Below are positions 1 through 64,000 of a DNA stretch of 64,000 nucleotides, piece after piece. The translations under genes were made by a program, and so were the position numbers. The DNA comes from Microbacterium invictum (lineage in GTDB: Bacteria > Actinomycetota > Actinomycetes > Actinomycetales > Microbacteriaceae), in assembly GCF_034421375.1 (NCBI RefSeq), contig NZ_CP139779.1:310001-374000 (forward strand). Reading direction: 5' to 3'. Positions within the stretch are counted from its first letter, which is position 1. Every line of letters starts with the position of its first letter. The notes beneath the pieces are model-generated. The model saw only the letters and a list, made by a program, of their open reading frames with translations. It was not told the DNA's origin and did not search any database.

Positions 1-10
1 ACTCTTCGGC

Positions 11-98
11 GGTGACGTGTCCGAGCGGCCGAAGGTGCAACTCTCGAAAAGTTGTGTAGGGTAACCCCCTACCGTGGGTTCAAATCCCACCGTCACCG
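11..98 (+). tRNA. tRNA-Ser (anticodon CGA)
   Basis: Class II tRNA of 88 nt with a 7-bp acceptor stem (GGTGACG at 11-17 with CGTCACC at 91-97), discriminator G98 and a genomically encoded CCA at 99-101. The anticodon stem CAACT/AGTTG encloses the loop CTCGAAA, which gives anticodon CGA. A long variable arm (GTAGGGT...CCCCTAC) supports serine. The T arm and 3' end recur at 44901, so this gene appears to be the attachment target of the adjacent island. Confidence 0.95.
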
Positions 99-344
99 CC
101 ATAAATCCCTGATCAGAGGCTACTTTCAGGTTCTGATCAATGGGATGAGCAAAAGCGCCGCGAGCGATGCGTGGCGCTTTTTGCATCTGACCGGGCATTT
201 TGTCACCAGGTTCATGCTCAGTCCGTGAGAAAGTAGCGGTGTGCTCGATTCTTGCTCGCAGAGGCGCGAGGACCTGGACTCGAGTGAAGAAAACTCCCGG
301 TTGAGCCGAATTCGAGCGTGAACCTGCGGTGGGATTCTGCCCCA
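78..344 (+). repeat. Left copy of diverged direct repeat (attL-like)
   Basis: Runs from the tRNA T loop through the terminator to a conserved block ending GGTGGGATTCTGCCCCA. The partner is 44901-45175 in the same orientation. The first 41 nt (78-118) match 44901-44941 at 37 positions by eye. Further shared blocks are CAATGGGAT, a hairpin followed by a T tract, TTCTTGCTCGC and GGTGGGATT-TGCCCCA. This organisation fits duplicated attachment-site flanks of a tRNA-targeting integrative element. Confidence 0.75.
151..182 (+). terminator. Rho-independent terminator downstream of tRNA-Ser
   Basis: AAAAGCGCC at 151-159 pairs with GGCGCTTTT at 173-181, with a 13-nt loop and a T tract. It lies 50 nt after the tRNA. 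A sequence-diverged hairpin occupies the equivalent position in the second repeat copy (44979-45005). Confidence 0.75.
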
Positions 345-598
345 CGACAGGGGGCAGGGGTCAAGGACAATGAGTCGTGCCTCGTCCCGGATGGGACGTG
401 GCGGGTTAGAACCGCTTCAGCGATCGGCGTCGCCGAGCTGGGAGTAGGCGTGGCGGTCTGGTCGACGGCGGCTTGGGCCGCGGCCGCTAGAGCGGTGTGC
501 TCTCTTCGCGCAATCAGCCGACGTGTTCGACGACGTCGCGTGGGGTGAAGTCGACCTCGTGCACGGTCATGCTCGTAGGTCTGGCCTAGATTGATGCC
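345..598. other. Intergenic, no gene recognised
   Basis: There is no recognisable coding sequence between the repeat and the first gene. A minus-strand stretch at 514-570 could encode an 18-residue peptide beginning MTVHEVDF and then stops, which is too short to assign. In the right-hand repeat copy the equivalent position is occupied by transporter and integrase remnants, so this segment may be deletion debris. Confidence 0.4.
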
Positions 599-1213
599 GT
601 GACGGATGAAAGCGACGCTCGTAACGGGGATCTGCTCGCAGTGCTCAACACCGAGTACTTCGTACTGCAAGGGGCGTCTGGGGCGTCGATCAGTGAGGCG
701 AGCAGCAGGGCATCTCTGTACCTGCTGACCCTTTCCAGCAGTCTGGTGTCGCTGGGGTTCGTGCTCGGCTTATCCGCCGACGTGTTCGGGCCTTTCGCAG
801 CCGCCGCATTGTCGACGGTGTTCCTGCTTGGCTGCTTCACCGTGGTCAGGCTCACCGAGACCAGCATCGAGAACCTCCGTGCGCTGCGGGGTATGGCTCG
901 GATTCGCGCCTACTACGCGGATCTCAGCCCCCTTGCGAGGCCCTACTTTGTCAGCGCTGGTAGCGTCGCCGCGGACGCGCAGGCCATGCTGGGACGGCGA
1001 AGCAACCGATGGTGGTGGGTGGGCACCATGGCCACCATGATCGGAGCGGTCAACGCCGTCGTAGGAGGCAGCGGCATCGCGCTCCTCACGACCGCAGCAG
1101 GCGCATCCCTCAGCCTGTCCGTCGCGACGGGACTAGGCGCCGCGGTGGTCTTGGTGACGTTGGCCGTCCAATTCCAACGCCGCCGGTTCGCCACCGAGTT
1201 TGCTGGCTCCTGA
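599..1213 (+). CDS. Hypothetical membrane protein, four predicted TM segments
   Basis: The product is 204 aa and starts at GTG 599, with a weak ribosome-binding site. I do not recognise the family. Two hydrophobic helices lie at about residues 40-85 (SLVSLGFVLGLSADVFG..., AAALSTVFLLGCFTVV). They are followed by a charged cytosolic loop rich in Arg and Ala (about 86-135). Two more helices span about 137-195 (WVGTMATMIGAVNAVVGGSG, VATGLGAAVVLVTLAV), with a basic C-terminus. The layout resembles small orphan membrane proteins of actinobacterial islands. It is the first gene inside the left attachment-like repeat, facing away from the tRNA. No partner gene is evident. Confidence 0.6.
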   Translation: MTDESDARNGDLLAVLNTEYFVLQGASGASISEASSRASLYLLTLSSSLVSLGFVLGLSADVFGPFAAAALSTVFLLGCFTVVRLTETSIENLRALRGMARIRAYYADLSPLARPYFVSAGSVAADAQAMLGRRSNRWWWVGTMATMIGAVNAVVGGSGIALLTTAAGASLSLSVATGLGAAVVLVTLAVQFQRRRFATEFAGS

Positions 1214-1335
1214 CTCGGCGACCGCCCTGACGCAGTCGGCGACGCTGACACAATCGGCCTTCCCGGGGAAAGGTCGACTCGACCTTCGGCAGCACCGAGA
1301 GGCAACACCGGTGGAGACACAGGACGCTGGTCGAT

Positions 1336-1352
1336 ACGGGTTCGAATCCTGC
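1336..1352 (+). other. Isolated tRNA T-arm-like sequence
   Basis: ACGGG-TTCGAAT-CCTGC has the shape of a tRNA T stem-loop with four of five pairs, one of them G-T. No D arm or anticodon arm precedes it, so it is not a tRNA. It shares GTTCGAATCC with the right-hand attachment copy. It may be a fragment of an older tRNA-end insertion, or chance. Confidence 0.2.
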
Positions 1353-1381
1353 GCCGTTTCGTTGTGCTCCGCATTCCGCGG

Positions 1382-2587
1382 TCAGTGCTCGATCAGGCGT
1401 CTGATGCCGCGCTTTGAGAGGTATTCCTTGTCGTCCGCGCGTGAGGCGAGCACGATTGCAGGTGCAGAGCCGGCTTCGATCAGGCTGAAGAAGGCATCCG
1501 CGAAAGTCAGGTCGGGGGTGGTCTCGTCGGGAAGCACGAGCGCGACATCTCGCACCTTCACGGTCACGCCGCCCGACCGCACAAGGTTTGCTGCATCGCG
1601 AAAGGCGCGGCCGGCAGGTTTGACCTCGTTGTCGACGGTTAGCAGCCCTAGGTCGTACTCCAGTTCGATGAAACCGTCTAGCTCGCGGCTGATGTCGTGG
1701 GAGCACCACCACGTGATACCCCAGAGATTCTCGACAGAGGCAGCAGCGGCGGTGGCGACCTCGAGAAATGCGGCCGGGTCATCGAGCCACGTGGTCGACG
1801 CGCCGTACTCCTGCAACCAGACGGGACGGTTCGCGTCATTGCCGTAGGCCTTGGCGAGTTCGAGCATGAACTCAGCCAAGTGGACCGTGCCGGTGCCAGA
1901 GTGCCCGTAGCGATCCAGAGCGCCGGTGAAGTAGATCCACGCGTGAATGGGGGTGACGCTTCCGGTCGCGCCAAGGGCGCGTCGGCTGAAGGGCTCGTCA
2001 TCGGTCAGCCATGGGCGGTGGTCCATCCCGACACTGTGGAGTTTGCTCGGCGCGACTTCTTCCGCATATCCCAGCAACTCAACGAGCCAGGCGTCACCCT
2101 GCTCGAGGGTCGTTTCGTTGTGGTTGCGCTCGCGGCCGGGGCCTCCGGCGATGACGCTCGGTTCGTTGGCGATGTCAAAACCCAAGAAGGCGGGATGGCC
2201 GCCGACCCGATCGGCCAGCGCGCGCACCAGCCGGAGTTCGGCGTCGATCACATCGCGATCGGCGAAGATGTTCTGGTCGTCCTGAAGCCAGGAGGGCCGG
2301 AAGTCGAAACCGCTGAGCCACCCATCGAAGATGGTCACGATGACATCGAGGTCATTCTCAGTCGCGATGTCCATGAGCCGCTCGAGCCGATCGAGCATGG
2401 TGCTGCTCACCACGCGCGCGTTCGGTTGGAACAGCGGCCACAGACAATGAATCCGGATGTGGTCTGCGCCGATCGCCCGAATGGCGGCCAGATCAGCGAC
2501 GATGGCGTCGTCGCGCCAATCCACCCAGGAGTACCACCATCCCGATCCGGGGACATAGTTGACGCCGAAGCGCGGAGGAGTGTTCAT
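1382..2587 (-). CDS. Cytosolic GH5-like (clan GH-A) glycoside hydrolase
   Basis: The product is 401 aa. The start is ATG 2587, which has GGGAG upstream; an in-frame extension to 2668 would overlap the preceding lactonase gene. The fold is a TIM-barrel cellulase/mannanase type. It begins FGVNYVPGSGWW, has the acid/base-type motif DIANEPS near residue 145 and the nucleophile-type WLQEYGAS near residue 265. There is no signal peptide, so it should act in the cytosol on imported oligosaccharides. It lies 19 bp downstream of the SMP-30 lactonase gene on the same strand, so the two are probably one transcript divergent from the FadR-type regulator. The substrate cannot be read from sequence. Confidence 0.75.
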   Translation of the reverse strand: MNTPPRFGVNYVPGSGWWYSWVDWRDDAIVADLAAIRAIGADHIRIHCLWPLFQPNARVVSSTMLDRLERLMDIATENDLDVIVTIFDGWLSGFDFRPSWLQDDQNIFADRDVIDAELRLVRALADRVGGHPAFLGFDIANEPSVIAGGPGRERNHNETTLEQGDAWLVELLGYAEEVAPSKLHSVGMDHRPWLTDDEPFSRRALGATGSVTPIHAWIYFTGALDRYGHSGTGTVHLAEFMLELAKAYGNDANRPVWLQEYGASTTWLDDPAAFLEVATAAAASVENLWGITWWCSHDISRELDGFIELEYDLGLLTVDNEVKPAGRAFRDAANLVRSGGVTVKVRDVALVLPDETTPDLTFADAFFSLIEAGSAPAIVLASRADDKEYLSKRGIRRLIEH

Positions 2588-2606
2588 CGATGTTCTCCCA
2601 GGAGTT

Positions 2607-3446
2607 TCAGCCGGCGAAGGGCAGAGGCGGATAGCCGCAGAAGTCGACGTCGGCGGCGAACAGCGCACCCGCCGGTCCTCCCCTGTCGTCCAGCCCGAGG
2701 CGTGATGTCGTGATGTAGAGCGTGGCCAGGTCGGGGCCCCCGAAGGTGCAAGCCGTCACCTGATCTGCGGGCACCTCGATCACGAGATCGAGTTCTCCGT
2801 CAGCGTCGTAGCGACGGACGTGGCCGCCGCCCCACATGGCTACCCAGGTCCCGCCCTCTGTGTCCATGCAAAGCCCGTCCGGCATGCCGAAATCTGCGGG
2901 GATGTGCACGAACGGCGTCCTTATGATCCTGCCCTGATCGATCTCGAGGCGTTCGATCGTTCCGGTAGGGGAGTCGATGTATCGTCCCCCGTGCGACCGC
3001 GTGAATTGCATTCCGTTCGAGATCGAGACCCCTGCGATGACCTTCTCCACCTCGGCCGCAGGCGTCATCCGGAAGACGTCGCCGCGACCCGTCGCCTGGT
3101 CGTATGCCATCGTGCCGCAGAGGAAGTTGCCGTCTAGGTCGCACGTGCCTTCGTTGAACCGCACTCCTGGCGCCTCAACCACTTTGCTGATCGCCTCGAG
3201 GTTGCCCGCAGTATCGTAGAGCGCGAAAGAATCCTCAAGCGCCGCGATGAAGCCGCCTCGGGAGCGTGGGCGGAGGCAAGCCACGACCTCTCCGAGATGC
3301 CGACGCGATACGGCCGCCGTATCGGCGTTGAGAATCAGGATGTCACCGGCGAGCATGTCCAGCCACGCGACACCGCCAAGCGCGGGGATCCACACTGGCC
3401 CTTCGCCGTGAACCGTGTGCGGATCGGTGACCTGCGCCAAAGGCAT
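2607..3446 (-). CDS. SMP-30/gluconolactonase-family sugar lactonase
   Basis: The product is 279 aa, a six-bladed propeller of the SMP-30/regucalcin family. The start is ATG 3446 with AGGAGAGG upstream. Family landmarks are HGEGPVW at the N-terminus with the metal-ligand Glu, the RFNEGTCD segment, SNGMQ, and MPDGLCMD with the metal-binding Asp. This family hydrolyses aldonolactones to aldonates, the second step of oxidative (Weimberg/Dahms type) sugar pathways. XylC of Caulobacter is an example. Its promoter faces the FadR-type regulator and carries the FadR-like operator at 3471-3481. The exact lactone is not known. Confidence 0.85.
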   Translation of the reverse strand: MPLAQVTDPHTVHGEGPVWIPALGGVAWLDMLAGDILILNADTAAVSRRHLGEVVACLRPRSRGGFIAALEDSFALYDTAGNLEAISKVVEAPGVRFNEGTCDLDGNFLCGTMAYDQATGRGDVFRMTPAAEVEKVIAGVSISNGMQFTRSHGGRYIDSPTGTIERLEIDQGRIIRTPFVHIPADFGMPDGLCMDTEGGTWVAMWGGGHVRRYDADGELDLVIEVPADQVTACTFGGPDLATLYITTSRLGLDDRGGPAGALFAADVDFCGYPPLPFAG

Positions 3447-3462
3447 ACGTTTTCCTCTCCTG

Positions 3463-3491
3463 TGGTCCGACTGGTCAGACCTTAGTATACT
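3463..3491. promoter_or_regulatory. Divergent promoter with FadR-like operator
   Basis: CTGGTCAGACC at 3471-3481 matches the core of the E. coli FadR consensus (CTGGTCnGACC), with an extra half-site TGGTCCGA just before it. The palindrome AGTATACT at 3484-3491 supplies a TATACT -10 on both strands. On the plus strand this -10 ends 7 nt before the regulator ATG at 3499, which implies a leaderless mRNA. On the minus strand the predicted transcription start would fall inside the operator. The motif recurs at 5423-5433. Confidence 0.65.
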
Positions 3492-3498
3492 TTCCCGT

Positions 3499-4275
3499 AT
3501 GGCCCCCGATCTCGCAGTCACGTCGAAGGAACTCGTCGACGAGCTGGAGCACAAAATCCTGTCCGGAAAGTACACGGTGGGGGAGATGCTTCCCTCCGAG
3601 CGACGGCTGTCCGAGGCATACTCGGTCAGTAGATCCGGGGTTCGTGAGGCGCTCAAGATCCTCGGCGAGCGAGGACTCGTCACGGTGCGTCATGGTCGCG
3701 GAACGTTCGTTACGGATCCGAACGCCGGGGCCGCGGGTGCCGCAATCGGGAACGCTCTGCGCCGCGAACGCATCACTGCCCGCGACGTCATCATCGGGCG
3801 CATGGCCGTCGAGAAAGAGTCGGCCGCCCTTGCGGCGGAGGCGCGGACGGATGCCGACCTCGAGCTCCTGGACCGGATCATCGAAGGAATGGAAACCTCC
3901 TCGGCCATCCTCGACCGCGTGCGCGCGGATCTCGCGTTCCATCTCGCATTGGTGAAGGCCTCGCATAATCCCGTCTTCGAGGCGATGTTCCGCGCGATCT
4001 CCGGGTTCACCGCGGAGATGATGCTGCGCAGCCTGTCGGACCGAGCCGTCGCCGAGGTCGGCGTGCCGCAGCACCGCGCGATCCTTGAAGCGGTCCGTCA
4101 GCGCGACGCCGGGGAAGCCCGGCGCCTTGTCGAGGAACATATGGCCGTAGCCATTGAGCGCTACGGACCTGACCTGGAGAGGTCGCTGGACACCGTTGCG
4201 GAACGCGAGCTGCAGCGCGTGCTCGGTCCGACCGGATCGCTCGAAGACATCTGGCGGGTGGCGGACCGAGAATGA
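3499..4275 (+). CDS. GntR-family transcriptional regulator, FadR subfamily
   Basis: The product is 258 aa. It has an N-terminal winged helix (about residues 8-75: LPSERRLSEAYSVSRSGVRE, then GLVTVRHGRGTFV) and an all-helical FCD effector domain. The FCD metal-site residues are visible in the spacing D...H (DLAFHLALVKASHN), H (VPQHRAILEA) and the terminal EEHM. ATG 3499 was chosen because it lies 7 nt after a TATACT -10, giving a leaderless transcript, and the helix-turn-helix starts directly after it. It most likely represses its own divergent promoter and the operon at 5460 through CTGGTCAGACC sites. The effector is probably a sugar-acid intermediate, which is an inference. Its stop overlaps the dehydrogenase start as ATGA. 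Confidence 0.88.
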   Translation: MAPDLAVTSKELVDELEHKILSGKYTVGEMLPSERRLSEAYSVSRSGVREALKILGERGLVTVRHGRGTFVTDPNAGAAGAAIGNALRRERITARDVIIGRMAVEKESAALAAEARTDADLELLDRIIEGMETSSAILDRVRADLAFHLALVKASHNPVFEAMFRAISGFTAEMMLRSLSDRAVAEVGVPQHRAILEAVRQRDAGEARRLVEEHMAVAIERYGPDLERSLDTVAERELQRVLGPTGSLEDIWRVADRE

Positions 4276-5351
4276 GCGGCGACAGCAACTCGGGTCGAGG
4301 TATCCCCTCGATGATGAAGGCGGTGCGGTGGCACGGGCGCGGCGACCTGCGCGTGGACACCGTCCCCGTGCCTTCGCCCGCCGACGATGAGATCTTGTTG
4401 CGGGTCGGGTGGGCCGGCATTTGTGGGACCGATCTCGAAGAACTTCAACATGGCCCGCTCACCATCCCCATCGAGCCGCACGTCTCGAGTGGCCGCTCAG
4501 CGCCTCTGATCCTCGGTCACGAGGTCGTCGGGCAAGTGGCCCTCGCCGCGGAGAACGGAGAGGGTCCGCTTGCCGACGCCTGGGTTGTGCCCGATGTCGT
4601 TCAGGGCTGCGGAAAGTGCTGGTGGTGCGAGTCACACGACGAGGGACTCTGCCCTTCGCTGAACGTGCTTGGCCAGACGGACGATGGGGCGCTGGCGGAG
4701 TTCATGGTCGCCAAAGCATCCCGTTGCCTCCCGGTGCCCACTGGTGTCGACGCACGCACCGCTGCCCTCGCCGAGCCGCTCGCGGTCGCCGTCCGCGCCG
4801 TCGACAAGCTAGAACTGCGTGACGGTTCGACGGTCGCCGTCCTCGGCGGGGGAACTATCGGTCAGCTGGTTGCTCAAGTCCTCGCGGCGTCGAACGCGCG
4901 GGTGCTGCTCGTCGACCCCGTTTCCTCGCGACGCGACTTGGCTGCGAACCTCTCGGGTGCGGTCCCTCTGGCACCGGATGAGTTCGAGAGCCAGGTCCTT
5001 CGCCTGCCGCCCCCAGGGCTGGACGCCGTCGTCGAGTGCGGCGGTCGGGACGGATTGATCGATCAGGCCCTCAGGGCTGTTCGCCCCGGCGGGACTGTCG
5101 TCGCGGTCGGATTGCGAACCGGCTCCGAGCCGATCGATGTTCCCGGCCTCGTGCTGGGGGAGCGCAGACTCGTGGGCAGTGCTGCCCATATGTGGGACAC
5201 CGACGTCGCGCGTGCGCTGGCATTGCTGGATGAGCTCGACATCGAGCCGCTGATCACGCATGAGGTGCCGCTCGCGGACAGTGCTGACGCGTTCTCGCTT
5301 CTCTCGTCGGGGGATCCCGGAGTGCTGAAAGTGCTCATCTCAGCCAGCTGA
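4272..5351 (+). CDS. Zinc-dependent medium-chain alcohol/sugar dehydrogenase
   Basis: The product is 359 aa. Catalytic zinc residues are GICGTD (Cys), GHE (His-Glu) and AEPLA (Glu). The structural zinc lobe has four cysteines (GCGKCWWC...LC, around residues 114-127). The NAD(P) site is VLGGGTIGQ near residue 195. Family members oxidise polyols or aldoses (threonine, sorbitol and butanediol dehydrogenases). Sulfolobus D-arabinose 1-dehydrogenase is in the same superfamily. Given the lactonase, dehydratase, FAH and semialdehyde-dehydrogenase genes around it, aldose 1-dehydrogenase (aldose to lactone) is the most economical role. Oxidation of a keto-deoxy intermediate is an alternative. It overlaps the regulator gene by 4 bp. 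Confidence 0.82.
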   Translation: MSGDSNSGRGIPSMMKAVRWHGRGDLRVDTVPVPSPADDEILLRVGWAGICGTDLEELQHGPLTIPIEPHVSSGRSAPLILGHEVVGQVALAAENGEGPLADAWVVPDVVQGCGKCWWCESHDEGLCPSLNVLGQTDDGALAEFMVAKASRCLPVPTGVDARTAALAEPLAVAVRAVDKLELRDGSTVAVLGGGTIGQLVAQVLAASNARVLLVDPVSSRRDLAANLSGAVPLAPDEFESQVLRLPPPGLDAVVECGGRDGLIDQALRAVRPGGTVVAVGLRTGSEPIDVPGLVLGERRLVGSAAHMWDTDVARALALLDELDIEPLITHEVPLADSADAFSLLSSGDPGVLKVLISAS

Positions 5352-5395
5352 CAGGCGAACGCTGGTTGCGGCGCGAGGGCGTGCGGCGACCGGAG

Positions 5396-5433
5396 TTGAC
5401 AGCAGAGATCCGTCTGGTCATACTGGTCAGACC
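5396..5433 (+). promoter_or_regulatory. Sigma-70-type promoter overlapped by FadR-like operator
   Basis: TTGACA at 5396-5401, a 17-bp spacer and CATACT at 5419-5424 form a near-consensus promoter. The -10 sits within CTGGTCA-TA-CTGGTCAGACC (5414-5433), two half-overlapping copies of the motif found before the regulator at 3471. This geometry suggests direct repression of the operon starting at 5460 by the regulator at 3499. Confidence 0.7.
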
Positions 5434-5459
5434 GGTAGGACAAGCAACAAGGATGTGAG

Positions 5460-6572
5460 ATGCCCGCCCTCCTTTCCACCCCTCACTCGCTGGCGATAGC
5501 GATGTGGGACTTCTCGTGGCTCGAACGGCGCTGGGAAGGCGGCGGATACGAGGACTGGTCTGCCGCTCTGGACGGACTGGTGGCTCGGGGGTACGACGTC
5601 GTGCGTATCGACGCCTACCCCCACCTCATCTGGGACGGTGCGGAGCGATACACGCTCAAGCCCGTGTGGGATCAGCACCCCTGGGGAAGTCCGCACCCCA
5701 TCGACGTCGACCCGTCGAGCGATCTCCTCGAGTTCATCGCGCTGGCCCGAGAGAAGGGTCTACTTGTGTCGCTGTCCAGCTGGTACCGAGAGGACTCGGC
5801 GGATGTCCGGCGGAGGCTGCGCACGCCGGAAGACCTGGCCTCGGTATGGCTCGCCACACTCGCACACATCGAGAGCGCCGGTCTGCTCGACGCCGTGTGG
5901 TTCGTCGACCTCGGCAACGAGTGGCCCCAGCCGATGTGGGCCCCCTTCTTGTATCAGCAGGGCGACGATGCTGCGTCTCTCGATCGCACCTCTGCCGAGT
6001 ACCAGCGCTGGACCGACACAGCACTCGGTATCGTCGCGGCACGGTACCCGGCAATGCCGTTGTGCTTCTCCTTCATCGATCAGATGGACACGTGGGCGCG
6101 CCAGGACGTCAGCGCGTTCGGCCTGCTCGAGCTGCACATCTGGATGGTTCAGGGGGAGGATCCGAGCTTTTACGAATCGCTGGGGTACGACATCGTCGCC
6201 GCCAGCTTCGACCCCGATCAGTATCAGGTCCTGACGGCGGCCCCCGCGCTGTACCGGAGCGATCCCGAACTGTGGAGGAAGCAGCTCGACGCGGCAATAG
6301 ACCGTGCGGCGCAGTGGTCGAAGGCTGCCTCACTTCCCCTGGTCACCACGGAGTCGTGGGCGACGATCTGCTGGAAAGACGGCGAAGGTCTCGACTGGGA
6401 ATGGGTGAAGGAACTCTGCGAGCACGGCGTCAGGCGCGCCCTCGAGACCGGTCGGTGGGCAGCCCTGTCCACAAGCAACTTCTGCGGACCACAATTCCGC
6501 GGCATGTGGGATGACACGGAGTGGCACCAAGCGCTGACCCGCGCCATCCACTCGGTGACACCCGAAATCTGA
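5460..6572 (+). CDS. Cellulase-like TIM-barrel protein, probable cytosolic glycosidase
   Basis: The product is 370 aa. The start is ATG 5460 with AAGGA upstream. It is a clan GH-A-like barrel: SLAIAMWDFSWLERRW at the N-terminus, VRIDAYPHL, VWFVDLGNEWP (Asn-Glu, candidate acid/base near residue 156) and LVTTESWATICW (candidate nucleophile Glu near residue 300). No signal peptide is present. Proteins of this kind are usually annotated only as cellulase-like and I know of no assigned substrate. It is the first gene behind the FadR-type operator and sits directly before the binding-protein gene, so it probably acts on the imported glycoside. Confidence 0.7.
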   Translation: MPALLSTPHSLAIAMWDFSWLERRWEGGGYEDWSAALDGLVARGYDVVRIDAYPHLIWDGAERYTLKPVWDQHPWGSPHPIDVDPSSDLLEFIALAREKGLLVSLSSWYREDSADVRRRLRTPEDLASVWLATLAHIESAGLLDAVWFVDLGNEWPQPMWAPFLYQQGDDAASLDRTSAEYQRWTDTALGIVAARYPAMPLCFSFIDQMDTWARQDVSAFGLLELHIWMVQGEDPSFYESLGYDIVAASFDPDQYQVLTAAPALYRSDPELWRKQLDAAIDRAAQWSKAASLPLVTTESWATICWKDGEGLDWEWVKELCEHGVRRALETGRWAALSTSNFCGPQFRGMWDDTEWHQALTRAIHSVTPEI

Positions 6573-6618
6573 GAACGCCCGCCGCATGGTCGCGGCGGGC
6601 TGGGAAAGGAACACAGCA

Positions 6619-7923
6619 ATGAGAACGAGAAGCAAGTCGATCCTCATCGTCGGCGCCCTCTCTGCGGCCGGCATGTTGGCCGTTACGGGCTGCGCGCCCG
6701 GCGGCCAGACAACCGGCGCGGCGGCGGAGGCGGACAGCGACGGAAAGATCACCGTCTGGACGGCGATCGCAGGCGCGCAGCTCGAGGAGATGGAGTCGTT
6801 CGCGAGCGAGTTCGAGACCGAGCACGACGTCGAGGTCGAGATCGTCTCCGCCGATGACGCCGCGATCAAGCAGAAGGTCCAGGCCGCAACCGCTTCCGGT
6901 GACTTCCCGGACGTCGTCCAGTACTTCGGCGGAAGCTTTATGCAGCCCCTCGTGGACGCGAACGCGTTCCTCCCGCTCGACGACTACGTCGCCGAGGACG
7001 CGGAGTGGGAGGAGCAGATGGTCGACAACTGGGCGGAGAACTACACCTTCGACGGGAAAGTGTACGCCGTTCCCTTCGAGTCGCCGCTCGTCCAGCTGTT
7101 CTACAACACCGAGATCTTCGATGAGGTGGGCATCGATGTCCCCGAGACTTTCGACGACCTGCTCGCCGACGTCGCTACGCTCAAGGAAGCCGGCTATGTG
7201 CCGATCACGGTCGATGGGCAGAGCGGCTGGCCCATGCAGCAGTGGTTCGCGTATCTCGTGATGCGAAACGGCGGCACGCAAGCCGTGTTCGACGCGGTTG
7301 CCGGTGAGCTTCCGTGGGATGACGAAGTGTTCTTGAAGTCGGCCGAGCAGCTGAAGCAGCTCATCGACGCGGGTGCCTTCCAGGAGGGCTTCCTCGGGGA
7401 AGATGACCCGGCCGCACTGGCGCAGTACACCTCCGGCCGGGCAGCGATGAGGCTCAGCGGGTCGTGGATGATGAATCAGCTGGTCAGCGGCGACGACCCC
7501 ACGCTCATCGACCGCACAGACTACACCGCATTCCCCACCGTCGCCGGTGGCGTCGGTGCGGCGACAGACGTGCAGGGCGGCCCGAACGGGAGCCTCGCGA
7601 TCGCACGCCTCTCTCCCGACGCGGACCTCTCCTGGGAGTTCATCAAGGGCTTCACCAGCAACGAGGTCGCCACGCGCGTGGCTGAGAACTCGCTCAGCCT
7701 CGTGCCCAACGAGGTAGAGATCAGCGGGGATCAGCCTGCCGTGTTCTCCAAGATGGTTGCCGAGCTGCCGACCTACACCGGCTTCAACATCTTCTGGAAT
7801 GAGATCCTCTCGCCGGAGCTGAACACGGAGTTCACGAACCTGCAGAACGCACTGGTCGCCGGTCAGATCACGCCGCAGGAAATGGTCACCCAACTCCAGG
7901 CCTACGCCGAGGACCAGCAGTAG
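6619..7923 (+). CDS. ABC sugar importer substrate-binding lipoprotein
   Basis: The product is 434 aa, MalE/UgpB-type family 1 binding protein. ATG 6619 follows AAAGGA. The start leads straight into a lipoprotein signal (MRTRSKSILIVGALSAAG) with lipobox VTGC, predicted to be lipid-anchored at Cys25. The mature N-terminus carries the typical KITVWTAI strand. It precedes two permease genes, forming importer 1 of the window. No ATPase gene accompanies it. The ligand is unknown; the context suggests an oligosaccharide or glycoside whose sugar is then oxidised. Confidence 0.9.
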   Translation: MRTRSKSILIVGALSAAGMLAVTGCAPGGQTTGAAAEADSDGKITVWTAIAGAQLEEMESFASEFETEHDVEVEIVSADDAAIKQKVQAATASGDFPDVVQYFGGSFMQPLVDANAFLPLDDYVAEDAEWEEQMVDNWAENYTFDGKVYAVPFESPLVQLFYNTEIFDEVGIDVPETFDDLLADVATLKEAGYVPITVDGQSGWPMQQWFAYLVMRNGGTQAVFDAVAGELPWDDEVFLKSAEQLKQLIDAGAFQEGFLGEDDPAALAQYTSGRAAMRLSGSWMMNQLVSGDDPTLIDRTDYTAFPTVAGGVGAATDVQGGPNGSLAIARLSPDADLSWEFIKGFTSNEVATRVAENSLSLVPNEVEISGDQPAVFSKMVAELPTYTGFNIFWNEILSPELNTEFTNLQNALVAGQITPQEMVTQLQAYAEDQQ

Positions 7924-7944
7924 GCAGTAGCCGCTCAACAGCGC

Positions 7945-7977
7945 GGGGAGGCGCGCGACCCCGATCGCGCCCTCCCC
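7945..7977 (+). terminator. Intercistronic hairpin after binding-protein gene
   Basis: GGGGAGGCGCG at 7945-7955 pairs with CGCG plus CCTCCCC at 66-69 and 71-77 of the 79xx block, with one bulged C and a 10-nt loop. It has no T tract. Its position between binding-protein and permease genes fits an attenuator or 3'-end stabiliser that raises binding-protein expression. A second example lies at 52072-52109. Confidence 0.5.
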
Positions 7978-7997
7978 CCGCACAGAAAGCACTTCTC

Positions 7998-8876
7998 ATG
8001 ACCCGCAATCTCCGCCGATGGTCGCTGGTGTTCCTTATCCCGGGACTGGCCCTCTACCTGTACGTCGTCATCGTCCCTTCTGCACAGGTCGTCAACTACG
8101 GCTTCTACGAGTGGAGCCCCGGACAGGCCTCGACCTTCGTGGGACTCGGCAACTACGTCGCCATGTTCCAGGACCAGGCGTTTCTGGACGCACTCGGTCA
8201 CACCTTCGTCCTGCTCATCGGCGCGCTGATCATCCAGATCCCCCTCGGGTTCTTCTTCGCCGTGCTGCTGCAGCGAAGCCTGTGGGGGCGCGGGTTCTTC
8301 CAGACCGTCTACTTCATCCCGGTCATTCTCTCCAGCGCCGTCATCGCGGTGCTGTGGCGACAGGTGTACGCGAATGACTTCGGCCTGCTCAACACCATTC
8401 TCCGGGCGGTCGGTCTCGACTCGCTCACGCGTGCCTGGCTCGGAGACACCGAGACGGCGCTCAACGCTGTCGTCGTTGTCGTGGGCTGGCAGTACGTCGG
8501 CCTGTACATGCTGATCTTCCTCTCAGCCATGCAGCGCATTCCGCCCATCATTTATGAGGCCGGCGCCCTGGACGGCGCGACCGGGTGGAAGCAGTTGCGC
8601 CATCTGACGATGCCGATGCTCTTCGACACCTTCAAACTGTCGCTCATTCTGGTCGCCACGGGCGCCGTGCAGTACTTCAACCTCATTCTCGCCATGACCG
8701 CGGGCGGCCCCGCGAACTCGTCCTCGGTGCTGGCGTCCTACATGTTCGAGAAGGCGTTCGATGAGTCGCGCCTCGGATTCGCATCCGCAGTGGCCACCGT
8801 CATGCTCGTCCTCAACCTCATCATCGCCGTCGGCCTCCAGCGAGCGTTCCGGCGTGAACCCTTGGAGCTGGGATGA
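7998..8876 (+). CDS. ABC sugar importer permease, MalF type
   Basis: The product is 292 aa with six predicted membrane helices. It opens with the basic MTRNLRRWSLVFLIPGLALYLY. The ATPase-contact EAA loop is recognisable as YEAGALDGATGWKQLRHLTMPML near residue 190. It lies 74 bp after the binding-protein gene across a hairpin and overlaps the next permease by 4 bp (ATGA). It forms the importer-1 channel with the MalG-type partner. It must borrow an ATPase from elsewhere, as MsiK-type systems do. Confidence 0.92.
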   Translation: MTRNLRRWSLVFLIPGLALYLYVVIVPSAQVVNYGFYEWSPGQASTFVGLGNYVAMFQDQAFLDALGHTFVLLIGALIIQIPLGFFFAVLLQRSLWGRGFFQTVYFIPVILSSAVIAVLWRQVYANDFGLLNTILRAVGLDSLTRAWLGDTETALNAVVVVVGWQYVGLYMLIFLSAMQRIPPIIYEAGALDGATGWKQLRHLTMPMLFDTFKLSLILVATGAVQYFNLILAMTAGGPANSSSVLASYMFEKAFDESRLGFASAVATVMLVLNLIIAVGLQRAFRREPLELG

Positions 8877-9769
8877 CCGACACCCAAGTACGGCTGCCGC
8901 AGGACGTCGACCTCGACAACACGGATCCGACCACCCGCCGCCGAGCCCGGCCGTCGCTGCTGAACATCGTCTTGTTCATCATCATGTGTTTCTGGGGTCT
9001 CCTGACCTTCGGGCCACTGCTGTGGATGCTGGCGAACAGCCTGCGCTCGTCCGAACAGATCGTCACGCAGCCCATCGGGCCGCCAGACCTCTCGAAGATC
9101 ACGAACTACGCGGAGGCGTGGGAACAGGCCGATTTGGGCACCTCGCTGGTGAACTCGCTCATCGTCAGCGTCGGCGCGGTGATCCTCTCCGGGCTGTGCG
9201 CGCTGCTGATCGGGTTCGCCCTCAGCCGCGGTGGGCTCCCCTTCAGCAATGTGCTGCTGACGTTCTTCATGGTCGGACTCCTCATTCCTGCGCTCAGCTC
9301 GCTCCTCCCGCTGCTGCTGCAGCTGCAGGCGTCGGGCCTGACGAGCACGAGAACCGGCCTGATCATCGCGTACGCCGGGGGGCAGCTGTCGCTCGGTGTC
9401 TTCCTCTTCAAGATCGCTTTCGACGCCATCCCGAAGGAGTACATCGAGGCGGCTCTTCTCGATGGCGCCGGAGTTCCTCGCATCCTGTGGTCGATCATGA
9501 TGCCGATGGTTCGCCCGACGATCGCGACCTTCGCGATCCTCGCGTTCATCGCTGTCTACAACGACTTCGTCTTCACCCTCGTGCTCAACAACGATCCGGC
9601 GCTCTACACCCTCCCGGTTTCGCTGCTGCAGTTCAGCTCTGTCTACGGCACGCGATATGACCTGATCTTCGCCTCCGTGGCGATCGCCACCATCCCGCCG
9701 CTCATCGGTTACATCCTGCTGCGCAAGCAGGTGCAGTCCAGCATGGCTGCGGGCGGAAGGACCGGCTGA
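8873..9769 (+). CDS. ABC sugar importer permease, MalG type
   Basis: The product is 298 aa. It has a cytosolic N-terminus, then six helices beginning LLNIVLFIIMCFWGLLTFGPLLWM. The EAA motif is YIEAALLDGAGVPRILWSIMMPM near residue 190. It is translationally coupled to both neighbours: ATGA overlap with the upstream permease, and its stop shares an A with the following ATG at 9769. It is the second channel subunit of importer 1. Confidence 0.92.
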   Translation: MTDTQVRLPQDVDLDNTDPTTRRRARPSLLNIVLFIIMCFWGLLTFGPLLWMLANSLRSSEQIVTQPIGPPDLSKITNYAEAWEQADLGTSLVNSLIVSVGAVILSGLCALLIGFALSRGGLPFSNVLLTFFMVGLLIPALSSLLPLLLQLQASGLTSTRTGLIIAYAGGQLSLGVFLFKIAFDAIPKEYIEAALLDGAGVPRILWSIMMPMVRPTIATFAILAFIAVYNDFVFTLVLNNDPALYTLPVSLLQFSSVYGTRYDLIFASVAIATIPPLIGYILLRKQVQSSMAAGGRTG

Positions 9770-11019
9770 TGACAGCATCCGTTCGCGGCGTCGGCCGCAT
9801 CATCGCTCTTGAGACGTTCCGTCCGGCGTTCCAGCCGAACCTGTGCGTGGTCAAGCTCCGCACGGAGGACGGACTGGAAGGCCTCGGCGAGGCGTTCTTC
9901 CACGCTGCCACCGTGGAGACGTACCTTCACAGCACCGTCGCTCCGCTGGTGCTCGCCCTGGATGATCCCAACCCGGAGAGTGTGGGCCGCGCCCTCACCC
10001 CGTACGTGGGATTCCAGGGCGGCGGGATCGAGAATCGCGCACGGGGCGCGGTCGATATCGCGCTGTGGGACCTGCTGGGCAAACGCACTGGTCAGCCGGT
10101 GGCGGCGCTGCTGGGTGGGCCTGTCCAGGATCGGATCCGGATCTACAACACCTGCGCCGGGAGCGGCTACGTCGGCGACACCTCACAGCAGAACTCCGCC
10201 AACTGGGGCCTCGAGAGATCAGGGAAGTTCGAGGATCTCCAGGCATTCCTGGAGCGCCCCCGCGCCCTGGCGAAGGACCTTCTCGCCGAAGGAATCACGG
10301 CGATGAAGATCTGGCCGTTCGACCGTGGCGCCGAGCGCCACGGCGGGAACGTCATCAGCCCCGAGGACCTCGCGCGCGGAATATGGGTGCTCGACGAGAT
10401 TCGTTCCGAAGTCGGGGACGCGATGGACATCATGGTCGAGCTGCACGGAATGTGGAATGTCGCGTCCGCGGTCAAGATCGTCCAATCGATTGAGAAGTTC
10501 CATCCCTATTGGGTCGAGGACCCCGTACGCGCAGACATGCCGCAAGGCCTCCGTGCCGTGCGAGAGGCCACCTCAATTCCCATCGCCACTGGCGAGACGG
10601 TCGTGGGCGCGCGCGGCTTTCTTCCCCTGCTCCTGGCTGACGGCTTGGATGTCGCAACCGTCGACGTCCAATGGACGGGAGGTCTCACGGAAGCGCGCAA
10701 GGTGGCCACGCTGGCCGACGCCTTCGGCCGCGCATTCGCGCCCCACGACTGCACCGGTCCCATCACCCTGGCGGCGTGCGCGCACCTCGTCATGAGCCAG
10801 CCGAACGGACTCATCCAAGAGACTGTGCGGGCGTTCGTACGCGGATGGTACGCCGAGGTGGTAACACGCGGCCCCGCCATACATGGCGACCTGATGACCT
10901 TGACCGCCGACCCTGGTTTGGGCGTCGAGCTGGCCGAGTCATTCACTCGACGGGCCGACGTCGTCCATCGCTCCACCGAGACCACTTCGAGAGGACATCG
11001 TGCACTTCGTACGGTATGA
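9769..11019 (+). CDS. Enolase-superfamily sugar-acid dehydratase (mandelate racemase subgroup)
   Basis: The product is 416 aa. The N-terminal capping domain is followed by the barrel. Visible elements are the lysine strand end MKIWPFD (about residue 180), metal-ligand regions IMVELHG and YWVEDPV, ATGETVVG, and the strand carrying the catalytic His, FAPHDCTGP (near residue 325). These match galactonate, arabinonate, xylonate and mannonate dehydratase types, which convert aldonate to 2-keto-3-deoxyaldonate. Between importer 1 and the FAH gene it fits the dehydration step of a Weimberg-like pathway. Halophilic and Sulfolobus pathways also use an enolase-family dehydratase here, unlike the IlvD-family XylD of Caulobacter. 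The stereochemistry of the substrate is open. Confidence 0.85.
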   Translation: MTASVRGVGRIIALETFRPAFQPNLCVVKLRTEDGLEGLGEAFFHAATVETYLHSTVAPLVLALDDPNPESVGRALTPYVGFQGGGIENRARGAVDIALWDLLGKRTGQPVAALLGGPVQDRIRIYNTCAGSGYVGDTSQQNSANWGLERSGKFEDLQAFLERPRALAKDLLAEGITAMKIWPFDRGAERHGGNVISPEDLARGIWVLDEIRSEVGDAMDIMVELHGMWNVASAVKIVQSIEKFHPYWVEDPVRADMPQGLRAVREATSIPIATGETVVGARGFLPLLLADGLDVATVDVQWTGGLTEARKVATLADAFGRAFAPHDCTGPITLAACAHLVMSQPNGLIQETVRAFVRGWYAEVVTRGPAIHGDLMTLTADPGLGVELAESFTRRADVVHRSTETTSRGHRALRTV

Positions 11020-11860
11020 AGTTCCCAGCGGCGAGACCTTTGTCGGCTGCCTGTACGACGATCGTCTGACGAGACTGCCGCTGCGATCGGCTGAGGGCCT
11101 GCTCACTGCGACCCTCGACGAGATCCGTCAGATCGTCGACGCCGCTGACGTGGTCGAAGACCGCCCATACTCCTTGCGGTCACCGGTCGACGGCCGGACC
11201 GAGGTTTGGGCGAGCGGCGTCACCTACCGCCGGTCTATGGACGCGCGCGTCGAGGAATCGGACGACCAGGACGTCTACCAGCGCGTCTACGAGGCGGACC
11301 GTCCCGAGCTCTTCTTCAAAGCCAACGCTTGGCGCACCGTCACGGACGGCCAGCTCGCGGGCATCAGAACCGACTCAGACTCCGACGTACCGGAACCGGA
11401 GTTGGCCATCGCGCTGAATCAGCACGGGGAGATCGTCGGCTACCTCGTGTGCAACGACATGACCGCGCGAGCAATCGAGTCGCAGAACCCCATCTACTTG
11501 CCGCAGGCGAAGATGTACGCCGGCTCATGCGTTCTCTCGGCGGGGATCCGTCCGGCCTGGGAAGTCGAGTCGAGCGCCCTGGTCATCGACATGCAGATCG
11601 CACGCGGCGACCAGCACGTGTTTGCCGGCAGCACGTCTACCGCGCAGATGCACCGTCGGTTCGACGACCTCATCCGCTGGCTCTTCGCGGCTGAGCATTT
11701 CCCGTACGGCGTCGTGCTGTCCACCGGCACGGGCATCGTTCCGCCGCTCGACTTCACCCTCCAGGAGGGAGACGTCATCACCATCGACATTCCCGGGGTC
11801 GGATCCTTGCGCAACACCGTCGCACGAGGACCAGCTCCTTTCCTCGCCCGCCAGCGATAG
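11000..11860 (+). CDS. FAH-family 2-keto-3-deoxy-sugar-acid dehydratase or hydrolase
   Basis: The product is 286 aa, with GTG start 11000 after GAGAGGA, overlapping the dehydratase gene by 20 bp. The FAH fold is marked by VWASGVTYRRS, RPELFFKA, the metal motif PEPELAIAL, GYLVCNDMTAR and YLPQAKMYAGSC. These segments resemble the 2-keto-3-deoxy-arabinonate/xylonate dehydratases KdaD and XylX, which make 2-oxoglutarate semialdehyde. Fumarylpyruvate-type C-C hydrolases share the fold. A semialdehyde-dehydrogenase gene follows 17 bp later, which favours the dehydratase role. I infer this from neighbourhood and motif resemblance, without an alignment. Confidence 0.8.
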   Translation: MHFVRYEVPSGETFVGCLYDDRLTRLPLRSAEGLLTATLDEIRQIVDAADVVEDRPYSLRSPVDGRTEVWASGVTYRRSMDARVEESDDQDVYQRVYEADRPELFFKANAWRTVTDGQLAGIRTDSDSDVPEPELAIALNQHGEIVGYLVCNDMTARAIESQNPIYLPQAKMYAGSCVLSAGIRPAWEVESSALVIDMQIARGDQHVFAGSTSTAQMHRRFDDLIRWLFAAEHFPYGVVLSTGTGIVPPLDFTLQEGDVITIDIPGVGSLRNTVARGPAPFLARQR

Positions 11861-11877
11861 GAAAAGAACACTCAGCG

Positions 11878-13407
11878 ATGAATTCTGCAACAGACCTCGT
11901 CCCGTCGATCGATCCGCGTTCCGGCGCGGTGCGCCAGCACTTCCCCGCCACCGATCCGCATGAGATCGCGGAGTATGTGCAGCGTGCTCAAGCGAGCGCG
12001 CGATGGCTCGTTGACCTCGGCCGCGTGGGCAGGGCGGACCTTCTCGACGATTTTGCGGCGGAACTTGAGAGGCGTGAATCCGCCATCCTCGAAATCGGCG
12101 ATGCGGAGACGGCTCTCGGCGTGCCGCGTCTGCGAGGCGAGCTTGCCCGAACCTGCTTTCAGCTGCGCTTCCAAGGCGAAGTGGCGCGAGAAGGCAGCTA
12201 CCTGGGGGCGTCGATCGAGCACGCGGGGGTGACAGCACTTGGACCGCGCCCGGACATCCGGCTCACTCGGGCGCCGGTCGGCCCCGTGGCGGTCTTCTCC
12301 GCAAGCAACTTCCCCCTCGCGTTCAGCGTCGCCGGTGGCGACACGGCCTCCGCGATCGCTGCCGGCTGCCCGGTGATCGTGAAGGGCCATTCCGCGCATC
12401 CGGCACTGTCCGTCGAGGTCGCGTCTGCGATGAAGGCGGTGCTCGATCGCCGGGGCGCCCCCGCCGGTGTGCTCCAGCTCGCCCTGGGACGCAGTGCGGG
12501 CCGAGCCCTGGTGACTGATCCCGGGATCGCGGCCGTAGGATTCACCGGCTCGGTGGAGGGTGGGCGAGCGCTGTTCGACCTGGCGGGCAGCCGAGAGCGG
12601 CCGATCCCGTTCTTCGGCGAGCTGGGCAGCGTCAACCCGTTCGTCGTGACCGCGAGAGCGGCGCAAGAGAAGGCGGATGAGATCGCGACTGGACTCTGCG
12701 CCTCCCTCACGGGATCAGTGGGCCAGCTCTGCACTCGCCCCGGAGTCGTATTCCTGCCCGATGACGACGGCGGCAGGGCCCTCTTCAGTCGACTGGTGCG
12801 ACTTCTCGAGGAGGTGCCGCCCGCGTACATGCTCACCGAAGCGATGGCGTCGAGTTTCCGCACGCGCACCGTCGCGATGGCGGAGCTGGAGCCGCTGACT
12901 ACTCTGCACGGTGAGATCGGGCCGGGGCCGACCGTACGTCCGGCGATCATCGAGACCGCGATCTCTGCATTGATGAGCGAGGACACCGCCCTTCTTCGAG
13001 AAGAGGTGTTCGGGCCATTCGCGCAGGTCTGCTTCTACTCCTCGACGGATGAGGTGCGGAGAGCATTGAGGACGCTCCCAGACGCGCTGACTGGGACCGT
13101 GTTCTCCGGCAGTTCCGACGATGGTCTGAAGCCGATCGTCGAGGCCATGGAGAGCCGCTCGGGCAGGGTCATATTCGACGGGTTCCCGACCGGCGTCGCC
13201 GTCACATGGGGCATGCACCACGGCGGTTCCTACCCCGCCAGCACCAGCGCATTCACTTCTGTCGGCGCGGCTGCCATCCAGCGTTGGCTGCGGCCGATCG
13301 CCTACCAGAACGCCCCGGAAGAGATCCTTCCCGAGGAACTGCGAGATCGCGGCGTCGTCGTCATTCCCACTCGCATCGACGGTGTGCTCGTGACACCCCC
13401 GCGCTGA
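11878..13407 (+). CDS. Aldehyde dehydrogenase, probable 2-oxoglutarate semialdehyde dehydrogenase
   Basis: The product is 509 aa. The characteristic SASNFPLAFSVAGGDTASA and CPVIVKGHSAHP segments place it with the (NADP+) type III ketoglutarate-semialdehyde dehydrogenases. The coenzyme-site loop is GFTGSVEGGRALFDLA, the general-base region ELGSVNPF, and the catalytic Cys lies in GQLCTRPG near residue 284. The reaction would be 2,5-dioxopentanoate to 2-oxoglutarate, delivering the sugar carbon to the TCA cycle. It follows the FAH gene by 17 bp. After it comes a 113-bp gap, the largest in this run. Confidence 0.85.
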   Translation: MNSATDLVPSIDPRSGAVRQHFPATDPHEIAEYVQRAQASARWLVDLGRVGRADLLDDFAAELERRESAILEIGDAETALGVPRLRGELARTCFQLRFQGEVAREGSYLGASIEHAGVTALGPRPDIRLTRAPVGPVAVFSASNFPLAFSVAGGDTASAIAAGCPVIVKGHSAHPALSVEVASAMKAVLDRRGAPAGVLQLALGRSAGRALVTDPGIAAVGFTGSVEGGRALFDLAGSRERPIPFFGELGSVNPFVVTARAAQEKADEIATGLCASLTGSVGQLCTRPGVVFLPDDDGGRALFSRLVRLLEEVPPAYMLTEAMASSFRTRTVAMAELEPLTTLHGEIGPGPTVRPAIIETAISALMSEDTALLREEVFGPFAQVCFYSSTDEVRRALRTLPDALTGTVFSGSSDDGLKPIVEAMESRSGRVIFDGFPTGVAVTWGMHHGGSYPASTSAFTSVGAAAIQRWLRPIAYQNAPEEILPEELRDRGVVVIPTRIDGVLVTPPR

Positions 13408-13520
13408 CGCCATGCCCCCACCTCCCTCCCTCGTCGCCGCGGCCCCGGCATCCCCGGCAACGTGAACGATTCCCCCTCCCACCATCTCAGACCACTTCGC
13501 ACGCCAACAGGAGACTCACG

Positions 13521-15470
13521 ATGAAGCGACAGTCCGCGACGATCACAGCCAACGGAGAGGCGGAGGTCTGGTTCGGGGCCAACTTCTGGTCCCGCGGAGG
13601 CGGACCGCGGATGTGGAGCGAGTACGACGCGGGACTGGTCGAGAGCGAGCTGATTGCGATGCGCGACCTGGGAATGACGATCACGCGCAGCTTCATGTAC
13701 TGGCCGGACTTCATGCCCACCCCGCATTCGCTGGACACTCAGGCGCTGGCGAATTTCCGGCACTTCCTCGACCTTCACGAGAACCTCGGGATGGGAACGA
13801 TTCCGACGTTCCTCGTCGGCCACATGTCGGGTGAGAACTGGGACCCCGAGTGGCGGCAGGGACGCAGTCTCTTCGGCGACGTCTGGTTCGTCGCCCGTCA
13901 AGCGTGGTACGTGCGAGAGGCGACGGCAGCGTTTGCCGACCATCCGGCGGTCAGGGGATGGCTGCTCACGAACGAAGTGCCTATCTATGCGGACTGGAAG
14001 ACGCGCGGCGTCGGCACGGTGAACCACGAAGAGGTCACCAGCTGGGCCCAGATTCTGATCGATGCCATCCGTGCGGGGGGTGGTCGCCAGCCCGTATCCG
14101 TAGGTGACGGTGCGTGGGGGGTGGAGGTGCTCGGGGCCGACAGCGGTTTTCGAGTGCGGGAACTTGCGCCGTTGGTCGACTTCCACGGACCTCACGTCTA
14201 CCGGATGGAGAATGACCCCGTGCGCCAGCACCTGGGGGCAGCGTTCATCTGCGAGCTCCTCGACATCGAGGGCCGCCCGGTGGTCATGGAGGAGTTCGGG
14301 GTCAGCAGCGACTACGTCAGTGGTGACAACGCCGCTCACTACTACCGCCAGGTCCTCCACAACACCTTTCTCGCCGGCGCACGCGGGTGGCTGGCGTGGA
14401 ACAACACTGATTACGACGCGCTCTTCGAGCGAGCGCCGTACTCTCACCACCCATTCGAGATGCACTTCGGACTGACTGACGCGGGTGGCGCCGCCAAGCC
14501 GCAAGCGCTGGAGATGAAGCAGTTCGCCGACCTGATGCACCGGCTCGGTGTGGAGCACCTCACGCGCCCGGACACCGACGTCGCGCTTGTGATCCCCGCC
14601 TACCTGGAGAGCCTCTTCCCTTTCACCCAACCCGAGGACGCCGCTTCGGTCTTCGAAGTCAGCCGTCAGGCGTATGTCGCCTCGCGAGAGGCGGACCTAC
14701 CGATCGGCGTGGCCCGGGAAGCCGACGGGTTACCGGACGACTGCGCGCTCTACCTGCTTCCTTCGGCGAAGCAGCTCACCGCCCCGTCCTGGAAGCGCCT
14801 CCACGAGCGGGTTGCGGACGGCGCGATCGTCTACGCGTCCGTGTTCCACGGGGAGCACGGCGTGCAGCGAGGTCCGTGGTGGCCGAATCTCGACCAGACG
14901 TTCGGTGTCGTCAAGCAGTCACGGTACGGCCTGGTGGAACCGGTCGATGAGAAGACAGTCACCCTCCGATTCGTTCAGGCATTCGGCCAGATCGCCGAGG
15001 GCGAGCAGCTCACCTTTCCGGTCGCCGGCACTCCGAACTCCCGAGCGTTTCTCCCGGTCGTTGCCGCATCTGCGGATGTGGTCGCGGTGGACGGGGCCGG
15101 TCGGCCGGCGTTGCTGCGAAATCGTGTCGGCCGAGGCGAGTTTGTGCTCTGCACCTACCCGCTGGAGCATTTCGCGGCTCGGACACCGGACGTCAATCCG
15201 GAGCCGACGTGGAGGCTGTACGCCGCCCTCGCGACCGAAGCCGGCGTCACCGTCCATGTGAGGAGCGACGACCCGCGCGTGCTCGTGGATCGCGTCGACC
15301 ACGCCGACGGTCGCCACTTTGCATGGTTCGTCAGCCAGGCGTCGCAACCGCTCGTGATCGCTCCGCGCTACGAGGGTGAACTGAGAGACCTCTCCGGCGA
15401 CGTGATCGAAGAGATCGCACTCGACGCCTTCGGCGTGGTGGTTGTCGAGCATGTCCCGGTGGCACGCTGA
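13521..15470 (+). CDS. GH5-like hydrolase with C-terminal GH42-type beta-galactosidase trimerisation-like domain
   Basis: The product is 649 aa. ATG 13521 has AGGAG upstream; in-frame codons further 5' run through the aldehyde-dehydrogenase gene and are not used. Residues 1-370 form a clan GH-A barrel: VWFGANFWSRGGGPRMW, ITRSFMYWPDF, the acid/base-type GWLLTNEVPIY and the nucleophile-type VVMEEFGVSS. Residues about 380-600 (VALVIPAYLES..., LPDDCALYLLPS, GAIVYASVFHG) look like the amidotransferase-like domain of GH42 enzymes, and a small beta domain ends the protein. There is no signal peptide, so action is cytosolic. The substrate is unassigned. It probably releases the sugar that enters the oxidative pathway. 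Confidence 0.75.
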   Translation: MKRQSATITANGEAEVWFGANFWSRGGGPRMWSEYDAGLVESELIAMRDLGMTITRSFMYWPDFMPTPHSLDTQALANFRHFLDLHENLGMGTIPTFLVGHMSGENWDPEWRQGRSLFGDVWFVARQAWYVREATAAFADHPAVRGWLLTNEVPIYADWKTRGVGTVNHEEVTSWAQILIDAIRAGGGRQPVSVGDGAWGVEVLGADSGFRVRELAPLVDFHGPHVYRMENDPVRQHLGAAFICELLDIEGRPVVMEEFGVSSDYVSGDNAAHYYRQVLHNTFLAGARGWLAWNNTDYDALFERAPYSHHPFEMHFGLTDAGGAAKPQALEMKQFADLMHRLGVEHLTRPDTDVALVIPAYLESLFPFTQPEDAASVFEVSRQAYVASREADLPIGVAREADGLPDDCALYLLPSAKQLTAPSWKRLHERVADGAIVYASVFHGEHGVQRGPWWPNLDQTFGVVKQSRYGLVEPVDEKTVTLRFVQAFGQIAEGEQLTFPVAGTPNSRAFLPVVAASADVVAVDGAGRPALLRNRVGRGEFVLCTYPLEHFAARTPDVNPEPTWRLYAALATEAGVTVHVRSDDPRVLVDRVDHADGRHFAWFVSQASQPLVIAPRYEGELRDLSGDVIEEIALDAFGVVVVEHVPVAR

Positions 15471-15471
15471 C

Positions 15472-16494
15472 ATGACAAGTCCAGCCCCCCGCAGAGGTGT
15501 CGACGACGCCGAGGTCGTGCTCGCCATTGACATCGGCGGCACGAAAGTGTCGGCCGCGCTCGTGGCACCTGAGGGTCGCATCATCGAGGGGTCCAAGGCG
15601 CGACGCGCGACGGGCCGCGACCTGAACTGCGAGGGCTTCACGGCAGTCATCGACGATCTCATCCGCGAAGCGCTGCAGTCCCTTCCGGTCGGCCGGTCCA
15701 TACGCGCCGTCGGAATCGGGTCGGCCGGGCCGGTGGAGAGGTCTGCAGGGTGTGTCAGCCCCGTCAACCTGCCGGCGTTGAAGGCGTTCCCGATCCGCGA
15801 CGTCGTGGCCACCCGAGTGCCTGGCGTGCCCGTGCGTCTGGCCCTGGACGGAACCTGCATCGCCTTGGCAGAACACCGCCTCGGGGCGGCGCGGGGAGCT
15901 CGCAACTCGCTATCCATGGTGGTCTCGACCGGCATCGGAGGCGGATTCGTCATCGAGGGCAGGGTGGCCCACGGATCCACCGGCAACGCCGGCCATATCG
16001 GGCAGACGAGAATCGAACCGTGGGAAGGCGGGGACCCGCACCACGGCACCCTCGAGGCGATCGCGTCCGGGCCGAACACGGTCGCCTGGGCACGCGCGCG
16101 CGGATGGCACGGTTCTTCCGGTGAGGATCTCGCCATCGCCTATTCGGCCGGGGATCGAATCGCGCGCGAGGCCGTCACCCGATCGGCCCGCGCAGTGGGC
16201 CAGGCCATCGCGAACGCGTGCACGCTGCTCGACCTCGACGTCGTCGTGCTCGCGGGCGGGTTCGTCGACGTTGCGGAGGATTACACCGCCATCGCACAGG
16301 ACCACGCTCGGGAGGTCGCTCTGCTGCCGTACGCACGCGAGGCGCTGGTCATCGGCACGGGGCTCGACGGGGACGGACCCATCCTGGGGGCCGGATTGGT
16401 TGGCCTTCTCGACGAGGGTCAGTCGCACGACGAGTTCCGGCGACGACGAAGAGATCCGGCGTCCCCAAGCGATAAGGGGCGCGATCTTCCATGA
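15472..16494 (+). CDS. ROK-family sugar kinase or regulator-like protein, zinc-cysteine motif absent
   Basis: The product is 340 aa. ATG 15472 is one base after the preceding stop. The ATP site is AIDIGGTKVSAALV, then GIGSAGPVE, ALDGTCIALAEHRLGAARG and STGIGGGFVIEG. The ROK histidine is present (GNAGHIGQ), but the cysteines that normally follow and bind zinc are missing; that stretch reads TRIEPWEGGDPHHG. There is no helix-turn-helix, so a kinase is more likely than a repressor. It overlaps the isomerase-like gene by 4 bp. The substrate may be an aldose released by the glycosidases. Confidence 0.8.
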   Translation: MTSPAPRRGVDDAEVVLAIDIGGTKVSAALVAPEGRIIEGSKARRATGRDLNCEGFTAVIDDLIREALQSLPVGRSIRAVGIGSAGPVERSAGCVSPVNLPALKAFPIRDVVATRVPGVPVRLALDGTCIALAEHRLGAARGARNSLSMVVSTGIGGGFVIEGRVAHGSTGNAGHIGQTRIEPWEGGDPHHGTLEAIASGPNTVAWARARGWHGSSGEDLAIAYSAGDRIAREAVTRSARAVGQAIANACTLLDLDVVVLAGGFVDVAEDYTAIAQDHAREVALLPYAREALVIGTGLDGDGPILGAGLVGLLDEGQSHDEFRRRRRDPASPSDKGRDLP

Positions 16495-17525
16495 CACCGC
16501 TCAGCGAGTTGGCCTCCTTCGCCGCTGGTGCGCAACGACGACCTGCGGCTCCTGGACGTGCCTCGAGACCGATCGACCCGTGGCTCATCGGGATATGCAT
16601 GCACCCGTTCCGCCCCGTCGACCGTCATGGTGTTGCGCTGCACGACGCACCTGCCGAGCGGTGGGACGAGCTCTTCCGCGACGTGAGTCGCGCCGGTTTC
16701 ACGGCGCTCGAGATCGCGGACAGCCACATCCGACCAGCCGACCTGACCACCTCGCGGCGTAACGAGCTCCTTTCTATCGCCGCAGACAACGACGTGACGC
16801 TGCTGTCCGTCCACGTGCAGCGCCAGAGCGTCATCCAAGCCGGCGTTGGTGAAGCCAATCTGGCCTACGCCCACCGAACCATCGACGCGATCGCGGAAAT
16901 GGGGATGCAGGTCCTCTCCACCGGACTGCATCAGCCGTTGACAGCCGCGCAACGAGACGCCGCATGGTTCTGGACTGTTCCTGGTCACGCGGATCCTCGG
17001 GACGAAGACATTCGAGCCCTCGCCGTGAAGCGGTTGCGCGGACTGGGACGCCATGCGGCCGAGGTGGGTATCCCAATCTCCCTCGAGATGTACGAGGACA
17101 CCTACCTGGGAACCGCCGACAGTGCGGTCCGGCTGCTCGAGGAAATCGGCCTGGACAACGTCGGCCTGAACCCGGACATCGGCAATCTGATCCGCCTGCA
17201 CCGACCGATTGAGGACTGGCGGGCAGCGTACGAAAAAACCCTGCCGTACGCGAACTACTGGCACATGAAGAACTACGCCCGCGACGAGATCGGCGGCGGT
17301 CAGGCATACAGCTGCGTGCCCACCACCCTCGAACTCGGTTTCATCAACTACCGCGACGTCGTACGCACCGCAGTCCAGGGCGGATACCGAGGCCCCTTCC
17401 TGATGGAGCACTACGGCGGCGACAGCCTCGGGGTCAGCGCGACCAACAGACGGTACCTCCAAGATCTGCTCGCGTCCGACGCCTCACCCCGCAAGCATGA
17501 ACCACTCGCCCTACGAAGGAGATGA
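16491..17525 (+). CDS. Xylose-isomerase-like TIM-barrel sugar isomerase/epimerase
   Basis: The product is 344 aa of the AP-endonuclease-2/xylose-isomerase-like superfamily. Signals are LEIADSHI, the first metal-ligand Glu in ISLEMYED near residue 200, NVGLNPDIGN (Asp), YWHMKNY (His) and the last Glu in FLMEHYG. Such proteins isomerise or epimerise keto sugars or keto-sugar acids, and some are dehydratases. It overlaps the ROK gene by 4 bp and the 3-hydroxyacid dehydrogenase gene by 4 bp, so it is probably used in the same pathway. The substrate is not inferable from sequence alone. Confidence 0.8.
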   Translation: MTPLSELASFAAGAQRRPAAPGRASRPIDPWLIGICMHPFRPVDRHGVALHDAPAERWDELFRDVSRAGFTALEIADSHIRPADLTTSRRNELLSIAADNDVTLLSVHVQRQSVIQAGVGEANLAYAHRTIDAIAEMGMQVLSTGLHQPLTAAQRDAAWFWTVPGHADPRDEDIRALAVKRLRGLGRHAAEVGIPISLEMYEDTYLGTADSAVRLLEEIGLDNVGLNPDIGNLIRLHRPIEDWRAAYEKTLPYANYWHMKNYARDEIGGGQAYSCVPTTLELGFINYRDVVRTAVQGGYRGPFLMEHYGGDSLGVSATNRRYLQDLLASDASPRKHEPLALRRR

Positions 17526-18508
17526 CGATGACCAACCGAGAGACGCGGTCCGTGTATGCCGTGGTCGGCAGTGGATACATGGGCGGGGGAATTGCCCAGG
17601 CCCTCGCACTATCCGGAGCAGAGGTGCGGGTCGCCGACGTCGACCTAGAGGTGGCACGAAGCAACCGCGAACGGCTGATCACCGAAGCGCAGCAGTACAG
17701 TCGCGAGGGTCTCTTCCCGGATCATGCCGCGGACACCATCGCCGAACAGCTCACCGCGGCCACGGTCGAAGACGCCGTGGTTGGTGCGAGCTTCATCGAA
17801 GAGGCGGTCCCGGAGAAGATCCAGATCAAGCACACCACGCTGGCACGTATCTCCGCCGCTGCAGATCCCACCGCGATCATCGGAACCAACACCTCGACGA
17901 TCCTCATCCGGGAACTTGCCGAGGCGGTGACGAACCCGGCCCGGTTCCTCGGCGTCCACTTCTCCAATCCGGCACCGTTCATCCCCGGCGTCGAGCTGAT
18001 CCCGCACGACCATACGAAGCCGTCCGTTGTGGCGTCGGTAGAGAGGATCATCGAATCCACAGGCAAGCAGATCGCAGTGGTGAAGGATGCCGTCGGGTTC
18101 GTGCTGAACCGCCTGCAGTACGCGCTGTTCCACGAGGCCACACAACTCGTGGAGGAGGGCGTCGCAACGCCCGACGACATCGACACCATCGTGCGGACCA
18201 CTTTCGGCTTCCGGCTTCCGTTCTTCGGGCCGTTCGCGATTGCCGACATGGCCGGCCTGGACGTCTACGCATTCTGTTATGCCTCGTTGCAGACCGCATT
18301 CCCTGAGAGGTTCGCCACTCCGCAGATCCTGAAGGAGCTGGTCGATGCGGGAGCGCTCGGAACGAAGTCCGGCGCCGGGTTCCTCGACATCCCAGCAGAC
18401 CGCACCCATGAGCTGACCGCCTACCGCAATAAGGCATACGTCGCCATGGGTGAACTGCTGCGCGAACTCGGACCCGCTCCTGCGCGGGTGGCCGAGCGGG
18501 GGCGCTGA
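17522..18508 (+). CDS. 3-hydroxyacyl-CoA-dehydrogenase-family 3-hydroxyacid dehydrogenase
   Basis: The product is 328 aa. The Rossmann motif is GSGYMGGGIAQ, the catalytic-His motif GVHFSNPAPFIPGVELI near residue 145, and the C-terminal helical domain contains DAVGFVLNRLQ. The family includes L-gulonate 3-dehydrogenase, which makes a 3-keto acid that loses CO2 to a pentulose. The carbohydrate setting makes a sugar-acid substrate more likely than an acyl-CoA. Two ATGs lie at 17522 and 17528 after AAGGAG. An erythrulose-kinase-type gene follows 5 bp later. That suggests (inference) oxidation of a pentonate at C3, with decarboxylation giving a tetrulose. Confidence 0.75.
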   Translation: MTMTNRETRSVYAVVGSGYMGGGIAQALALSGAEVRVADVDLEVARSNRERLITEAQQYSREGLFPDHAADTIAEQLTAATVEDAVVGASFIEEAVPEKIQIKHTTLARISAAADPTAIIGTNTSTILIRELAEAVTNPARFLGVHFSNPAPFIPGVELIPHDHTKPSVVASVERIIESTGKQIAVVKDAVGFVLNRLQYALFHEATQLVEEGVATPDDIDTIVRTTFGFRLPFFGPFAIADMAGLDVYAFCYASLQTAFPERFATPQILKELVDAGALGTKSGAGFLDIPADRTHELTAYRNKAYVAMGELLRELGPAPARVAERGR

Positions 18509-18513
18509 TCTCC

Positions 18514-20256
18514 ATGACGCGCCTGTGGAACGATCCGTCTGCGTTTGCGAACGAGATGATCGACGGCTTCGTGGCCGCGCACGGCCGCTACGTCCGGCGC
18601 GTAACCGGCGGAGTGGTGCGCAGCACCGTGAGCCCTGCCGGCCAGGTCGCGGTGGTCGTGGGCGGCGGGTCGGGCCACTATCCCTCGTTCGGCGGGCTCG
18701 TCGGACAGGGCCTCGCGCACGGTGCCACGATGGGAAACCTGTTCGCGTCGCCGTCGACGCAGCAGATCTATGCGGTGGCGAAGGCTTCGGAAAACGGCGG
18801 CGGCGTGTTCCTCAGTTACGGCAACTATGCCGGCGATGTGCTCAACTTCGACGCAGCTCAGACGCGCCTGCGCGCCGAGGGCATCCGGTGCGAGACCGTC
18901 ACCGTGACCGACGACATCTCCAGCGCCCCCGCCGACGAGGCGCACACCCGTCGGGGTATCGCGGGCGGTCTCACCGTCTTCCGCACCGCCGCTGCGGCAG
19001 CCGAGGCGGGCTACAGCCTGCCCGACGTGACCCGCGCGGCGCGCCTTGCGAATGACCGCTGTCGGTCGTTCGGCGTCGCCTTCACCGGGTGCACGCTGCC
19101 CGGCGCAGATCAACCCCTCTTCAGGGTGCCGGAAGGTCGCATGGCCATCGGGCTCGGCATCCACGGTGAGGCGGGTCTCGATGAGACCGACGTCCCCACC
19201 GCGGACGAGCTCGCGGAACTTCTCGTGTCGAGGCTGCTCGCCGAGCGTCCGGCGAGTGCCGACGCGCGAGTCGTACCGATCCTGAACGGACTGGGCTCGG
19301 TCAAGTACGAGGAGATGTTCATCGTCTACCGGCGCATCGCTGAGCTTCTGGAGGCTGTCGGACTCGAGATCGTCGACCCGCACGTGGGCGAGTACTGCAC
19401 GAGCTTCGACATGGCGGGCACCTCGCTCACTCTGTTCTGGCTCGACGATGAGCTCGCCGATCTCTGGGAGACCCCCGTGGATACTCCCGCGTACCGGCGC
19501 GGATCTGTCGTCCGCGCGCAGCAGCATGCGGACGCCCCTGTCGCCGTCGTTGCCAGGGACGAGGTCATCGCTCCCGGCGATGAGGGGTCGCGAGCCGTCG
19601 CCAAGACGGTGGTCGCCGCCGTGCAGGCGATCGTCGAGACGCTCGATGCGAATGTCGACGAACTCGGCCGGATGGACGCGATCGCGGGCGACGGAGACCA
19701 CGGCATCGGCATGCAGCGGGGGTCGCACGCCGCACTGGCAGCGGCGCTCGCGGCGGCCGGCGCCGGTGCGGGCGCCGGGACGACTCTCTCCCACGCGGCG
19801 GATGCCTGGGCCGATCGCGCCGGTGGCAGTTCGGGCGCGCTCTGGGGAGTGATGCTGCGCGCCGTTGCCGCCCAGCTCGGAGATCAGGGCGGTCCCGATG
19901 CCGCCGCCGTCGCGACCGGTGTGGCTGCAGCATCGCGCGAGGTCACCGACTACGGCAAGGCCGAGGTCGGCGACAAGACTCTCGTCGACGCCCTCGTTCC
20001 GTTCAGCTCCACGCTTTGGCAAGAGGTTGCCGCTGGAGCATCCCTCACCGACGCATGGTGCGCGGCCGCGGCCGCCGCGACGCGAGCGGCTGCGGCGACG
20101 GCGGATCTGATCTCCCGCGTAGGCCGTGCTCGCACGCACGGACAGAGCAGCCTCGGAACCCCGGACCCGGGCGCGCACTCGCTCGCGCTCATTGTGACTG
20201 CCGTGGGCGACCTGCTCGCGGCCCGAACCTCAGTGGCGGGGAGCGCGCATGCCTGA
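18514..20256 (+). CDS. lerK: Dihydroxyacetone-kinase-family kinase, probable L-erythrulose kinase
   Basis: The product is 580 aa and fuses DhaK and DhaL domains in one ATP-dependent chain. The DhaK part contains [14 protein letters not shown] (ketose site), [11 protein letters not shown] and the region around His of GLGIHGEAG, where the substrate is held covalently in this family. After a linker near residue 345, DhaL shows [17 protein letters not shown] (Mg-binding aspartates) and [10 protein letters not shown]. Mycobacterium smegmatis LerK has the same build and neighbours, and phosphorylates L-erythrulose. The following RpiB- and TIM-type genes are its expected partners, with which it overlaps by 8 bp. 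Dihydroxyacetone kinase is the alternative. Confidence 0.8.
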
Positions 20257-20719
20257 ACCCCTGCGAGTCGTGATCGGCTCCGACGACGCCGGCTTCGACT
20301 ACAAGGAGATTTTCAAGAAGGATCTCGAGCAGAACGCCGGCGTTGTGTCCGTCGTCGACGTGGGTGTGGACGCCGAGGGGCATACGCCCTATCCGAGGGT
20401 GGCAATCGAGGCTGCTCAGCGCGTCGCGGCCGGTGATGCCGACCGCGCGCTGCTCATCTGCGGGACCGGGCTCGGGGTCGCGATCGCGGCCAACAAGGTT
20501 CCCGGGATCCGCGCTGTCACGGCGCACGACAGCTTCTCCGTCGAGCGTGGCGTGCTCTCCAACAACGCGCAGGTCCTCACACTGGGACAGCGCGTCGTCG
20601 GCATCGAACTCGCCCGCCGTCTGGTCCGCGAGTGGCTCACCTACCGATTCGATGCCTCTTCGGCCTCCGCCGACAAGGTCGCCGTCATCGACGAGTTCGA
20701 GGTCACGGGTACCTGTTGA
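20249..20719 (+). CDS. RpiB/LacAB-family isomerase, probable erythrulose 4-phosphate isomerase
   Basis: The product is 156 aa. RpiB/EryI hallmarks are the opening [14 protein letters not shown], the active-site [13 protein letters not shown] with its cysteine, and [28 protein letters not shown]. Members interconvert D-erythrulose 4-phosphate and D-erythrose 4-phosphate (EryI, DerI) or ribose/ribulose 5-phosphates. Lying between the kinase and TIM-like genes with overlapping starts and stops, it most likely performs the last step of a tetrulose pathway into erythrose 4-phosphate. Confidence 0.82.
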
Positions 20720-21525
20720 TGTCCGCGCAGATCACCGTGGCTGTGAGCCTCAAGACGTACTTCGGGCAGGCGCGAGCGCGCGCATGGTTCGCAGAAGTCG
20801 CTCCGCGCGCGTCCGCGCATCCTGCCGTTTTGGGCGGGGACGTCCGCCTCATCGTCATACCTACCTATCTGCAGATCGCCCCCGCACTCGACGCCTTCGC
20901 CGGCACCGCGGTGCTTGTCGGTGCTCAGGATGTGTCGGCTTTCGGCCCAGGCCCGTACACGGGCGAGGTGACTGCTTCCGAGTTGGCGGAGCTCGGCGTG
21001 ACGGTCGCCGAGGTCGGCCACGCCGAGCGCAGACGACTCTTCGACGAGTCCGACGGCGTGACGGCCGCGAAAGCGAGCGCAGCTCTCGCCCACGGTGTGA
21101 TTCCGGTGGTGTGCATCGGTGAGAGCGAGCGACTCGGCGGCCCTGCGGCCGCGCTCGCCAACGTCGAGCAGCTCACGGCCAACCTCAGGGGACTTGCTGC
21201 AGGACCAGTGATCGTGGCCTACGAGCCGACCTGGGCCATCGGGGCTGCGGAGCCGGCCCCCGAGGAGCACATCGCGGCCGTGACGCGTGCTCTTCGAGGA
21301 GCCCTGAACGCGGACGCCGCTCGCGTCGACAGCGTCGTCATCTACGGAGGCTCGGCGCGCCCCGGACTGCTCACCGGTCTCGGTGACAGCGTTGACGGGC
21401 TCTTCCTGGGTCGCTTCGCGCACGACCCCGGCGCCCTCATCGCAGTGCTGGACGAAGCAGCCGCTCTTGCCGATGAGCGCCGCATCCTCACGCCTTGCGC
21501 GTCCGACGGATGGCGGACGAGCTGA
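20719..21525 (+). CDS. Triose-phosphate-isomerase-family enzyme, probable erythrulose 1-phosphate isomerase
   Basis: The product is 268 aa; ATG 20719 overlaps the preceding TGA. Catalytic residues are all visible: Lys in VSLKTYF, His in EVGHAERR, Glu in YEPTWAIG, and the phosphate loop YGGSARP. In erythritol pathways EryH/LerI converts L-erythrulose 1-phosphate to D-erythrulose 4-phosphate, the substrate of the RpiB-type partner. Its placement here argues for that role and not for glycolytic TIM, whose gene normally sits with gap and pgk. Confidence 0.82.
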   Translation: MSAQITVAVSLKTYFGQARARAWFAEVAPRASAHPAVLGGDVRLIVIPTYLQIAPALDAFAGTAVLVGAQDVSAFGPGPYTGEVTASELAELGVTVAEVGHAERRRLFDESDGVTAAKASAALAHGVIPVVCIGESERLGGPAAALANVEQLTANLRGLAAGPVIVAYEPTWAIGAAEPAPEEHIAAVTRALRGALNADAARVDSVVIYGGSARPGLLTGLGDSVDGLFLGRFAHDPGALIAVLDEAAALADERRILTPCASDGWRTS

Positions 21526-22244
21526 TGACGAGCGCGGAACTGCAGGCAGCGATCGACGCGGTGCGCGCCGACACGGCGGCCCTCCACGCCCAGCTGGTGC
21601 GTTACAACCTGATCGTGTGGACCGGCGGAAACGTATCGGGCCGGGTGCCCGGTGCGGACCTGTTCGTGATCAAGCCGTCGGGGGTCTCGTATGACGACCT
21701 GGCGCCGGAGAACATGATCCTGTGCGACCTGAACGGCAACGTCGTGCCGGGGACGCCGGGCAGCGACCGCAGCCCGTCGAGCGACACCGCCGCGCACGCG
21801 TACGTGTACCGGAATATGCCCGGTGTCGGGGGAGTGGTGCACACCCACTCGACGTTCGCGGTGGCGTGGGCGGCGCGCGGCGAGGAGATCCCGTGCGTGA
21901 TCACGGCGATGGCCGACGAGTTCGGCGGGCCGATCCCGATCGGTCCGTTCGCGATCATCGGCGACGACTCGATCGGCCGCGGAATCGTCGAGACGCTGAC
22001 CGGCCACCGCTCGCGCGCGGTGCTGATGCAGAACCACGGGCCGTTCACCATCGGGGTCTCGGCCAAGGATGCGGTCAAGGCCGCGGTGATGGTCGAGGAT
22101 GTCGCCCGCACGGTGCATTTCGCGCGTGAGGCCGGGCCGCTGATCCCGATTCCGCAGGAGGCGATCGACCGCCTCTACGACCGTTACCAAAACGTCTACG
22201 GCCAGTCCACGGACGCGCGCCGCGACGCGGAGGAGACCCCGTGA
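21525..22244 (+). CDS. araD: Class II aldolase / L-ribulose-5-phosphate 4-epimerase
   Basis: The product is 239 aa; ATG 21525 overlaps the upstream TGA. AraD/FucA fold: GGNVSGRVPGADLFVIKPSG, the serine pocket, zinc ligands in VHTHSTFAVAWA, and NHGPFTIG near the third histidine. L-ribulose 5-phosphate 4-epimerase is preferred because ribulokinase and arabinose isomerase genes follow with overlapping ends. The order araD-araB-araA differs from E. coli araBAD. A tetrulose-phosphate or apulose-type aldolase cannot be excluded given the genes upstream. Confidence 0.85.
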   Translation: MTSAELQAAIDAVRADTAALHAQLVRYNLIVWTGGNVSGRVPGADLFVIKPSGVSYDDLAPENMILCDLNGNVVPGTPGSDRSPSSDTAAHAYVYRNMPGVGGVVHTHSTFAVAWAARGEEIPCVITAMADEFGGPIPIGPFAIIGDDSIGRGIVETLTGHRSRAVLMQNHGPFTIGVSAKDAVKAAVMVEDVARTVHFAREAGPLIPIPQEAIDRLYDRYQNVYGQSTDARRDAEETP

Positions 22245-23866
22245 CGGCGGGCATCGCGCAGGCGATCCGCGACGGTCGCGCGGTGCTGGGCATCGAGCTC
22301 GGCTCGACCCGCATCAAGGCGTGCCTCGTGCTGGCCGACGACCCGTCGACGGTGCTCGCGGTGGGGAACCACGCGTGGGAGAACCGGTTCGTCGACCGGC
22401 TGTGGACGTACGCGATCGACGATGTGTGGGCGGGGCTGCAGGCGGCCTACGCCGACCTGGTCGCCGACGTCGGCGACCGCTACGACGTCGCGCTCGAGTC
22501 GCTGGCCGCGATCGGCGTGTCGGCGATGATGCACGGGTACCTGGCCTTCGGCGAGGACGGTGAGATTCTCACGGGGTTCCGCACGTGGCGCAACACCAAC
22601 ACCGACCGCTCGGCCGCGGTGCTGTCCGAGCTCTTCGGTCTCAACATCCCGCTGCGCTGGTCCATCGCCCACCTGTACCAGGCGGTGCTCGACGAGGAGC
22701 CGCACGTCACCGACGTGCGCTTCTTCACGACCCTCGCCGGCTACGTCCACTGGAAGCTCACTGGGCGCAAAGTGCTCGGCGTGGGCGACGCGTCGGGCAT
22801 GTTCCCCATCGACTCCGCCACACACGACTACGACGCCGGCCTGCTCGAGAAGTTCGACCGGCTCGTGTCCGGCTCCGGGTTGCGTCATCCGTTGATCGAC
22901 CTCCTGCCCGAGGCCCTTCGAGCCGGTCAGACGGCGGGCGAGCTGACCGCTTCGGGCGCTCTCCTGCTCGACCCGACGGGAATGCTCCACGCCGGCGCGC
23001 GCCTCTGCCCGCCGGAGGGCGATGCCGGAACGGGAATGGTGGCTACCAACTCGGTGGCCACCCGCACAGGCAACGTCAGCGCCGGCACGAGCATCTTCGC
23101 GATGGTCGTGCTCGAGCGTCCCCTCAAGAACGTGCATCACGAGCTCGATCTCGTGACCACGCCCGCAGGTGACGCGGTGGCGATGGTCCACTGCAACAAC
23201 GGCGCGAGCGAGCTGGCCGCGTGGGTCGGCCTGTTCATGAGGTTCTCCGCCGCCTCGGGCCAGCGTGTGACGGACGACGAAGTGTTCGACACGCTGTTTC
23301 GCGAGGCAATCGGGGGCGAGTCGGACGCGGGCGGCTTGCTTTCGTACAACCATCTCGCCGGTGAGCCGATCGCCGGCCTCGCCGAGGGCCGTCCGCTGTT
23401 CGTGCGCACGCCCGACAGTCGCTTCACCCTCGGCAACCTGATGCGGGCTCAGCTGTATGGCGTGTTCGGGACCCTGGCCCTCGGGATGCGCGTGCTAGCC
23501 GACGAAGGCGCAGAACTGGATCGCATGTTCGCTCACGGAGGTCTGTTCCGGACGGCGGACGTGGCCCAGCGGTTCCTCGCCGGCGCGCTCGACGTCCCGG
23601 TTTCGGTTGGAGCGACGGCTTCGGAGGGCGGGGCGTGGGGTATCGCCGTTCTCGCTGTGTTCCGTCACGTCGTTGCGCGAGGGGACACATCGGATCTCTC
23701 GTCGTTCCTCGATACCCGTGTGTTCGCGGGTGTCGACGTAAAGACCGTTATGCCCGATCCGGCGGACGTCAGCGGCTTCGCCGATTATCTCCACCGCTAC
23801 CGCCTCGGCCTCGCGGTCGAAGCATCCGCCGTCGCCACCCTCCGATCCGAAGGACTCGCACTCTAA
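22241..23866 (+). CDS. araB: FGGY carbohydrate kinase, L-ribulokinase
   Basis: The product is 541 aa; the GTG start 22241 overlaps the araD stop (GTGA). The FGGY N-domain begins with [15 protein letters not shown]. The phosphate loop region includes [21 protein letters not shown], and the C-domain contains [18 protein letters not shown] and [19 protein letters not shown]. It is close to AraB in length (E. coli 566 aa). Position between araD and araA supports phosphorylation of L-ribulose. Its stop overlaps the araA start by one base. Confidence 0.87.
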
Positions 23867-25377
23867 TGACCCGTCAGCCCCTCGTCACCTCTCTCGATCA
23901 GTACGAGGTGTGGTTCGTCACCGGCAGCCAGAATCTCTACGGCGAGGAGACGCTGCGTCAGGTCGCCGAGCAGTCGCAGGCGGTCGCCGAGGGGCCCGCC
24001 GGTCTTCCCGTTAAGGTCGTATGGAAGCCGGTCCTGAAGGACTCCGACTCGATCCGCCGCCTCGCGCTGGAGGTCAACGGCCGTGACGACGTGGTCGGCG
24101 TGATCGCGTGGATGCACACCTTCAGCCCGGCGAAGATGTGGATCTCGGGGCTGGATGCGCTGCAGAAGCCGCTGCTGCACCTGCACACGCAGGCCAACGT
24201 GGAGCTGCCGTGGGCGGATATCGACTTCGACTTCATGAACCTCAACCAGGCCGCGCACGGCGACCGCGAGTTCGGCTACATCCAGACCCGCCTCGGCGTG
24301 GCCCGCAAGACCGTCGTCGGCCACGTGTCGAACCCGGTGGTCGTCCGGCAGGTCGAGGACTGGCAGCGCGCGGCGGCGGGCTGGGCGGCCGTGCGGACCC
24401 TGAAGCTCGCGCGGTTCGGCGACAACATGCGCTACGTCGCGGTCACCGAGGGTGACAAGACCGAGGCGGAGATCCGCTTCGGGGTGCAGGTCAACACGTG
24501 GGGTGTGAACGGGCTGATCGAGGCGGTCGAGGCCGCGACGGATGCCGACATCGACGTGCTCGTGCAGGTCTACCTCGACTCCTACGACGTCGCCGACGAC
24601 CTCAAGCCCGGCGCGGAGCGGCACCAGTCGCTGCGCGACGGCGCCGCCATCGAGCTCGGGTTGCGTTCGTTCCTCGAAGAGGGCGGCTTCGGCGCGTTCA
24701 CGACCTCGTTCGAGGACCTCGGCACCCTCAAGCAGCTCCCCGGTCTCGCGGTGCAGCGGCTCATGGCCGAGGGGTATGGATTCGGTGCCGAGGGCGACTG
24801 GAAGACCGCGATCCTGGTGCGGGTGGCCAACGTCATGGGTGCGGGCCTTCCCGGCGGCGCGTCGCTGATGGAGGACTACACCTACGACCTCGTCCCCGGC
24901 TCCGAGCGCATCCTCGGCGCCCACATGCTCGAGGTCTCCCCGTCGCTCACGTCGGCCAAACCGCGCCTCGAGGTGCACCCGCTCGGCATCGGCGGCAAGG
25001 ACGACCCGGTGCGGCTGGTGTTCACCGCCGACCCCAGCCCCGCCCTCGTGGTCGCGATGAGCGACATGCGCGACCGCTTCCGCCTGGTCGCTAACGTCGT
25101 GCAGAACGTCGACGCCCCCGACCTGCCGAAGCTGCCCGTCGGCCGCGCCGTCTGGGAGCCGGCGCCCGACTTCCCCACGAGCGCCGCGTGCTGGCTCGCC
25201 GCCGGCGCCGCCCACCACACCGTGATGACCACCGCGGTGGGCATCGAGGTGTTCCGCGACTTCGCCGAGATCGCCAAGTCCGAACTCGTCGTGATCGACG
25301 AAGACACCACCGTGCGCTCGTTCCAGCGCGAGCTTCGGTGGAACCAGGCGTACTACCGACTCGCCCAGGGCATCTGA
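23866..25377 (+). CDS. araA: L-arabinose isomerase
   Basis: The product is 503 aa, the usual AraA length. ATG 23866 shares its first A with the kinase stop. Family landmarks: [19 protein letters not shown] at the N-terminus, [38 protein letters not shown], and the metal-site residues in [26 protein letters not shown]-terminal [19 protein letters not shown] is typical. It converts L-arabinose to L-ribulose in the cytosol. Note that L-arabinose could also enter the oxidative genes upstream. Confidence 0.95.
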
Positions 25378-25407
25378 GCGAGCGCACAGCCGAGAGCACA
25401 GCGAATC

Positions 25408-25626
25408 ATGGCCGTCGACAACGATCTCCCCGAAGTGGTCCCCACCATCTACGATGTTGCCCTTCTCGCCGGCGTCTCGCACATGACCGTGTCCCGAGTG
25501 ATCAACGGTGCCGGCCACGTCCGCGAACGAACGAGAAACAACGTGATCGATGCGATGCGCACACTGAACTACGTCCCGAACGCGGCCGCTCAGGAGCTTG
25601 CGCGGCGACAGTCCAAGAAGGTGTAA
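25408..25626 (+). pseudogene. LacI-family regulator truncated after DNA-binding domain
   Basis: The product is 72 aa. It encodes a complete LacI helix-turn-helix (TIYDVALLAGVSHMTVSRVI, then NGAGHVRERTRNNVIDAM) and the hinge-helix start (AAAQELARRQSKK), then a TAA stop at 25624-25626. Full-length relatives continue with about 260 residues of sugar-binding domain, and no trace of it follows. The break falls between the arabinose block and the next locus, so a deletion or recombination junction is likely. A short stand-alone DNA-binding protein is possible but would lack effector control and the dimer interface. Confidence 0.75.
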
Positions 25627-25700
25627 GGCGCCCAGCGGCAGGTCGCAGTGCGATTCAAGATTCCTCGCGTTGGCCCCCGCACGGCCGGGAGAGGCCGCCC

Positions 25701-26744
25701 TCACCCAGCAGTCGGGGCCAAGCGAACCGCGATGGGCCGATCGTCGGCCCCGACGGACCTGACGAGCGCCCCGCGCCGATGCAGGTCGTATTGATCCATC
25801 ACCGCGTGTGCGAGCGCGTGCAACTCCCGGCCGCTGCTGCCCGCGATATGCGGGGTGAGGATGACGTTCTCAAGGTCGTAGAGGGCAGAGTCCGGCGCGA
25901 GGGGCTCGGACTCCGTGACATCGAGCGCTGCGAAGAGGTCGGGACGAGCGCGCAGGGTCCGGACGAGTGCCGCCTCGTCGATGATCGCTCCGCGGGACGT
26001 GTTGATCAAGGTGGCGCCCTCCTTGAGGGAGCGCAGCTGCGCTTCGCCGACCAGGCCGACCGTCTCAGGAGTGATCGGCGTGTGCAGACTGACGACGTCT
26101 GACTCTTCGAACAGTCGGTTCAGGTCCACGAACTCCACGCCGGGGACCGCGTCGGAGTATGGGTCGAAAGCGAGAATCCGTATGCCGCCGATGCTCGCTA
26201 GACGGGCAGCCACTAGGCGTCCCACGCGTCCTAGAGAGACGAGCCCGACAGTAGACCCGACGATGCCGGAACTCGGCAGTGAGGCGTCCCAGTCCCGCGT
26301 TCTGCGCAGTCGCGCTGCGGCGTGCCACCCGCGCTTGAGGGCGTACACGATCTCCGCCGAAGCGAACTCGGCAGTCGGGCGGGTGTTCTCCTCGATCGCC
26401 GAAACAACAGGGATGCCGCGTCGCCAGAACTCCGGCGTGGCGAGCGATCGGACGGATCCCGCCGCGTGAAGCACGAGTTTGAGGTTCGGCATCGCCGGGA
26501 GCCCGTCGAGCGGCGGTGCTCCCCACCCCGTGATGAGGAACTGAGCCGAGGCGAGCTGCTCCGGGGTGTACCGTCCGAGGTCGGCCCCTGGTGTGCCGAT
26601 CACGTCCAATCGCTTGGCCAGGCGCCGGCGTTCCGCGGGACCCCACACCCTTTCAAAAATGGTGGGGGACATCAGCACGATGGCCCCGGGTCGTGGTGCG
26701 TCGGAGTGCGCGACGCCGATAGCGCCGTCTGTCGTCGTCCTCAT
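25701..26744 (-). CDS. D-isomer-specific 2-hydroxyacid dehydrogenase
   Basis: The product is 347 aa. The NAD(P) motif is VGLVSLGRVGRLVAARL with the Rossmann acidic residue in FDPYSD. Catalytic Arg lies in INTSRGAIIDEAAL, Glu in DVTESEPL and His in LTPHIAGSS. It would reduce 2-keto acids or oxidise D-2-hydroxyacids such as glyoxylate/hydroxypyruvate or keto-sugar acids. It starts 3 bp after the MalG-type permease gene and is the last gene of the importer-2 operon, implying action on a product of the imported sugar. Confidence 0.85.
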   Translation of the reverse strand: MRTTTDGAIGVAHSDAPRPGAIVLMSPTIFERVWGPAERRRLAKRLDVIGTPGADLGRYTPEQLASAQFLITGWGAPPLDGLPAMPNLKLVLHAAGSVRSLATPEFWRRGIPVVSAIEENTRPTAEFASAEIVYALKRGWHAAARLRRTRDWDASLPSSGIVGSTVGLVSLGRVGRLVAARLASIGGIRILAFDPYSDAVPGVEFVDLNRLFEESDVVSLHTPITPETVGLVGEAQLRSLKEGATLINTSRGAIIDEAALVRTLRARPDLFAALDVTESEPLAPDSALYDLENVILTPHIAGSSGRELHALAHAVMDQYDLHRRGALVRSVGADDRPIAVRLAPTAG

Positions 26745-26747
26745 GCG

Positions 26748-27668
26748 CTATTTGACGCTCCCCGCCAGGCCCTCGACGAAATAGCGTTGCGCGACGAGGA
26801 AGAGCAGCACCATCGGCACGATCGCGATGGTCGCGCCCGCCATGAGCAGAGGCCACTGCACTCCCGCTTCACTCTGAAAGCTCGACAGGCCCACCTGGAT
26901 GACACGGAGCCCTTCGCTACGGGTCACCAACAGCGGCCACAGGAAGCTGTTCCAGCTCCATTGCACCTGCATGACGGCGACGACGGCGATCGCGGGCTTG
27001 ATCAACGGGGTCATGATGCGCAGATAGATTCCGAACTCGCCCACTCCATCGATCCGCGCAGCCTCGGCCAGCTCCTTGGGAAGCGCCAGGTAGAACTGAC
27101 GGAACAGGAAGGTGAAGAACGGCGCGGCAAGCGGCGGGATGATCAATGCCCACCACGTGTCGAGCCAGCCCGATCCGCCTTGACCAAGGATGTCGTTCCC
27201 TCCGGCCAGCGGGATCATCTTCACGATGAGGAACTGCGGAATGACGACGACGTATGTCGGGATGGAGAGCATCGCGATCGTCAGGAGGAAGGTGATGCGC
27301 GCGCCCCGGAAGGGCAGGCTGGCCAGCGCGTAGCCCGCCATGCTGCACATGATGACCGTGCCGACGGTGTGAGCGACCGCCAAGATCACCGAGTTGAGGA
27401 CATAGATGTCGAAGTTCGCTTCCCCCCACGCTTCGACGTAGTTCTGCCAGCGGAACCCGCTGGGAATGATGGATTCCTGCATCGCGGACGTGCTGGTCTG
27501 CAGCGAGGCCAGAAGCATCCAAATGAACGGGGTGATCATCACGAGCGCCCCGGCGGTGAGCGCGAGGTAGAGCAGCGTCTTCGTGACGGGACGGAGGTTG
27601 CGCGAAGAGCGCCTCCGCCTCGAGGAGGGTCGTACAGCGCGAAGAGCTGTCCTGGTGTCAATGGCCAC
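26748..27668 (-). CDS. ABC sugar importer permease, MalG type (importer 2)
   Basis: The product is 306 aa, GTG start at 27668. A basic N-terminus (SSRRRRSSRNLRPV) precedes six helices beginning TLLYLALTAGALVMITPFIWM. The EAA loop is LAEAARIDGVGEFGIYLRIMTPL. The start overlaps the upstream permease by 11 bp, so the genes are coupled. It is the second channel subunit of importer 2. Confidence 0.9.
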   Translation of the reverse strand: MAIDTRTALRAVRPSSRRRRSSRNLRPVTKTLLYLALTAGALVMITPFIWMLLASLQTSTSAMQESIIPSGFRWQNYVEAWGEANFDIYVLNSVILAVAHTVGTVIMCSMAGYALASLPFRGARITFLLTIAMLSIPTYVVVIPQFLIVKMIPLAGGNDILGQGGSGWLDTWWALIIPPLAAPFFTFLFRQFYLALPKELAEAARIDGVGEFGIYLRIMTPLIKPAIAVVAVMQVQWSWNSFLWPLLVTRSEGLRVIQVGLSSFQSEAGVQWPLLMAGATIAIVPMVLLFLVAQRYFVEGLAGSVK

Positions 27669-28620
27669 GACGAGCCTCCAACAGTCGCTTGATCCCCACG
27701 CCGGCCAGCAGCACCCCGATGATGAGCAGGAACAGGACTACTGCCTCCGCGCACGCGTAACCGAACTTGAATCGCTGAAACGCATTCAAGTAGATCTCGT
27801 AGGTGATCACCGTGGAGGAATAGATCGGCCCACCCTCGGTCATCGCGTAAACCTGGTCGAACACCTGAAACGAGGCGATGACAGACGTGATCAGTACGAA
27901 GACGTGCGTCGGTCCGAGCATCGGAAGCGTGACGTGGAAGAACCTCTGCCAAGGGCTCGCGCCGTCGATCTCGGCTGCCTCGAGCACCTCGCCGGGCAGA
28001 TTCTGCAGACCAGCCAGATAGAGGATGATCTTGAAGCCCAGCGCCTGCCAGATGCTCATGATGATGATCGCCAGGAGGGCTGTCTGCGGATCCTGCAACC
28101 ACGCGATGCGGCCGAACCCGAAGAAGCTCAGAACGATGTTGAACAAGCCGGTGTCAGGGTTGTACAGCGAGGTCCAGACGATCGCGATCGCAAGAGTCGC
28201 GGTGACCTCCGGGAGATAGAACGCTGTCCGATACCAAGCGCGTGCTTTCAGCCGCTGGTTGAGCGCCACCGCCACGGCGATCGAGATCGCCATCGAAACC
28301 GGTACCACCGTGGCGGTGAAGATCAGCGTGTTGACGAGTGCTGTGCCGAATCGCGCGTCGCCGGCCAATGCGACGTAGTTGTCGAGACCGATGAATTCCG
28401 GAGCGCTCAGGAATCCGTAGTCGAAGAAACTCAGCACGAACGAAACGACCGCGGGGATCGCGAGGAATATCACCAGGTGGGAGGTCGCCGGGAACGACAG
28501 CCACCATCCCGTTCGACGTTGGTTGCGAAGGATGGTGCGTCGCGAGGGCGGAGCTGGGGGCACGCCGCCCTCGCGACGACGGTGTCCGACCGCGGAGGGG
28601 CGGATCACGGTCGCAGTCAT
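27658..28620 (-). CDS. ABC sugar importer permease, MalF type (importer 2)
   Basis: The product is 320 aa from ATG 28620 with AAAGAGA upstream. An in-frame GTG at 28659 overlaps the binding-protein stop (GTGA) and would add 13 residues. After a proline- and arginine-rich N-terminus come six helices. The EAA loop is LEAAEIDGASPWQRFFHVTLPML and the C-terminus is typical MalF. It follows the binding-protein gene and precedes the MalG partner. The cognate ATPase is not in the window. Confidence 0.9.
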   Translation of the reverse strand: MTATVIRPSAVGHRRREGGVPPAPPSRRTILRNQRRTGWWLSFPATSHLVIFLAIPAVVSFVLSFFDYGFLSAPEFIGLDNYVALAGDARFGTALVNTLIFTATVVPVSMAISIAVAVALNQRLKARAWYRTAFYLPEVTATLAIAIVWTSLYNPDTGLFNIVLSFFGFGRIAWLQDPQTALLAIIIMSIWQALGFKIILYLAGLQNLPGEVLEAAEIDGASPWQRFFHVTLPMLGPTHVFVLITSVIASFQVFDQVYAMTEGGPIYSSTVITYEIYLNAFQRFKFGYACAEAVVLFLLIIGVLLAGVGIKRLLEARRGH

Positions 28621-28655
28621 GGTGGGAAGTATCTCTTTCGCTGCGTTGAGATGGA

Positions 28656-29969
28656 TCACTCAGCGGCGGCGATGGCTGCGTCTGCCTTGGCCGCAAGGTC
28701 GTCGAGTGCCGACTGGGCATCGGCCCCGCCGACGATCACCGACTCCAAGGCAGGGCCGAAGTCGTTGCGCGTGTCGAGCCACGTGGTCGGTCCGCCCTCG
28801 AAGGCGGCGTCGTCAATCAAAGCGATGAACGCGGCGGATGCCGCGTTGTCGGCGACGCGAGGGTCCGTCCACGAAGACATCGTGGACGGGAACGTGTATG
28901 TACTCGCGGTCGTCGAGAAGGCGACCTCGGGGTTCTCGGTCATGTACTTCACGAGCGCGGCCGCCGCCTCGGGGTTCTTCGCACCCGTGGTGATCGAGGA
29001 CAGCGTGCCCCCGAGAACGACAGAGCCGGGATCAGAAGTGGTCTCACCGGGGATCGCGAAATATCCCAGCTGCTCGCAGATCTCGGGGGTGATGATCTCG
29101 GGGTCGTCGCACGGCAGGTACGCCCCATAGAGCGCCATAGCTGCCTTACCGCTGACGATCGGATGCTGCGGCGCACCGCTCTCGAATCCGACGTCCACCA
29201 CCTTGTCATCATTCACCAGTGAATCGAGGAACTCGAGGGCGTCGACACCCTCGGCCGAGTTGAACGTCGCCTTCGTCCCATCGTCATTGAACTGCGAGCC
29301 GCCCTGTGCCGCGAGGAACCCGGTGAAATTCTGTCGGAGGTTGTCGGTCACCGCGGTGAAGCCGGCCTGGGTGAGAGAGCCGCCGCCGTCACGCTCAGTC
29401 GTCATTACGGCCGCGTCGCGCAACTCGTCCCAGGTCGACGGCGGAGCCTCGGGATCGAGGCCGGCCGCCTCGAACGCCGCCTTGTTGTACACCCCGATCA
29501 AGCCTTGCGTGACGAAAGGTACCGCATATACGTTGCCGTCCCACTGCGAGGCCTGTACGGCCGCCTCGGGGAAGTCGGCCTCCAGCGCCTCGGGAGTGAA
29601 CCCGAGCTCGTTCAGCGGTGCTAGCACGCCTTTGGACGCCAGCGGGGGGATCCATCCCACTCCGATCTGAACGATGTCGGGAAGAAGCCCGCCCGCAAGA
29701 CCGGACGTGATCTTCTCGCCTAGCTTGCCGTAATCGGTGTAGTCGACCGTGAGAGTGACCTCGGGATACTGCTCGCGGAATCCGGCGAGCGACTCGTCGA
29801 ACGCCTCCTTCGCGGAGTCGCTGGCGAATAGGGGGGTGAGCATGGTGAGCTCACCCGAAATGTCGGACGACGAGCCGGCGCCCCCGTCCGCCGTCTGGGA
29901 TGAGCACCCCGACAGCACCAGGCCAGCCAGGCCGGTCAGTGCGACCACCCGGATCAGCTGCTTCTTCAT
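28656..29969 (-). CDS. ABC sugar importer substrate-binding lipoprotein (importer 2)
   Basis: The product is 437 aa. ATG 29969 has GGAGGT upstream; the long in-frame extension 5' is not credible. Lipoprotein signal MKKQLIRVVALTGLAGLVL leads to lipobox LSGC at about Cys22, then a Ser/Gly linker. The mature protein is a family 1 solute-binding protein (ISGELTMLTPLFASD at its N-terminus). It is the first gene of the operon controlled from the promoter at 30043-30073. The ligand is unknown; the neighbouring lyase suggests a uronate-containing or sulfated oligosaccharide. Confidence 0.9.
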   Translation of the reverse strand: MKKQLIRVVALTGLAGLVLSGCSSQTADGGAGSSSDISGELTMLTPLFASDSAKEAFDESLAGFREQYPEVTLTVDYTDYGKLGEKITSGLAGGLLPDIVQIGVGWIPPLASKGVLAPLNELGFTPEALEADFPEAAVQASQWDGNVYAVPFVTQGLIGVYNKAAFEAAGLDPEAPPSTWDELRDAAVMTTERDGGGSLTQAGFTAVTDNLRQNFTGFLAAQGGSQFNDDGTKATFNSAEGVDALEFLDSLVNDDKVVDVGFESGAPQHPIVSGKAAMALYGAYLPCDDPEIITPEICEQLGYFAIPGETTSDPGSVVLGGTLSSITTGAKNPEAAAALVKYMTENPEVAFSTTASTYTFPSTMSSWTDPRVADNAASAAFIALIDDAAFEGGPTTWLDTRNDFGPALESVIVGGADAQSALDDLAAKADAAIAAAE

Positions 29970-30026
29970 GAGACCTCCACGTTGAGGGCCGCGAGACATG
30001 CCGCGGCATCGGGGAACGGATCTGCT

Positions 30027-30073
30027 GAAACGTTCTGGCACAATTATCGGCGGAGGTTGTCCCACTTTGTCAA
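30027..30073 (-). promoter_or_regulatory. Promoter and LacI-like operator of importer 2
   Basis: On the minus strand TTGACA (30068-30073), a 19-bp spacer and GATAAT (30043-30048) form a promoter for the binding-protein gene. Immediately downstream AGAACGTTTC (30027-30036) has the AACGTT centre typical of LacI-family operators. The LacI gene at 30750, in the divergent operon, is the obvious candidate regulator. Confidence 0.55.
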
Positions 30074-30124
30074 GCCTGGTGCTGTAACCTTTCGGCGGGG
30101 CGGCAGCTCGAAGAGGAGGGCACC

Positions 30125-30760
30125 TTGACTGAACACCCTCCGGCAGGCTCGCAGATCGCGTCGCGACTCCTGCAATGGATGCGACTACCCGCCGAGTTGG
30201 CGATCCTCGGGGCGTGCTGGCTGGTGACCGCCTTGCCCATCGTGACGGTCGTGCTCGCGTCATCCGCACTTCATCACGTCCTGGCGGAGCGTGAACGGGA
30301 CGACGAACTCCGCCTGGTCGCCGCCTATCTCGCTGGCATTCGTTCGACGTGGCGTCTCGCCGTCCGTCTGACGCTCGTCGTCCTTCCGTTCGGTCTCGGT
30401 GTCATCGCCCTCGGGTTGGTGATCGGTGCCTCTGCATCAACTCCCGCCGCCTTCCTCGCCCTTGGCGTGCTGATCGTTCTCACAACTGCCGGCGTTGCGC
30501 TGCTGTCGACCATTCTGACTGTCTGTGTCCACGCTGCAGACCAGCCGCGCGCGCGACTGATTCGCAGAGCGGTCGTACTGTGGGTCTTCTACCCCGGCGG
30601 CCCGCTTGTCGCGGTCGTCGTCGGGGCTACCGCCGTCGCGGCCGTGAGCCAATCGTTCTGGATAGCCGCCCTGTATGCCATCAGTCTGCCCGCCTGGCTC
30701 ACCGAGCGGTGGAATCAGCGAGCGACGGCCCGCCTCGAGGAGCGCACCGATGCCCAATAG
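30125..30760 (+). CDS. YesL-like (DUF624) membrane protein
   Basis: The product is 211 aa. TTG start 30125 follows AGGAGGG at a good distance. Five to six hydrophobic segments begin with LAILGACWLVTALPIVTVVLASSAL. The ALPIVT motif and the pattern of early helices match the YesL/DUF624 family. These small proteins recur beside rhamnogalacturonan and other polysaccharide importers, and their role is unproven. The gene is divergent from importer 2 and overlaps the LacI gene by 11 bp, so it is expected to share its regulation. Confidence 0.75.
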   Translation: MTEHPPAGSQIASRLLQWMRLPAELAILGACWLVTALPIVTVVLASSALHHVLAERERDDELRLVAAYLAGIRSTWRLAVRLTLVVLPFGLGVIALGLVIGASASTPAAFLALGVLIVLTTAGVALLSTILTVCVHAADQPRARLIRRAVVLWVFYPGGPLVAVVVGATAVAAVSQSFWIAALYAISLPAWLTERWNQRATARLEERTDAQ

Positions 30761-31787
30761 CCAGGGAACACCAACGCTTCGCGACATCGCGCAGTTGGTG
30801 GGGGTCTCGATCGCGACCGCGTCCGCCGCGCTCAACGGCTCCGGACGAGTGTCGGCCGATACCAGGGCGCGCGTCGCCCAAGCTGCGGAGGCGCTCAAGT
30901 ATGTGCCGAACCTGGCGGCACGAAGTCTGCACAGGGTGCGCACCAACGTCATCGGTGTGCTCGTCGGGCACCTCTCGCCGGCGTCGTTCGAGATCGTCAC
31001 GGGTATCAATGTGGAAGGCCGCGCACAGGGGCGGCAGTTGCTCATCAGCACCACGGAGATCGACGCACTGGATGAGGCGCGCCGCGTCCGCGACCTTGCG
31101 GGCGGCCTTGCCGACGGTCTTATCCTGATCGCGCCGGTCAGTCCGCCCGAGAGGCTGGCGGATTTCCGCGCCCTGGACGTCCCGATCGTCCTGGCAAACT
31201 ATCGGCGTCAAGGGTCAATGCTGCCCATCGTCTACGGAGAGAACATCCAAGCATCCGCGGCCCTCACGGAACACCTCCTGGCGCTGGGGCACCGACGTAT
31301 TGCCTTTGTGCGCGGAACAATCACGAGCGGTCAGAGCGATGAGCGCGAGCGAGGGTTCCGTCTCGCACTCGCAAAGGCAGGAATCTCTGTCGATGAGAGC
31401 CTCGTCTACTCTGGGGACTTCACAGCGAACGCCGGACTTGCCGCCGCGAAGGAGATCGTTGCGCTGGGAAGCGCGGGTCCCACGGCGGTCCTGGGGGCGA
31501 ATGATCAGACGGCGAGAGGCCTCGTCCTGGGTTTCGTCGAAGCCGGGAGGTCGGTCCCCCGCGATTACTCCGTGACCGGATTCGACGGCGCGCCCATGGA
31601 ACGCCTCCGTCCCGACCTCACCACCGTGCAGCATCCATTCCGTGAGATCGGCACCGAAGCAACGCGTCTCCTCGCGGGCCTGATCGAACTCGATCCTGTA
31701 GAACGCGGATCCCACACGCCGGAGATCGAGATACCCAGCCATCTCGAGATCCGCGACAGCACCACCGTGCCACGGCGCGCGCCATGA
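30750..31787 (+). CDS. LacI-family transcriptional regulator
   Basis: The product is 345 aa. ATG 30750 lies inside the end of the YesL-like gene. The helix-turn-helix TLRDIAQLVGVSIATASAAL has a DNA-contact variant (IATASAALNGS in place of TVSRVLN), so its operator may differ from the common CGxxxxCG type. The periplasmic-binding-like effector domain follows (NVIGVLVGHLSPASFEIVTG, RRIAFVRGT, DYSVTGFDGAPM). It probably represses the divergent importer-2 promoter (candidate site 30027-30036). Confidence 0.9.
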   Translation: MPNSQGTPTLRDIAQLVGVSIATASAALNGSGRVSADTRARVAQAAEALKYVPNLAARSLHRVRTNVIGVLVGHLSPASFEIVTGINVEGRAQGRQLLISTTEIDALDEARRVRDLAGGLADGLILIAPVSPPERLADFRALDVPIVLANYRRQGSMLPIVYGENIQASAALTEHLLALGHRRIAFVRGTITSGQSDERERGFRLALAKAGISVDESLVYSGDFTANAGLAAAKEIVALGSAGPTAVLGANDQTARGLVLGFVEAGRSVPRDYSVTGFDGAPMERLRPDLTTVQHPFREIGTEATRLLAGLIELDPVERGSHTPEIEIPSHLEIRDSTTVPRRAP

Positions 31788-31835
31788 CCCGCGCCAGGTT
31801 CGAGCTCGGCCTGGCCTAAACCCAGAACGGCCGCC

Positions 31836-32894
31836 TCAGGCTGGTTCGCCCCGCCCGCAGCACGACTCTCGTTCCTGGAGTCGCGGAAGCAGCGCGACGT
31901 GCTGCACCGCGCGCGGCGCGGCGGTGCCCTCCCTCAGTCTTCGGACGAGCAATTCTAGCGCGGCCGAGCCGACCTCGCGTCGCGGCGGTGTCACCGCGCT
32001 GAGGGACACTGGCGCCATGGCTGCGAGGACGTCGTCGTACGCAATGACCTTCACATCGTCCGGAATGCGCAGACCACGCTCGAGGACGATATCGACCAGA
32101 CGCAGCGCCAGGAAGTCATTATGGACGAGGAATGCGGTCACACCTTGCGCGAGCGCGTCATCAAGTGCCGCTGCGAGCGCGACCCGCTCGACCCGCTCCT
32201 CGCCGCTTGGGATTGATCGAATCTGAACGGTCTCCAGACCGAGCTCCTCCGACGCCGATGCGATCCCGCGCTCCAGCCATGGTGAGGTCGGCGTCGACGC
32301 GAGGAGCAATGCGAGCGACCGGTGCCCATGAGAGGCGAAGTGGTGCGCCGCAAGCTTTGCGCCGTAGGTGTGGTCGGTCCGCACCTGATCGAAGGCCCGC
32401 GGAAGGTCCGCCGAGACATACGCCCGTTCGACGACGACCGTCGGGACATCCGCGTCCAGCATCCATTCCGCGGTGACGTCAGGCGCGGCACGCGTGGGCG
32501 GCGTGACGAGCAGCGCTTCGGCCCCCATCGCCAAGAGCCTGCGCACCGGGTCGCGACGGGCGCTCTCGACTGACGACACTCCCAGGAGCAGTCGCACGTT
32601 GAGACTGTCGGCCACCGATCGTATGCCGTCGATGATCTCAGCGAAGTAGTAGTCGGCAGCGGGAAGGACGACCCCGACGACAGACTTCCTTCGGGCGCCC
32701 GCGCCAGCCGTCACGCGGAGCGCTCCACCATGGACGCGCAGCAGATGACCCTCTTCGCTCAGCACGTTGAGATCGCGACGGATCGTGATCGCAGAGACGC
32801 CGAGCTCGCGCGCGGCCTCCCCGACGTCGACCCTGCCATGGCGGCGCAGACGCTCGACGAGAAGGTCACGGCGTTCGCTCACCAGCACGGACAC
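31836..32894 (-). CDS. Hybrid regulator: DeoR-type winged helix fused to LacI-type sugar-binding domain
   Basis: The product is 352 aa. Residues 1-62 are a DeoR/GlpR winged helix (RRDLLVERLRRHGRVDVGEAARELGVSAIT..., HLLRVHGG). DeoR regulators normally continue into a phosphosugar-isomerase-like domain. Here residues 70-345 instead form a LacI/periplasmic-binding fold (SVVGVVLPAADYYFAEIIDG, HRSLALLLAS, PDDVKVIAYDDVLAAM). It would thus bind a free sugar, not a phosphosugar. It is divergent from the lyase gene. A direct repeat at 32915-32932, the arrangement DeoR domains favour, lies in the shared promoter. Confidence 0.88.
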   Translation of the reverse strand: MSVLVSERRDLLVERLRRHGRVDVGEAARELGVSAITIRRDLNVLSEEGHLLRVHGGALRVTAGAGARRKSVVGVVLPAADYYFAEIIDGIRSVADSLNVRLLLGVSSVESARRDPVRRLLAMGAEALLVTPPTRAAPDVTAEWMLDADVPTVVVERAYVSADLPRAFDQVRTDHTYGAKLAAHHFASHGHRSLALLLASTPTSPWLERGIASASEELGLETVQIRSIPSGEERVERVALAAALDDALAQGVTAFLVHNDFLALRLVDIVLERGLRIPDDVKVIAYDDVLAAMAPVSLSAVTPPRREVGSAALELLVRRLREGTAAPRAVQHVALLPRLQERESCCGRGEPA

Positions 32895-32914
32895 ACGCTA
32901 TCCCACTACATCGA

Positions 32915-32932
32915 TGATCGAAGTTGATCGAA
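32915..32932. promoter_or_regulatory. Tandem TGATCGAA direct repeat, candidate DeoR-type operator
   Basis: TGATCGAA occurs at 32915-32922 and again at 32925-32932, a 10-bp period (one helical turn). It lies in the 132-bp spacer between the hybrid regulator (minus) and the Tat-exported lyase (plus). Confidence 0.5.
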
Positions 32933-33026
32933 TCGTGGTCGGTTGGTGGCCCGACGTGAGCGCGGTGTCGAAACTGGGCGAATCGCTCCAGAAGTGATGA
33001 ACGACTCGCCAGTCGAAGGAGACTCC

Positions 33027-36000
33027 GTGCACCGACGTACATTCCTTGCCGGCTCGATGGCCATGACCCTGCTCGGCCTGGTGGAGTGGAGCGCGGAGCG
33101 CGCTGCGGCAGCGATCCGCGCTGACGTGTCGCCCGACCTCGTCAGCCATCCGCGGCTTCTCATCACCGACCTCGCCGAACTACGTGATCGCGCGAGCGCG
33201 AACTCTGTCGCGGCCGCGCTCTACGCCAAGGTGAAGGCCGACGCCGACGCGATCCTGTCGCTTCCTGTCGCTAAATACTCGATCCCGGACGGGCTGCGTC
33301 TTCTCGAAACAAGTCGCGAAGTGGTTCGGCGGACATATTCACTCGCGTTCGCCTGGGCGGTCGAACAGGATCCGGTCTATTCGACCCGCCTGTGGAATGA
33401 GCTTCAGGCTGTCGCAAGCTTCCCGGACTGGAACCACGCCCGGCACTCCCTCGACGCGGGCGAGATGACCCATGCCGTCGCCATCGGTTACGACTGGCTC
33501 TACGAGACCTGGACAGAGTCCCAGCGTGCGACCTTGAGGGCGGCGATCCGGGAGCACGGGCTGAAGCCGGCGCTGACGGCCTATGACACCGTGTCGTCGT
33601 TCCCCCTTGATTGGCCTCGACTCAGCAACAACTGGAACATCGTCTGCAACTCCGGAATGACCCTCGGCGCCCTTGCGATCGCGGACCAGGAGCCTGCGTT
33701 GAGCGCGGGCATCATCGAGCGGGCAGCGGCATCCATACCGCTCGCCATCGAAGAATACGCGCCGGGCGGCGCGTACCCCGAGGGGATGACGTACTGGAAC
33801 TACGCGACGAAGTACCTCGTCACGTATATCGCGAGCCTCGTCTCCGCTACGGGTGACGATCGGGGGTTCATCGAGTCGCCGGGTCTCGCCGAGACGGGAT
33901 ACTTCCCGATCTACCTCGGCGGCCCGTCGGGAGAAGCGTTCAACTATTACGACGGCTTCCTCCGGCTGACCAGACCATCCGAGATGCTTTGGCTCGCCAC
34001 CACCTTCGGGCAGCCGGTGTTCGGGTGGTGGGGTCTGCAGGGCGCGCAGGCCGAGACCGTGAGCTGGAATCAGAGCCCGATGTCCGTCGCCTGGTACGAG
34101 CCAGACGCCGTTGCCTCGCCGATTGAGACGAGGCTCCCGCTCGACCGCCACTTCGTGCGCGCGGAGGTGGTGTCGATTCGGAGCGGCTGGGAGGATCCGT
34201 CAGCGATGTTCACCGGGTTCAAGGCCGGCGACAACGCCACCAGCCACGGCGACAATGACCTCGGCGACTTCGTTTTCGACTCCATGGGCGTCCGCTGGGC
34301 ATCCGACCTCGGCGTTGACGATTACAACGTGCCGGGGTACTTCGATCGCGGCCCCGAAGGACAACGCTGGACCTACTACAGGAAGCGCGCTGAAGGCCAG
34401 AACACGGTCGTGGTGAATCCGAGCAAGTCGGCCGGTCAGCTCGTGCCGGCCGTCGGAGCGATCATCAAGAAGAAGTTCAGGGCGAAGGCCGCATTCGCGA
34501 TCGCCGATCTGTCTCAGGCGAACGCCGGCCTTTCGTCCTGGCGGCGCGGGGTGCTCCAGTTCGACGACCGCCAGCAGCTCATCGTTCAAGACGAGTTCGA
34601 GCTGATCGAGCCCGGCGAGGCGTGGTGGTTCATGCACACCACCGCGACGATCAACGTCGCCGGAGACGGACGAAGTGCGGTGCTCCAGAAGGACGGACGG
34701 CAGGTTCTGGCTCGCATCGCGTCGCCAGACGGGGCGACGTTCCTGAACGCGGAGGCTAAGCCCCTGTGGACGTCGCCCGATCCCGTTGAGCAGCAAGATG
34801 TGCTCGGCATGCGCAAACTCGCAATCAGGCTAGAGAACACGTCCGGGGCGCGGCTCACGGTGCAGTTCACCCCGGTGCGTGAAGGCGTGAAGACCCCGAA
34901 GCTCAAGCGTGCCCGGGCGATGGATTCGTGGGATGCCGGGCCGGAGTCGACAGCTGAACTGGCCAGCCTCGCCGTCGATGGCGTCGAAGTCCCTGCGTTC
35001 TCTCCGGAGAACCGGTTCTATTCCGTCGAGCTCCCCGATAACGTCACGCGCCCGGCGGTTTCCGCGCGGCCTGCGAGCCGCTCGGGTTCTGTCACCGTCG
35101 GACGGTTCGGGAGCTTGCCGGGGGTCGTCGAGGTCACAGTCAGACAGGGCAACAGGGAACCTGGACGGTATCGCCTTCACCTCACGCGTCCCGCTGTGAT
35201 CGACGGTCCTGTCGCCTTCCCATATCCCGTGATCGCGAGCGCCGACGACGGAAACGTGCCAGCCAACACCGTCGATGGCGATCTGGCGACCCGCTGGTCA
35301 GCTGAAGGCGATCAATGGATCGCCTACGACCTCGGGTCGGACGGGCCGGTCGCCGAGGTGGCCATCGCGTGGTTCAACGGCGACAAGCGCACCACGAAGT
35401 TCGAGATCGACGTCGCAACGTCCGGCGAGCACGAATGGCGGCGCGTGTTCGAAGGAACAAGCTCAGGGACCAGCGCGGATCTCGAAACCTACGCGTTCGC
35501 TGAGTTAACGGCACGGTACGTCCGCATCGTCGGCCACGGGAACAGCGTCAATCGCTTCAACAGCATCTCGGAAGTCGTCATCGCAGGGCGCACGGTGACG
35601 CTTCCCGAGTCGAACGTGTTCCTGGCCAGCGTCGCGAGTGGTGCGCCCGCCGCTTTGGCGATCGGCGCGTCAGTGCAGCTCGTCGCCACCGGCACTCTCA
35701 GTGATGGCAGCGCAGCAGAACTTGACGCGGCATCCGTTGCGTTTGCGACCGACGACCCTGCGATCGCCACCGTCACGCCCGAGGGCGAACTCACGGGGGT
35801 CGCGGCCGGCGACGTCTCCGTCTCGGCCATCGTGATCACCCCGAGCGACCACAGGCTCGTTTATGACCGGAGAATTGTCTCCGTCGCCGACGCGAGGACG
35901 GTGACGTTCTCCGCGGCCGGCGACGCGTGGGTCAATGACGGGGCGAATGCCAATGTCAACTACGGAACCTCCTCAACGCTTATCGTGAAGGCCGACCCCT

Positions 36001-36407
36001 CTGTTGGGAAGGGCTACAACAGGCAGTCTTTCGTCCGATTCGAGCCGTCCGATCTCACCGGTGAGATCCAATCGATCGCCCTGGTGTTCAGTGCGCGAAC
36101 CAACGACTCGACCGGCACCGACATCGACATCGACGTCCGACGTGTCGAGGGCGAGTTCGACGAAGCCCTGGTGACCTGGAACACGAAGCCGGCTATCGGT
36201 GACTCGATCGCGACGTTCCCTGTCACATCGACCATCACCCAGGCCGTCGTCGATGTGACGGACGCGCTTCGAGACGCCGTGCGCGCCGGCGAACCAGTTT
36301 CGGTGGCTCTTGTTCAGACCCTCGGCCCAGGCCAGGCGGGTCTATCAACCGTGATCTGGAGCCGCGAGTCGGCGACGCCGCCGGTCATGCGCGTCACCCT
36401 CGCCTAG
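33027..36407 (+). CDS. Tat-exported heparinase-II/III-type polysaccharide lyase with multiple accessory domains
   Basis: The product is 1126 aa. GTG 33027 follows GAAGGAG and opens directly on a twin-arginine signal (HRRTFLAGSMAMTLLG, ending in AERAAAA). Residues about 40-380 form an alpha/alpha toroid (LLITDLAELRDRA, RLSNNWNIVCNSGM, EGMTYWNYATKYL). Residues about 380-620 form the heparinase II/III beta-sheet domain (HGDNDLGDFVFDSMGVRWASD). A beta domain (640-730), a discoidin/F5-8-type domain (735-865), a BIG_2-like domain (870-960) and a DNRLRE/CBM96-type domain (965-1126, AGDAWVNDGANANVNYGTSS) follow. It should cleave an acidic polysaccharide outside the cell; the exact substrate is unknown. 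A tatA gene follows 31 bp later. Confidence 0.85.
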   Translation: MHRRTFLAGSMAMTLLGLVEWSAERAAAAIRADVSPDLVSHPRLLITDLAELRDRASANSVAAALYAKVKADADAILSLPVAKYSIPDGLRLLETSREVVRRTYSLAFAWAVEQDPVYSTRLWNELQAVASFPDWNHARHSLDAGEMTHAVAIGYDWLYETWTESQRATLRAAIREHGLKPALTAYDTVSSFPLDWPRLSNNWNIVCNSGMTLGALAIADQEPALSAGIIERAAASIPLAIEEYAPGGAYPEGMTYWNYATKYLVTYIASLVSATGDDRGFIESPGLAETGYFPIYLGGPSGEAFNYYDGFLRLTRPSEMLWLATTFGQPVFGWWGLQGAQAETVSWNQSPMSVAWYEPDAVASPIETRLPLDRHFVRAEVVSIRSGWEDPSAMFTGFKAGDNATSHGDNDLGDFVFDSMGVRWASDLGVDDYNVPGYFDRGPEGQRWTYYRKRAEGQNTVVVNPSKSAGQLVPAVGAIIKKKFRAKAAFAIADLSQANAGLSSWRRGVLQFDDRQQLIVQDEFELIEPGEAWWFMHTTATINVAGDGRSAVLQKDGRQVLARIASPDGATFLNAEAKPLWTSPDPVEQQDVLGMRKLAIRLENTSGARLTVQFTPVREGVKTPKLKRARAMDSWDAGPESTAELASLAVDGVEVPAFSPENRFYSVELPDNVTRPAVSARPASRSGSVTVGRFGSLPGVVEVTVRQGNREPGRYRLHLTRPAVIDGPVAFPYPVIASADDGNVPANTVDGDLATRWSAEGDQWIAYDLGSDGPVAEVAIAWFNGDKRTTKFEIDVATSGEHEWRRVFEGTSSGTSADLETYAFAELTARYVRIVGHGNSVNRFNSISEVVIAGRTVTLPESNVFLASVASGAPAALAIGASVQLVATGTLSDGSAAELDAASVAFATDDPAIATVTPEGELTGVAAGDVSVSAIVITPSDHRLVYDRRIVSVADARTVTFSAAGDAWVNDGANANVNYGTSSTLIVKADPSVGKGYNRQSFVRFEPSDLTGEIQSIALVFSARTNDSTGTDIDIDVRRVEGEFDEALVTWNTKPAIGDSIATFPVTSTITQAVVDVTDALRDAVRAGEPVSVALVQTLGPGQAGLSTVIWSRESATPPVMRVTLA

Positions 36408-36438
36408 CCAGTCGGATCTCTCGAAAGGAGACGGTGGG

Positions 36439-36636
36439 ATGCTCCACAATCTCACGGGGTGGCACATGCTGATCATCCTGGCCGTACTCTTGCTGCTGTT
36501 CGGCGCCGCACGGTTGCCCGCGCTCGCGCGCGGCGTCGGTCAGTCGCTTCGGATCTTCAAGTCGGAGGTTCGTATGAAGGACGCCGACCCCAAGCGAGCC
36601 GGAGAGCCCGTCGACGAGCGAGGCAGCAGCGGCTGA
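36439..36636 (+). CDS. tatA: TatA-type twin-arginine translocase subunit
   Basis: The product is 65 aa; ATG 36439 follows AAAGGAG. It has a short N-terminal membrane helix (LTGWHMLIILAVLLLLFG), the hinge FGAARLP and an amphipathic helix ALARGVGQSLRIFKSEVR, then an acidic tail. This is a complete TatA/E. Actinobacterial housekeeping tatA normally sits with tatC. Here it lies immediately behind a gene whose product begins with a twin-arginine signal, so it may be a dedicated subunit for that large folded lyase. Confidence 0.92.
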   Translation: MLHNLTGWHMLIILAVLLLLFGAARLPALARGVGQSLRIFKSEVRMKDADPKRAGEPVDERGSSG

Positions 36637-36734
36637 CGTCCAGCACCACAACGACGGCGACCATGTGAAGCGCGCGGTGGCGTAGGCAAGTTGCCCCGCA
36701 ACAGAACAACACGACCCACAAAGGAGCGGCCGAC

Positions 36735-37394
36735 ATGCGCGCGTTGATCATTAGCGGGTCGGGACGGTACGCCGACCCATGGCATCCGTTCCTCGCCACC
36801 AGTCAGAAGCTCGCCGAGGTGCTCATCGCGGCCGGGGCGGACTGCACCATCGACGATGATGTCGAGGGGGCGTTGGCGCGGGCGGCGGACTTCGACCTGG
36901 TCGTGGTGAACGCCGGAGACCCCTGGCGCGGTGAAAGTGAGCATGCCGGCGCCCGCCCAGAGCAGGTGTCGCTCGAGGGTTTCGCTCGCGCCCTGCACGG
37001 CGGAATCGGCGTGCTCGCCATTCATAGCGCGGTGTCGTCGTTGCGCGACTACCCGGAGTGGGCTCTCGCCGTCGGGCGCGTCTGGCTCCCTGGCATCTCT
37101 TCGCACCCGCCGGCCGACGTCGCCCGGATCACCGGCGGAGTCTTTCCCGACGGCGAGCCGGTGCAGAGTTTCGAGGTGTTCGACGAACGGTACTGCCGAC
37201 TGCAGCCCGTCGGCCGAATTCACGCGGTGGCGACCCACCTGGGCCCCTGGGGCCAGGAGCCCACGGCATGGGTCACCGAGCATGGGCGAGCCCGCATCGC
37301 TGCAGACCTCCTCGGGCATGATGAGCGGTCCTACGACTCGCCCGACCACCGCCTTCTGGTGACGCAGCTCGCTGCGTGGGCGTCGCGACAGTGA
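36735..37394 (+). CDS. ThuA-like (trehalose-utilisation type) domain protein
   Basis: The product is 219 aa; ATG 36735 follows AAAGGAG. The amidotransferase-like ThuA fold is shown by ALIISGSGRYADPWHPFLATSQ, FDLVVVNAGDPW, and GVLAIHSAVSSLRDYPEW. The terminal RLLVTQLAAWASR is typical. ThuA proteins accompany sugar oxidoreductases and polysaccharide loci, but their reaction is poorly defined. It follows tatA by 98 bp on the same strand. Confidence 0.8.
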   Translation: MRALIISGSGRYADPWHPFLATSQKLAEVLIAAGADCTIDDDVEGALARAADFDLVVVNAGDPWRGESEHAGARPEQVSLEGFARALHGGIGVLAIHSAVSSLRDYPEWALAVGRVWLPGISSHPPADVARITGGVFPDGEPVQSFEVFDERYCRLQPVGRIHAVATHLGPWGQEPTAWVTEHGRARIAADLLGHDERSYDSPDHRLLVTQLAAWASRQ

Positions 37395-37446
37395 TCCCCC
37401 GCTTGGTATCTCGAAGGGTTCAGGTCGCTCGCCGAACCCGGAGAAC

Positions 37447-38256
37447 TCAAGGGAGGCTGCGAGAAATGCCCTGCGCGGTCACTTGCATGGCTGGGAGAAG
37501 CCTCGACAAGTCCTTGCGCACGTGGGAACTGACGAGTCCGAGCGCGGCGATGGCTGACCCCGCAGAGTTCTGAATCGGAACGGCGATCGAGGCGCTTCCC
37601 AGCCCCAGCTCTTCGCGGGTGCGTGCAAATCCCCGAGTCCGCACGGCTTCGAGTTCACGTCTGAGAGCGAGTTCATCGCGCACGGTGAAAGGTGTGTATC
37701 GCGCCATCGCGCGTGCAACGTGTGCGACGACATCGTCTGGCGCGTACGCGAGCAGCACCTTTCCTACGCCGGTCGCATGCAATGGCAGTCGATCGCCCAC
37801 TTGGGCGTGAAGCGGGGGACTGGAGACTCCGGCGATCCGCTCGATGTAGAGCGCACTGGCTTCCTGCCGGACCGCGAGGAACACGACTTCGCGCGTGGTC
37901 CCGTACAGATCCTGCAAGAAAGGGGCGGAGATCTTTCGGATGTCCTGCTGCACGTCCGCCAGCAGTCCCAATCGCCAGATACGACGACCCACGGAGTAGC
38001 GCCGATCTTCTTCTCGATGCAGAGCACCCCACTCGGCGAGCACCTTCACGAAGCGGTGCGTCGTCGAAAGCGCGAGTCCCGATCGCGCCGCGATCTCGGT
38101 GAGCGTCTGTCTGCGATGCCGTGCGTCGAATGTGCCGAGGATGCGAAGCGCGCGAGAGGAGACGGCGTCCGACAAGACTCCTCCTTTGCTCAGTGCGCCG
38201 AGCCACGCGTGCGAAAGGTCTGAGATCAGTATTCCATCCAGTGGAAGAACCGGCAT
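37447..38256 (-). CDS. IclR-family transcriptional regulator
   Basis: The product is 269 aa from ATG 38256, the start that leaves a normal N-terminal arm. ATGs at 38331 and further upstream are in frame and none has a clear ribosome-binding site. The winged helix is ALRILGTFDARHRRQTLTEI and SGLALSTTHRFVKVLAEWG. The effector domain contains LHATGVGKVLLAYAP and a C-terminal AALGLVSSHVRKDL. It is divergent from the Gfo/Idh-DUF993-isomerase-glycerate kinase operon and probably controls it. Confidence 0.85.
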   Translation of the reverse strand: MPVLPLDGILISDLSHAWLGALSKGGVLSDAVSSRALRILGTFDARHRRQTLTEIAARSGLALSTTHRFVKVLAEWGALHREEDRRYSVGRRIWRLGLLADVQQDIRKISAPFLQDLYGTTREVVFLAVRQEASALYIERIAGVSSPPLHAQVGDRLPLHATGVGKVLLAYAPDDVVAHVARAMARYTPFTVRDELALRRELEAVRTRGFARTREELGLGSASIAVPIQNSAGSAIAALGLVSSHVRKDLSRLLPAMQVTAQGISRSLP

Positions 38257-38390
38257 GACGACGTCACCGCTATCGGCGAAGCTGACACCCGCGGCGTCGC
38301 CCGGCCGGACCGGACGGAAGAGCACCGACATTGCGGACACCCGGGCCGTCCCGTGAGCGGAGACGCCTTGAGAACCAGAAAGCAGAACGC

Positions 38391-39581
38391 ATGACTGACG
38401 CAACCCTTCTCCACGTAGCCGCCCGCCCCGCTGTCCGCGAGGTAGGGATCATCATGAACGGCGTCTCGGGCCGCATGGGGTACCGCCAGCATCTTGTGCG
38501 CTCGATTCTGGCGATCCGTGATCAGGGTGGCATCGAGTTGCCCGACGGCACCAAAGTCACGGTGAAGCCGTTGCTGGTCGGCCGTAGCGAGGGCAAGCTG
38601 GCCGACCTGGCCGCCAAGCACGGCATCGACGACTACACCACCGACCTCGACGCGGCGCTGGCCGACCCGCGTTGGGAGATCTACGCGGACTTCCTCGTCA
38701 CTAAGGCCCGTGCGGCGTCGCTGCGCAAGGCCATCGCCGCCCGCAAGACGATCTACACCGAGAAGCCGACGGCTGAGACGGTGGCCGAGGCGCTCGAGCT
38801 CGCCCGGCTCGCAAAGGCGGCCGGGGTCAAAACCGGTGTCGTGCATGACAAGCTCTACCTGCCGGGCCTGCAGAAGCTGAGGCGGCTCATCGACTCCGGC
38901 TTCTTCGGCCGCATCCTGTCGGTGCGCGGCGAGTTCGGCTACTGGGTGTTCGAGGGGGACTGGCAGCCCGCTCAGCGCCCCTCGTGGAACTACCGCGCCG
39001 AGGACGGCGGCGGCATCATCGTCGACATGTTCCCGCACTGGAACTACGTTCTCGAGAACCTGTTCGGAGAGGTCCAGTCGGTGTACGCGCAGGCCGCCGT
39101 GCACATCGTCGACCGTTGGGACGAGAACGGCGAGCACTACACCGCTACCGCCGAGGACGCCGCGTACGGCATCTTCGAGCTGGAGGGCGGCGTCGTCGCG
39201 CAGATCAACTCGTCGTGGACCGTGCGTGTGAACCGTGACGAGCTCGTCGAGTTCCACGTCGACGGCACGCTTGGTTCGGCCGTCGTCGGCCTCTTCGGCG
39301 CGAAGATCCAGCACCGCAACGCCACCCCGAAGCCGGTGTGGAACCCCGACCTCGCCGACGACCACGACTACGAGGCTGACTGGGCCGAGGTTCCGGCGAA
39401 CGAGATCTTCCAGAACGGCTTCCGCCAGCAGTGGGAAGAGTTCCTCGTCTCCTACGTGACGGGCACGGACTACGAGTACGACCTCTTGTCGGGCGCGCGC
39501 GGCGTGCTGCTCGCCGAGGCGGGCCTGCAGTCCAGCCGCGAGGGCCGCAAGGTCGAGCTGCCGACGCTCACACTGGAGTGA
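38391..39581 (+). CDS. Gfo/Idh/MocA-family oxidoreductase
   Basis: The product is 396 aa. ATG 38391 has AGAAAGCAGA upstream. The Rossmann region is VGIIMNGVSGRMGYRQHLVRSI, slightly atypical in place of the usual GxGxxG. The EKP motif is present in IYTEKPTAET, and the catalytic region contains GVVHDKLYLPGLQK and GIIVDMFPHWNYVLE, with the Asp and His expected in this family. It uses NAD(P) to oxidise a sugar or cyclitol hydroxyl. DUF993 and isomerase genes follow with almost no gap. Confidence 0.87.
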   Translation: MTDATLLHVAARPAVREVGIIMNGVSGRMGYRQHLVRSILAIRDQGGIELPDGTKVTVKPLLVGRSEGKLADLAAKHGIDDYTTDLDAALADPRWEIYADFLVTKARAASLRKAIAARKTIYTEKPTAETVAEALELARLAKAAGVKTGVVHDKLYLPGLQKLRRLIDSGFFGRILSVRGEFGYWVFEGDWQPAQRPSWNYRAEDGGGIIVDMFPHWNYVLENLFGEVQSVYAQAAVHIVDRWDENGEHYTATAEDAAYGIFELEGGVVAQINSSWTVRVNRDELVEFHVDGTLGSAVVGLFGAKIQHRNATPKPVWNPDLADDHDYEADWAEVPANEIFQNGFRQQWEEFLVSYVTGTDYEYDLLSGARGVLLAEAGLQSSREGRKVELPTLTLE

Positions 39582-39586
39582 TCCGC

Positions 39587-40801
39587 ATGCTGACGACCAC
39601 CGCGAGCCTCACCCTGCTCGCCGCCGATGGCACGGTGTCTGCCACCGCGCTCAATGCGGCTCCCTCGTTCGCCAAGCCGGCTGGCCCGCTACAGAGTCGG
39701 GTCGCCTACGCCGCGGCCCATGTGGTACCTCGCACCAGCGCGGACAACACGCCCGGGCGTCCCGCCGAGATCGACTGGGATGCGACTCTGGACGCCCGAC
39801 GTCACGTCTACTCGTGGGGCCTCGGCGTCGCCGACGCCATGGACACAGCCCAGCGCAATATGGGCCTCGACCCCGCCGCGACCCGCGAACTCATCGCCCG
39901 CTCCGCGCGCGTCGCGCGCGAAGAGGGCGGTGCGGTGGTCGTCGGCGTCAACACCGACCACGTCGAGGCTGCGATGATCTCGCTTGTCGAGATCATCGAC
40001 GCTTACAAGGAGCAACTGCACTTCACCGAGGAGCAGGGAGCCGGGCCAGTTCTCATGGCCTCTCGCCACCTCGCGCGAGCGGCAACGAGCCGCGCTGACT
40101 ATCTCCACGTGTACAGCTCAGTGCTGCAGTCCGCGACGACGCCCGTCGTCTTGCACTGGCTCGGGACCGCGTTCGACCCCGCCCTCGCGGGGTACTTCGG
40201 TTCGGGCGACTGGAGCCAGGCGGCCGACGTCCTCGTCCGGATCATCGCAGAAAACCCTGGCAAGGTTGCGGGCGTCAAGATGAGCCTCCTCGATGATGCG
40301 GCGGAAGTCTCGGTACGCGAGCGGCTCCCCGACCGCGTGCGCATGTTCACGGGCGATGACTTCAACTACGTCGGGCTCATCGGTGGCGCAGACGTTCCCG
40401 AGGCCAGCCAGCCGACGCGGAACCCGACATCAACGAGGCAACACTCAGATGCGCTACTCGGCGCGTTCGCGGCGATCACCCCGGTCGCCTCGGCCGCGAT
40501 CCAGGCGCTGGATGCCGGCGACTCCGCTCGTTATCTCGCGATCCTCGGCCCGACTGAGGCACTGAGCCGCCACGTGTTCGCCGCGCCTACGTTCTACTAC
40601 AAGACCGGCGTCGCCTTCCTGTCGTGGCTCAACGGCCACCAGGCGGCGTTCCAGATGGTCGGTGGCTTGCACTCCGCGCGCAGCCTGCCGCACCTGTCAC
40701 GAATCATCGAACTCGCAAACGCGTCGCAAGCACTTGAGAAGCCAGAACTCGCCGCCGAGCGGTGGCACGGGATGCTTCGACTGAACGGCGTGGACATCTG
40801 A
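39587..40801 (+). CDS. DUF993 family, DHDPS/NAL-like class I aldolase fold
   Basis: The product is 404 aa. ATG 39587 lies 5 bp after the oxidoreductase stop; GTG 39578 is an in-frame alternative. It resembles dihydrodipicolinate synthases beyond the DUF label. The segment VAGVKMSLLDD places a lysine (about Lys231) where DHDPS forms its Schiff base. VRMFTGDDFNYVGLIGGA matches the following DHDPS strand, and YLHVYSSVLQSATTPVVLHW matches the tyrosine-containing strand. I therefore infer a retro-aldol or dehydratase reaction on a keto acid produced by its neighbours. Its function is not established as far as I know. Confidence 0.75.
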   Translation: MLTTTASLTLLAADGTVSATALNAAPSFAKPAGPLQSRVAYAAAHVVPRTSADNTPGRPAEIDWDATLDARRHVYSWGLGVADAMDTAQRNMGLDPAATRELIARSARVAREEGGAVVVGVNTDHVEAAMISLVEIIDAYKEQLHFTEEQGAGPVLMASRHLARAATSRADYLHVYSSVLQSATTPVVLHWLGTAFDPALAGYFGSGDWSQAADVLVRIIAENPGKVAGVKMSLLDDAAEVSVRERLPDRVRMFTGDDFNYVGLIGGADVPEASQPTRNPTSTRQHSDALLGAFAAITPVASAAIQALDAGDSARYLAILGPTEALSRHVFAAPTFYYKTGVAFLSWLNGHQAAFQMVGGLHSARSLPHLSRIIELANASQALEKPELAAERWHGMLRLNGVDI

Positions 40802-40891
40802 ATTGCTCCGATGTCACGCACTTCTCCATCGCCTGGGGCGGCCGCCGTTGGCGCGTCCGGCCCGTTCCGAGCACAGCGCAGAGGATCACGA

Positions 40892-41779
40892 ATGAGCCGT
40901 CCCGACAGACGACTGTCCATCAATCAGGCCACCATCAAGCACGCCGATCTCGCGACCGCGCTCCGTGTGACTGCCGAGGCGGGAGTGCAGGCCATCGGTT
41001 TGTGGCGTGAGTCGGTGCATGCGGTTGGTCTCGCTACTGCGGCAACGATGCTGAGCGACTCTGGACTGCGGCTCACCACGCATTGCCGATCAGGGTTCTT
41101 CACGATGCCTGAAGGGCCCGCTCGACGCGAGGCTCTGGCCGATAATCGAGCCGCGATCGAAGAGGCGGCAATCCTCGCTGCCGCGGGCGCAGAGGGATCC
41201 ACTGCGATCCTCGTGCTCGTAGCCGGCGGGCTGCCCGACGGATCACGCGACATCATGGGCGCGCGCGAGCGGGTACGTGATGCCGTCGGTGAGCTGGCGC
41301 CTCATGCCGCCGCGGCCGGGGTCACCCTCGCGATCGAGCCGTTGCATCCGATGTACGCCTCGGACCGGTGCGTCGTCGCGACCCTCGGTCAGGCCCTAGA
41401 CATCGCCTCCGATTTCGACCCCTCCGTCGTGGGCGTCGCCGTCGATTCCTTCCACGTCTGGTGGGATCCCGACGTGTTGCATCAGATCGAACGCGCGGGG
41501 CGAGAGGCTCGGCTCGCCACCTACCAGGTGTGCGACTGGAGGACGCCCCTCCCCGCAGACGTCTTGCTGAGCCGACATTATCCAGGCGACGGCGTGATCG
41601 ACCTCGCGAGGCTGACCTCTGCTGTCGAGGCAACGGGATACGACCGCGACATTGAGGTCGAAATCTTCAATGAGGCGGTCTGGGCGACCGATCCGATTGA
41701 GACGATTGAGCGGAGTGCTGCCGGATTTGCGTCGTCCGTGTCCCCGCACCTGCGCACGCTCGGCGGTGTCCTCCCTTGA
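40892..41779 (+). CDS. Sugar phosphate isomerase/epimerase (xylose-isomerase-like TIM barrel)
   Basis: The product is 295 aa; ATG 40892 with GAGG upstream is preferred to ATG 40811. Metal-site residues appear in order: Glu in LAIEPLHPM (near residue 148), Asp in VGVAVDSFHVWWDPD, His in the same motif and Glu in IEVEIFNEAVW. It acts on keto sugars or keto acids between the oxidoreductase and DUF993 reactions, which is an inference from their invariant order here. Confidence 0.83.
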   Translation: MSRPDRRLSINQATIKHADLATALRVTAEAGVQAIGLWRESVHAVGLATAATMLSDSGLRLTTHCRSGFFTMPEGPARREALADNRAAIEEAAILAAAGAEGSTAILVLVAGGLPDGSRDIMGARERVRDAVGELAPHAAAAGVTLAIEPLHPMYASDRCVVATLGQALDIASDFDPSVVGVAVDSFHVWWDPDVLHQIERAGREARLATYQVCDWRTPLPADVLLSRHYPGDGVIDLARLTSAVEATGYDRDIEVEIFNEAVWATDPIETIERSAAGFASSVSPHLRTLGGVLP

Positions 41780-41849
41780 CAGCAGCCACTCGTTCACGTG
41801 ATGAAGCGCGCTCATCCACGTTGATGATGTCACTCAGCCAGGGAGCGCC

Positions 41850-43001
41850 TTGAGTCGAGTCGTGTTCGTGCCCGACAGCTACAAGGGCAGTCTCCCCGCC
41901 GCCGATGCGGCGCGTGCGCTCGCCCACGGTTGGGGAATCGTCGATGCGAATTTGCGTCCGGTGCTCATGCCGATGGCCGACGGGGGAGAGGGGACGATCG
42001 CCGCGATCGAAGCTGCTGTTTCAGGCGCACTTCGCGTGCCCGTCCAAGTGACCCACCCCACGAATCAGGGCGCATCGAGCGTCGGGACATCCTGGTTGCT
42101 GCTTCCCGCTGACCCGGATGCGGAGCGGGGCACCGCTGTCGTAGAACTCGCCTCGACCGCGGGCCTGGAACTCCTCGGCGACAAGCTCGACCCGTGGAAC
42201 GCCAGTACCTATGGCTTCGGACAGGCGATCGCGGCAGCGCTCGACTTCGGTATTTCGAAGCTCGTACTGGCGATCGGTTCAAGTGCTTCGACCGACGGTG
42301 GAGTCGGAATGCTTGCCGCGCTCGGTGCGACGGTGGGGGGAGTCGACCCACACCGGGTTCGCGGCGCGGCCTCGCTCGGCGCGATAACTTCGATCGACAT
42401 ATCCACCATGCGTCCTCTGCCCTCTGGTGGTGCAACGGTGATCACCGATGTCACCTCGCCTCTGATCGGCGCGGCCGGAGCTGCAAGTCTGTTCGGCCGC
42501 CAGAAGGGGTTCGAGCCTGCCGAGCTCTTAGCTGTGGACGAATTGCTTGCAACGCTGCCACGGATGCTCGCAGTCGATCCCGCCTCACCGGGTGCGGGAG
42601 CGGCGGGCGGGACGGGATACGCGGCGCTCGCGTGGGGTGCCAATCTCACCCGGGGGGCAGACACCGTTGCAGAGATCATCGGATTGCGGTCAGCGATCGC
42701 TCAGGCTGACTTCGTCGTCACCGGCGAAGGAAGTTACGACAACCAGTCGACTCTGGGAAAGGTGCCTGGTTTCGTTCTCGAGCTGGCGCGCGATCTTCAC
42801 CGTCCAGCGGCGATCGTTGCCGGACGGCTCGCGCACGACGCTCTCGGCGACGGGTTCTCCGCGGCGGTCTCGCTGACAGAGCTTGCCGGCAACACCGACC
42901 TCGCGGTTGACCAACCCGAGAGATGGCTGCGCCAAGCCGGAGCATCGTTGGCGTCGTGGGCATCGGTCAACGGTGGAGAACACGCTTCGCGACAACGATG
43001 A
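41850..43001 (+). CDS. glxK: Glycerate 2-kinase, GarK/GlxK type
   Basis: The product is 383 aa; TTG start 41850 follows GGGAG. Family signatures: VFVPDSYKGSLPAADAARAL at the N-terminus, MADGGEGTIAAI, LASTAGLELL, GSSASTDGGVGMLAALG, and DFVVTGEGSYDNQSTLGKVP. It phosphorylates D-glycerate to 2-phosphoglycerate. As the last gene of this operon it implies that the pathway yields glycerate or a precursor such as tartronate semialdehyde. Confidence 0.9.
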   Translation: MSRVVFVPDSYKGSLPAADAARALAHGWGIVDANLRPVLMPMADGGEGTIAAIEAAVSGALRVPVQVTHPTNQGASSVGTSWLLLPADPDAERGTAVVELASTAGLELLGDKLDPWNASTYGFGQAIAAALDFGISKLVLAIGSSASTDGGVGMLAALGATVGGVDPHRVRGAASLGAITSIDISTMRPLPSGGATVITDVTSPLIGAAGAASLFGRQKGFEPAELLAVDELLATLPRMLAVDPASPGAGAAGGTGYAALAWGANLTRGADTVAEIIGLRSAIAQADFVVTGEGSYDNQSTLGKVPGFVLELARDLHRPAAIVAGRLAHDALGDGFSAAVSLTELAGNTDLAVDQPERWLRQAGASLASWASVNGGEHASRQR

Positions 43002-43133
43002 CATCAGGCTGTCCAGAGGCGGGTGCGATTGCAGATTCATGAGCTGACGACGCAGGAAGCAACTGGGACCGACTTGATGTCCGAGAATCCGCACTACCGG
43101 ATCGCCAGCGCCGTTCCGTGACCTGCTGAGGAC

Positions 43134-43960
43134 CTACTTCACGCTGCCCTGCGTCAGTCCTTCCGTGAAGCGGCGCTGGAAGATGAGGAACAGAACGCAG
43201 ATGGGAAGGATCGCCAGAACCGCCACCGCGCTGGTGAGCGACCAATCTTGCCCGAAGCTCTCGGAGAATCGGTAAAGCTGGTGGTCACCGGCAGCTTGCC
43301 TTGGTCCTGCAGCATCACGAAGGCGATCTGGAACTCGCCCCAGACGGCGACGGCGACGACGAGCCCTACGGTGAGGAAGCCGGTCCAGGAGATGGGAAGG
43401 ATGATGCGCACCAGTACCTGGAGCTTGGTGGCGCCGTCTACATAAGCCGCCTCTTCGATCTCGCGAGGGATGCGGACGAGGTAGCTGCGCAGCAGGAAGA
43501 TGGCGAGGGGTGAGTTGATGGCGGTGTAGATGATGATCAGGCCCACGAAGTTGTTGAGCAGCCCGAGTGTTCGCCAGGTGAAGAAGAGCGGCACCAGGTA
43601 GAGCCAGATGGGGAACGCGGTGACGGCGAGCATATAGAACAGCACGGCCCCGCTGCCGCGCGGCTCGAGGCGGGCGAGATTGTACGCTGCAAGCCCGGCG
43701 AGGACGAGCACGCACGCCACCGTTGAGAAGACCAGCAGGAGGCTGTTGGCGGCGTGGAGTGCGAAGTCGCTGTCTTGCCAGGCGGTCACGAAGTTGCCGA
43801 ACTGCGGGTTCTGCGGAAGCCCGATGGGATTGAGCGCGAGTTCGGTGCGGCTCTTGAGGGAGTTCGTGACGAGCACGAACAGCGGGAAGGCGGCGAAGAC
43901 CGCGAGGATGATCAGGGGGATGTGGCGGCCCACGCGGGCTGCCGTCGTCGTCGGCGCCAT
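43134..43960 (-). pseudogene. ABC sugar importer permease, MalG type, frameshifted (importer 3)
   Basis: The coding sequence starts at ATG 43960 (overlapping the MalF stop as ATGA). It reads as a normal MalG-type permease through the EAA loop (IEEAAYVDGATKLQVLVRIILPI) to GKLPVTTS. One base is missing near 43276, after which the frame ends in nonsense. The correct C-terminus (SESFGQDWSLTSAVAVLAI... to TEGLTQGSVK) continues in the next frame to a TAG at 43134-43136. It is either a genuine pseudogene in a decaying importer or a sequencing error. The truncated partner upstream and lost binding protein favour decay. Confidence 0.85.
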
Positions 43961-44538
43961 CAGATCTCCCACCCGCGCTTGCGCATCAGGATGAACAGGC
44001 CGAGGAGGAAGCTGGCGAAGATCGCCATGCTGACGCCCTGGGCCGCGGCATAGCCGGCGTCAAACTCGGTGAAGGCCGTCTTATAGACCAGTGTGCCGAG
44101 AACCTCGGATGACCCGGCGGGTCCGCCCTGGGTGAGAACCCAGACGTAGTCGAAGACGAGGAAGGACCAGATGCCGGTCATCAGGAACATGAAGATGAGG
44201 GTCGGCCGGATGGCGGGAATCGTGACGTGCATCAGCTGGTGCCACAGATTGGCGCCGTCGAGCCGCGCTGCTTCGTAGAGCTCGGTGGGCACGCCCTGCA
44301 TCGCGACGAGCAGGAGCGTGGCGAGGAAGCCCCAGTAGTGCCAGTTGTCGATGAAGGCGATCGTCCAGAGCGCCGTCGACTCCTGCCCGAGAAGGGCCTT
44401 GTCGAACCCCTGGATGCCGAACGAGGAGAGGAAGGACGGCAGTCCTTTGTCGGGGTTGAGGATGAACTTCCAGATGCTCGCCACGACGACGCTGGGGAGC
44501 ACGTAGGGGATGAAGTAGACCAGCCGGTAGAACGGGTT
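43960..44538 (-). pseudogene. ABC sugar importer permease, MalF type, 5'-truncated (importer 3)
   Basis: Only the C-terminal two thirds (about 192 aa) remain, from NPFYRLVYFIPYVLPSVVV onward, with the EAA loop YEAARLDGANLWHQLMHVTIPAI and a normal end at TGA 43960-43962. Upstream of 44538 the sequence changes abruptly to the opposite-strand tail of a PfkB kinase. The first two helices and the usual binding-protein gene are gone, so the importer cannot be functional as it stands. Confidence 0.85.
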
Positions 44539-44739
44539 GTCGACACGACGGGGGCGGGGGACGCGTTCCTTGCGGGGTATCTCGCGGCCTACGCGCGCGG
44601 ACTGACCGACGGCAGCGCCGGCCTGCGAACCGGAGCGCAGTGGGCTGCGGTAATGGTAGGCACCGAAGCGTCCATCCCTCCCGCCTGGGGGTCTGTACCC
44701 GAACTGTCGCGAACTCTCCTCGCGGAACCGGTGCACTGA
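44539..44739 (+). pseudogene. PfkB-family sugar kinase, C-terminal fragment
   Basis: Reads VDTTGAGDAFLAGYLAAYARG and continues to TGA 44737-44739. The DTTGAGD motif is the PfkB/ribokinase signature 2 with the catalytic aspartate. The N-terminal three quarters of the kinase are absent; the sequence 5' of 44539 is the antisense of a permease. The fragment marks a recombination junction about 160 bp before the right-hand attachment-like repeat. Confidence 0.85.
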
Positions 44740-44900
44740 GCGACCAGACACTGCTCGAGCGGAACATCGCAAACGCTGGGTAAGCCCGTGAGAAAATCGT
44801 GTCGCGATCGACCACTTCCGACACACCCGAGAAAGGCCGACTTACGCGCAAGCACTGGCGAGCGTGCCCTCGCACACCGCTGAAAGACGGGACGACATGA

Positions 44901-45175
44901 GTTCGAATCCCACCGTTACCGCCATATGTCCCTGATCAGAGCAAGTTTTTAGGTTCCGTTCAATGGGATTGAGCAAGAGCGTCGCGCATCTGGTGCGACG
45001 CTTTTCTGGTCTGATCGGGTCTTTTGTGAACCAACTTGTGTCCATTCCGTGGGAAACCTTCGGGAGAGGTCGAGTGCCCCGTTCTTGCTCGCTAAGGCAC
45101 GAGGGTCGTCGCTTGATTGGAGAAAAGTCCGGTCGGGCGGAATGTGAGGGCGGACCCGCGGTGGGATTTTGCCCC
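44901..45175 (+). repeat. Right copy of diverged direct repeat (attR-like, tRNA-Ser 3' fragment)
   Basis: Begins GTTCGAATCCCACCGTTACC, the 3' half of a serine tRNA T arm plus acceptor end and CCA, with no tRNA body in front. 44901-44941 matches 78-118 at 37 of 41 positions by eye. Similarity then continues patchily through a hairpin (GCGTCGC 44979-44985 / GCGACGC 44995-45001, with TTTT) to GGTGGGATTTTGCCCCA. It marks the right limit of the putative island. Confidence 0.75.
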
Positions 45176-45221
45176 ATCGTCGCCCTGGTGATCCCGGGCA
45201 ATCTCGGCGTTCGCGCTGACT

Positions 45222-45320
45222 TCAGAAGGGCCAGATCAGCGGCACATAGAGCACCGCGACGGCGATGAAGAGCAGAGCCAGAGGGAGGCCAACCTTCCAG
45301 TAGTCGCCGAACTCGTGCGT
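45222..45320 (-). pseudogene. SLC13/DASS-type anion transporter, C-terminal tail fragment
   Basis: In the minus frame ending with TGA 45222-45224 the sequence reads THEFGDYWKVGLPLALLFIA and continues through VAVLYVPLIWPF. The motif F-x-D-x-x-x-x-G-L-P-L with a final hydrophobic helix and LIWPF is the usual end of SLC13-type divalent-anion symporters. Only about 33 residues remain. Integrase sequence abuts in another frame at 45320, a recombination seam. Confidence 0.65.
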
Positions 45321-45625
45321 TGGCTGTCGCGGGCTCGGCTGAGCGCTTGTGCGACGTAGTCGAGGTCGTCGTCGAAGGGGTCGGCGTACGCGTCAAGTGT
45401 CATTGCCGCGCTGGCGTGCGCGAGTATCCGTTGCACTGCTTTGACGTTCGCACCTGCGCTGACGGCGAGGCTCGCGGCGGTATGTCGAAGGTCGTGTGGC
45501 CAGACGTAAGGGAAGTCAGAGTCGATGTTTCGTGCTCGGCGGACGGCGGCGGCGAACCAGCCGTCTTGGGAGCTGGGGAGCCGGAGGTGCTCGTCGCCGT
45601 CGCCGAAGAGGAGATGCTCGGCGGT
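45320..45625 (-). pseudogene. Tyrosine recombinase (phage/ICE integrase), C-terminal fragment
   Basis: About 100 residues of the catalytic domain: GWFAAAVRRARNIDSD, then VWPHDLRHTAASLAVSAGA (His and second catalytic Arg), NVKAVQRILAHASAA and MTLDAYADPFDDDLDYV with the nucleophilic Tyr. The N-terminal DNA-binding domains and first catalytic Arg are missing, so it is inactive. It points toward the adjacent tRNA-end repeat, the orientation of many tRNA-integrating elements. It is the only mobility gene seen in the window. Confidence 0.85.
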
Positions 45626-45626
45626 C

Positions 45627-45785
45627 CTGGTGATGGTGAACGCACCCACCGCCGGCGTCGACTATCACGTGCCGTTCGGTGGGGCGAAGGGCTCGAGCTA
45701 CGGCCCAGAGGAGCAGGGCACGTACGCACGGTAATTTCTCGCGCGGGTGAAAACGGCGTACGTGAACCCTGGCCTGATCCCATGA
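45627..45785 (+). pseudogene. Aldehyde dehydrogenase C-terminal fragment (ketoglutarate-semialdehyde-dehydrogenase-like)
   Basis: The plus frame reads VNAPTAGVDYHVPFGGAKG and continues SSYGPEEQGTYA, then a TAA at 45732-45734, and resumes in the same frame as FLARVKTAYVNPG to TGA 45783-45785. PTAGVDYHVPFGG and EQG-YA followed by VKTAY are the usual C-terminus of 2-oxoglutarate-semialdehyde-type dehydrogenases. An in-frame stop and loss of more than 400 upstream residues show it is dead. It abuts the opposite-strand integrase fragment near 45625. The intact enzyme at 11878 belongs to a different subtype. Confidence 0.75.
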
Positions 45786-45848
45786 CCTCGCGGAAACGAG
45801 ACGCTCGGTCCATGGCGAGGCGCAGTGCTCCGGGATTCGCCCCATCTC

Positions 45849-47003
45849 TCAGCTCACAGCAAGATAGAGATCGCCTTCGCCCTGAACGTCGATAGCCTTC
45901 GTGCCGGCGACTATGAAGGCCGAGCCGCGTATGAACGTTCCGGCGACTGCACCTGCCGACACAAAGAATTCACCTCTGGTAACCAGGCCGACGGCTGGGC
46001 CCTCGGTGGGGACGACGACGTCGCCGTCGACCTTCACGAGCGCGAATCTGACGTTCTGTCCGGTTGGGACGGATGCGGGCCTGTACTCGACAGCGTGGTC
46101 GGACCGCCGCTCCGGGACCAGCTTCGACGAGGGCCCTGTCGAGAAGTCGAGCACCCTCAATAGTTCGGGCAGATCCACGTGCTTTGAGGTCATCCCTCCA
46201 CGGAGCACGTTGTCAGATGGGCCCATCAGCTCCATTCCCGTCCCACTCAGGTAGGCGTGGATGTTTCCCGCGGGCAGCCAAAGCGCCTCGCCCGCCGCAA
46301 GGACGACGTGGTTGAGCATGAGGCAGATGGCGATCCCGACGTCGCCGGGGTACTGATGTGCGATGCGATTGGGAAGCTCGAAGCGGAGTGGATCGGCGGC
46401 GGCCGCGAGGGTTAGCGTGGTGAGCAGTCGGTCGATCGCTCGCCCGCCTCCAAGCAGCCAGCTGAAGGCGGAGCGGACCGCGTCGTTCCCGCGAAGTATG
46501 TGCTCCCACTCCCGTATCGGTGCGGGATCAGGCGAGACTTCGGCGAGGTGGCGGACGGTTGCAAGCGTCTCCGCGGCCTCACGGAATCCGCAGAGTGCCT
46601 CGAACCCGTCCTCGAGAGCGACGATCAGCTCCGGCTTCGCGAACGGATCCTTATAGTTTCGCTCTCTCGCGGAGCGCGTGATGCCGGCGGCTTCTTCGGC
46701 CGCATATCCTGCCGCCGCCTGCTCAGTTGTGGGATGAGCCTGGAGTGACAGCGGGGACCGCGCTGACAGTAGCTTGAGGAGAAACGGAATTGACTGGCCT
46801 GTCTGGCGTTCCCATTCGGCGAGATCGGATGGGCCTACGCTCGCGGGGATGATCCGTGCGGGAGCGGACGGATGCGCACCAAGCCACAGTTCGGCTTCGA
46901 CCGCGTCGGTTGCGTCGTCGCCGAGAGCACGGGAGATTCCGCCGCGCGACCCCCAGTCATATCCGCGGATGACTCCCTCTAGCCTGAGCAGCTGCGAACT
47001 CAC
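45849..47003 (-). CDS. manA: Mannose-6-phosphate isomerase, type I
   Basis: The product is 384 aa from GTG 47003 (SSQLLRLEGVIRGYDWGSRG). Zinc-site motifs: LSLQAHPT (Gln-His), KPELIVALEDGFEALCGF (Glu), and WLPAGNIHAYLSGTGMELMG (His); the catalytic-Arg region is NVLRGGMTSKHVDLPE. It interconverts mannose 6-phosphate and fructose 6-phosphate in the cytosol. It lies at the edge of the mannan locus, where mannose units released by beta-mannosidase would need it. This placement makes it likely to be the catabolic copy. Confidence 0.93.
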   Translation of the reverse strand: MSSQLLRLEGVIRGYDWGSRGGISRALGDDATDAVEAELWLGAHPSAPARIIPASVGPSDLAEWERQTGQSIPFLLKLLSARSPLSLQAHPTTEQAAAGYAAEEAAGITRSARERNYKDPFAKPELIVALEDGFEALCGFREAAETLATVRHLAEVSPDPAPIREWEHILRGNDAVRSAFSWLLGGGRAIDRLLTTLTLAAAADPLRFELPNRIAHQYPGDVGIAICLMLNHVVLAAGEALWLPAGNIHAYLSGTGMELMGPSDNVLRGGMTSKHVDLPELLRVLDFSTGPSSKLVPERRSDHAVEYRPASVPTGQNVRFALVKVDGDVVVPTEGPAVGLVTRGEFFVSAGAVAGTFIRGSAFIVAGTKAIDVQGEGDLYLAVS

Positions 47004-47295
47004 GTCGTGTCCGCGGCCGTTCGCGCTGAAAGGGTGCGGTCGACAACTAGGGAGAGGGATCTGAGCTCTTCGGTCGCCCATGGTGGGCTCGCGACCGACC
47101 ATCGGAACTGGCCTCGACGCCGTGTGAGTACTTTTGCGCACATCCGAGAATCTCGGTCAGCGCCGCCCTGTTCGGCGATGTGGTCGCCCACCACCGCGGC
47201 ACCGACATTGTGCGACTCCGCACGCCCATCACGGTTCGCGGTGCATTGGCACCGGCAGATGATCCCTGCCCGCCGCCCTGCTCGATCCATCGTGT
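47004..47295. other. Spacer between manA and alpha-galactosidase gene
   Basis: The 292 bp are open in several frames on the minus strand, but no family, start with ribosome-binding site or hairpin was convincing. A promoter for manA may lie here. Nothing more can be supported. Confidence 0.4.
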
Positions 47296-49437
47296 TCACT
47301 CCTCAGGTGTCAGATGAAGGACGATCGCTTGCATAGGCCACATCACAGGCAATTGCAGACCTGCAGTCGCCAGGGCGCGCCCCGTCAGGTGCACCGCGTG
47401 TGCATTCAGCCATGAGGGGATGTTCCAACCCGCCACGAGCTCGCCGAATTCAGTCCGCACAGAGACGCGAAACCGGCGACGCGCGTCCAGGCCGGCGATC
47501 CGGAGGCGCTCGGCCCTCGCATCCTGCAGGCCTGACACCGTTGCCACCACGACCACCGCCTCCTCGCCGTCGGGGCGGATGAAGGAGGTCACTCGCCAGG
47601 CGGGGTCTCGCATTGTCGGATGCCGGACCACACTGGAGTGGATCAGCGGTCGCAGCTCCTTGTAGACGGCTGCGAATCGGGTGATGGCCTCGCGCTCGTC
47701 CGGGGTGCAGGCGAGGATGTTCCACTCCAGCCCGGCCGAACCCATCAGGCTGGTCGCCATGCGTAAGCCCAACGAGGTCACCCTGCCCGAACTGTGCGAT
47801 TCAGCCGGGCCCACGTGGGCACCGATGAGTTCAGGAGGCACGAGCAAGCCCGTCCAACGCTGGATGTCTTGCCGTTCGACCGGATCATTCGAATCGCTCG
47901 CCCAGATGCGATCGCAGACATCCAGAATTCCGAGATCGGTGCGCGCTCCTCCGCTCGAGCATGATTCGATCTCGAGAGCGGGATGCCGCTGCTTGAGCTC
48001 GCGGATGAGCCGGTAAACGGCATCGGTCTGGGCGTGCGTTCCGGGGCGACCATCGTGCACGGATTCGATGAGATCGCGGTTGTGATCCCACTTGATGTAA
48101 TCGATGCCGATCTCGTCGATGAGTGCGTCGACCCGGTTCCTTATATGTGCGAACGCACGCTCATCGGCCAGGTCGAGGACGTATTGCGAGCGCCAGGACA
48201 GTGATGCGTCGTGCTCGAGATGGCGAGGATCGTGAAGAAGCCAGTCGGGATGGTCGCGTGCGAGGTCCGAGTCCAGGCTGATCATCTCAGGCTCGAACCA
48301 CAGACCGAATTGCATGCCGAGGGCGTGCACTCGATCGGCGAGCGGCCGCAATCCGTCGGGCCACACCCCTGAGTCCACCACCCAGTCGCCAAGGCTGGTG
48401 GTGTCATCACGTCGACCTACGAACCATCCGTCGTCGAGGACGAATCGCTCGACGCCGACCTCGGCCGCAGTATCCGCGAGCCTCTCGAGCTCGCGAGGAT
48501 CGTGATCGAAGTAGACCGCTTCCCAGGTGTTCAATGTGAAAGGACGGGGAGAGCGCGGATGATGCGGGCGGTGGCGGAGCCACGTGTGGACGCGATGAGC
48601 GATTCCGTCCAAACCGGTCTCGGAAAAGATGAAGGCGACGGCGGGCGATCGGTACTCGTCTCCCCGGCGCAAGATGATCTCACCTGGTCGTAGCAGCTCC
48701 CCGCTTCCCAGGAGAGTGAGCGACTCCGTGAGGCGATCCACGCGATAGCTCGTGTCGGCGGACCACGCCGCGTGGGTGGCCCAGACTCGTCCCTGATCCC
48801 ATCTCGGCGGCCCCTCGGACAGCGCGAAGATCGTCGCCGCGTCATGGCCCGGCCGCCCGCGTCGCGACTGGCGGACGGTCGATCCCGGCGGGAGTTCGCC
48901 TACCGCCGGACGCTTTTCTCTCGACCAACGACCGTCCAGGCTCGTCAAATGGGTTGCTGGCGTAGGAACAGGAAGAGTCGGCTCCAACCACTCGACTTCG
49001 ATCGACGTGGCGGCCACCCCGTCGTGTCGGACGGAGGCGTTGCTCCACACCACGCCACCATCGGCAACGTGCACGGACACGCAAATGATCAGGCCGGACG
49101 CCGCGTCTCGAGCGCTCGCCTCGAACTTCGTGTCGTCGCTTCGATGGCTCATCAGCTCCCATCGGGGCCGTAGATGATCGTTGTCCCATCGAGCCTGGAA
49201 GCCCGGACGACCGCTCCAGCCATCGCCTTCCAGGGGGAACATCGTCGTCTCCCACGCCGAGTCGAGCGTCGCCGGCGGCGTCTGCCGCGCGAGGGCTCTC
49301 GCGACATCCAGAACGCCGTCGCCACTGAGGTCACCGAGCGACGCTCCCCAGTACAGAACCCGCGGGAGCCCGCTGGCACCGGTGTCGATCAGAAGTGAGA
49401 TCCCCTCGGCGTCCAGGTGAACAACCTGCGGGGTCAT
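47296..49437 (-). CDS. GH36 alpha-galactosidase
   Basis: The product is 713 aa with no signal peptide, hence cytosolic. An N-terminal beta-sandwich (1-290) precedes the TIM barrel: FVLDDGWFVGRRDD, GLWFEPEMIS, and the nucleophile motif DYIKWDHNRD (Asp near residue 440). SCSSGGARTDLGIL and the acid/base motif RIWASDSNDPVERQ follow, then a small C-terminal beta domain. It removes alpha-1,6-galactose side groups. With the mannan genes around it, galactomanno-oligosaccharides are the natural substrate; raffinose-type sugars are an alternative. Its start overlaps the LacI stop (ATGA). Confidence 0.93.
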   Translation of the reverse strand: MTPQVVHLDAEGISLLIDTGASGLPRVLYWGASLGDLSGDGVLDVARALARQTPPATLDSAWETTMFPLEGDGWSGRPGFQARWDNDHLRPRWELMSHRSDDTKFEASARDAASGLIICVSVHVADGGVVWSNASVRHDGVAATSIEVEWLEPTLPVPTPATHLTSLDGRWSREKRPAVGELPPGSTVRQSRRGRPGHDAATIFALSEGPPRWDQGRVWATHAAWSADTSYRVDRLTESLTLLGSGELLRPGEIILRRGDEYRSPAVAFIFSETGLDGIAHRVHTWLRHRPHHPRSPRPFTLNTWEAVYFDHDPRELERLADTAAEVGVERFVLDDGWFVGRRDDTTSLGDWVVDSGVWPDGLRPLADRVHALGMQFGLWFEPEMISLDSDLARDHPDWLLHDPRHLEHDASLSWRSQYVLDLADERAFAHIRNRVDALIDEIGIDYIKWDHNRDLIESVHDGRPGTHAQTDAVYRLIRELKQRHPALEIESCSSGGARTDLGILDVCDRIWASDSNDPVERQDIQRWTGLLVPPELIGAHVGPAESHSSGRVTSLGLRMATSLMGSAGLEWNILACTPDEREAITRFAAVYKELRPLIHSSVVRHPTMRDPAWRVTSFIRPDGEEAVVVVATVSGLQDARAERLRIAGLDARRRFRVSVRTEFGELVAGWNIPSWLNAHAVHLTGRALATAGLQLPVMWPMQAIVLHLTPEE

Positions 49438-50450
49438 TGCGTCACCGCCGGCATGCGCTCCCCGGTGCCACGTTCGATCACCCAGGTGGGGAGAGTGATC
49501 GACTGCGCGGCTCCTGTGGGGTCGGCGATCCTCTCGAGTGCGACGCGCGCCGCCTGTCGCCCGAGTTCTGTCGGGTCATAACTGATCACACTCACACCGA
49601 TGACATCTGCGGTGTCGAAGTCGTCGAACCCGATCAAGGCCGTTTGCTGATCCCCGAGGCTCTTCATCGCCCTGAGGGCGCCAATCGTCATCCGGTTGTT
49701 GCCGCATATGACGGCCGTCGGAGGATCGGAAAGACTGAGCAGGTCGCGCATCAATCTCTCGGGCTCGACTCCTCGATCATCGATCAGGCGCTCCCATCCA
49801 CGGGCGTCCGCGCCGCCAGCGTCCGCAATCGCCTTCCGGTACCCTGCGACCCGCTCGGATTGGGAGTAGATGGACGCCGGGTTGCACGCGTAAGCGATGC
49901 GCCGATGGCCGCGCGCGATCAGGCGCGACGTGGCATCGTACGCTCCGAAGCGGTTGTCGAGGAGAACCGAGTCAGCGACCAGATTGCGGGCAGGCCGATC
50001 GACCGCGACGACGGGAGTTCCGAGGTGGCGTTCGCCCTCGAGATAGGACTGGTCGTCGGAAACCGGGATCATGACGAGGGCGGCGATGCGCTGGGCGAGG
50101 AGCGCGTCAGCGACCCGCTCCTCGCCCTCGACGGTGTCGTCAGATGTCGCAAGTACGAGGCCGTAACCATGCGCGGCGAGCTCGCTCTCGAGGGCGGCCG
50201 CGACCTTGTAGTAGAAGGGGTTCCCGAGCTCGCCGACCATCAGTCCGATGGTGTTGGTCCCACCTCCCCGTCGGAGGCCCCGCGCCAAGGTGTTGGGGCG
50301 GAATCGAAGGCGCTTGGCAGCCATCATGACTCGCTCCACCGTCGCAGGGTTCACGAGTTCCCGCTGGTTGAACACACGCGACACCGTTTTTGCGCTCACT
50401 CCCGCCAGGCGAGCGACGTCCTCAAGCGTTGCGCGTTGCTGAACGGTCAC
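49434..50450 (-). CDS. LacI-family transcriptional regulator of the mannan locus
   Basis: The product is 338 aa, GTG start at 50450. A canonical LacI helix-turn-helix is present (ATLEDVARLAGVSAKTVSRV, FNQRELVNPATVERVMMAA), then the hinge FRPNTLARGLRRG and a full effector domain (TIGLMVGELGNPFYYKVA, RRIAYACNP, TALIGFDDFDTADV). It is divergent from the importer operon and shares its 294-bp intergenic region, which carries the palindrome TAAAGCGCTTTA at 50633. I infer repression of that operon, relieved by a manno-oligosaccharide. Confidence 0.92.
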   Translation of the reverse strand: MTVQQRATLEDVARLAGVSAKTVSRVFNQRELVNPATVERVMMAAKRLRFRPNTLARGLRRGGGTNTIGLMVGELGNPFYYKVAAALESELAAHGYGLVLATSDDTVEGEERVADALLAQRIAALVMIPVSDDQSYLEGERHLGTPVVAVDRPARNLVADSVLLDNRFGAYDATSRLIARGHRRIAYACNPASIYSQSERVAGYRKAIADAGGADARGWERLIDDRGVEPERLMRDLLSLSDPPTAVICGNNRMTIGALRAMKSLGDQQTALIGFDDFDTADVIGVSVISYDPTELGRQAARVALERIADPTGAAQSITLPTWVIERGTGERMPAVTQ

Positions 50451-50632
50451 CGCCGCCCCCCGGAAGCAATCCGATTCATTGGCGACGCGGGTCGGCGAGC
50501 GGGTCTGCAGATGACCACGATGGACATTCTCGAGACATTCACGATTCCCTTCGTCCCCGAACGCCTGAGTTTGCTTCTGAACGGCGGCGATTCGAGTGAG
50601 TTGGCTACCCGACAGTGTAGGACAGAAATCGC

Positions 50633-50644
50633 TAAAGCGCTTTA
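50633..50644. promoter_or_regulatory. LacI-type operator TAAAGCGCTTTA before importer 4
   Basis: A perfect 12-bp palindrome, 101 bp upstream of the binding-protein start, in the divergent region with the LacI gene. The centre GCGC with AAA/TTT flanks is typical of LacI-family sites. The identical 12-mer occurs at 63527-63538 before the ABC exporter gene. Confidence 0.75.
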
Positions 50645-50744
50645 CTATTTGCTGGGGCTGTCTTACGCTGACATCCGCATCCCAACGGTGAGGGCATTCT
50701 CACCGGAACCCGGAGGATGCCATACCAACGAGGGAGACGATCAC

Positions 50745-52061
50745 ATGGCAACACGCAAGGCAATGGTTGGCCTTGTCGCAGTCGCGGCGACGACGCTGCT
50801 GCTGACCTCGTGCTCGAGCGGCAGCGGCGAGGAGTCCGAGAGTGGCGAAGTCGCGGGGGACATCACATTCCTGACCAATCGGACCGATCTGGAAACCGAC
50901 GGCACGTGGGAGGCATACGTCGAGGAGTTTCAGCAGGTCTACCCCGACGTCAACGTGACGGTAGAGGCGATCACCAATTACGCAGACGACGTGCGCACTC
51001 GCATGAGCAGTCCCAACGGGTACGGTGACGTGCTTCTCATCCCACAGGTGCCGGCGGACCAGTTCGCGGACTTCTTCGAGCCGCTCGGTGACGTCGGAGA
51101 GCTCGAGGAGACATACCGATTCCTCCCACCCGCGAGCTATGACGGCGTCGCCTACGGGATCGCACTGGGCGGAAACGCGAATGGTGTGCTGTACAACACC
51201 GAAGTCTTCGAGGCTGCTGGTGTTACCGAGCTCCCGACGACCGAAGAGGAATACCTCGACGCTCTTCGCGCCGTGAGTGAGAACACCGACGCCATTCCGT
51301 ACTACACCAACTACAAGGATGGCTGGCCTCTGGGGGGCCAGTGGACCGCGAACGTCGGTGCACTGACCGGTAACCCGGATGCGCAGAACGAGATGGCGAA
51401 CGACCCCGAGCCGTGGGTCGAGGGTACCGACATCTACGCAATCGACTCGCTTCTCTACGACATCGTCGCAGAGGGGCTCAGCGAGCCCGATCCGCTCACG
51501 ACGAACTGGGAGCAGTCGAAGACGGACCTCGCATCGGGCGAGATCGCGTCGATGGTGCTGGGATCGTGGGCGATCTCGCAGTTCCAGACCGCAGCTGCGG
51601 ATGCCGGGGCTTCAGAGGACGCCATCGGATTCATGGCTTTCCCAGCGACTGCGGAGAACGGGACGCAATACGCCACGATCGGCGGCGACTACAACCTGGC
51701 GATCAACAAGAACTCGCCCAATAAGGCCGCCGCTCGCGCATGGCTCGATTGGTTGGTGGAGGAGTCCGGGTTCACGGACAGTCAGGGCATGATCTCCGCG
51801 GTCATCGAAGACCCGCTGCCCTCCAACCTCAGTGCGCTAGCCGACGGTGGCGTGGAGCTCATCGAAGCGGCGCCCGCTCCCGCGGGCCAGGAGGGCCTGC
51901 TGAGCAACGTCGCGGACACCTCGCAAGTGGACATCTGGGGCAACCTCTACCGCCAGCAGCTGGTCGATGTCGCACGCGGTCAAGCCGAAGGCGACAAGGA
52001 GAGCTTCTTCGCAGACCTTAACGCGCGCTGGGGTGAAGCGGTCGAAGAGCTCGCAGGCTGA
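50745..52061 (+). CDS. ABC sugar importer substrate-binding lipoprotein (importer 4, mannan locus)
   Basis: The product is 438 aa; ATG 50745 follows GAGGGAGA. Lipoprotein signal MATRKAMVGLVAVAATTLLL ends in lipobox LTSC, lipidated at about Cys24, then an acidic Ser/Gly/Glu linker. The mature family 1 binding protein begins ITFLTNRTDLE. It lies downstream of the TAAAGCGCTTTA operator and upstream of two permeases, beta-mannosidase and mannanase genes. It should bind manno- or galactomanno-oligosaccharides. Confidence 0.92.
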   Translation: MATRKAMVGLVAVAATTLLLTSCSSGSGEESESGEVAGDITFLTNRTDLETDGTWEAYVEEFQQVYPDVNVTVEAITNYADDVRTRMSSPNGYGDVLLIPQVPADQFADFFEPLGDVGELEETYRFLPPASYDGVAYGIALGGNANGVLYNTEVFEAAGVTELPTTEEEYLDALRAVSENTDAIPYYTNYKDGWPLGGQWTANVGALTGNPDAQNEMANDPEPWVEGTDIYAIDSLLYDIVAEGLSEPDPLTTNWEQSKTDLASGEIASMVLGSWAISQFQTAAADAGASEDAIGFMAFPATAENGTQYATIGGDYNLAINKNSPNKAAARAWLDWLVEESGFTDSQGMISAVIEDPLPSNLSALADGGVELIEAAPAPAGQEGLLSNVADTSQVDIWGNLYRQQLVDVARGQAEGDKESFFADLNARWGEAVEELAG

Positions 52062-52071
52062 CGACCCCCCC

Positions 52072-52109
52072 GGGTGGTCCGACTCCCCACCGGGGGAGTC
52101 GGACCACCC
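52072..52109 (+). terminator. Long intercistronic hairpin after binding-protein gene
   Basis: A perfect 17-bp stem, GGGTGGTCCGACTCCCC (52072-52088) and its complement (52093-52109), has a 4-nt loop and begins 11 nt after the stop codon. No T tract follows. It probably acts as a partial terminator or mRNA 3' stabiliser that sets a high binding-protein to permease ratio. Confidence 0.7.
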
Positions 52110-52158
52110 GTCATCCGGCCCCGTTGGCGGCGCCGAGAGCTCGGAGGAGAGGAACACT

Positions 52159-53148
52159 GTGTCGGTTACAACAAACGGACCCGTCCCGGCAGGAGTTACG
52201 GGGCCGCTCCAGGGAACGGCGAGCCTGCAACAACAGCGACGACCCCGCCGCACATCGAAGGGGGCCGCTGGTCCCGCCGGCAAGGGGTGGCTGGCCGGCC
52301 TGACCCCATACCTCTTCATCGCGGCGGCCGTAGGGCTCCTGCTGCTCCTGACGTACGTGCCGGCTGTGAACATGATCTGGTACAGCGTCAACGAGTGGAC
52401 CGGGTTCGGACCTGTCGATGAGTTCGTAGGTGTCGACAACTACGTGCGTGTGTTCACGGAGCCTGAGATCTTCGCGGTGTTCGGCGTGAGCCTGTACTAC
52501 TTCATCGCGTCTTTCGTGCAGATGGCGATCGCGCTGTACTTCGCCACACTGCTGAGTTTCAGCACCCGCTTCTCCAACTTCTTCCGCGGCGTGTTGTTCT
52601 TCCCTTATCTCATCAACGGAGTCGCCATCGGCTTCGTCTTCCTCTACCTGTTCCAGCCGGGCGGAACACTCGACACGGTGCTTTCGTGGGTTGGCGTCGC
52701 GGATCCGCCGCAGTGGCTCGGCGACGCGTCGATAGCGAACTACTCCCTCGCGGCGACGTCCGTGTGGCGCTACACCGGCCTGAACTTCGTCCTCTTCCTC
52801 GGCGCCATCCAGTCGATTCCTGCAGAGCTCTACGAGGCGGCCGAACTCGATGGCGCGAATCGTTGGCAGCAGTTCCGGTACATCATCTTCCCCGGAATAC
52901 GACGGATCATCGGGCTGTCCTTCATCCTGGCTGTCGCGGGAAGCCTGTCGGTGTTCGAGATCCCGTTCATCATGACCGGAGGGGCGAACGGTACGGCCAC
53001 GTTCGTCATCCAAACCATCCAGACGGCGTTCAATTTCCGTCAGGTCGGACTGGCGTCGGCGATGGCTGTCGTACTGCTGATCATCGTCCTCGTCGTCACG
53101 TTCATGCAGCGGAGAATCTTCCCCGACGAGAAGGTGGACCTGACATGA
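52159..53148 (+). CDS. ABC sugar importer permease, MalF type (importer 4)
   Basis: The product is 329 aa; GTG 52159 follows GGAGGAGAGG. A 45-residue basic N-terminus (QQQRRPRRTSKGAAG) leads into six helices beginning LTPYLFIAAAVGLLLLLTYVP. The EAA loop is YEAAELDGANRWQQFRYIIFPGI. It overlaps the MalG gene by 4 bp (ATGA). No ATPase is encoded nearby. Confidence 0.92.
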   Translation: MSVTTNGPVPAGVTGPLQGTASLQQQRRPRRTSKGAAGPAGKGWLAGLTPYLFIAAAVGLLLLLTYVPAVNMIWYSVNEWTGFGPVDEFVGVDNYVRVFTEPEIFAVFGVSLYYFIASFVQMAIALYFATLLSFSTRFSNFFRGVLFFPYLINGVAIGFVFLYLFQPGGTLDTVLSWVGVADPPQWLGDASIANYSLAATSVWRYTGLNFVLFLGAIQSIPAELYEAAELDGANRWQQFRYIIFPGIRRIIGLSFILAVAGSLSVFEIPFIMTGGANGTATFVIQTIQTAFNFRQVGLASAMAVVLLIIVLVVTFMQRRIFPDEKVDLT

Positions 53149-53963
53149 TCGCTGCCATCCCGCGGATCGCGAAGTACGCGTCGCTGATCATCGCTTCCAT
53201 CGTCGTCCTGTTGCCGCTTTCCGTCATCGTCTTCGCGAGCTTCAAGACCGGCGAGGAATACGCGACCACCGGGCCACTCGCTCCACCGTCGAACTGGTTC
53301 AACTTCGAGAACTTCCAGATCGCCGCTGAGCAAGGCGACATGATCGCCGGGTTCGTCAATACGACCATCGTGCTCGCCATCACGCTGGTCGGAACCGTCC
53401 TGATCGGAACGATGGCGGCGTACGCGATCGATCGGTTCGCATTCCGCGGCCGGCGCGTCATTCTGAGCCTGTTCCTGATTGCCACGCTGATCCCTAGCGT
53501 GACCAGTCAGGTGGCCACCTTCCAGATCATCAGCGGCCTCGGTCTGTACAACACGAAAGCGGCTCTGATCCTGCTCTTCATGGGCACCGACATCATCGCG
53601 ATCTACATCTTCATCCAGTTCATGCAATCCATTCCGATGTCACTGGACGAAGCGGCCATGATCGACGGCGCCAATCGGTGGACGATTTATTGGCGCGTCA
53701 TCCTCCCGCTCCTCAAACCGGCGATCGCAACCGTCGTCATCATCAAGGGCATCGCCGTCTACAACGAGTTCTACCTGCCATTCCTCTATCTGCAATCAGA
53801 GCCGCTCATCTCCACCGCACTGTTCCGGTTCAAAGGACCGTTCGGTGCGCAATGGGAGATCATTGCGGCCGGAACCCTGCTCGTCATCATTCCCACCGTC
53901 ATCGCCTTTGTGTTCCTGCAGCGCTGGATCTACAAGGGTCTCGTCTCAGGAGCCGTGAAGTGA
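53145..53963 (+). CDS. ABC sugar importer permease, MalG type (importer 4)
   Basis: The product is 272 aa; six helices begin YASLIIASIVVLLPLSVIVFA. The EAA loop is LDEAAMIDGANRWTIYWRVILPL and it ends KGLVSGAVK. It is coupled to both neighbours by 4-bp overlaps, tying transport of the oligosaccharide to its hydrolysis by the beta-mannosidase encoded next. Confidence 0.92.
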   Translation: MIAAIPRIAKYASLIIASIVVLLPLSVIVFASFKTGEEYATTGPLAPPSNWFNFENFQIAAEQGDMIAGFVNTTIVLAITLVGTVLIGTMAAYAIDRFAFRGRRVILSLFLIATLIPSVTSQVATFQIISGLGLYNTKAALILLFMGTDIIAIYIFIQFMQSIPMSLDEAAMIDGANRWTIYWRVILPLLKPAIATVVIIKGIAVYNEFYLPFLYLQSEPLISTALFRFKGPFGAQWEIIAAGTLLVIIPTVIAFVFLQRWIYKGLVSGAVK

Positions 53964-56434
53964 CCATCGCCAACCCCCTCCTCGCGCCCGTGTCGCGCAC
54001 CCCGATCACTGAGGGATGGACCGTGCGCGCGGCATCGGGACCGGCCGAAGTGGGCCGCCAGCCCCTGCCGGCGACCGTTCCCGGAGTCGTGCACCTAGAT
54101 CTCATGGCGGCAGGCCTCATCCCCGACCCCTACCTCGACGACAACGAGTCGAAGCTTGCCTGGATCGGCCTCGTCGATTGGACCTTCGAGACTGAGGTAA
54201 CGGTGACCGCGGAGACTCTCGCGGCCGGCGAGCGGCACGAGCTGGTGTTCGACGGACTGGACACCGTTGCCACCGTCTTGCTGAACGGCGAGCGCATCCT
54301 CGAGGTCGCCAACCAGCATCGGAAGCACCGAGTCGACATCACTGACCGTCTTCACGCCGGCGACAACCGACTCACTGTTGAGTTCCGCAGCCCGGTGCGA
54401 TACGCGAATGCTCAGAGTGTCGCGCTCGGCGCACGCCCGCGACCCTATCCCTTCCCCTACGACGCGATCAGGAAGTCCGCGTGCAGCTTCGGCTGGGACT
54501 GGGGGATCGCGACCTACTCGAGCGGGATCTGGCGCCCGGTTCGGCTGGAGACCTGGTCCGGCGCCCGCCTCGGCGACGTGCTCATGGCGGCGGAACCGCA
54601 CGGAGCCGGCGGCACCGTGCGGGTGAGAGCAGACGTGGTCCGCACCGGCGGCGAGCTTCCCCTCACCGTGACGGTGTCCGTCGCCGGTGAGTCGGCGACC
54701 GTCGAAGTCGACGACGAGAGCGGCGTGGACATCGAGGTGCGAATCCCGCAGGTCGAAAGGTGGTGGCCCGCCGGGCACGGCGCGCAACCTCTGTACGACG
54801 TCTCGGTAAGGCTCTCGGCCGATGCGTCCCTCCTCGACGAGACGACACGACGGGTCGGATTCCGCACCGTCCGGTGGAACACGGCTCCGGATGAGGCTGG
54901 CACGCCGTTCGAGCTGATCGTGAACGATCGAAGCATCTTCGTCAAAGGGGTCAATTGGATCCCGGACGACGCGTTCCCCAGCCGGGTCGACCGCGCCCGG
55001 TACCGGCGCCGGCTCGAGCAGGCAACGCAGGCCCACATAAATCTCATCCGAGTGTGGGGCGGAGGCATCTACGAGGCCGACGACTTCTACGACCTCTGCG
55101 ATGAGCTCGGTCTTCTCACCTGGCAGGACTTCCTGTTCGCGTGCGCAGCGTACTCAGAGGATGAGCCCCTTCGATCGGAGGTGCAGGCCGAAGCGCGCGA
55201 CAACGTCACGCGCATCGCTCACCACGCGTCCCTCGTCCTGCTCACCGGGAACAACGAGAACCTCTGGGGCTACGAGGACTGGGGGTGGAAGGCACGGCTT
55301 GACGGCAAGTCCTGGGGGGAGCACTACTACTACGAGCTGCTGCCGGCCATCGTCGCCGAGATCGCGCCGCATGTTTCGTACGCCCCCGGGAGCCCGTTCA
55401 GCCCAGGGGGTGAGCACCCCAACGCCGAGCGACACGGCACCATGCACCTCTGGGAACAGTGGAACCGACTGGACTGGACGACGTATCGAGCGCAGACGCC
55501 GCGATTCGTCGCGGAGTTCGGTTGGCAGGGTCCTCCGACCTGGTCCACTCTTACCCAGGCCATCCACGATCAGCCGCTCACGCCGGAGTCTCCGGGGATG
55601 ATCGTGCACCAGAAGGCGATCGACGGCAACGCCAAGCTCAGTTCCGGGCTCGTGCCGCATTATCGAGTGCCCGAAGAGATGGAGATGTGGCATTGGGCGA
55701 TGCAGCTCAACCAGGCGAACGCCGTGTCTGCGGCGCTCGAGTGGTTCCGCTCGCACGCCCCACATACATCAGGAGCGGTGGTCTGGCAGCTCAACGACTG
55801 CTGGCCGGTGACCTCATGGGCCGCCATCGACGGCGGCGGCCGAGAGAAGCCTCTCTTCTACGCCCTTCGGAATGCCTTCGCCCCGCGCGTCGTCACCGTG
55901 CTCCCGGTCGCTGGCGAACTCACGGTCACGCTGGTGAACGACACCGATGAATCCTGGTCGGGTGATCTGGAACTGCGTCGCCGCGATTTCTCCGGCCGCA
56001 TCATGGCCGGTGACTCGCGTCACGTCGTCGTGGGACCCCGCGCCACTGTGCGCGTCGCAGTCGATGGCGCGGTCGCCGAACCCCGCGACGCTGCGCGCGA
56101 GCTCCTCACCGCCGAGGCGCTGGGCCAACGTGGATTCTGGTGGTTCTCAGAGCCGCGCGACAGCGCGCTTCCCTCCCCCGAGTTCTCGCTCGCGGTCTCG
56201 CACACAGACGAGGAAACGTTCGATGTCGAGGTGACGGCGGGCACCATTCTGCGTGACCTCGCAATCCTGGTCGACAAGATCGCCCCCTCCGCCACGGTCG
56301 ACGAAGGACTGCGCACCCTCCTCCCTGGCGAGGTGGCCACCTTCCGGATCAGCGGCGTTGCGGCGATCGCAGAGAACGAACTTCGAGAGCCGGGAATCTT
56401 GCGCTCTGCTAATGAACTGGTGGCAGGCGCATGA
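53960..56434 (+). CDS. GH2 beta-mannosidase
   Basis: The product is 824 aa, GTG start 53960 overlapping the permease stop; no signal peptide. The N-terminal sugar-binding domain has the beta-mannosidase-type opening PATVPGVVHLDLMAAGLIPDPY and CSFGWDWGIATYSSGIW. Catalytic barrel: GVNWIPDDAFPSR, RVWGGGIYEADDFYDLCDEL, the acid/base LLTGNNENLWGYEDW (Glu near residue 437) and the nucleophile PRFVAEFGWQGPPTW (Glu near residue 522). It releases mannose from the non-reducing end of imported manno-oligosaccharides in the cytosol. Confidence 0.93.
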   Translation: MTIANPLLAPVSRTPITEGWTVRAASGPAEVGRQPLPATVPGVVHLDLMAAGLIPDPYLDDNESKLAWIGLVDWTFETEVTVTAETLAAGERHELVFDGLDTVATVLLNGERILEVANQHRKHRVDITDRLHAGDNRLTVEFRSPVRYANAQSVALGARPRPYPFPYDAIRKSACSFGWDWGIATYSSGIWRPVRLETWSGARLGDVLMAAEPHGAGGTVRVRADVVRTGGELPLTVTVSVAGESATVEVDDESGVDIEVRIPQVERWWPAGHGAQPLYDVSVRLSADASLLDETTRRVGFRTVRWNTAPDEAGTPFELIVNDRSIFVKGVNWIPDDAFPSRVDRARYRRRLEQATQAHINLIRVWGGGIYEADDFYDLCDELGLLTWQDFLFACAAYSEDEPLRSEVQAEARDNVTRIAHHASLVLLTGNNENLWGYEDWGWKARLDGKSWGEHYYYELLPAIVAEIAPHVSYAPGSPFSPGGEHPNAERHGTMHLWEQWNRLDWTTYRAQTPRFVAEFGWQGPPTWSTLTQAIHDQPLTPESPGMIVHQKAIDGNAKLSSGLVPHYRVPEEMEMWHWAMQLNQANAVSAALEWFRSHAPHTSGAVVWQLNDCWPVTSWAAIDGGGREKPLFYALRNAFAPRVVTVLPVAGELTVTLVNDTDESWSGDLELRRRDFSGRIMAGDSRHVVVGPRATVRVAVDGAVAEPRDAARELLTAEALGQRGFWWFSEPRDSALPSPEFSLAVSHTDEETFDVEVTAGTILRDLAILVDKIAPSATVDEGLRTLLPGEVATFRISGVAAIAENELREPGILRSANELVAGA

Positions 56435-57393
56435 GTCACGCAAGTGAGATCGCTCCCGTGTGCGGCATGACCTGGGGATGGGTCGGCGTCCCCGGCACAT
56501 GGGCGACTCCCGAAGGCGAGGCATCCATCACGTTGATGTCCGAGCACGAGGTGAACTGGACTGCCCTCGCCTACACCGGAATCCAGGACACCGCCTTCTC
56601 CACCCGCGTCCGATACGGGGCCCCGACGGGCGTCGGGGAAGGGGAGATCACCTGGGCGATCCGGAAGGCGCACGAACTGGGAATGAAGGTCTGCCTCAAG
56701 CCCGTCGTCAATGTGGCGGATGGCACGTGGCGTGCACACATCGGATTCTTCGACTGGGACGTTCCCGGGGAGCCGTCGTGGACGGACTGGTTCGACTCCT
56801 ACAGCGACTTCATCCTCGACGCGGCTCGGATCGCCGAGCAGGAGAGCTGCGAGATGCTCTGCGTGGGTTGCGAGATGGTGCGATCGGACGGCCAGGAGCA
56901 GCACTGGAGGCGGCTGATAGCCCGCGTACGCCAGGTGTACAGCGGCCTCATCACCTACAACTGTGACAAGTACCAGGAAGACAGAGTTTCGTGGTGGGAC
57001 GCCGTGGATCTCATCTCGTCGAGCGGCTACTACCCCCTGAACGCGTGGGAGCGCGAACTCGACCGGATCGAGGAGGTCGTTCGTGCCTCCGGCAAGCCCT
57101 TCTTCTTCATGGAAGCGGGCTGCCCCTCTCGAGTCGGGTCACCTGACCTCCCCAACGACTGGTCGCTCGTCGGCGGACCATCCGGACAAGCGCAGCTCGA
57201 GTATTACCAGGAGATGTTCCGCGCATGCCGCAGCCGCGATTGGGTGGGCGGGCTCATGCTCTGGGACTGGCCGGCTCGGCTGTACGACGCGGACGAGGCA
57301 TCCACCAACGACGACTACTGTCCGTATGGCAAACCCGCGGGGGCCTTCATGGCTGCGCAGTATGCGGAGTGGAAGTCGGTGACATCCCCGTGA
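56431..57393 (+). CDS. GH113-like beta-mannanase/manno-oligosaccharide hydrolase
   Basis: The product is 320 aa, no signal peptide. It resembles GH113 TIM barrels: GMTWGWVGVPGTW, VNWTALAYTGIQDTAF, MKVCLKPVVNV, the acid/base candidate MLCVGCEMVRSD (Glu near residue 149) and the nucleophile candidate FFFMEAGCPS (Glu near residue 228). It overlaps the beta-mannosidase gene by 4 bp. It probably trims internal or reducing-end mannosyl linkages of imported oligosaccharides. GH5 is a less likely alternative. Confidence 0.8.
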   Translation: MSHASEIAPVCGMTWGWVGVPGTWATPEGEASITLMSEHEVNWTALAYTGIQDTAFSTRVRYGAPTGVGEGEITWAIRKAHELGMKVCLKPVVNVADGTWRAHIGFFDWDVPGEPSWTDWFDSYSDFILDAARIAEQESCEMLCVGCEMVRSDGQEQHWRRLIARVRQVYSGLITYNCDKYQEDRVSWWDAVDLISSSGYYPLNAWERELDRIEEVVRASGKPFFFMEAGCPSRVGSPDLPNDWSLVGGPSGQAQLEYYQEMFRACRSRDWVGGLMLWDWPARLYDADEASTNDDYCPYGKPAGAFMAAQYAEWKSVTSP

Positions 57394-58343
57394 CGATCGT
57401 CCACCCCGGCAGCGGGACGACCGTCGCCATCGATGCCGGGCAAACGGGCATAAAGGTCCGCACACGGTCGGGTGTCGAGCCCCATGTCGAGGCGGTGTAC
57501 CCGGGTGTGCGAACCCACGAGCCTCTGCTGCCCCAGCTGGCCGAGGTGGTGCGCGCGCAGCAGCGTGAGCTGGGCCGGCCCGTGGAGTCGGTCGCGTTCG
57601 GCGTCTCGGGGCTGACTCGCAGCCAGTCCGACGCTGGCGCGCTTCTCGCAGCGCTTGGTGACGTGGGTGCCCGGCACGTGCTGCTCGCCCATGACTCCGT
57701 CACGTCGTTCCTCGGCTCTCTTGGCGACGCTCAGGGAGCCGTCATCGCCGCGGGGACCGGTGTGGTGACGCTCGGAGTCGGACCGGACCGAATCGCGCGT
57801 GTCGACGGCTGGGGCAACATCATGGGTGACGCTGGCAGCGCCTACTGGATCGGTCGCGAGGCGCTCGAGGCTGCGATGCGCGCACACGACGGCAGGGAAT
57901 CCCCGACAGCGCTGACCGAGGCGGTACGGGAGCGCTGGGATGACATCGAGGACGCCTATGTTCAGCTGCAGTCGGACCCGGACCGCGTCCGCATCGTGGC
58001 GTCGTTCGCCTCGTCGGTAACCACGCTTGCCGACGTCGACGCAGCGAGTGCCCAGATCGCCCTGCGCGCGGCTCGCGAGCTCGCGCGGTCGGTCGTGACT
58101 GCGCTCCGGCGCGTCGAGGACCCGACCGACCCCGACGCCGAAGAAGCGGTGAGCGCCATCGGAGGAGTGTTCACCTCGCCGCTCATCCTGGGACGTTTCA
58201 GCGAACTGGTCACCGAAGCTCGCCCGACCGCACGGATCGTGAGCCCGCGCGGCACAGGACTAGACGGCGCGACGATGCTCTTCGACGTGCCACCCCAGCA
58301 TCCGCTCACCGAATTCATCCGCGTCGCGAAGGTGGATCGGTAG
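57390..58343 (+). CDS. BadF/BadG-type ATPase, N-acetylglucosamine-kinase-like sugar kinase
   Basis: The product is 317 aa, GTG start 57390 overlapping the previous stop (GTGA). The actin-like ATPase fold has phosphate 1 motif VAIDAGQTGIKV, AFGVSGLTRSQ, phosphate 2 motif AVIAAGTGVVTLGV, GWGNIMGDAGSAYWIGREAL and the adenosine region SAIGGVFTSPLIL. The family phosphorylates GlcNAc or other hexoses. In this operon a mannose (or glucose) kinase feeding ManA is the natural proposal, though I infer that from context only. Confidence 0.8.
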   Translation: MTIVHPGSGTTVAIDAGQTGIKVRTRSGVEPHVEAVYPGVRTHEPLLPQLAEVVRAQQRELGRPVESVAFGVSGLTRSQSDAGALLAALGDVGARHVLLAHDSVTSFLGSLGDAQGAVIAAGTGVVTLGVGPDRIARVDGWGNIMGDAGSAYWIGREALEAAMRAHDGRESPTALTEAVRERWDDIEDAYVQLQSDPDRVRIVASFASSVTTLADVDAASAQIALRAARELARSVVTALRRVEDPTDPDAEEAVSAIGGVFTSPLILGRFSELVTEARPTARIVSPRGTGLDGATMLFDVPPQHPLTEFIRVAKVDR

Positions 58344-58420
58344 CGCGAGAAGGATCCGGGATCGGGCGCCCGGGTCACGCCACTGGTGGCACCCCGCCAC
58401 CGCAAACAGGAAGGTCGAAG

Positions 58421-60472
58421 ATGACACACATTCCGCCCGACAGGAGGCGCCGCGCAGTCGCGGCCCTCACGACCGCCGCGCTTGCCGCTGGGCTGCTGAT
58501 CTCGGCGACGCCGGCGAGCGCCGCACCGCCGCCTTCGCCGTCCGCCTCTCAGTTTGTGAAGGCGCAAGGAAACAGGCTGACGCTCGGCGGCAAACCCTAC
58601 GAGTTCGCTGGCACGAACAACTACTACCTCGGATACAAATCGACGGGGATGGTGGACGCCGTCCTGGACGACGCGGCCCAAGCAGGGTTCGATGTGATGC
58701 GCACCTGGGGGTTCCAGGACTTTCAGTCGCCCGACGGCTCCGGATCCGTCCACCAGAACTTCGAAGGCGTCTGGTACCAGGCGTGGGACGAATCGACCGG
58801 CAAGCCGGTCGTCAACGAAGGGGCCGACGGCCTGCAGAAGCTCGACTATGTCATCGCCGCCGCACGCGAGCGCGGCATCCGGCTCATCATCCCTTTCACC
58901 AACAATTGGAACGCCTTCGGCGGAATGGACCAGTACGTCCGCTGGGCTGGCCTCGACGAGCACGCCGATTTCTACACCGACGGCAGAATTCGCGGGTGGT
59001 TCAAAGACTGGATCGCCACATTGCTCAATCGGACCAACTCGCTGACCGGGGTCAAATACAAGGATGATCCGACCATCTTGGCCTGGGAGCTGGCCAACGA
59101 GCCGCGCTGCACCAGCGCCGGTGTCTACCCGGATGGCACCTGCGATGCGACGACCATCACGACGTGGGCTGACGAGATGAGCCGGCACGTCAAATCCATC
59201 GACGGCAAGCACCTGCTCGCGGCCGGCGACGAGGGCTTCTTCTGCCGGCCGGAGAGCAAGTGGTCTCTCACGCAGAAGTATGGGGCTTCCGGATACGGAC
59301 CGGGATTCGGGGAGGACTGCGCCGAGGGAGTCGACACTGTCGCCCTCGCATCACTGAAGCACATCGACATGATGTCGATGCATCTGTACCCGGATCACTG
59401 GAAAACCAGCACCGCGTGGGGGACGGGCTGGATCGCCGAGCACGGCGCGGCGGCCGCGAAGATCGGAAAGCCCGTCTATCTCGGGGAGTTCGGGCTCGTC
59501 GACAAGGCGACCCGTATGCCGGTGTACGACGAATGGCTGCGAACGATCCGCCATTCCGGTGTGGACGGTGCGCTCTACTGGATTCTGTCGGCTGAGCAGG
59601 ATGACGGCACGCTGTACGCGGACTACGACGGCTTCACCGTCTACTGTCCAAGCCCCGTCTGCACGCTCATGAGCGCGCACGCGAAGCTCGCTCCCGCGTC
59701 GCTTGCGGGCGCGAAGACGCTGCTCCAAACGATCGCCGACAACGATGCGATCACCGTGGAGCGCGATACGACAGCGGTGGTCGACGTGCTGGCCAACGAC
59801 GTATCCCTCACGCTGCCGCTTCGGAAGAGCACGCTGGACCTCGACCCCGCAGCTCGAGGACGACAAACCTCTGTCGCGCTGCCCGGCGGATCGCTTGCAA
59901 TCACCGCTCCGGGCGTGGTCACCTATACCCCTGAAGGCGGCTTTGTCGGCAGGGTCGACTTCCCGTACACGGTCGGAAACGGCGTGACCACGGCGGAGGC
60001 GATCGTGACCGTCACCGTTCGTCCTGCGCCGGGGGATCCGGTCGTGCTCGCGTCGTGGGAGACCGGACTGGAGGGGTGGGCTCCAGCGGACTGGCAGACC
60101 GATCCCGGTGCGCTCGATGTCGGTCCTACTGGAGCGACGGACGGGAGCGTTGCGCTCCAGGTGACGTCGAACGGCGCTTGGTTCGGGTCACCCGCCGACA
60201 GTCCCGTTCTCGACCTATCGACGCGCGCGGCGCTCGAGTTCGACGTCTCGACAGCGGCTGCCGGCACATCCGTCTCGGTGGCCGTCCGCTACGGCGACGC
60301 CTGGGCCTGGTGCCAGTCCCCCTGGGAGTGGGTGCCGGAGAACACGACCCAGTCGGTCACCGTTCCGCTCGACGAGTTCGGCTGCGATACCTCCAGCCTC
60401 ACGGCGGTGCATGACGTGCTGATCTTCTTCAACGCGGGTCAGTTCGCGATCGATCGCCTCACCGTGAAGTAG
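58421..60472 (+). CDS. Secreted GH5 (GH5_7-like) endo-beta-1,4-mannanase with C-terminal modules
   Basis: The product is 683 aa; ATG 58421 follows GGAAGG. A signal peptide with a run of arginines (PPDRRRRAVAALTTAALAAG, cleavage near ASAAP) exports it. Residues about 42-425 form the GH5 barrel: FAGTNNYYLGYKS, MRTWGFQDF, the acid/base LAWELANEPRC (Glu near residue 229) and the nucleophile PVYLGEFGLVDK (Glu near residue 355). An Ig-like/tandem beta domain (435-535) and a jelly-roll CBM-like domain (545-683, LASWETGLEGWAPADW) follow. It cuts mannan outside the cell and so feeds importer 4. Confidence 0.9.
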   Translation: MTHIPPDRRRRAVAALTTAALAAGLLISATPASAAPPPSPSASQFVKAQGNRLTLGGKPYEFAGTNNYYLGYKSTGMVDAVLDDAAQAGFDVMRTWGFQDFQSPDGSGSVHQNFEGVWYQAWDESTGKPVVNEGADGLQKLDYVIAAARERGIRLIIPFTNNWNAFGGMDQYVRWAGLDEHADFYTDGRIRGWFKDWIATLLNRTNSLTGVKYKDDPTILAWELANEPRCTSAGVYPDGTCDATTITTWADEMSRHVKSIDGKHLLAAGDEGFFCRPESKWSLTQKYGASGYGPGFGEDCAEGVDTVALASLKHIDMMSMHLYPDHWKTSTAWGTGWIAEHGAAAAKIGKPVYLGEFGLVDKATRMPVYDEWLRTIRHSGVDGALYWILSAEQDDGTLYADYDGFTVYCPSPVCTLMSAHAKLAPASLAGAKTLLQTIADNDAITVERDTTAVVDVLANDVSLTLPLRKSTLDLDPAARGRQTSVALPGGSLAITAPGVVTYTPEGGFVGRVDFPYTVGNGVTTAEAIVTVTVRPAPGDPVVLASWETGLEGWAPADWQTDPGALDVGPTGATDGSVALQVTSNGAWFGSPADSPVLDLSTRAALEFDVSTAAAGTSVSVAVRYGDAWAWCQSPWEWVPENTTQSVTVPLDEFGCDTSSLTAVHDVLIFFNAGQFAIDRLTVK

Positions 60473-60477
60473 ACCGG

Positions 60478-60515
60478 GGCGGATGCCGGGGGTCGCCCGA
60501 GTCCCGGCATCCGCC
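60478..60515 (+). terminator. Terminator of the mannan operon
   Basis: GGCGGATGCCGGG (60478-60490) pairs perfectly with CCCGGCATCCGCC (60503-60515), with a 12-nt loop and the pyrimidine tract TCTTTCTC after it. It lies 6 bp behind the mannanase stop and before the next LacI gene. Confidence 0.8.
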
Positions 60516-60562
60516 TCTTTCTCACCGCACAAGAGCGCACACGCGGGCATAGGGTTTCAAAG

Positions 60563-61624
60563 GTGTCTACCTCTCGTCTGCCCAACAGTCGCGTGACGAT
60601 CAGCGACATTGCTTTGCGGGCCGGCGTCTCCATTGGAGCAGTGTCGTTCGCGCTGAACGGGCGCAAGGGCGTGTCGGAGGAGACACGCGAGCGCGTCTTG
60701 AAGATCGCGAACGAACTCGGCTGGGCACCAGCCAGCGCTGCGAGGTCCCTCGCCGAGGCGCGTACCGAGACCTTCGGGATGGTGCTCGCCCGAGATCCAC
60801 GCAATCTCGGTGTCGAGTCCTTCTACATGCAGTTCCTCGCAGGGCTCGAGGTCGAGCTGGCGCGCCGCTCATACGGCCTGTTGCTGCAGGTCGTACCTTC
60901 GCGCGCGGACGAGCTCGCCGCGATGGAGAAGTGGCGCCGCTCTCGACGCGTGGACGGCGTGCTGTTGGTGGATGTCGCGATGAATGATCCCCGCATCGCG
61001 CTGTCAGCCGAGCCCGGCGCGCTTCCCGCGCTCGTGGTGGCGGATCCGTCGGTTGCGGGGGGCCTGCCATGCGTGTGGACCGACGACGCGACTTCTCTTC
61101 GCGAGGCTGTGCGTTATCTCGCCGGGCTCGGCCATAGCGAGATCGTCCGAGTCGCCGGCCTCGATTCGCTTGCGCATACCCGCATTCGGGACGATGCCTT
61201 CCTCGACGAGGCGAGGCACCTCGGACTAGACGTCGCGATCCTTCGGACCGACTATTCACCTGAGTCCGGCGCGAGCGCGACGCGACGGGCGCTGACTTCG
61301 GCGACCCGGCCCACGGCTTTCGTCTACGACAACGACGTCATGGCGGTTGCCGGGCTGACGACAGCGATGGAGCTGGGTCTTCGAGTTCCCGACGACGTCT
61401 CGATCGTCGCATGGGACGATTCCGTCTTGTGCGAGCACACATTCCCGAAGCTGACCGCTCTCAGCCATGATGTCGTCGCTTTCGGCTCCCATGTCGCGCG
61501 CCGGCTCTTCGACGTCGTCGATGGGACCGGATCCGGCGCCTTCCTCGACTCCACGCCCAAGCTGACCGTCCGCGGGTCAACGGGCCCACCGCCGCGCGCT
61601 GACGCACGCGCGTCCGCGCGTTGA
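60563..61624 (+). CDS. LacI-family transcriptional regulator
   Basis: The product is 353 aa; GTG start 60563. The helix-turn-helix is VTISDIALRAGVSIGAVSFA (Gly-Ala variant at the recognition helix, with LNGRKGVSEETRERVLKIA following). An effector domain follows (TFGMVLARDPRNLGVESFYMQ, RRVDGVLLVDVA, DDVSIVAWDDSVLC). It sits between a terminator and the convergent ABC exporter gene. The altered recognition helix makes it less likely than the regulator at 49434 to bind TAAAGCGCTTTA. Confidence 0.9.
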   Translation: MSTSRLPNSRVTISDIALRAGVSIGAVSFALNGRKGVSEETRERVLKIANELGWAPASAARSLAEARTETFGMVLARDPRNLGVESFYMQFLAGLEVELARRSYGLLLQVVPSRADELAAMEKWRRSRRVDGVLLVDVAMNDPRIALSAEPGALPALVVADPSVAGGLPCVWTDDATSLREAVRYLAGLGHSEIVRVAGLDSLAHTRIRDDAFLDEARHLGLDVAILRTDYSPESGASATRRALTSATRPTAFVYDNDVMAVAGLTTAMELGLRVPDDVSIVAWDDSVLCEHTFPKLTALSHDVVAFGSHVARRLFDVVDGTGSGAFLDSTPKLTVRGSTGPPPRADARASAR

Positions 61625-61724
61625 GACTCGCGGGGCAGACGGATCCGGGTAGCCGTCCCACGGCTCGTCGTTGATGGAGCTCGGACAACGCGAGCAGTCC
61701 GACGTGACATCGGACACGGAACCT

Positions 61725-63515
61725 CTAGACGGATGCGGCGAGTCGAGCGTAGAGTCCCTCGCGTGCGATGAGGGAGTCGTGATTCCCGACCTCGGCGAGG
61801 CGGCCCTTTTGCAAGACGACGATCGTGTCGGCTCTGCGTATCGTCGACATGCGGTGCGCCACGATGAGAGTCGTCCTTCCGTGGCGTGCTCGATCGAGTG
61901 CAGCTGTGACACGCGATTCTGAGATCGGGTCGAGCGCGCTCGTTGCCTCGTCAAGTACGAGGATGCGTGGTCGGCGCACCAACGCGCGGGCAATGGCCAG
62001 TCGCTGACGCTGACCGCCCGACAGAGACGACCCCCGTTCACCGACGATAGTGTCCAGGCCTCCGCCGCCCTGCAGGATGTCGAGGGCATCGGCTTCTTCG
62101 AGGGCAGCGAAGATGTCCTCGTCGCTGAGGTGAGGCGTCCCGTAGGCGACGTTGTCGCGCACCGTCCCCGCGAGGAGCGCGACCTCCTGTGGCACGATCG
62201 AGATGTGTGACCGGAAGGATCGTCGGTTCAGTGACTGCATATCGCGGTCATCTATGAGAACGGACCCGGACTCGGGGTTGACGAAACCTAACGCAGCGTT
62301 CAGCAGTGTGGACTTGCCTGATCCGGAAGAGCCGACGAACGCAACCGTCTCACCAGGGGCGATGCGGAGATTGATCCTGTCCAGTGCGGCAGGCTCCGCC
62401 GGCGAATACCGCACGACGACGTCCTTGAACTCGACAGAGCCCTCGACGCGGTCCACCGGCAATTTCCCCTCATCATCCTCGACGTCCAGTTCCTCTGCGA
62501 CGTCAGAGAGCGACCTGACGGCATCGAGCCCTCTCGCGAAGATCGGTGTGACATTGAGCAACATCACAATCGAGCTTGTGAGCAGCCCGAAGTAGGTGCT
62601 GAGCAGGACGACCTGGCCGGCGGAGATGGGGAAGATCTGCGATACCGCAAGCAGTGCGGCCGTGACCAGGCACAGCAGACCCAGTACTTGGTAGGACAGC
62701 CACGACAGCGCACTGAATCGCCCATTAAGGAGGTCAAGGTCGCGACCGACCTGACGCACCGAATCTGCATGCCGGGCCACTCGCTCGGTCGCAACGTCTT
62801 CGAGACCGTGCCCTCTCGTGATCGGCATCAGGGCTGCCATTTCACTGACTTGGGCAGAGAGGCGTTCGACTTCGGAGCGGAAGGCCTCGTTCCGGGTGGA
62901 GGCGCGCCGCCTGATGAAGGCTACGAGCGCTGCGGCGACCGGTATCGCGAGGAGGAAGACCACAACAAAAGGAGGGACGGAGATGGCCGTTATGACGATC
63001 GCGCCCACCACCGTCGCGCAGGCGGAGACCACTGTGGGCAGCACCTGAGCGAGCATGAGTTCAAGGCTTTCCACGTCTCTCACGATCTTCGTCTGGACAA
63101 GCGAGGCGCTTTGTCGATTGTGGAAGCCGAGCGACAGTCGCTGGAGTCTCGAGGCCAGTCCTGTTCGCACGGCGTAGGCCAGCGTTCGAGTCGAACTACT
63201 GCTGAGGCGAACAAAAATCATCGTGAACGGGTAGTTCAAGGCCAGTACTGACAGGGCCACTGCGCCCCACGCTGCGATACGCCACGCTGGGCCGCCCGCG
63301 ACAACGATGTCGATGATGGCCGCCGTGACCGGTGGGAGAACCCACACAGGGCTGTCCTTGATGACGAACGCCACCACCGCGAACGCCATCTTCTTTCGAT
63401 GTGGGTGGAGTAGGCGGAGGAGTGACCTCAGCGGTTGGTCGCGGCGGACGCTACTCGCGAACGCAGACTCGCTGTCGCGGTGCGCGCGGTCTGTCGCTCT
63501 ATGTCGATCCATCAT
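61725..63515 (-). CDS. ABC exporter half-transporter (membrane and ATPase domains fused)
   Basis: The product is 596 aa. The membrane domain (about 35-320) has six helices, beginning FAVVAFVIKDSPVWVLPPVTA. The ATPase domain (about 345-590) has Walker A GSSGSGKST, Q loop IVPQEVA, signature LSGGQRQR, Walker B RILVLDEATSALD and H-loop VAHRMST. It works as a dimer, or with an unlinked partner, to export a lipid, peptide, drug or glycan. The start at 63515 is only 11 bp from the operator TAAAGCGCTTTA, with no clear ribosome-binding site, so the mRNA may be leaderless or nearly so. This ATPase is exporter type and cannot serve the importers. Confidence 0.9.
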   Translation of the reverse strand: MMDRHRATDRAHRDSESAFASSVRRDQPLRSLLRLLHPHRKKMAFAVVAFVIKDSPVWVLPPVTAAIIDIVVAGGPAWRIAAWGAVALSVLALNYPFTMIFVRLSSSSTRTLAYAVRTGLASRLQRLSLGFHNRQSASLVQTKIVRDVESLELMLAQVLPTVVSACATVVGAIVITAISVPPFVVVFLLAIPVAAALVAFIRRRASTRNEAFRSEVERLSAQVSEMAALMPITRGHGLEDVATERVARHADSVRQVGRDLDLLNGRFSALSWLSYQVLGLLCLVTAALLAVSQIFPISAGQVVLLSTYFGLLTSSIVMLLNVTPIFARGLDAVRSLSDVAEELDVEDDEGKLPVDRVEGSVEFKDVVVRYSPAEPAALDRINLRIAPGETVAFVGSSGSGKSTLLNAALGFVNPESGSVLIDDRDMQSLNRRSFRSHISIVPQEVALLAGTVRDNVAYGTPHLSDEDIFAALEEADALDILQGGGGLDTIVGERGSSLSGGQRQRLAIARALVRRPRILVLDEATSALDPISESRVTAALDRARHGRTTLIVAHRMSTIRRADTIVVLQKGRLAEVGNHDSLIAREGLYARLAASV

Positions 63516-63526
63516 AGATTCGATGC

Positions 63527-63538
63527 TAAAGCGCTTTA
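63527..63538. promoter_or_regulatory. LacI-type operator TAAAGCGCTTTA before ABC exporter
   Basis: The identical 12-bp palindrome found at 50633-50644. It lies 11 bp upstream of the exporter ATG, where a bound repressor would block initiation. This ties the exporter to the mannan-locus LacI regulator. Confidence 0.7.
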
Positions 63539-63540
63539 TG

Positions 63541-63888
63541 CCCCAGGAGGATGTGTTGGTGCGTCCACGCGCGGAAACAACATCGCACGTCAGCGACCAC
63601 GGCGCGCTTCCTCCATCCAGGCCGGGTGCGTCGCGGCAGCCATTCTGATCGGAACGGTCTCGAGCACCGCCGAACCTCGGGCCGCACGATGCGGATCACC
63701 GCGCAATGCCGCAGTACAGCTCCGACTTCTACAGTCTTCGCCGTGAGGGCGAGGAGGTCAGATCTGCTCGCGGCTCCTGATTCGGGCCCCCGTAGCCGAT
63801 GAGGCACCGATAACCGTCGGATCGATTTCGATCCGCGATTGCGCCGACCGCCATCTGCGGCTGCAGCTCGTCGTCGCGAGTGACCGAT
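63541..63888. other. Intergenic, no gene recognised
   Basis: A good Shine-Dalgarno sequence (AGGAGG, about 63546) follows the operator on the plus strand. The frame behind it gives only about 30 residues before a stop at about 63647, so this may be the start of a deleted gene. Nothing else was recognised. Confidence 0.35.
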
Positions 63889-64000
63889 TCAGCCGTAGTG
63901 GAGTGGCGCAACATCGGTCACCCCTGTTGAGACATCCTCGACGGCGACCGCCGACCAGGTTTCCGAGCGCGCGATCGCGCTCCCGGCCGGGTCGAACGTG
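63889..64000 (-). CDS. 3' end of an unrecognised gene, running off the window
   Basis: The minus frame ends at TGA 63889-63891 and reads back into the window edge as ...FDPAGSAIARSETWSAVAVE and then DVSTGVTDVAPLHYG. About 36 residues are visible. Composition and codon use are coding-like, and the Thr/Ser/Val-rich tail would suit a beta-sandwich end, but I do not recognise the family. Confidence 0.45.
   Translation of the reverse strand, partial: TFDPAGSAIARSETWSAVAVEDVSTGVTDVAPLHYG

Follow-up and report, generated by a model that had tools for sequence, protein, structure and literature searches.

A gene cluster of Microbacterium invictum, at positions 2607-13407 of the 64,000-nucleotide stretch of DNA analysed here (the window), is on balance best read as an operon encoding a Weimberg-type (Route II) pathway, whose substrate is most likely D-xylose taken out of a small xylose-containing glycoside. 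The pathway type is already known, and the present combination of enzymes, including a dehydratase from a family with no assigned function, looks like a new variant of it. In the proposed scheme, an ABC importer would take in the glycoside, which three GH5-like or PF12876 glycosidases would cut, and a zinc MDR dehydrogenase would oxidize D-xylose to D-xylonolactone, whose ring would be opened by an SMP-30 protein to give D-xylonate. An MR-type enolase-superfamily protein is predicted to convert D-xylonate into 2-keto-3-deoxy-D-xylonate, with His326/Asp299 as base and His226 as acid; an FAH-fold protein would dehydrate this product to 2-oxoglutarate semialdehyde, and an aldehyde dehydrogenase (ALDH) would complete the route to 2-oxoglutarate.

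All five families named in the preliminary description (MDR, SMP-30, enolase superfamily, FAH and ALDH) were found, intact, by Pfam matches (Table 1), and the MDR and SMP-30 domains are the presumed aldose 1-dehydrogenase and lactonase of Route II. Further genes in the cluster encode a regulator of the FadR/GntR type, a glycosidase with a PF12876 domain, a solute-binding protein and two permeases, and two more GH5-like glycosidase genes border it, one on the minus and one on the plus strand. The enolase gene runs into the FAH gene, and the ALDH gene begins after a gap of 17 bases. The lactonase probably starts at 3446, not 3683, and the regulator probably at 3499.

Table 1. Features of the locus, with positions in the window and the supporting match or reading.
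Feature	Position	Strand	Basis
GH5_18-like glycosidase, beta-mannosidase type	1382..2587	-	PF00150; best solved relative ScGH5_18 7lr7, 293 bits
SMP-30 family aldonolactonase (inferred)	2607..3446	-	PF08450, 210 bits
Putative GntR operator TGGTCCGACTGGTCAGACC, divergent gap lactonase/regulator	3463..3481	+	palindrome
FadR/GntR (FCD) regulator	3499..4275	+	PF00392, PF07729
Zinc MDR dehydrogenase, presumed aldose 1-dehydrogenase	4272..5351	+	PF08240/PF00107, 65/65 bits
Putative GntR operator, copy two, TGGTCATACTGGTCAGACC, ahead of glycosidase/ABC/pathway operon	5415..5433	+	
PF12876 cellulase-like glycosidase	5460..6572	+	PF12876, 369 bits
ABC solute-binding protein	6586..7923	+	SBP_bac_1; N-terminus lipoprotein-like by eye
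ABC permease 1	7998..8876	+	read from sequence and its matches
ABC permease 2	8873..9769	+	read from sequence and its matches
MR-type enolase-superfamily sugar-acid dehydratase, predicted D-xylonate dehydratase	9769..11019	+	MR_MLE_C PF13378, 187 bits
FAH-fold 2-keto-3-deoxy-D-pentonate dehydratase (inferred)	11000..11860	+	FAA_hydrolase PF01557, 59 bits
Aldehyde dehydrogenase, presumed 2-oxoglutarate semialdehyde dehydrogenase	11878..13407	+	Aldedh PF00171, 145 bits
GH5-like glycosidase	13521..15470	+	PF00150, 27 bits; 7bob endo-beta-mannanase, 86 bits

The claim of a full route from an aldose to 2-oxoglutarate gains support in the form of an oxidative, non-phosphorylating pentose route, and this is the best reading because the FAH protein keeps the five catalytic residues of KdaD, the 2-keto-3-deoxy-D-pentonate dehydratase of Sulfolobus. 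Its E103, E132, E134, D153 and K171 correspond to KdaD E114, E143, E145, D164 and K182, and all five are conserved in 12 of 12 aligned FAH rows. The best solved match is 2q18 (163 bits; the next scores 37), and identity is 39% to the Sulfolobus enzyme (over 215 residues) versus 46-52% to six aligned actinobacterial ones. A Herbaspirillum enzyme of the FAH type is described in PMC6336799 as preferring the D keto-deoxypentonate 34-fold over the L form. The solved structures closest to the ALDH are 1eyy and 3v4c (347 and 343 bits; the third scores 64); curated 2-oxoglutarate-semialdehyde models give 74-82 bits, far under their cut-off. ALDH and FAH genes are paired in six other loci (L112, L114, L117, L121, L177 and L188).

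The enolase-superfamily protein carries the residues of an MR-type dehydratase, in the pattern K180-x-W182, E224, H226, E250, E276, D299 and H326, and the second Lys of K-x-K is replaced by W in all 19 aligned enolase rows. A second-strand base (K-x-K) is expected for 2S acids; by this rule, a dehydratase lacking the second Lys would favour (2R)-aldonates such as D-xylonate. Literature searches returned no statement of such a stereochemical rule for the enolase superfamily. Among curated models, those for gluconate/galactonate dehydratases come nearest (193 and 181 bits), with no curated cut-off exceeded. Assignment of the function by orthology was dropped: the closest solved relatives (2pod, 4dx3 and 3dip) are all generically named, and 80 loci with enolases 42-49% identical offered no consistent pathway partner (ALDH in none of the 80; an FAH match in 19, only one of them strong).

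The preliminary description had likened the enzyme set to the D-arabinose pathway of Sulfolobus solfataricus (SSO1300 MDR, SSO3124 enolase-type, KdaD FAH and ALDH). The likeness in fold families stands, but closeness does not: the archaeal arabinonate dehydratase model AraD_Arch (NF040866) gives the enolase protein 108 bits against a cut-off of 650, and the MDR protein scores 66 bits with the Sulfolobus D-arabinose 1-dehydrogenase 2h6e versus 139 with its best solved match. Unlike the Sulfolobus pathway, the locus unites an SMP-30 lactonase, glycosidases and an ABC importer in a single bacterial cluster, and an archaeal origin is unsupported by the protein identities. The D-xylose pathway of Haloferax volcanii includes an FAH step. 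Likened here by description, this archaeal pathway has an enolase-type dehydratase that acts on D-xylonate, as PMC9795676 describes it.

The claim that the set is not IlvD-based holds: a Pfam scan of 30 window ORFs turned up no IlvD/EDD protein. Route II of the IlvD/EDD type for D-xylose occurs in Herbaspirillum (PMC6336799), and the Caulobacter D-xylose operon has a xylonate dehydratase of that family. This bacterial type resembles the locus in overall chemistry, FAH-type dehydratase and semialdehyde dehydrogenase and differs in having IlvD/EDD in place of the enolase-superfamily dehydratase and an SDR in place of the MDR dehydrogenase. An actinobacterial locus (L121, in genome G096) combines IlvD, FAH, ALDH, SMP-30 and GH120 genes; its FAH, ALDH and SMP-30 proteins are 45-52% identical to those of M. 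invictum, whereas an IlvD/EDD dehydratase (PF00920) replaces the enolase protein and GH120 replaces the GH5-like/PF12876 enzymes. The D-xylose cluster of the Arthrobacter plasmid pAO1 is a possible precedent.

Outside this genome, one of 194 loci compared, on a plasmid of Streptomyces sp. NBC_00841 (L112, an unannotated record), strongly matches every one of the five pathway proteins, and the grouping of the pathway genes is therefore more than chance. Its MDR, GntR, enolase, FAH, ALDH and SMP-30 proteins are homologous (37-58%). It differs in its ABC importer, of the CUT2 type as read from ORFs, and in a GH120 beta-xylosidase with lectin repeats (3vst, 360 bits; PF21258), encoded by the next gene. 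The MDR proteins of L112 and of another locus (L198) are 54-55% identical to that of M. invictum. With a fixed threshold, at least two of the five proteins have a strong match at each of eight distinct other loci, and three of these loci carry a xylosidase gene: L112 and L121 (GH120), and L117/L118 (GH3, 1320 bits on NF052329 with a cut-off of 1050). Xylosidase genes are also found at three loci with a single pathway match, namely L198 (MDR; GH3, 1071 bits on NF052329) and L174 and L175, where FAH lies beside a GH3 enzyme 46% identical to that of L118. The remaining five of the eight have none (L001, L114, L177 on a 7.8 kb contig, L188, and L189 at 13.6 kb). GH120 is rare, occurring in 3 of 394 genomes of the class. 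At L198, PF12876, enolase and MDR genes are present, and FAH and ALDH are absent within 19.9 kb.

Among the best 120 matches for each protein, the enolase and FAH lists share contigs sized 43476, 424559, 4222 and 5458, the enolase and PF12876 lists 30128, 424559, 4939 and 15366, and the FAH and PF12876 lists 424559, 3134 and 1335. The long shared contigs suggest genes on the same contig; the short ones may be chance.

The FadR/GntR protein is the probable regulator of both transcription units, acting through TGGTCNGACC, a putative operator. Operator-like palindromes lie in both promoter gaps of the window and in the matching MDR/GntR gap of L112. The motif occurs at three window sites versus 1.03 expected, a count reached by 10 of 100 shuffles, and with one mismatch at four, reached by 72 of 100; it was found in 16 of 198 loci, mostly at places without a known link. 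The operator 11-mer has three sites in the genome, and its backward control has one. By themselves these counts are not significant; the weight lies in placement and in recurrence at L112 and L171 only.

The three glycosidases resemble mannosidases or are uncharacterised. The GH5_18-like protein has ANEP at 141, HAW at 216 and QEYG at 260, and thus the catalytic Glu pair and H-x-W of GH5_18, as placed by motif and position, not by full alignment, against residues given in PMC6160142; it may release sugar from the imported glycoside. The sole solved relative of the PF12876 enzyme is 3gyc, a 'putative glycoside hydrolase' (316 bits). Scanning of window ORFs revealed neither a GH120 nor a GH3 xylosidase, and a search of this genome found no GH120. 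It is conceivable, if unlikely, that the locus degrades an oligosaccharide containing both xylose and mannose, with the PF12876 enzyme releasing xylose and the enolase protein founding a new isofunctional family of bacterial D-xylonate dehydratases. An example substrate, proposed just as tentatively, is a beta-xylosyl-mannoside such as the plant N-glycan core, with the GH5_18, PF12876 and GH5-like enzymes as a trimming set.

Among the sugars listed in the preliminary description, D-xylose emerges as most likely; against it, the genome has a xylose isomerase above cut-off, and an oxidative D-xylose route would therefore be redundant. The five related loci without a xylosidase, the glycosidases of the window and the gene content of L198 also count against it. 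Oxidation of another pentose or branched sugar (D-ribose, D-lyxose or D-apiose) from a secondary glycoside is improbable: it would suit three glycosidases with no known xyloside activity, the DhaKL and RpiB genes nearby and the five of eight comparable loci without a xylosidase, but the xylosidase genes at the all-five Streptomyces locus and at further loci argue against it.

Quite improbable is the oxidation of D-arabinose (or L-fucose), from D-arabinan or a D-arabinoside, a source the preliminary description had put forward and related loci with xylosidases do not bear out, pointing to D-xylose. Such a route would complement the isomerase genes that the genome already has for L-arabinose and D-xylose. 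Against it, both D-arabinonate and L-fuconate have the 2S configuration, and for such acids the above rule would expect K-x-K, at odds with the invariant W; the low AraD_Arch score also counts. GH172 (PF11175) had no match in the genome, a weak negative because 14 controls were silent as well, and a Pfam scan of 30 window ORFs gave none for GH183 (DUF4185). A D-arabinan reading was set aside as unsupported; the characterised Microbacterium D-arabinan cluster (PMC10509167) combines GH183/GH172/GH116 with a presumed isomerase and a presumed kinase. For D-arabinose in bacteria, the Route II outlined by Watanabe (PMC6336799) relies on a dehydratase of the UxaA/GarD kind together with an aldo-keto reductase.

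Equally improbable is L-arabinose oxidation through the same steps. L-Arabinonate is 2R,3S, as is D-xylonate, and the NF052329 enzymes at two related loci are xylosidase/arabinosidases, able to release L-arabinose as well; moreover, some FAH/MhpD enzymes accept the L-keto-deoxypentonate (PMC6336799). However, araD, an FGGY kinase gene and araA are grouped 8 kb downstream, at 21495-25377, and the L-specific enzyme discussed in PMC9795676 has the DHDPS/NAL fold.

Very improbable is a hexonate or 6-deoxyhexonate pathway with the FAH protein as a diketo-acid hydrolase: the gluconate/galactonate models nearest the enolase protein fit it, but the FAH protein has the Glu/Lys pair of a dehydratase and reads GVTYRRSMDARVEE, with no His by eye, at what we take to be the position of the hydrolase His/Glu motif, and no keto-deoxy-acid dehydrogenase, kinase or aldolase was found among the scanned genes of 2607-13407. 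Hydrolases of the FAH fold carry His and Glu (PMC6336799).

As a 2022 review (PMC9795676) sets out, many bacterial aldopentonate dehydratases belong to the IlvD/EDD iron-sulfur family, archaeal ones are typically of the enolase type, and no crystal structure of an enolase-type enzyme was known to its authors. If true, the D-xylose reading would provide an actinobacterial enolase-type xylonate dehydratase, expected to be free of an iron-sulfur cluster. It would also allow a mechanistic test of 2R against 2S acids, offer Weimberg engineering a candidate enzyme and open a route to assigning PF12876 glycosidases.

All five genes claimed in the preliminary description, encoding an SMP-30 lactonase, a zinc MDR dehydrogenase, an enolase-superfamily dehydratase, an FAH protein and an ALDH, are present and intact, as judged from ORFs and domain matches, in a genome consisting of one 3.53-Mb contig, of which the window covers 310001-374000. 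Two curated models scoring over cut-off (an actinobacterial ribose-5-phosphate isomerase and xylA_Arthro), together with many named relatives, point to an actinobacterium.

Genes of the pathway locus and its flanks (window positions)
Feature	Position	Strand
GH5_18-like enzyme, flanking	1382-2587	minus
SMP-30 lactonase	2607-3446	minus
FadR/GntR regulator	3499-4275	
Zinc MDR dehydrogenase	4272-5351	
PF12876 glycosidase	5460-6572	
ABC solute-binding protein and two permeases	6586-9769	
MR-type enolase-superfamily protein	9769-11019	
FAH protein	11000-11860	
ALDH	11878-13407	
GH5-like enzyme, flanking	13521-15470	

A comparison set of 194 loci was searched at fixed bit-score thresholds, with seven copies of the window excluded beforehand and two more recognised in the results. 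Strong matches to at least two of the five proteins occurred at eight distinct other loci (L001, L112, L114, L117/L118, L121, L177, L188 and L189), and only L112, on a Streptomyces plasmid, matched all five (MDR 54%, SMP-30 43%, enolase 58%, FAH 50% and ALDH 43% identical; GntR 37%). The Herbiconiux plasmid locus L189 groups a binding protein, a 49% identical enolase, a 44% identical MDR and a GntR gene (1051-5489), representing a relative of the window's module in whose 13.6 kb no FAH or ALDH of the window's type occurs. A different aldose oxidation cluster occurs on a Shinella sp. HZN7 plasmid (L191, 4135-14417), where a 45% identical enolase accompanies SMP-30, two SDR-type dehydrogenases, an ABC importer, an aldose 1-epimerase and a second, glucarate-dehydratase-like enolase.

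The FAH protein is identical to its best solved match, a Sulfolobus 2-keto-3-deoxy-D-pentonate dehydratase, at 84 of 215 positions, with the second-best chain reaching only 37 bits. Its residues E103, E132, E134, D153 and K171 align with E114, E143, E145, 164 and K182, named as catalytic in excerpts of PMC9795676 (where residue 164 is printed as Glu; the solved chain has Asp), and all five are invariant in a 12-row alignment of bacterial and archaeal relatives. According to excerpts of Watanabe 2019 (PMC6336799), an FAH-type enzyme was 34-fold better on the D form, although other FAH/MhpD enzymes act on the L form; the FAH protein thus argues for a D-pentose, without choosing among D-pentoses. 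The best solved relatives of the ALDH are 1eyy (347 bits) and 3v4c (343 bits), with the third at 64 bits. It stays below the cut-off of every curated ALDH model (top score 87 bits; 74 and 82 bits on two 2-oxoglutarate-semialdehyde-type models), and we infer its function from gene placement, its gene adjoining the FAH gene or lying within about 1 kb of it in L112, L114, L117, L121, L177 and L188.

The enolase protein scores below cut-off on curated gluconate/galactonate (193 bits) and galactonate dehydratase (181 bits) models, and reaches 108 bits against a cut-off of 650 for archaeal arabinonate dehydratase; its best solved relatives (2pod, 4dx3 and 3dip) are all generically named. K180, W182, E224, H226, E250, E276, D299 and H326 are invariant across 19 aligned relatives, and this pattern, which was also set against other enolases, has Trp where the K-x-K motif has its second Lys. 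In mandelate racemase and the dehydratases of its group, 2S substrates are handled by that Lys and 2R ones by the His-Asp dyad. D-xylonate and L-arabinonate have the 2R,3S configuration, D-arabinonate and L-fuconate the 2S. By this rule, not found stated in the literature searched, the Trp would favour D-xylonate and count against D-arabinose, the sugar suggested by the earlier Sulfolobus-like reading.

The gene neighbourhoods of related loci also speak for D-xylose. Xylosidase genes occur in three of the eight loci (L112, L121 and L117/L118), with none seen in L001, L114, L177 (a 7.8-kb contig), L188 and L189 (13.6 kb). The L112 gene following SMP-30 matches the solved xylosidase 3vst (360 bits) and carries GH120 domain PF21258, while in L121 a GH120 protein adjoins the IlvD gene of a locus with IlvD, FAH, ALDH and SMP-30. 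GH120 turned up in just three of the 394 genomes of the class: in G096, which holds L121, a single copy lies at the FAH locus; in G191 the FAH gene is on another contig; and G347 gave no strong FAH match. The two adjacencies are thus unlikely to be chance. L117/L118, from a congener (G031), has another enolase, FAH and ALDH; roughly 8 kb from these lies a GH3 enzyme scoring 1320 against a cut-off of 1050 on a curated beta-xylosidase/alpha-L-arabinosidase model and 652 bits against 7zb3 Beta-xylosidase. This second oxidative pentose locus of the genus, with its GH3 xylosidase, has an enolase differing from the window's, being galactonate-dehydratase-like (300 bits, slightly below the cut-off of 311). 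Three loci with a single strong pathway match also have a xylosidase-type gene: in L174 and L175 the FAH gene adjoins a GH3 sharing 46% identity with its L118 counterpart, and in L198 an MDR with 55% identity to that of the window, a distantly related enolase and a PF12876 glycosidase adjoin one another, with GH42 and a GH3 at 1071 bits also in the locus and FAH and ALDH absent within 19.9 kb. The contiguity of PF12876, enolase, MDR, GH42 and GH3 xylosidase/arabinosidase genes in L198 (9360-17234) offers a route to assigning PF12876. L171 has a 52% identical enolase, GntR, a weaker SMP-30 and a GH31 nearest an alpha-xylosidase model, below cut-off (321 versus 606).

Some observations count against D-xylose: a xylose isomerase at 475451 in the genome scores over cut-off, GH120 gave no match there, and by family none of the window's glycosidases is a xylosidase. 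A GH5_18 member is described in excerpts of PMC6160142 as a beta-mannosidase of N-glycan cores, and in genome G531 a relative of the 13521 glycosidase adjoins GH38. Mannan use is possible in this part of the genome, given a GH5 enzyme weakly matching a mannanase galactose-binding-like domain (58421-60472, plus) and a type I phosphomannose isomerase (45849-47141, minus). A mannose-containing xyloside, at a guess, would fit all of these observations. A single run of araD, an FGGY kinase (probably araB) and araA (21495-25377, plus) speaks against L-arabinose. Counting against D-arabinan, previously raised as a source, is the lack of a GH172 match in the genome, in a weak search whose controls were silent. 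In addition, the characterised Microbacterium D-arabinan cluster combines GH183, GH172 and GH116 with a putative isomerase and kinase (PMC10509167), and the bacterial D-arabinose Route II of Watanabe (PMC6336799) relies on a UxaA/GarD dehydratase and an aldo-keto reductase.

The palindrome TGGTCAGACC lies in the SMP-30/GntR gap at 3472 and ahead of the operon at 5424, the two extended copies being identical at 17 of 19 positions. CTGGTCAGACC has three sites in the genome, these two and one within an ORF. The palindrome also occurs between MDR and GntR in L112 (6982), ahead of GntR in L171 (15704) and about 0.9 kb from a GntR gene on the L172 contig; among ten chosen stretches, a looser form (TGGTN3ACC or GGTN3ACCA) occurs in the gap before the L189 enolase and near the L169 enolase. 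Site counts by themselves are not significant. The form fits sites of FadR-type regulators, and the palindrome is likely the GntR operator.

The locus looks acquired because its genes are sparsely distributed. Counting the window's own genome (G000), FAH relatives (E <= 1e-30) occur in 50 and enolase relatives (E <= 1e-60) in 7 of 394 class genomes; in the three other genomes on both lists (G267, G272 and G353) the two genes lie at distant positions or on separate contigs. Strong FAH matches were limited to G000 and G031 among the 89 genus genomes searched (G000-G088), the PF12876 gene to 2 of 394 class genomes and the 13521 glycosidase to 2 of 99 genus genomes, G000 included in both. A tRNA-Ser gene stands at the window's left edge (11-101, plus), and the locus is possibly an island next to it. 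By eye, an ORF at 45236-45649 (minus) resembles the end of a tyrosine recombinase.

After the pathway follows a tight run (15472-20719, plus) of ROK kinase, xylose-isomerase-like TIM barrel, 3-hydroxyacyl-CoA-dehydrogenase-like, fused DhaKL kinase and RpiB genes, possibly a tetrulose or erythritol-type route. Farther on, 32943-36407 (plus) encodes a large protein that combines heparinase II/III-like, F5/8, Big_2 and CBM96 domains and precedes ThuA, Gfo/Idh/MocA, DUF993, TIM-barrel and glycerate kinase genes.

Within the open-licence literature, including excerpts of PMC9795676, PMC6336799 and PMC11998424, no description of MDR, MR-type dehydratase, FAH and ALDH together was found. Oxidative pentose pathways of this type are already known; what looks new is the combination of an MDR dehydrogenase, a functionally unassigned bacterial MR-type dehydratase, an FAH protein and an ALDH, with D-xylose as the likely substrate.
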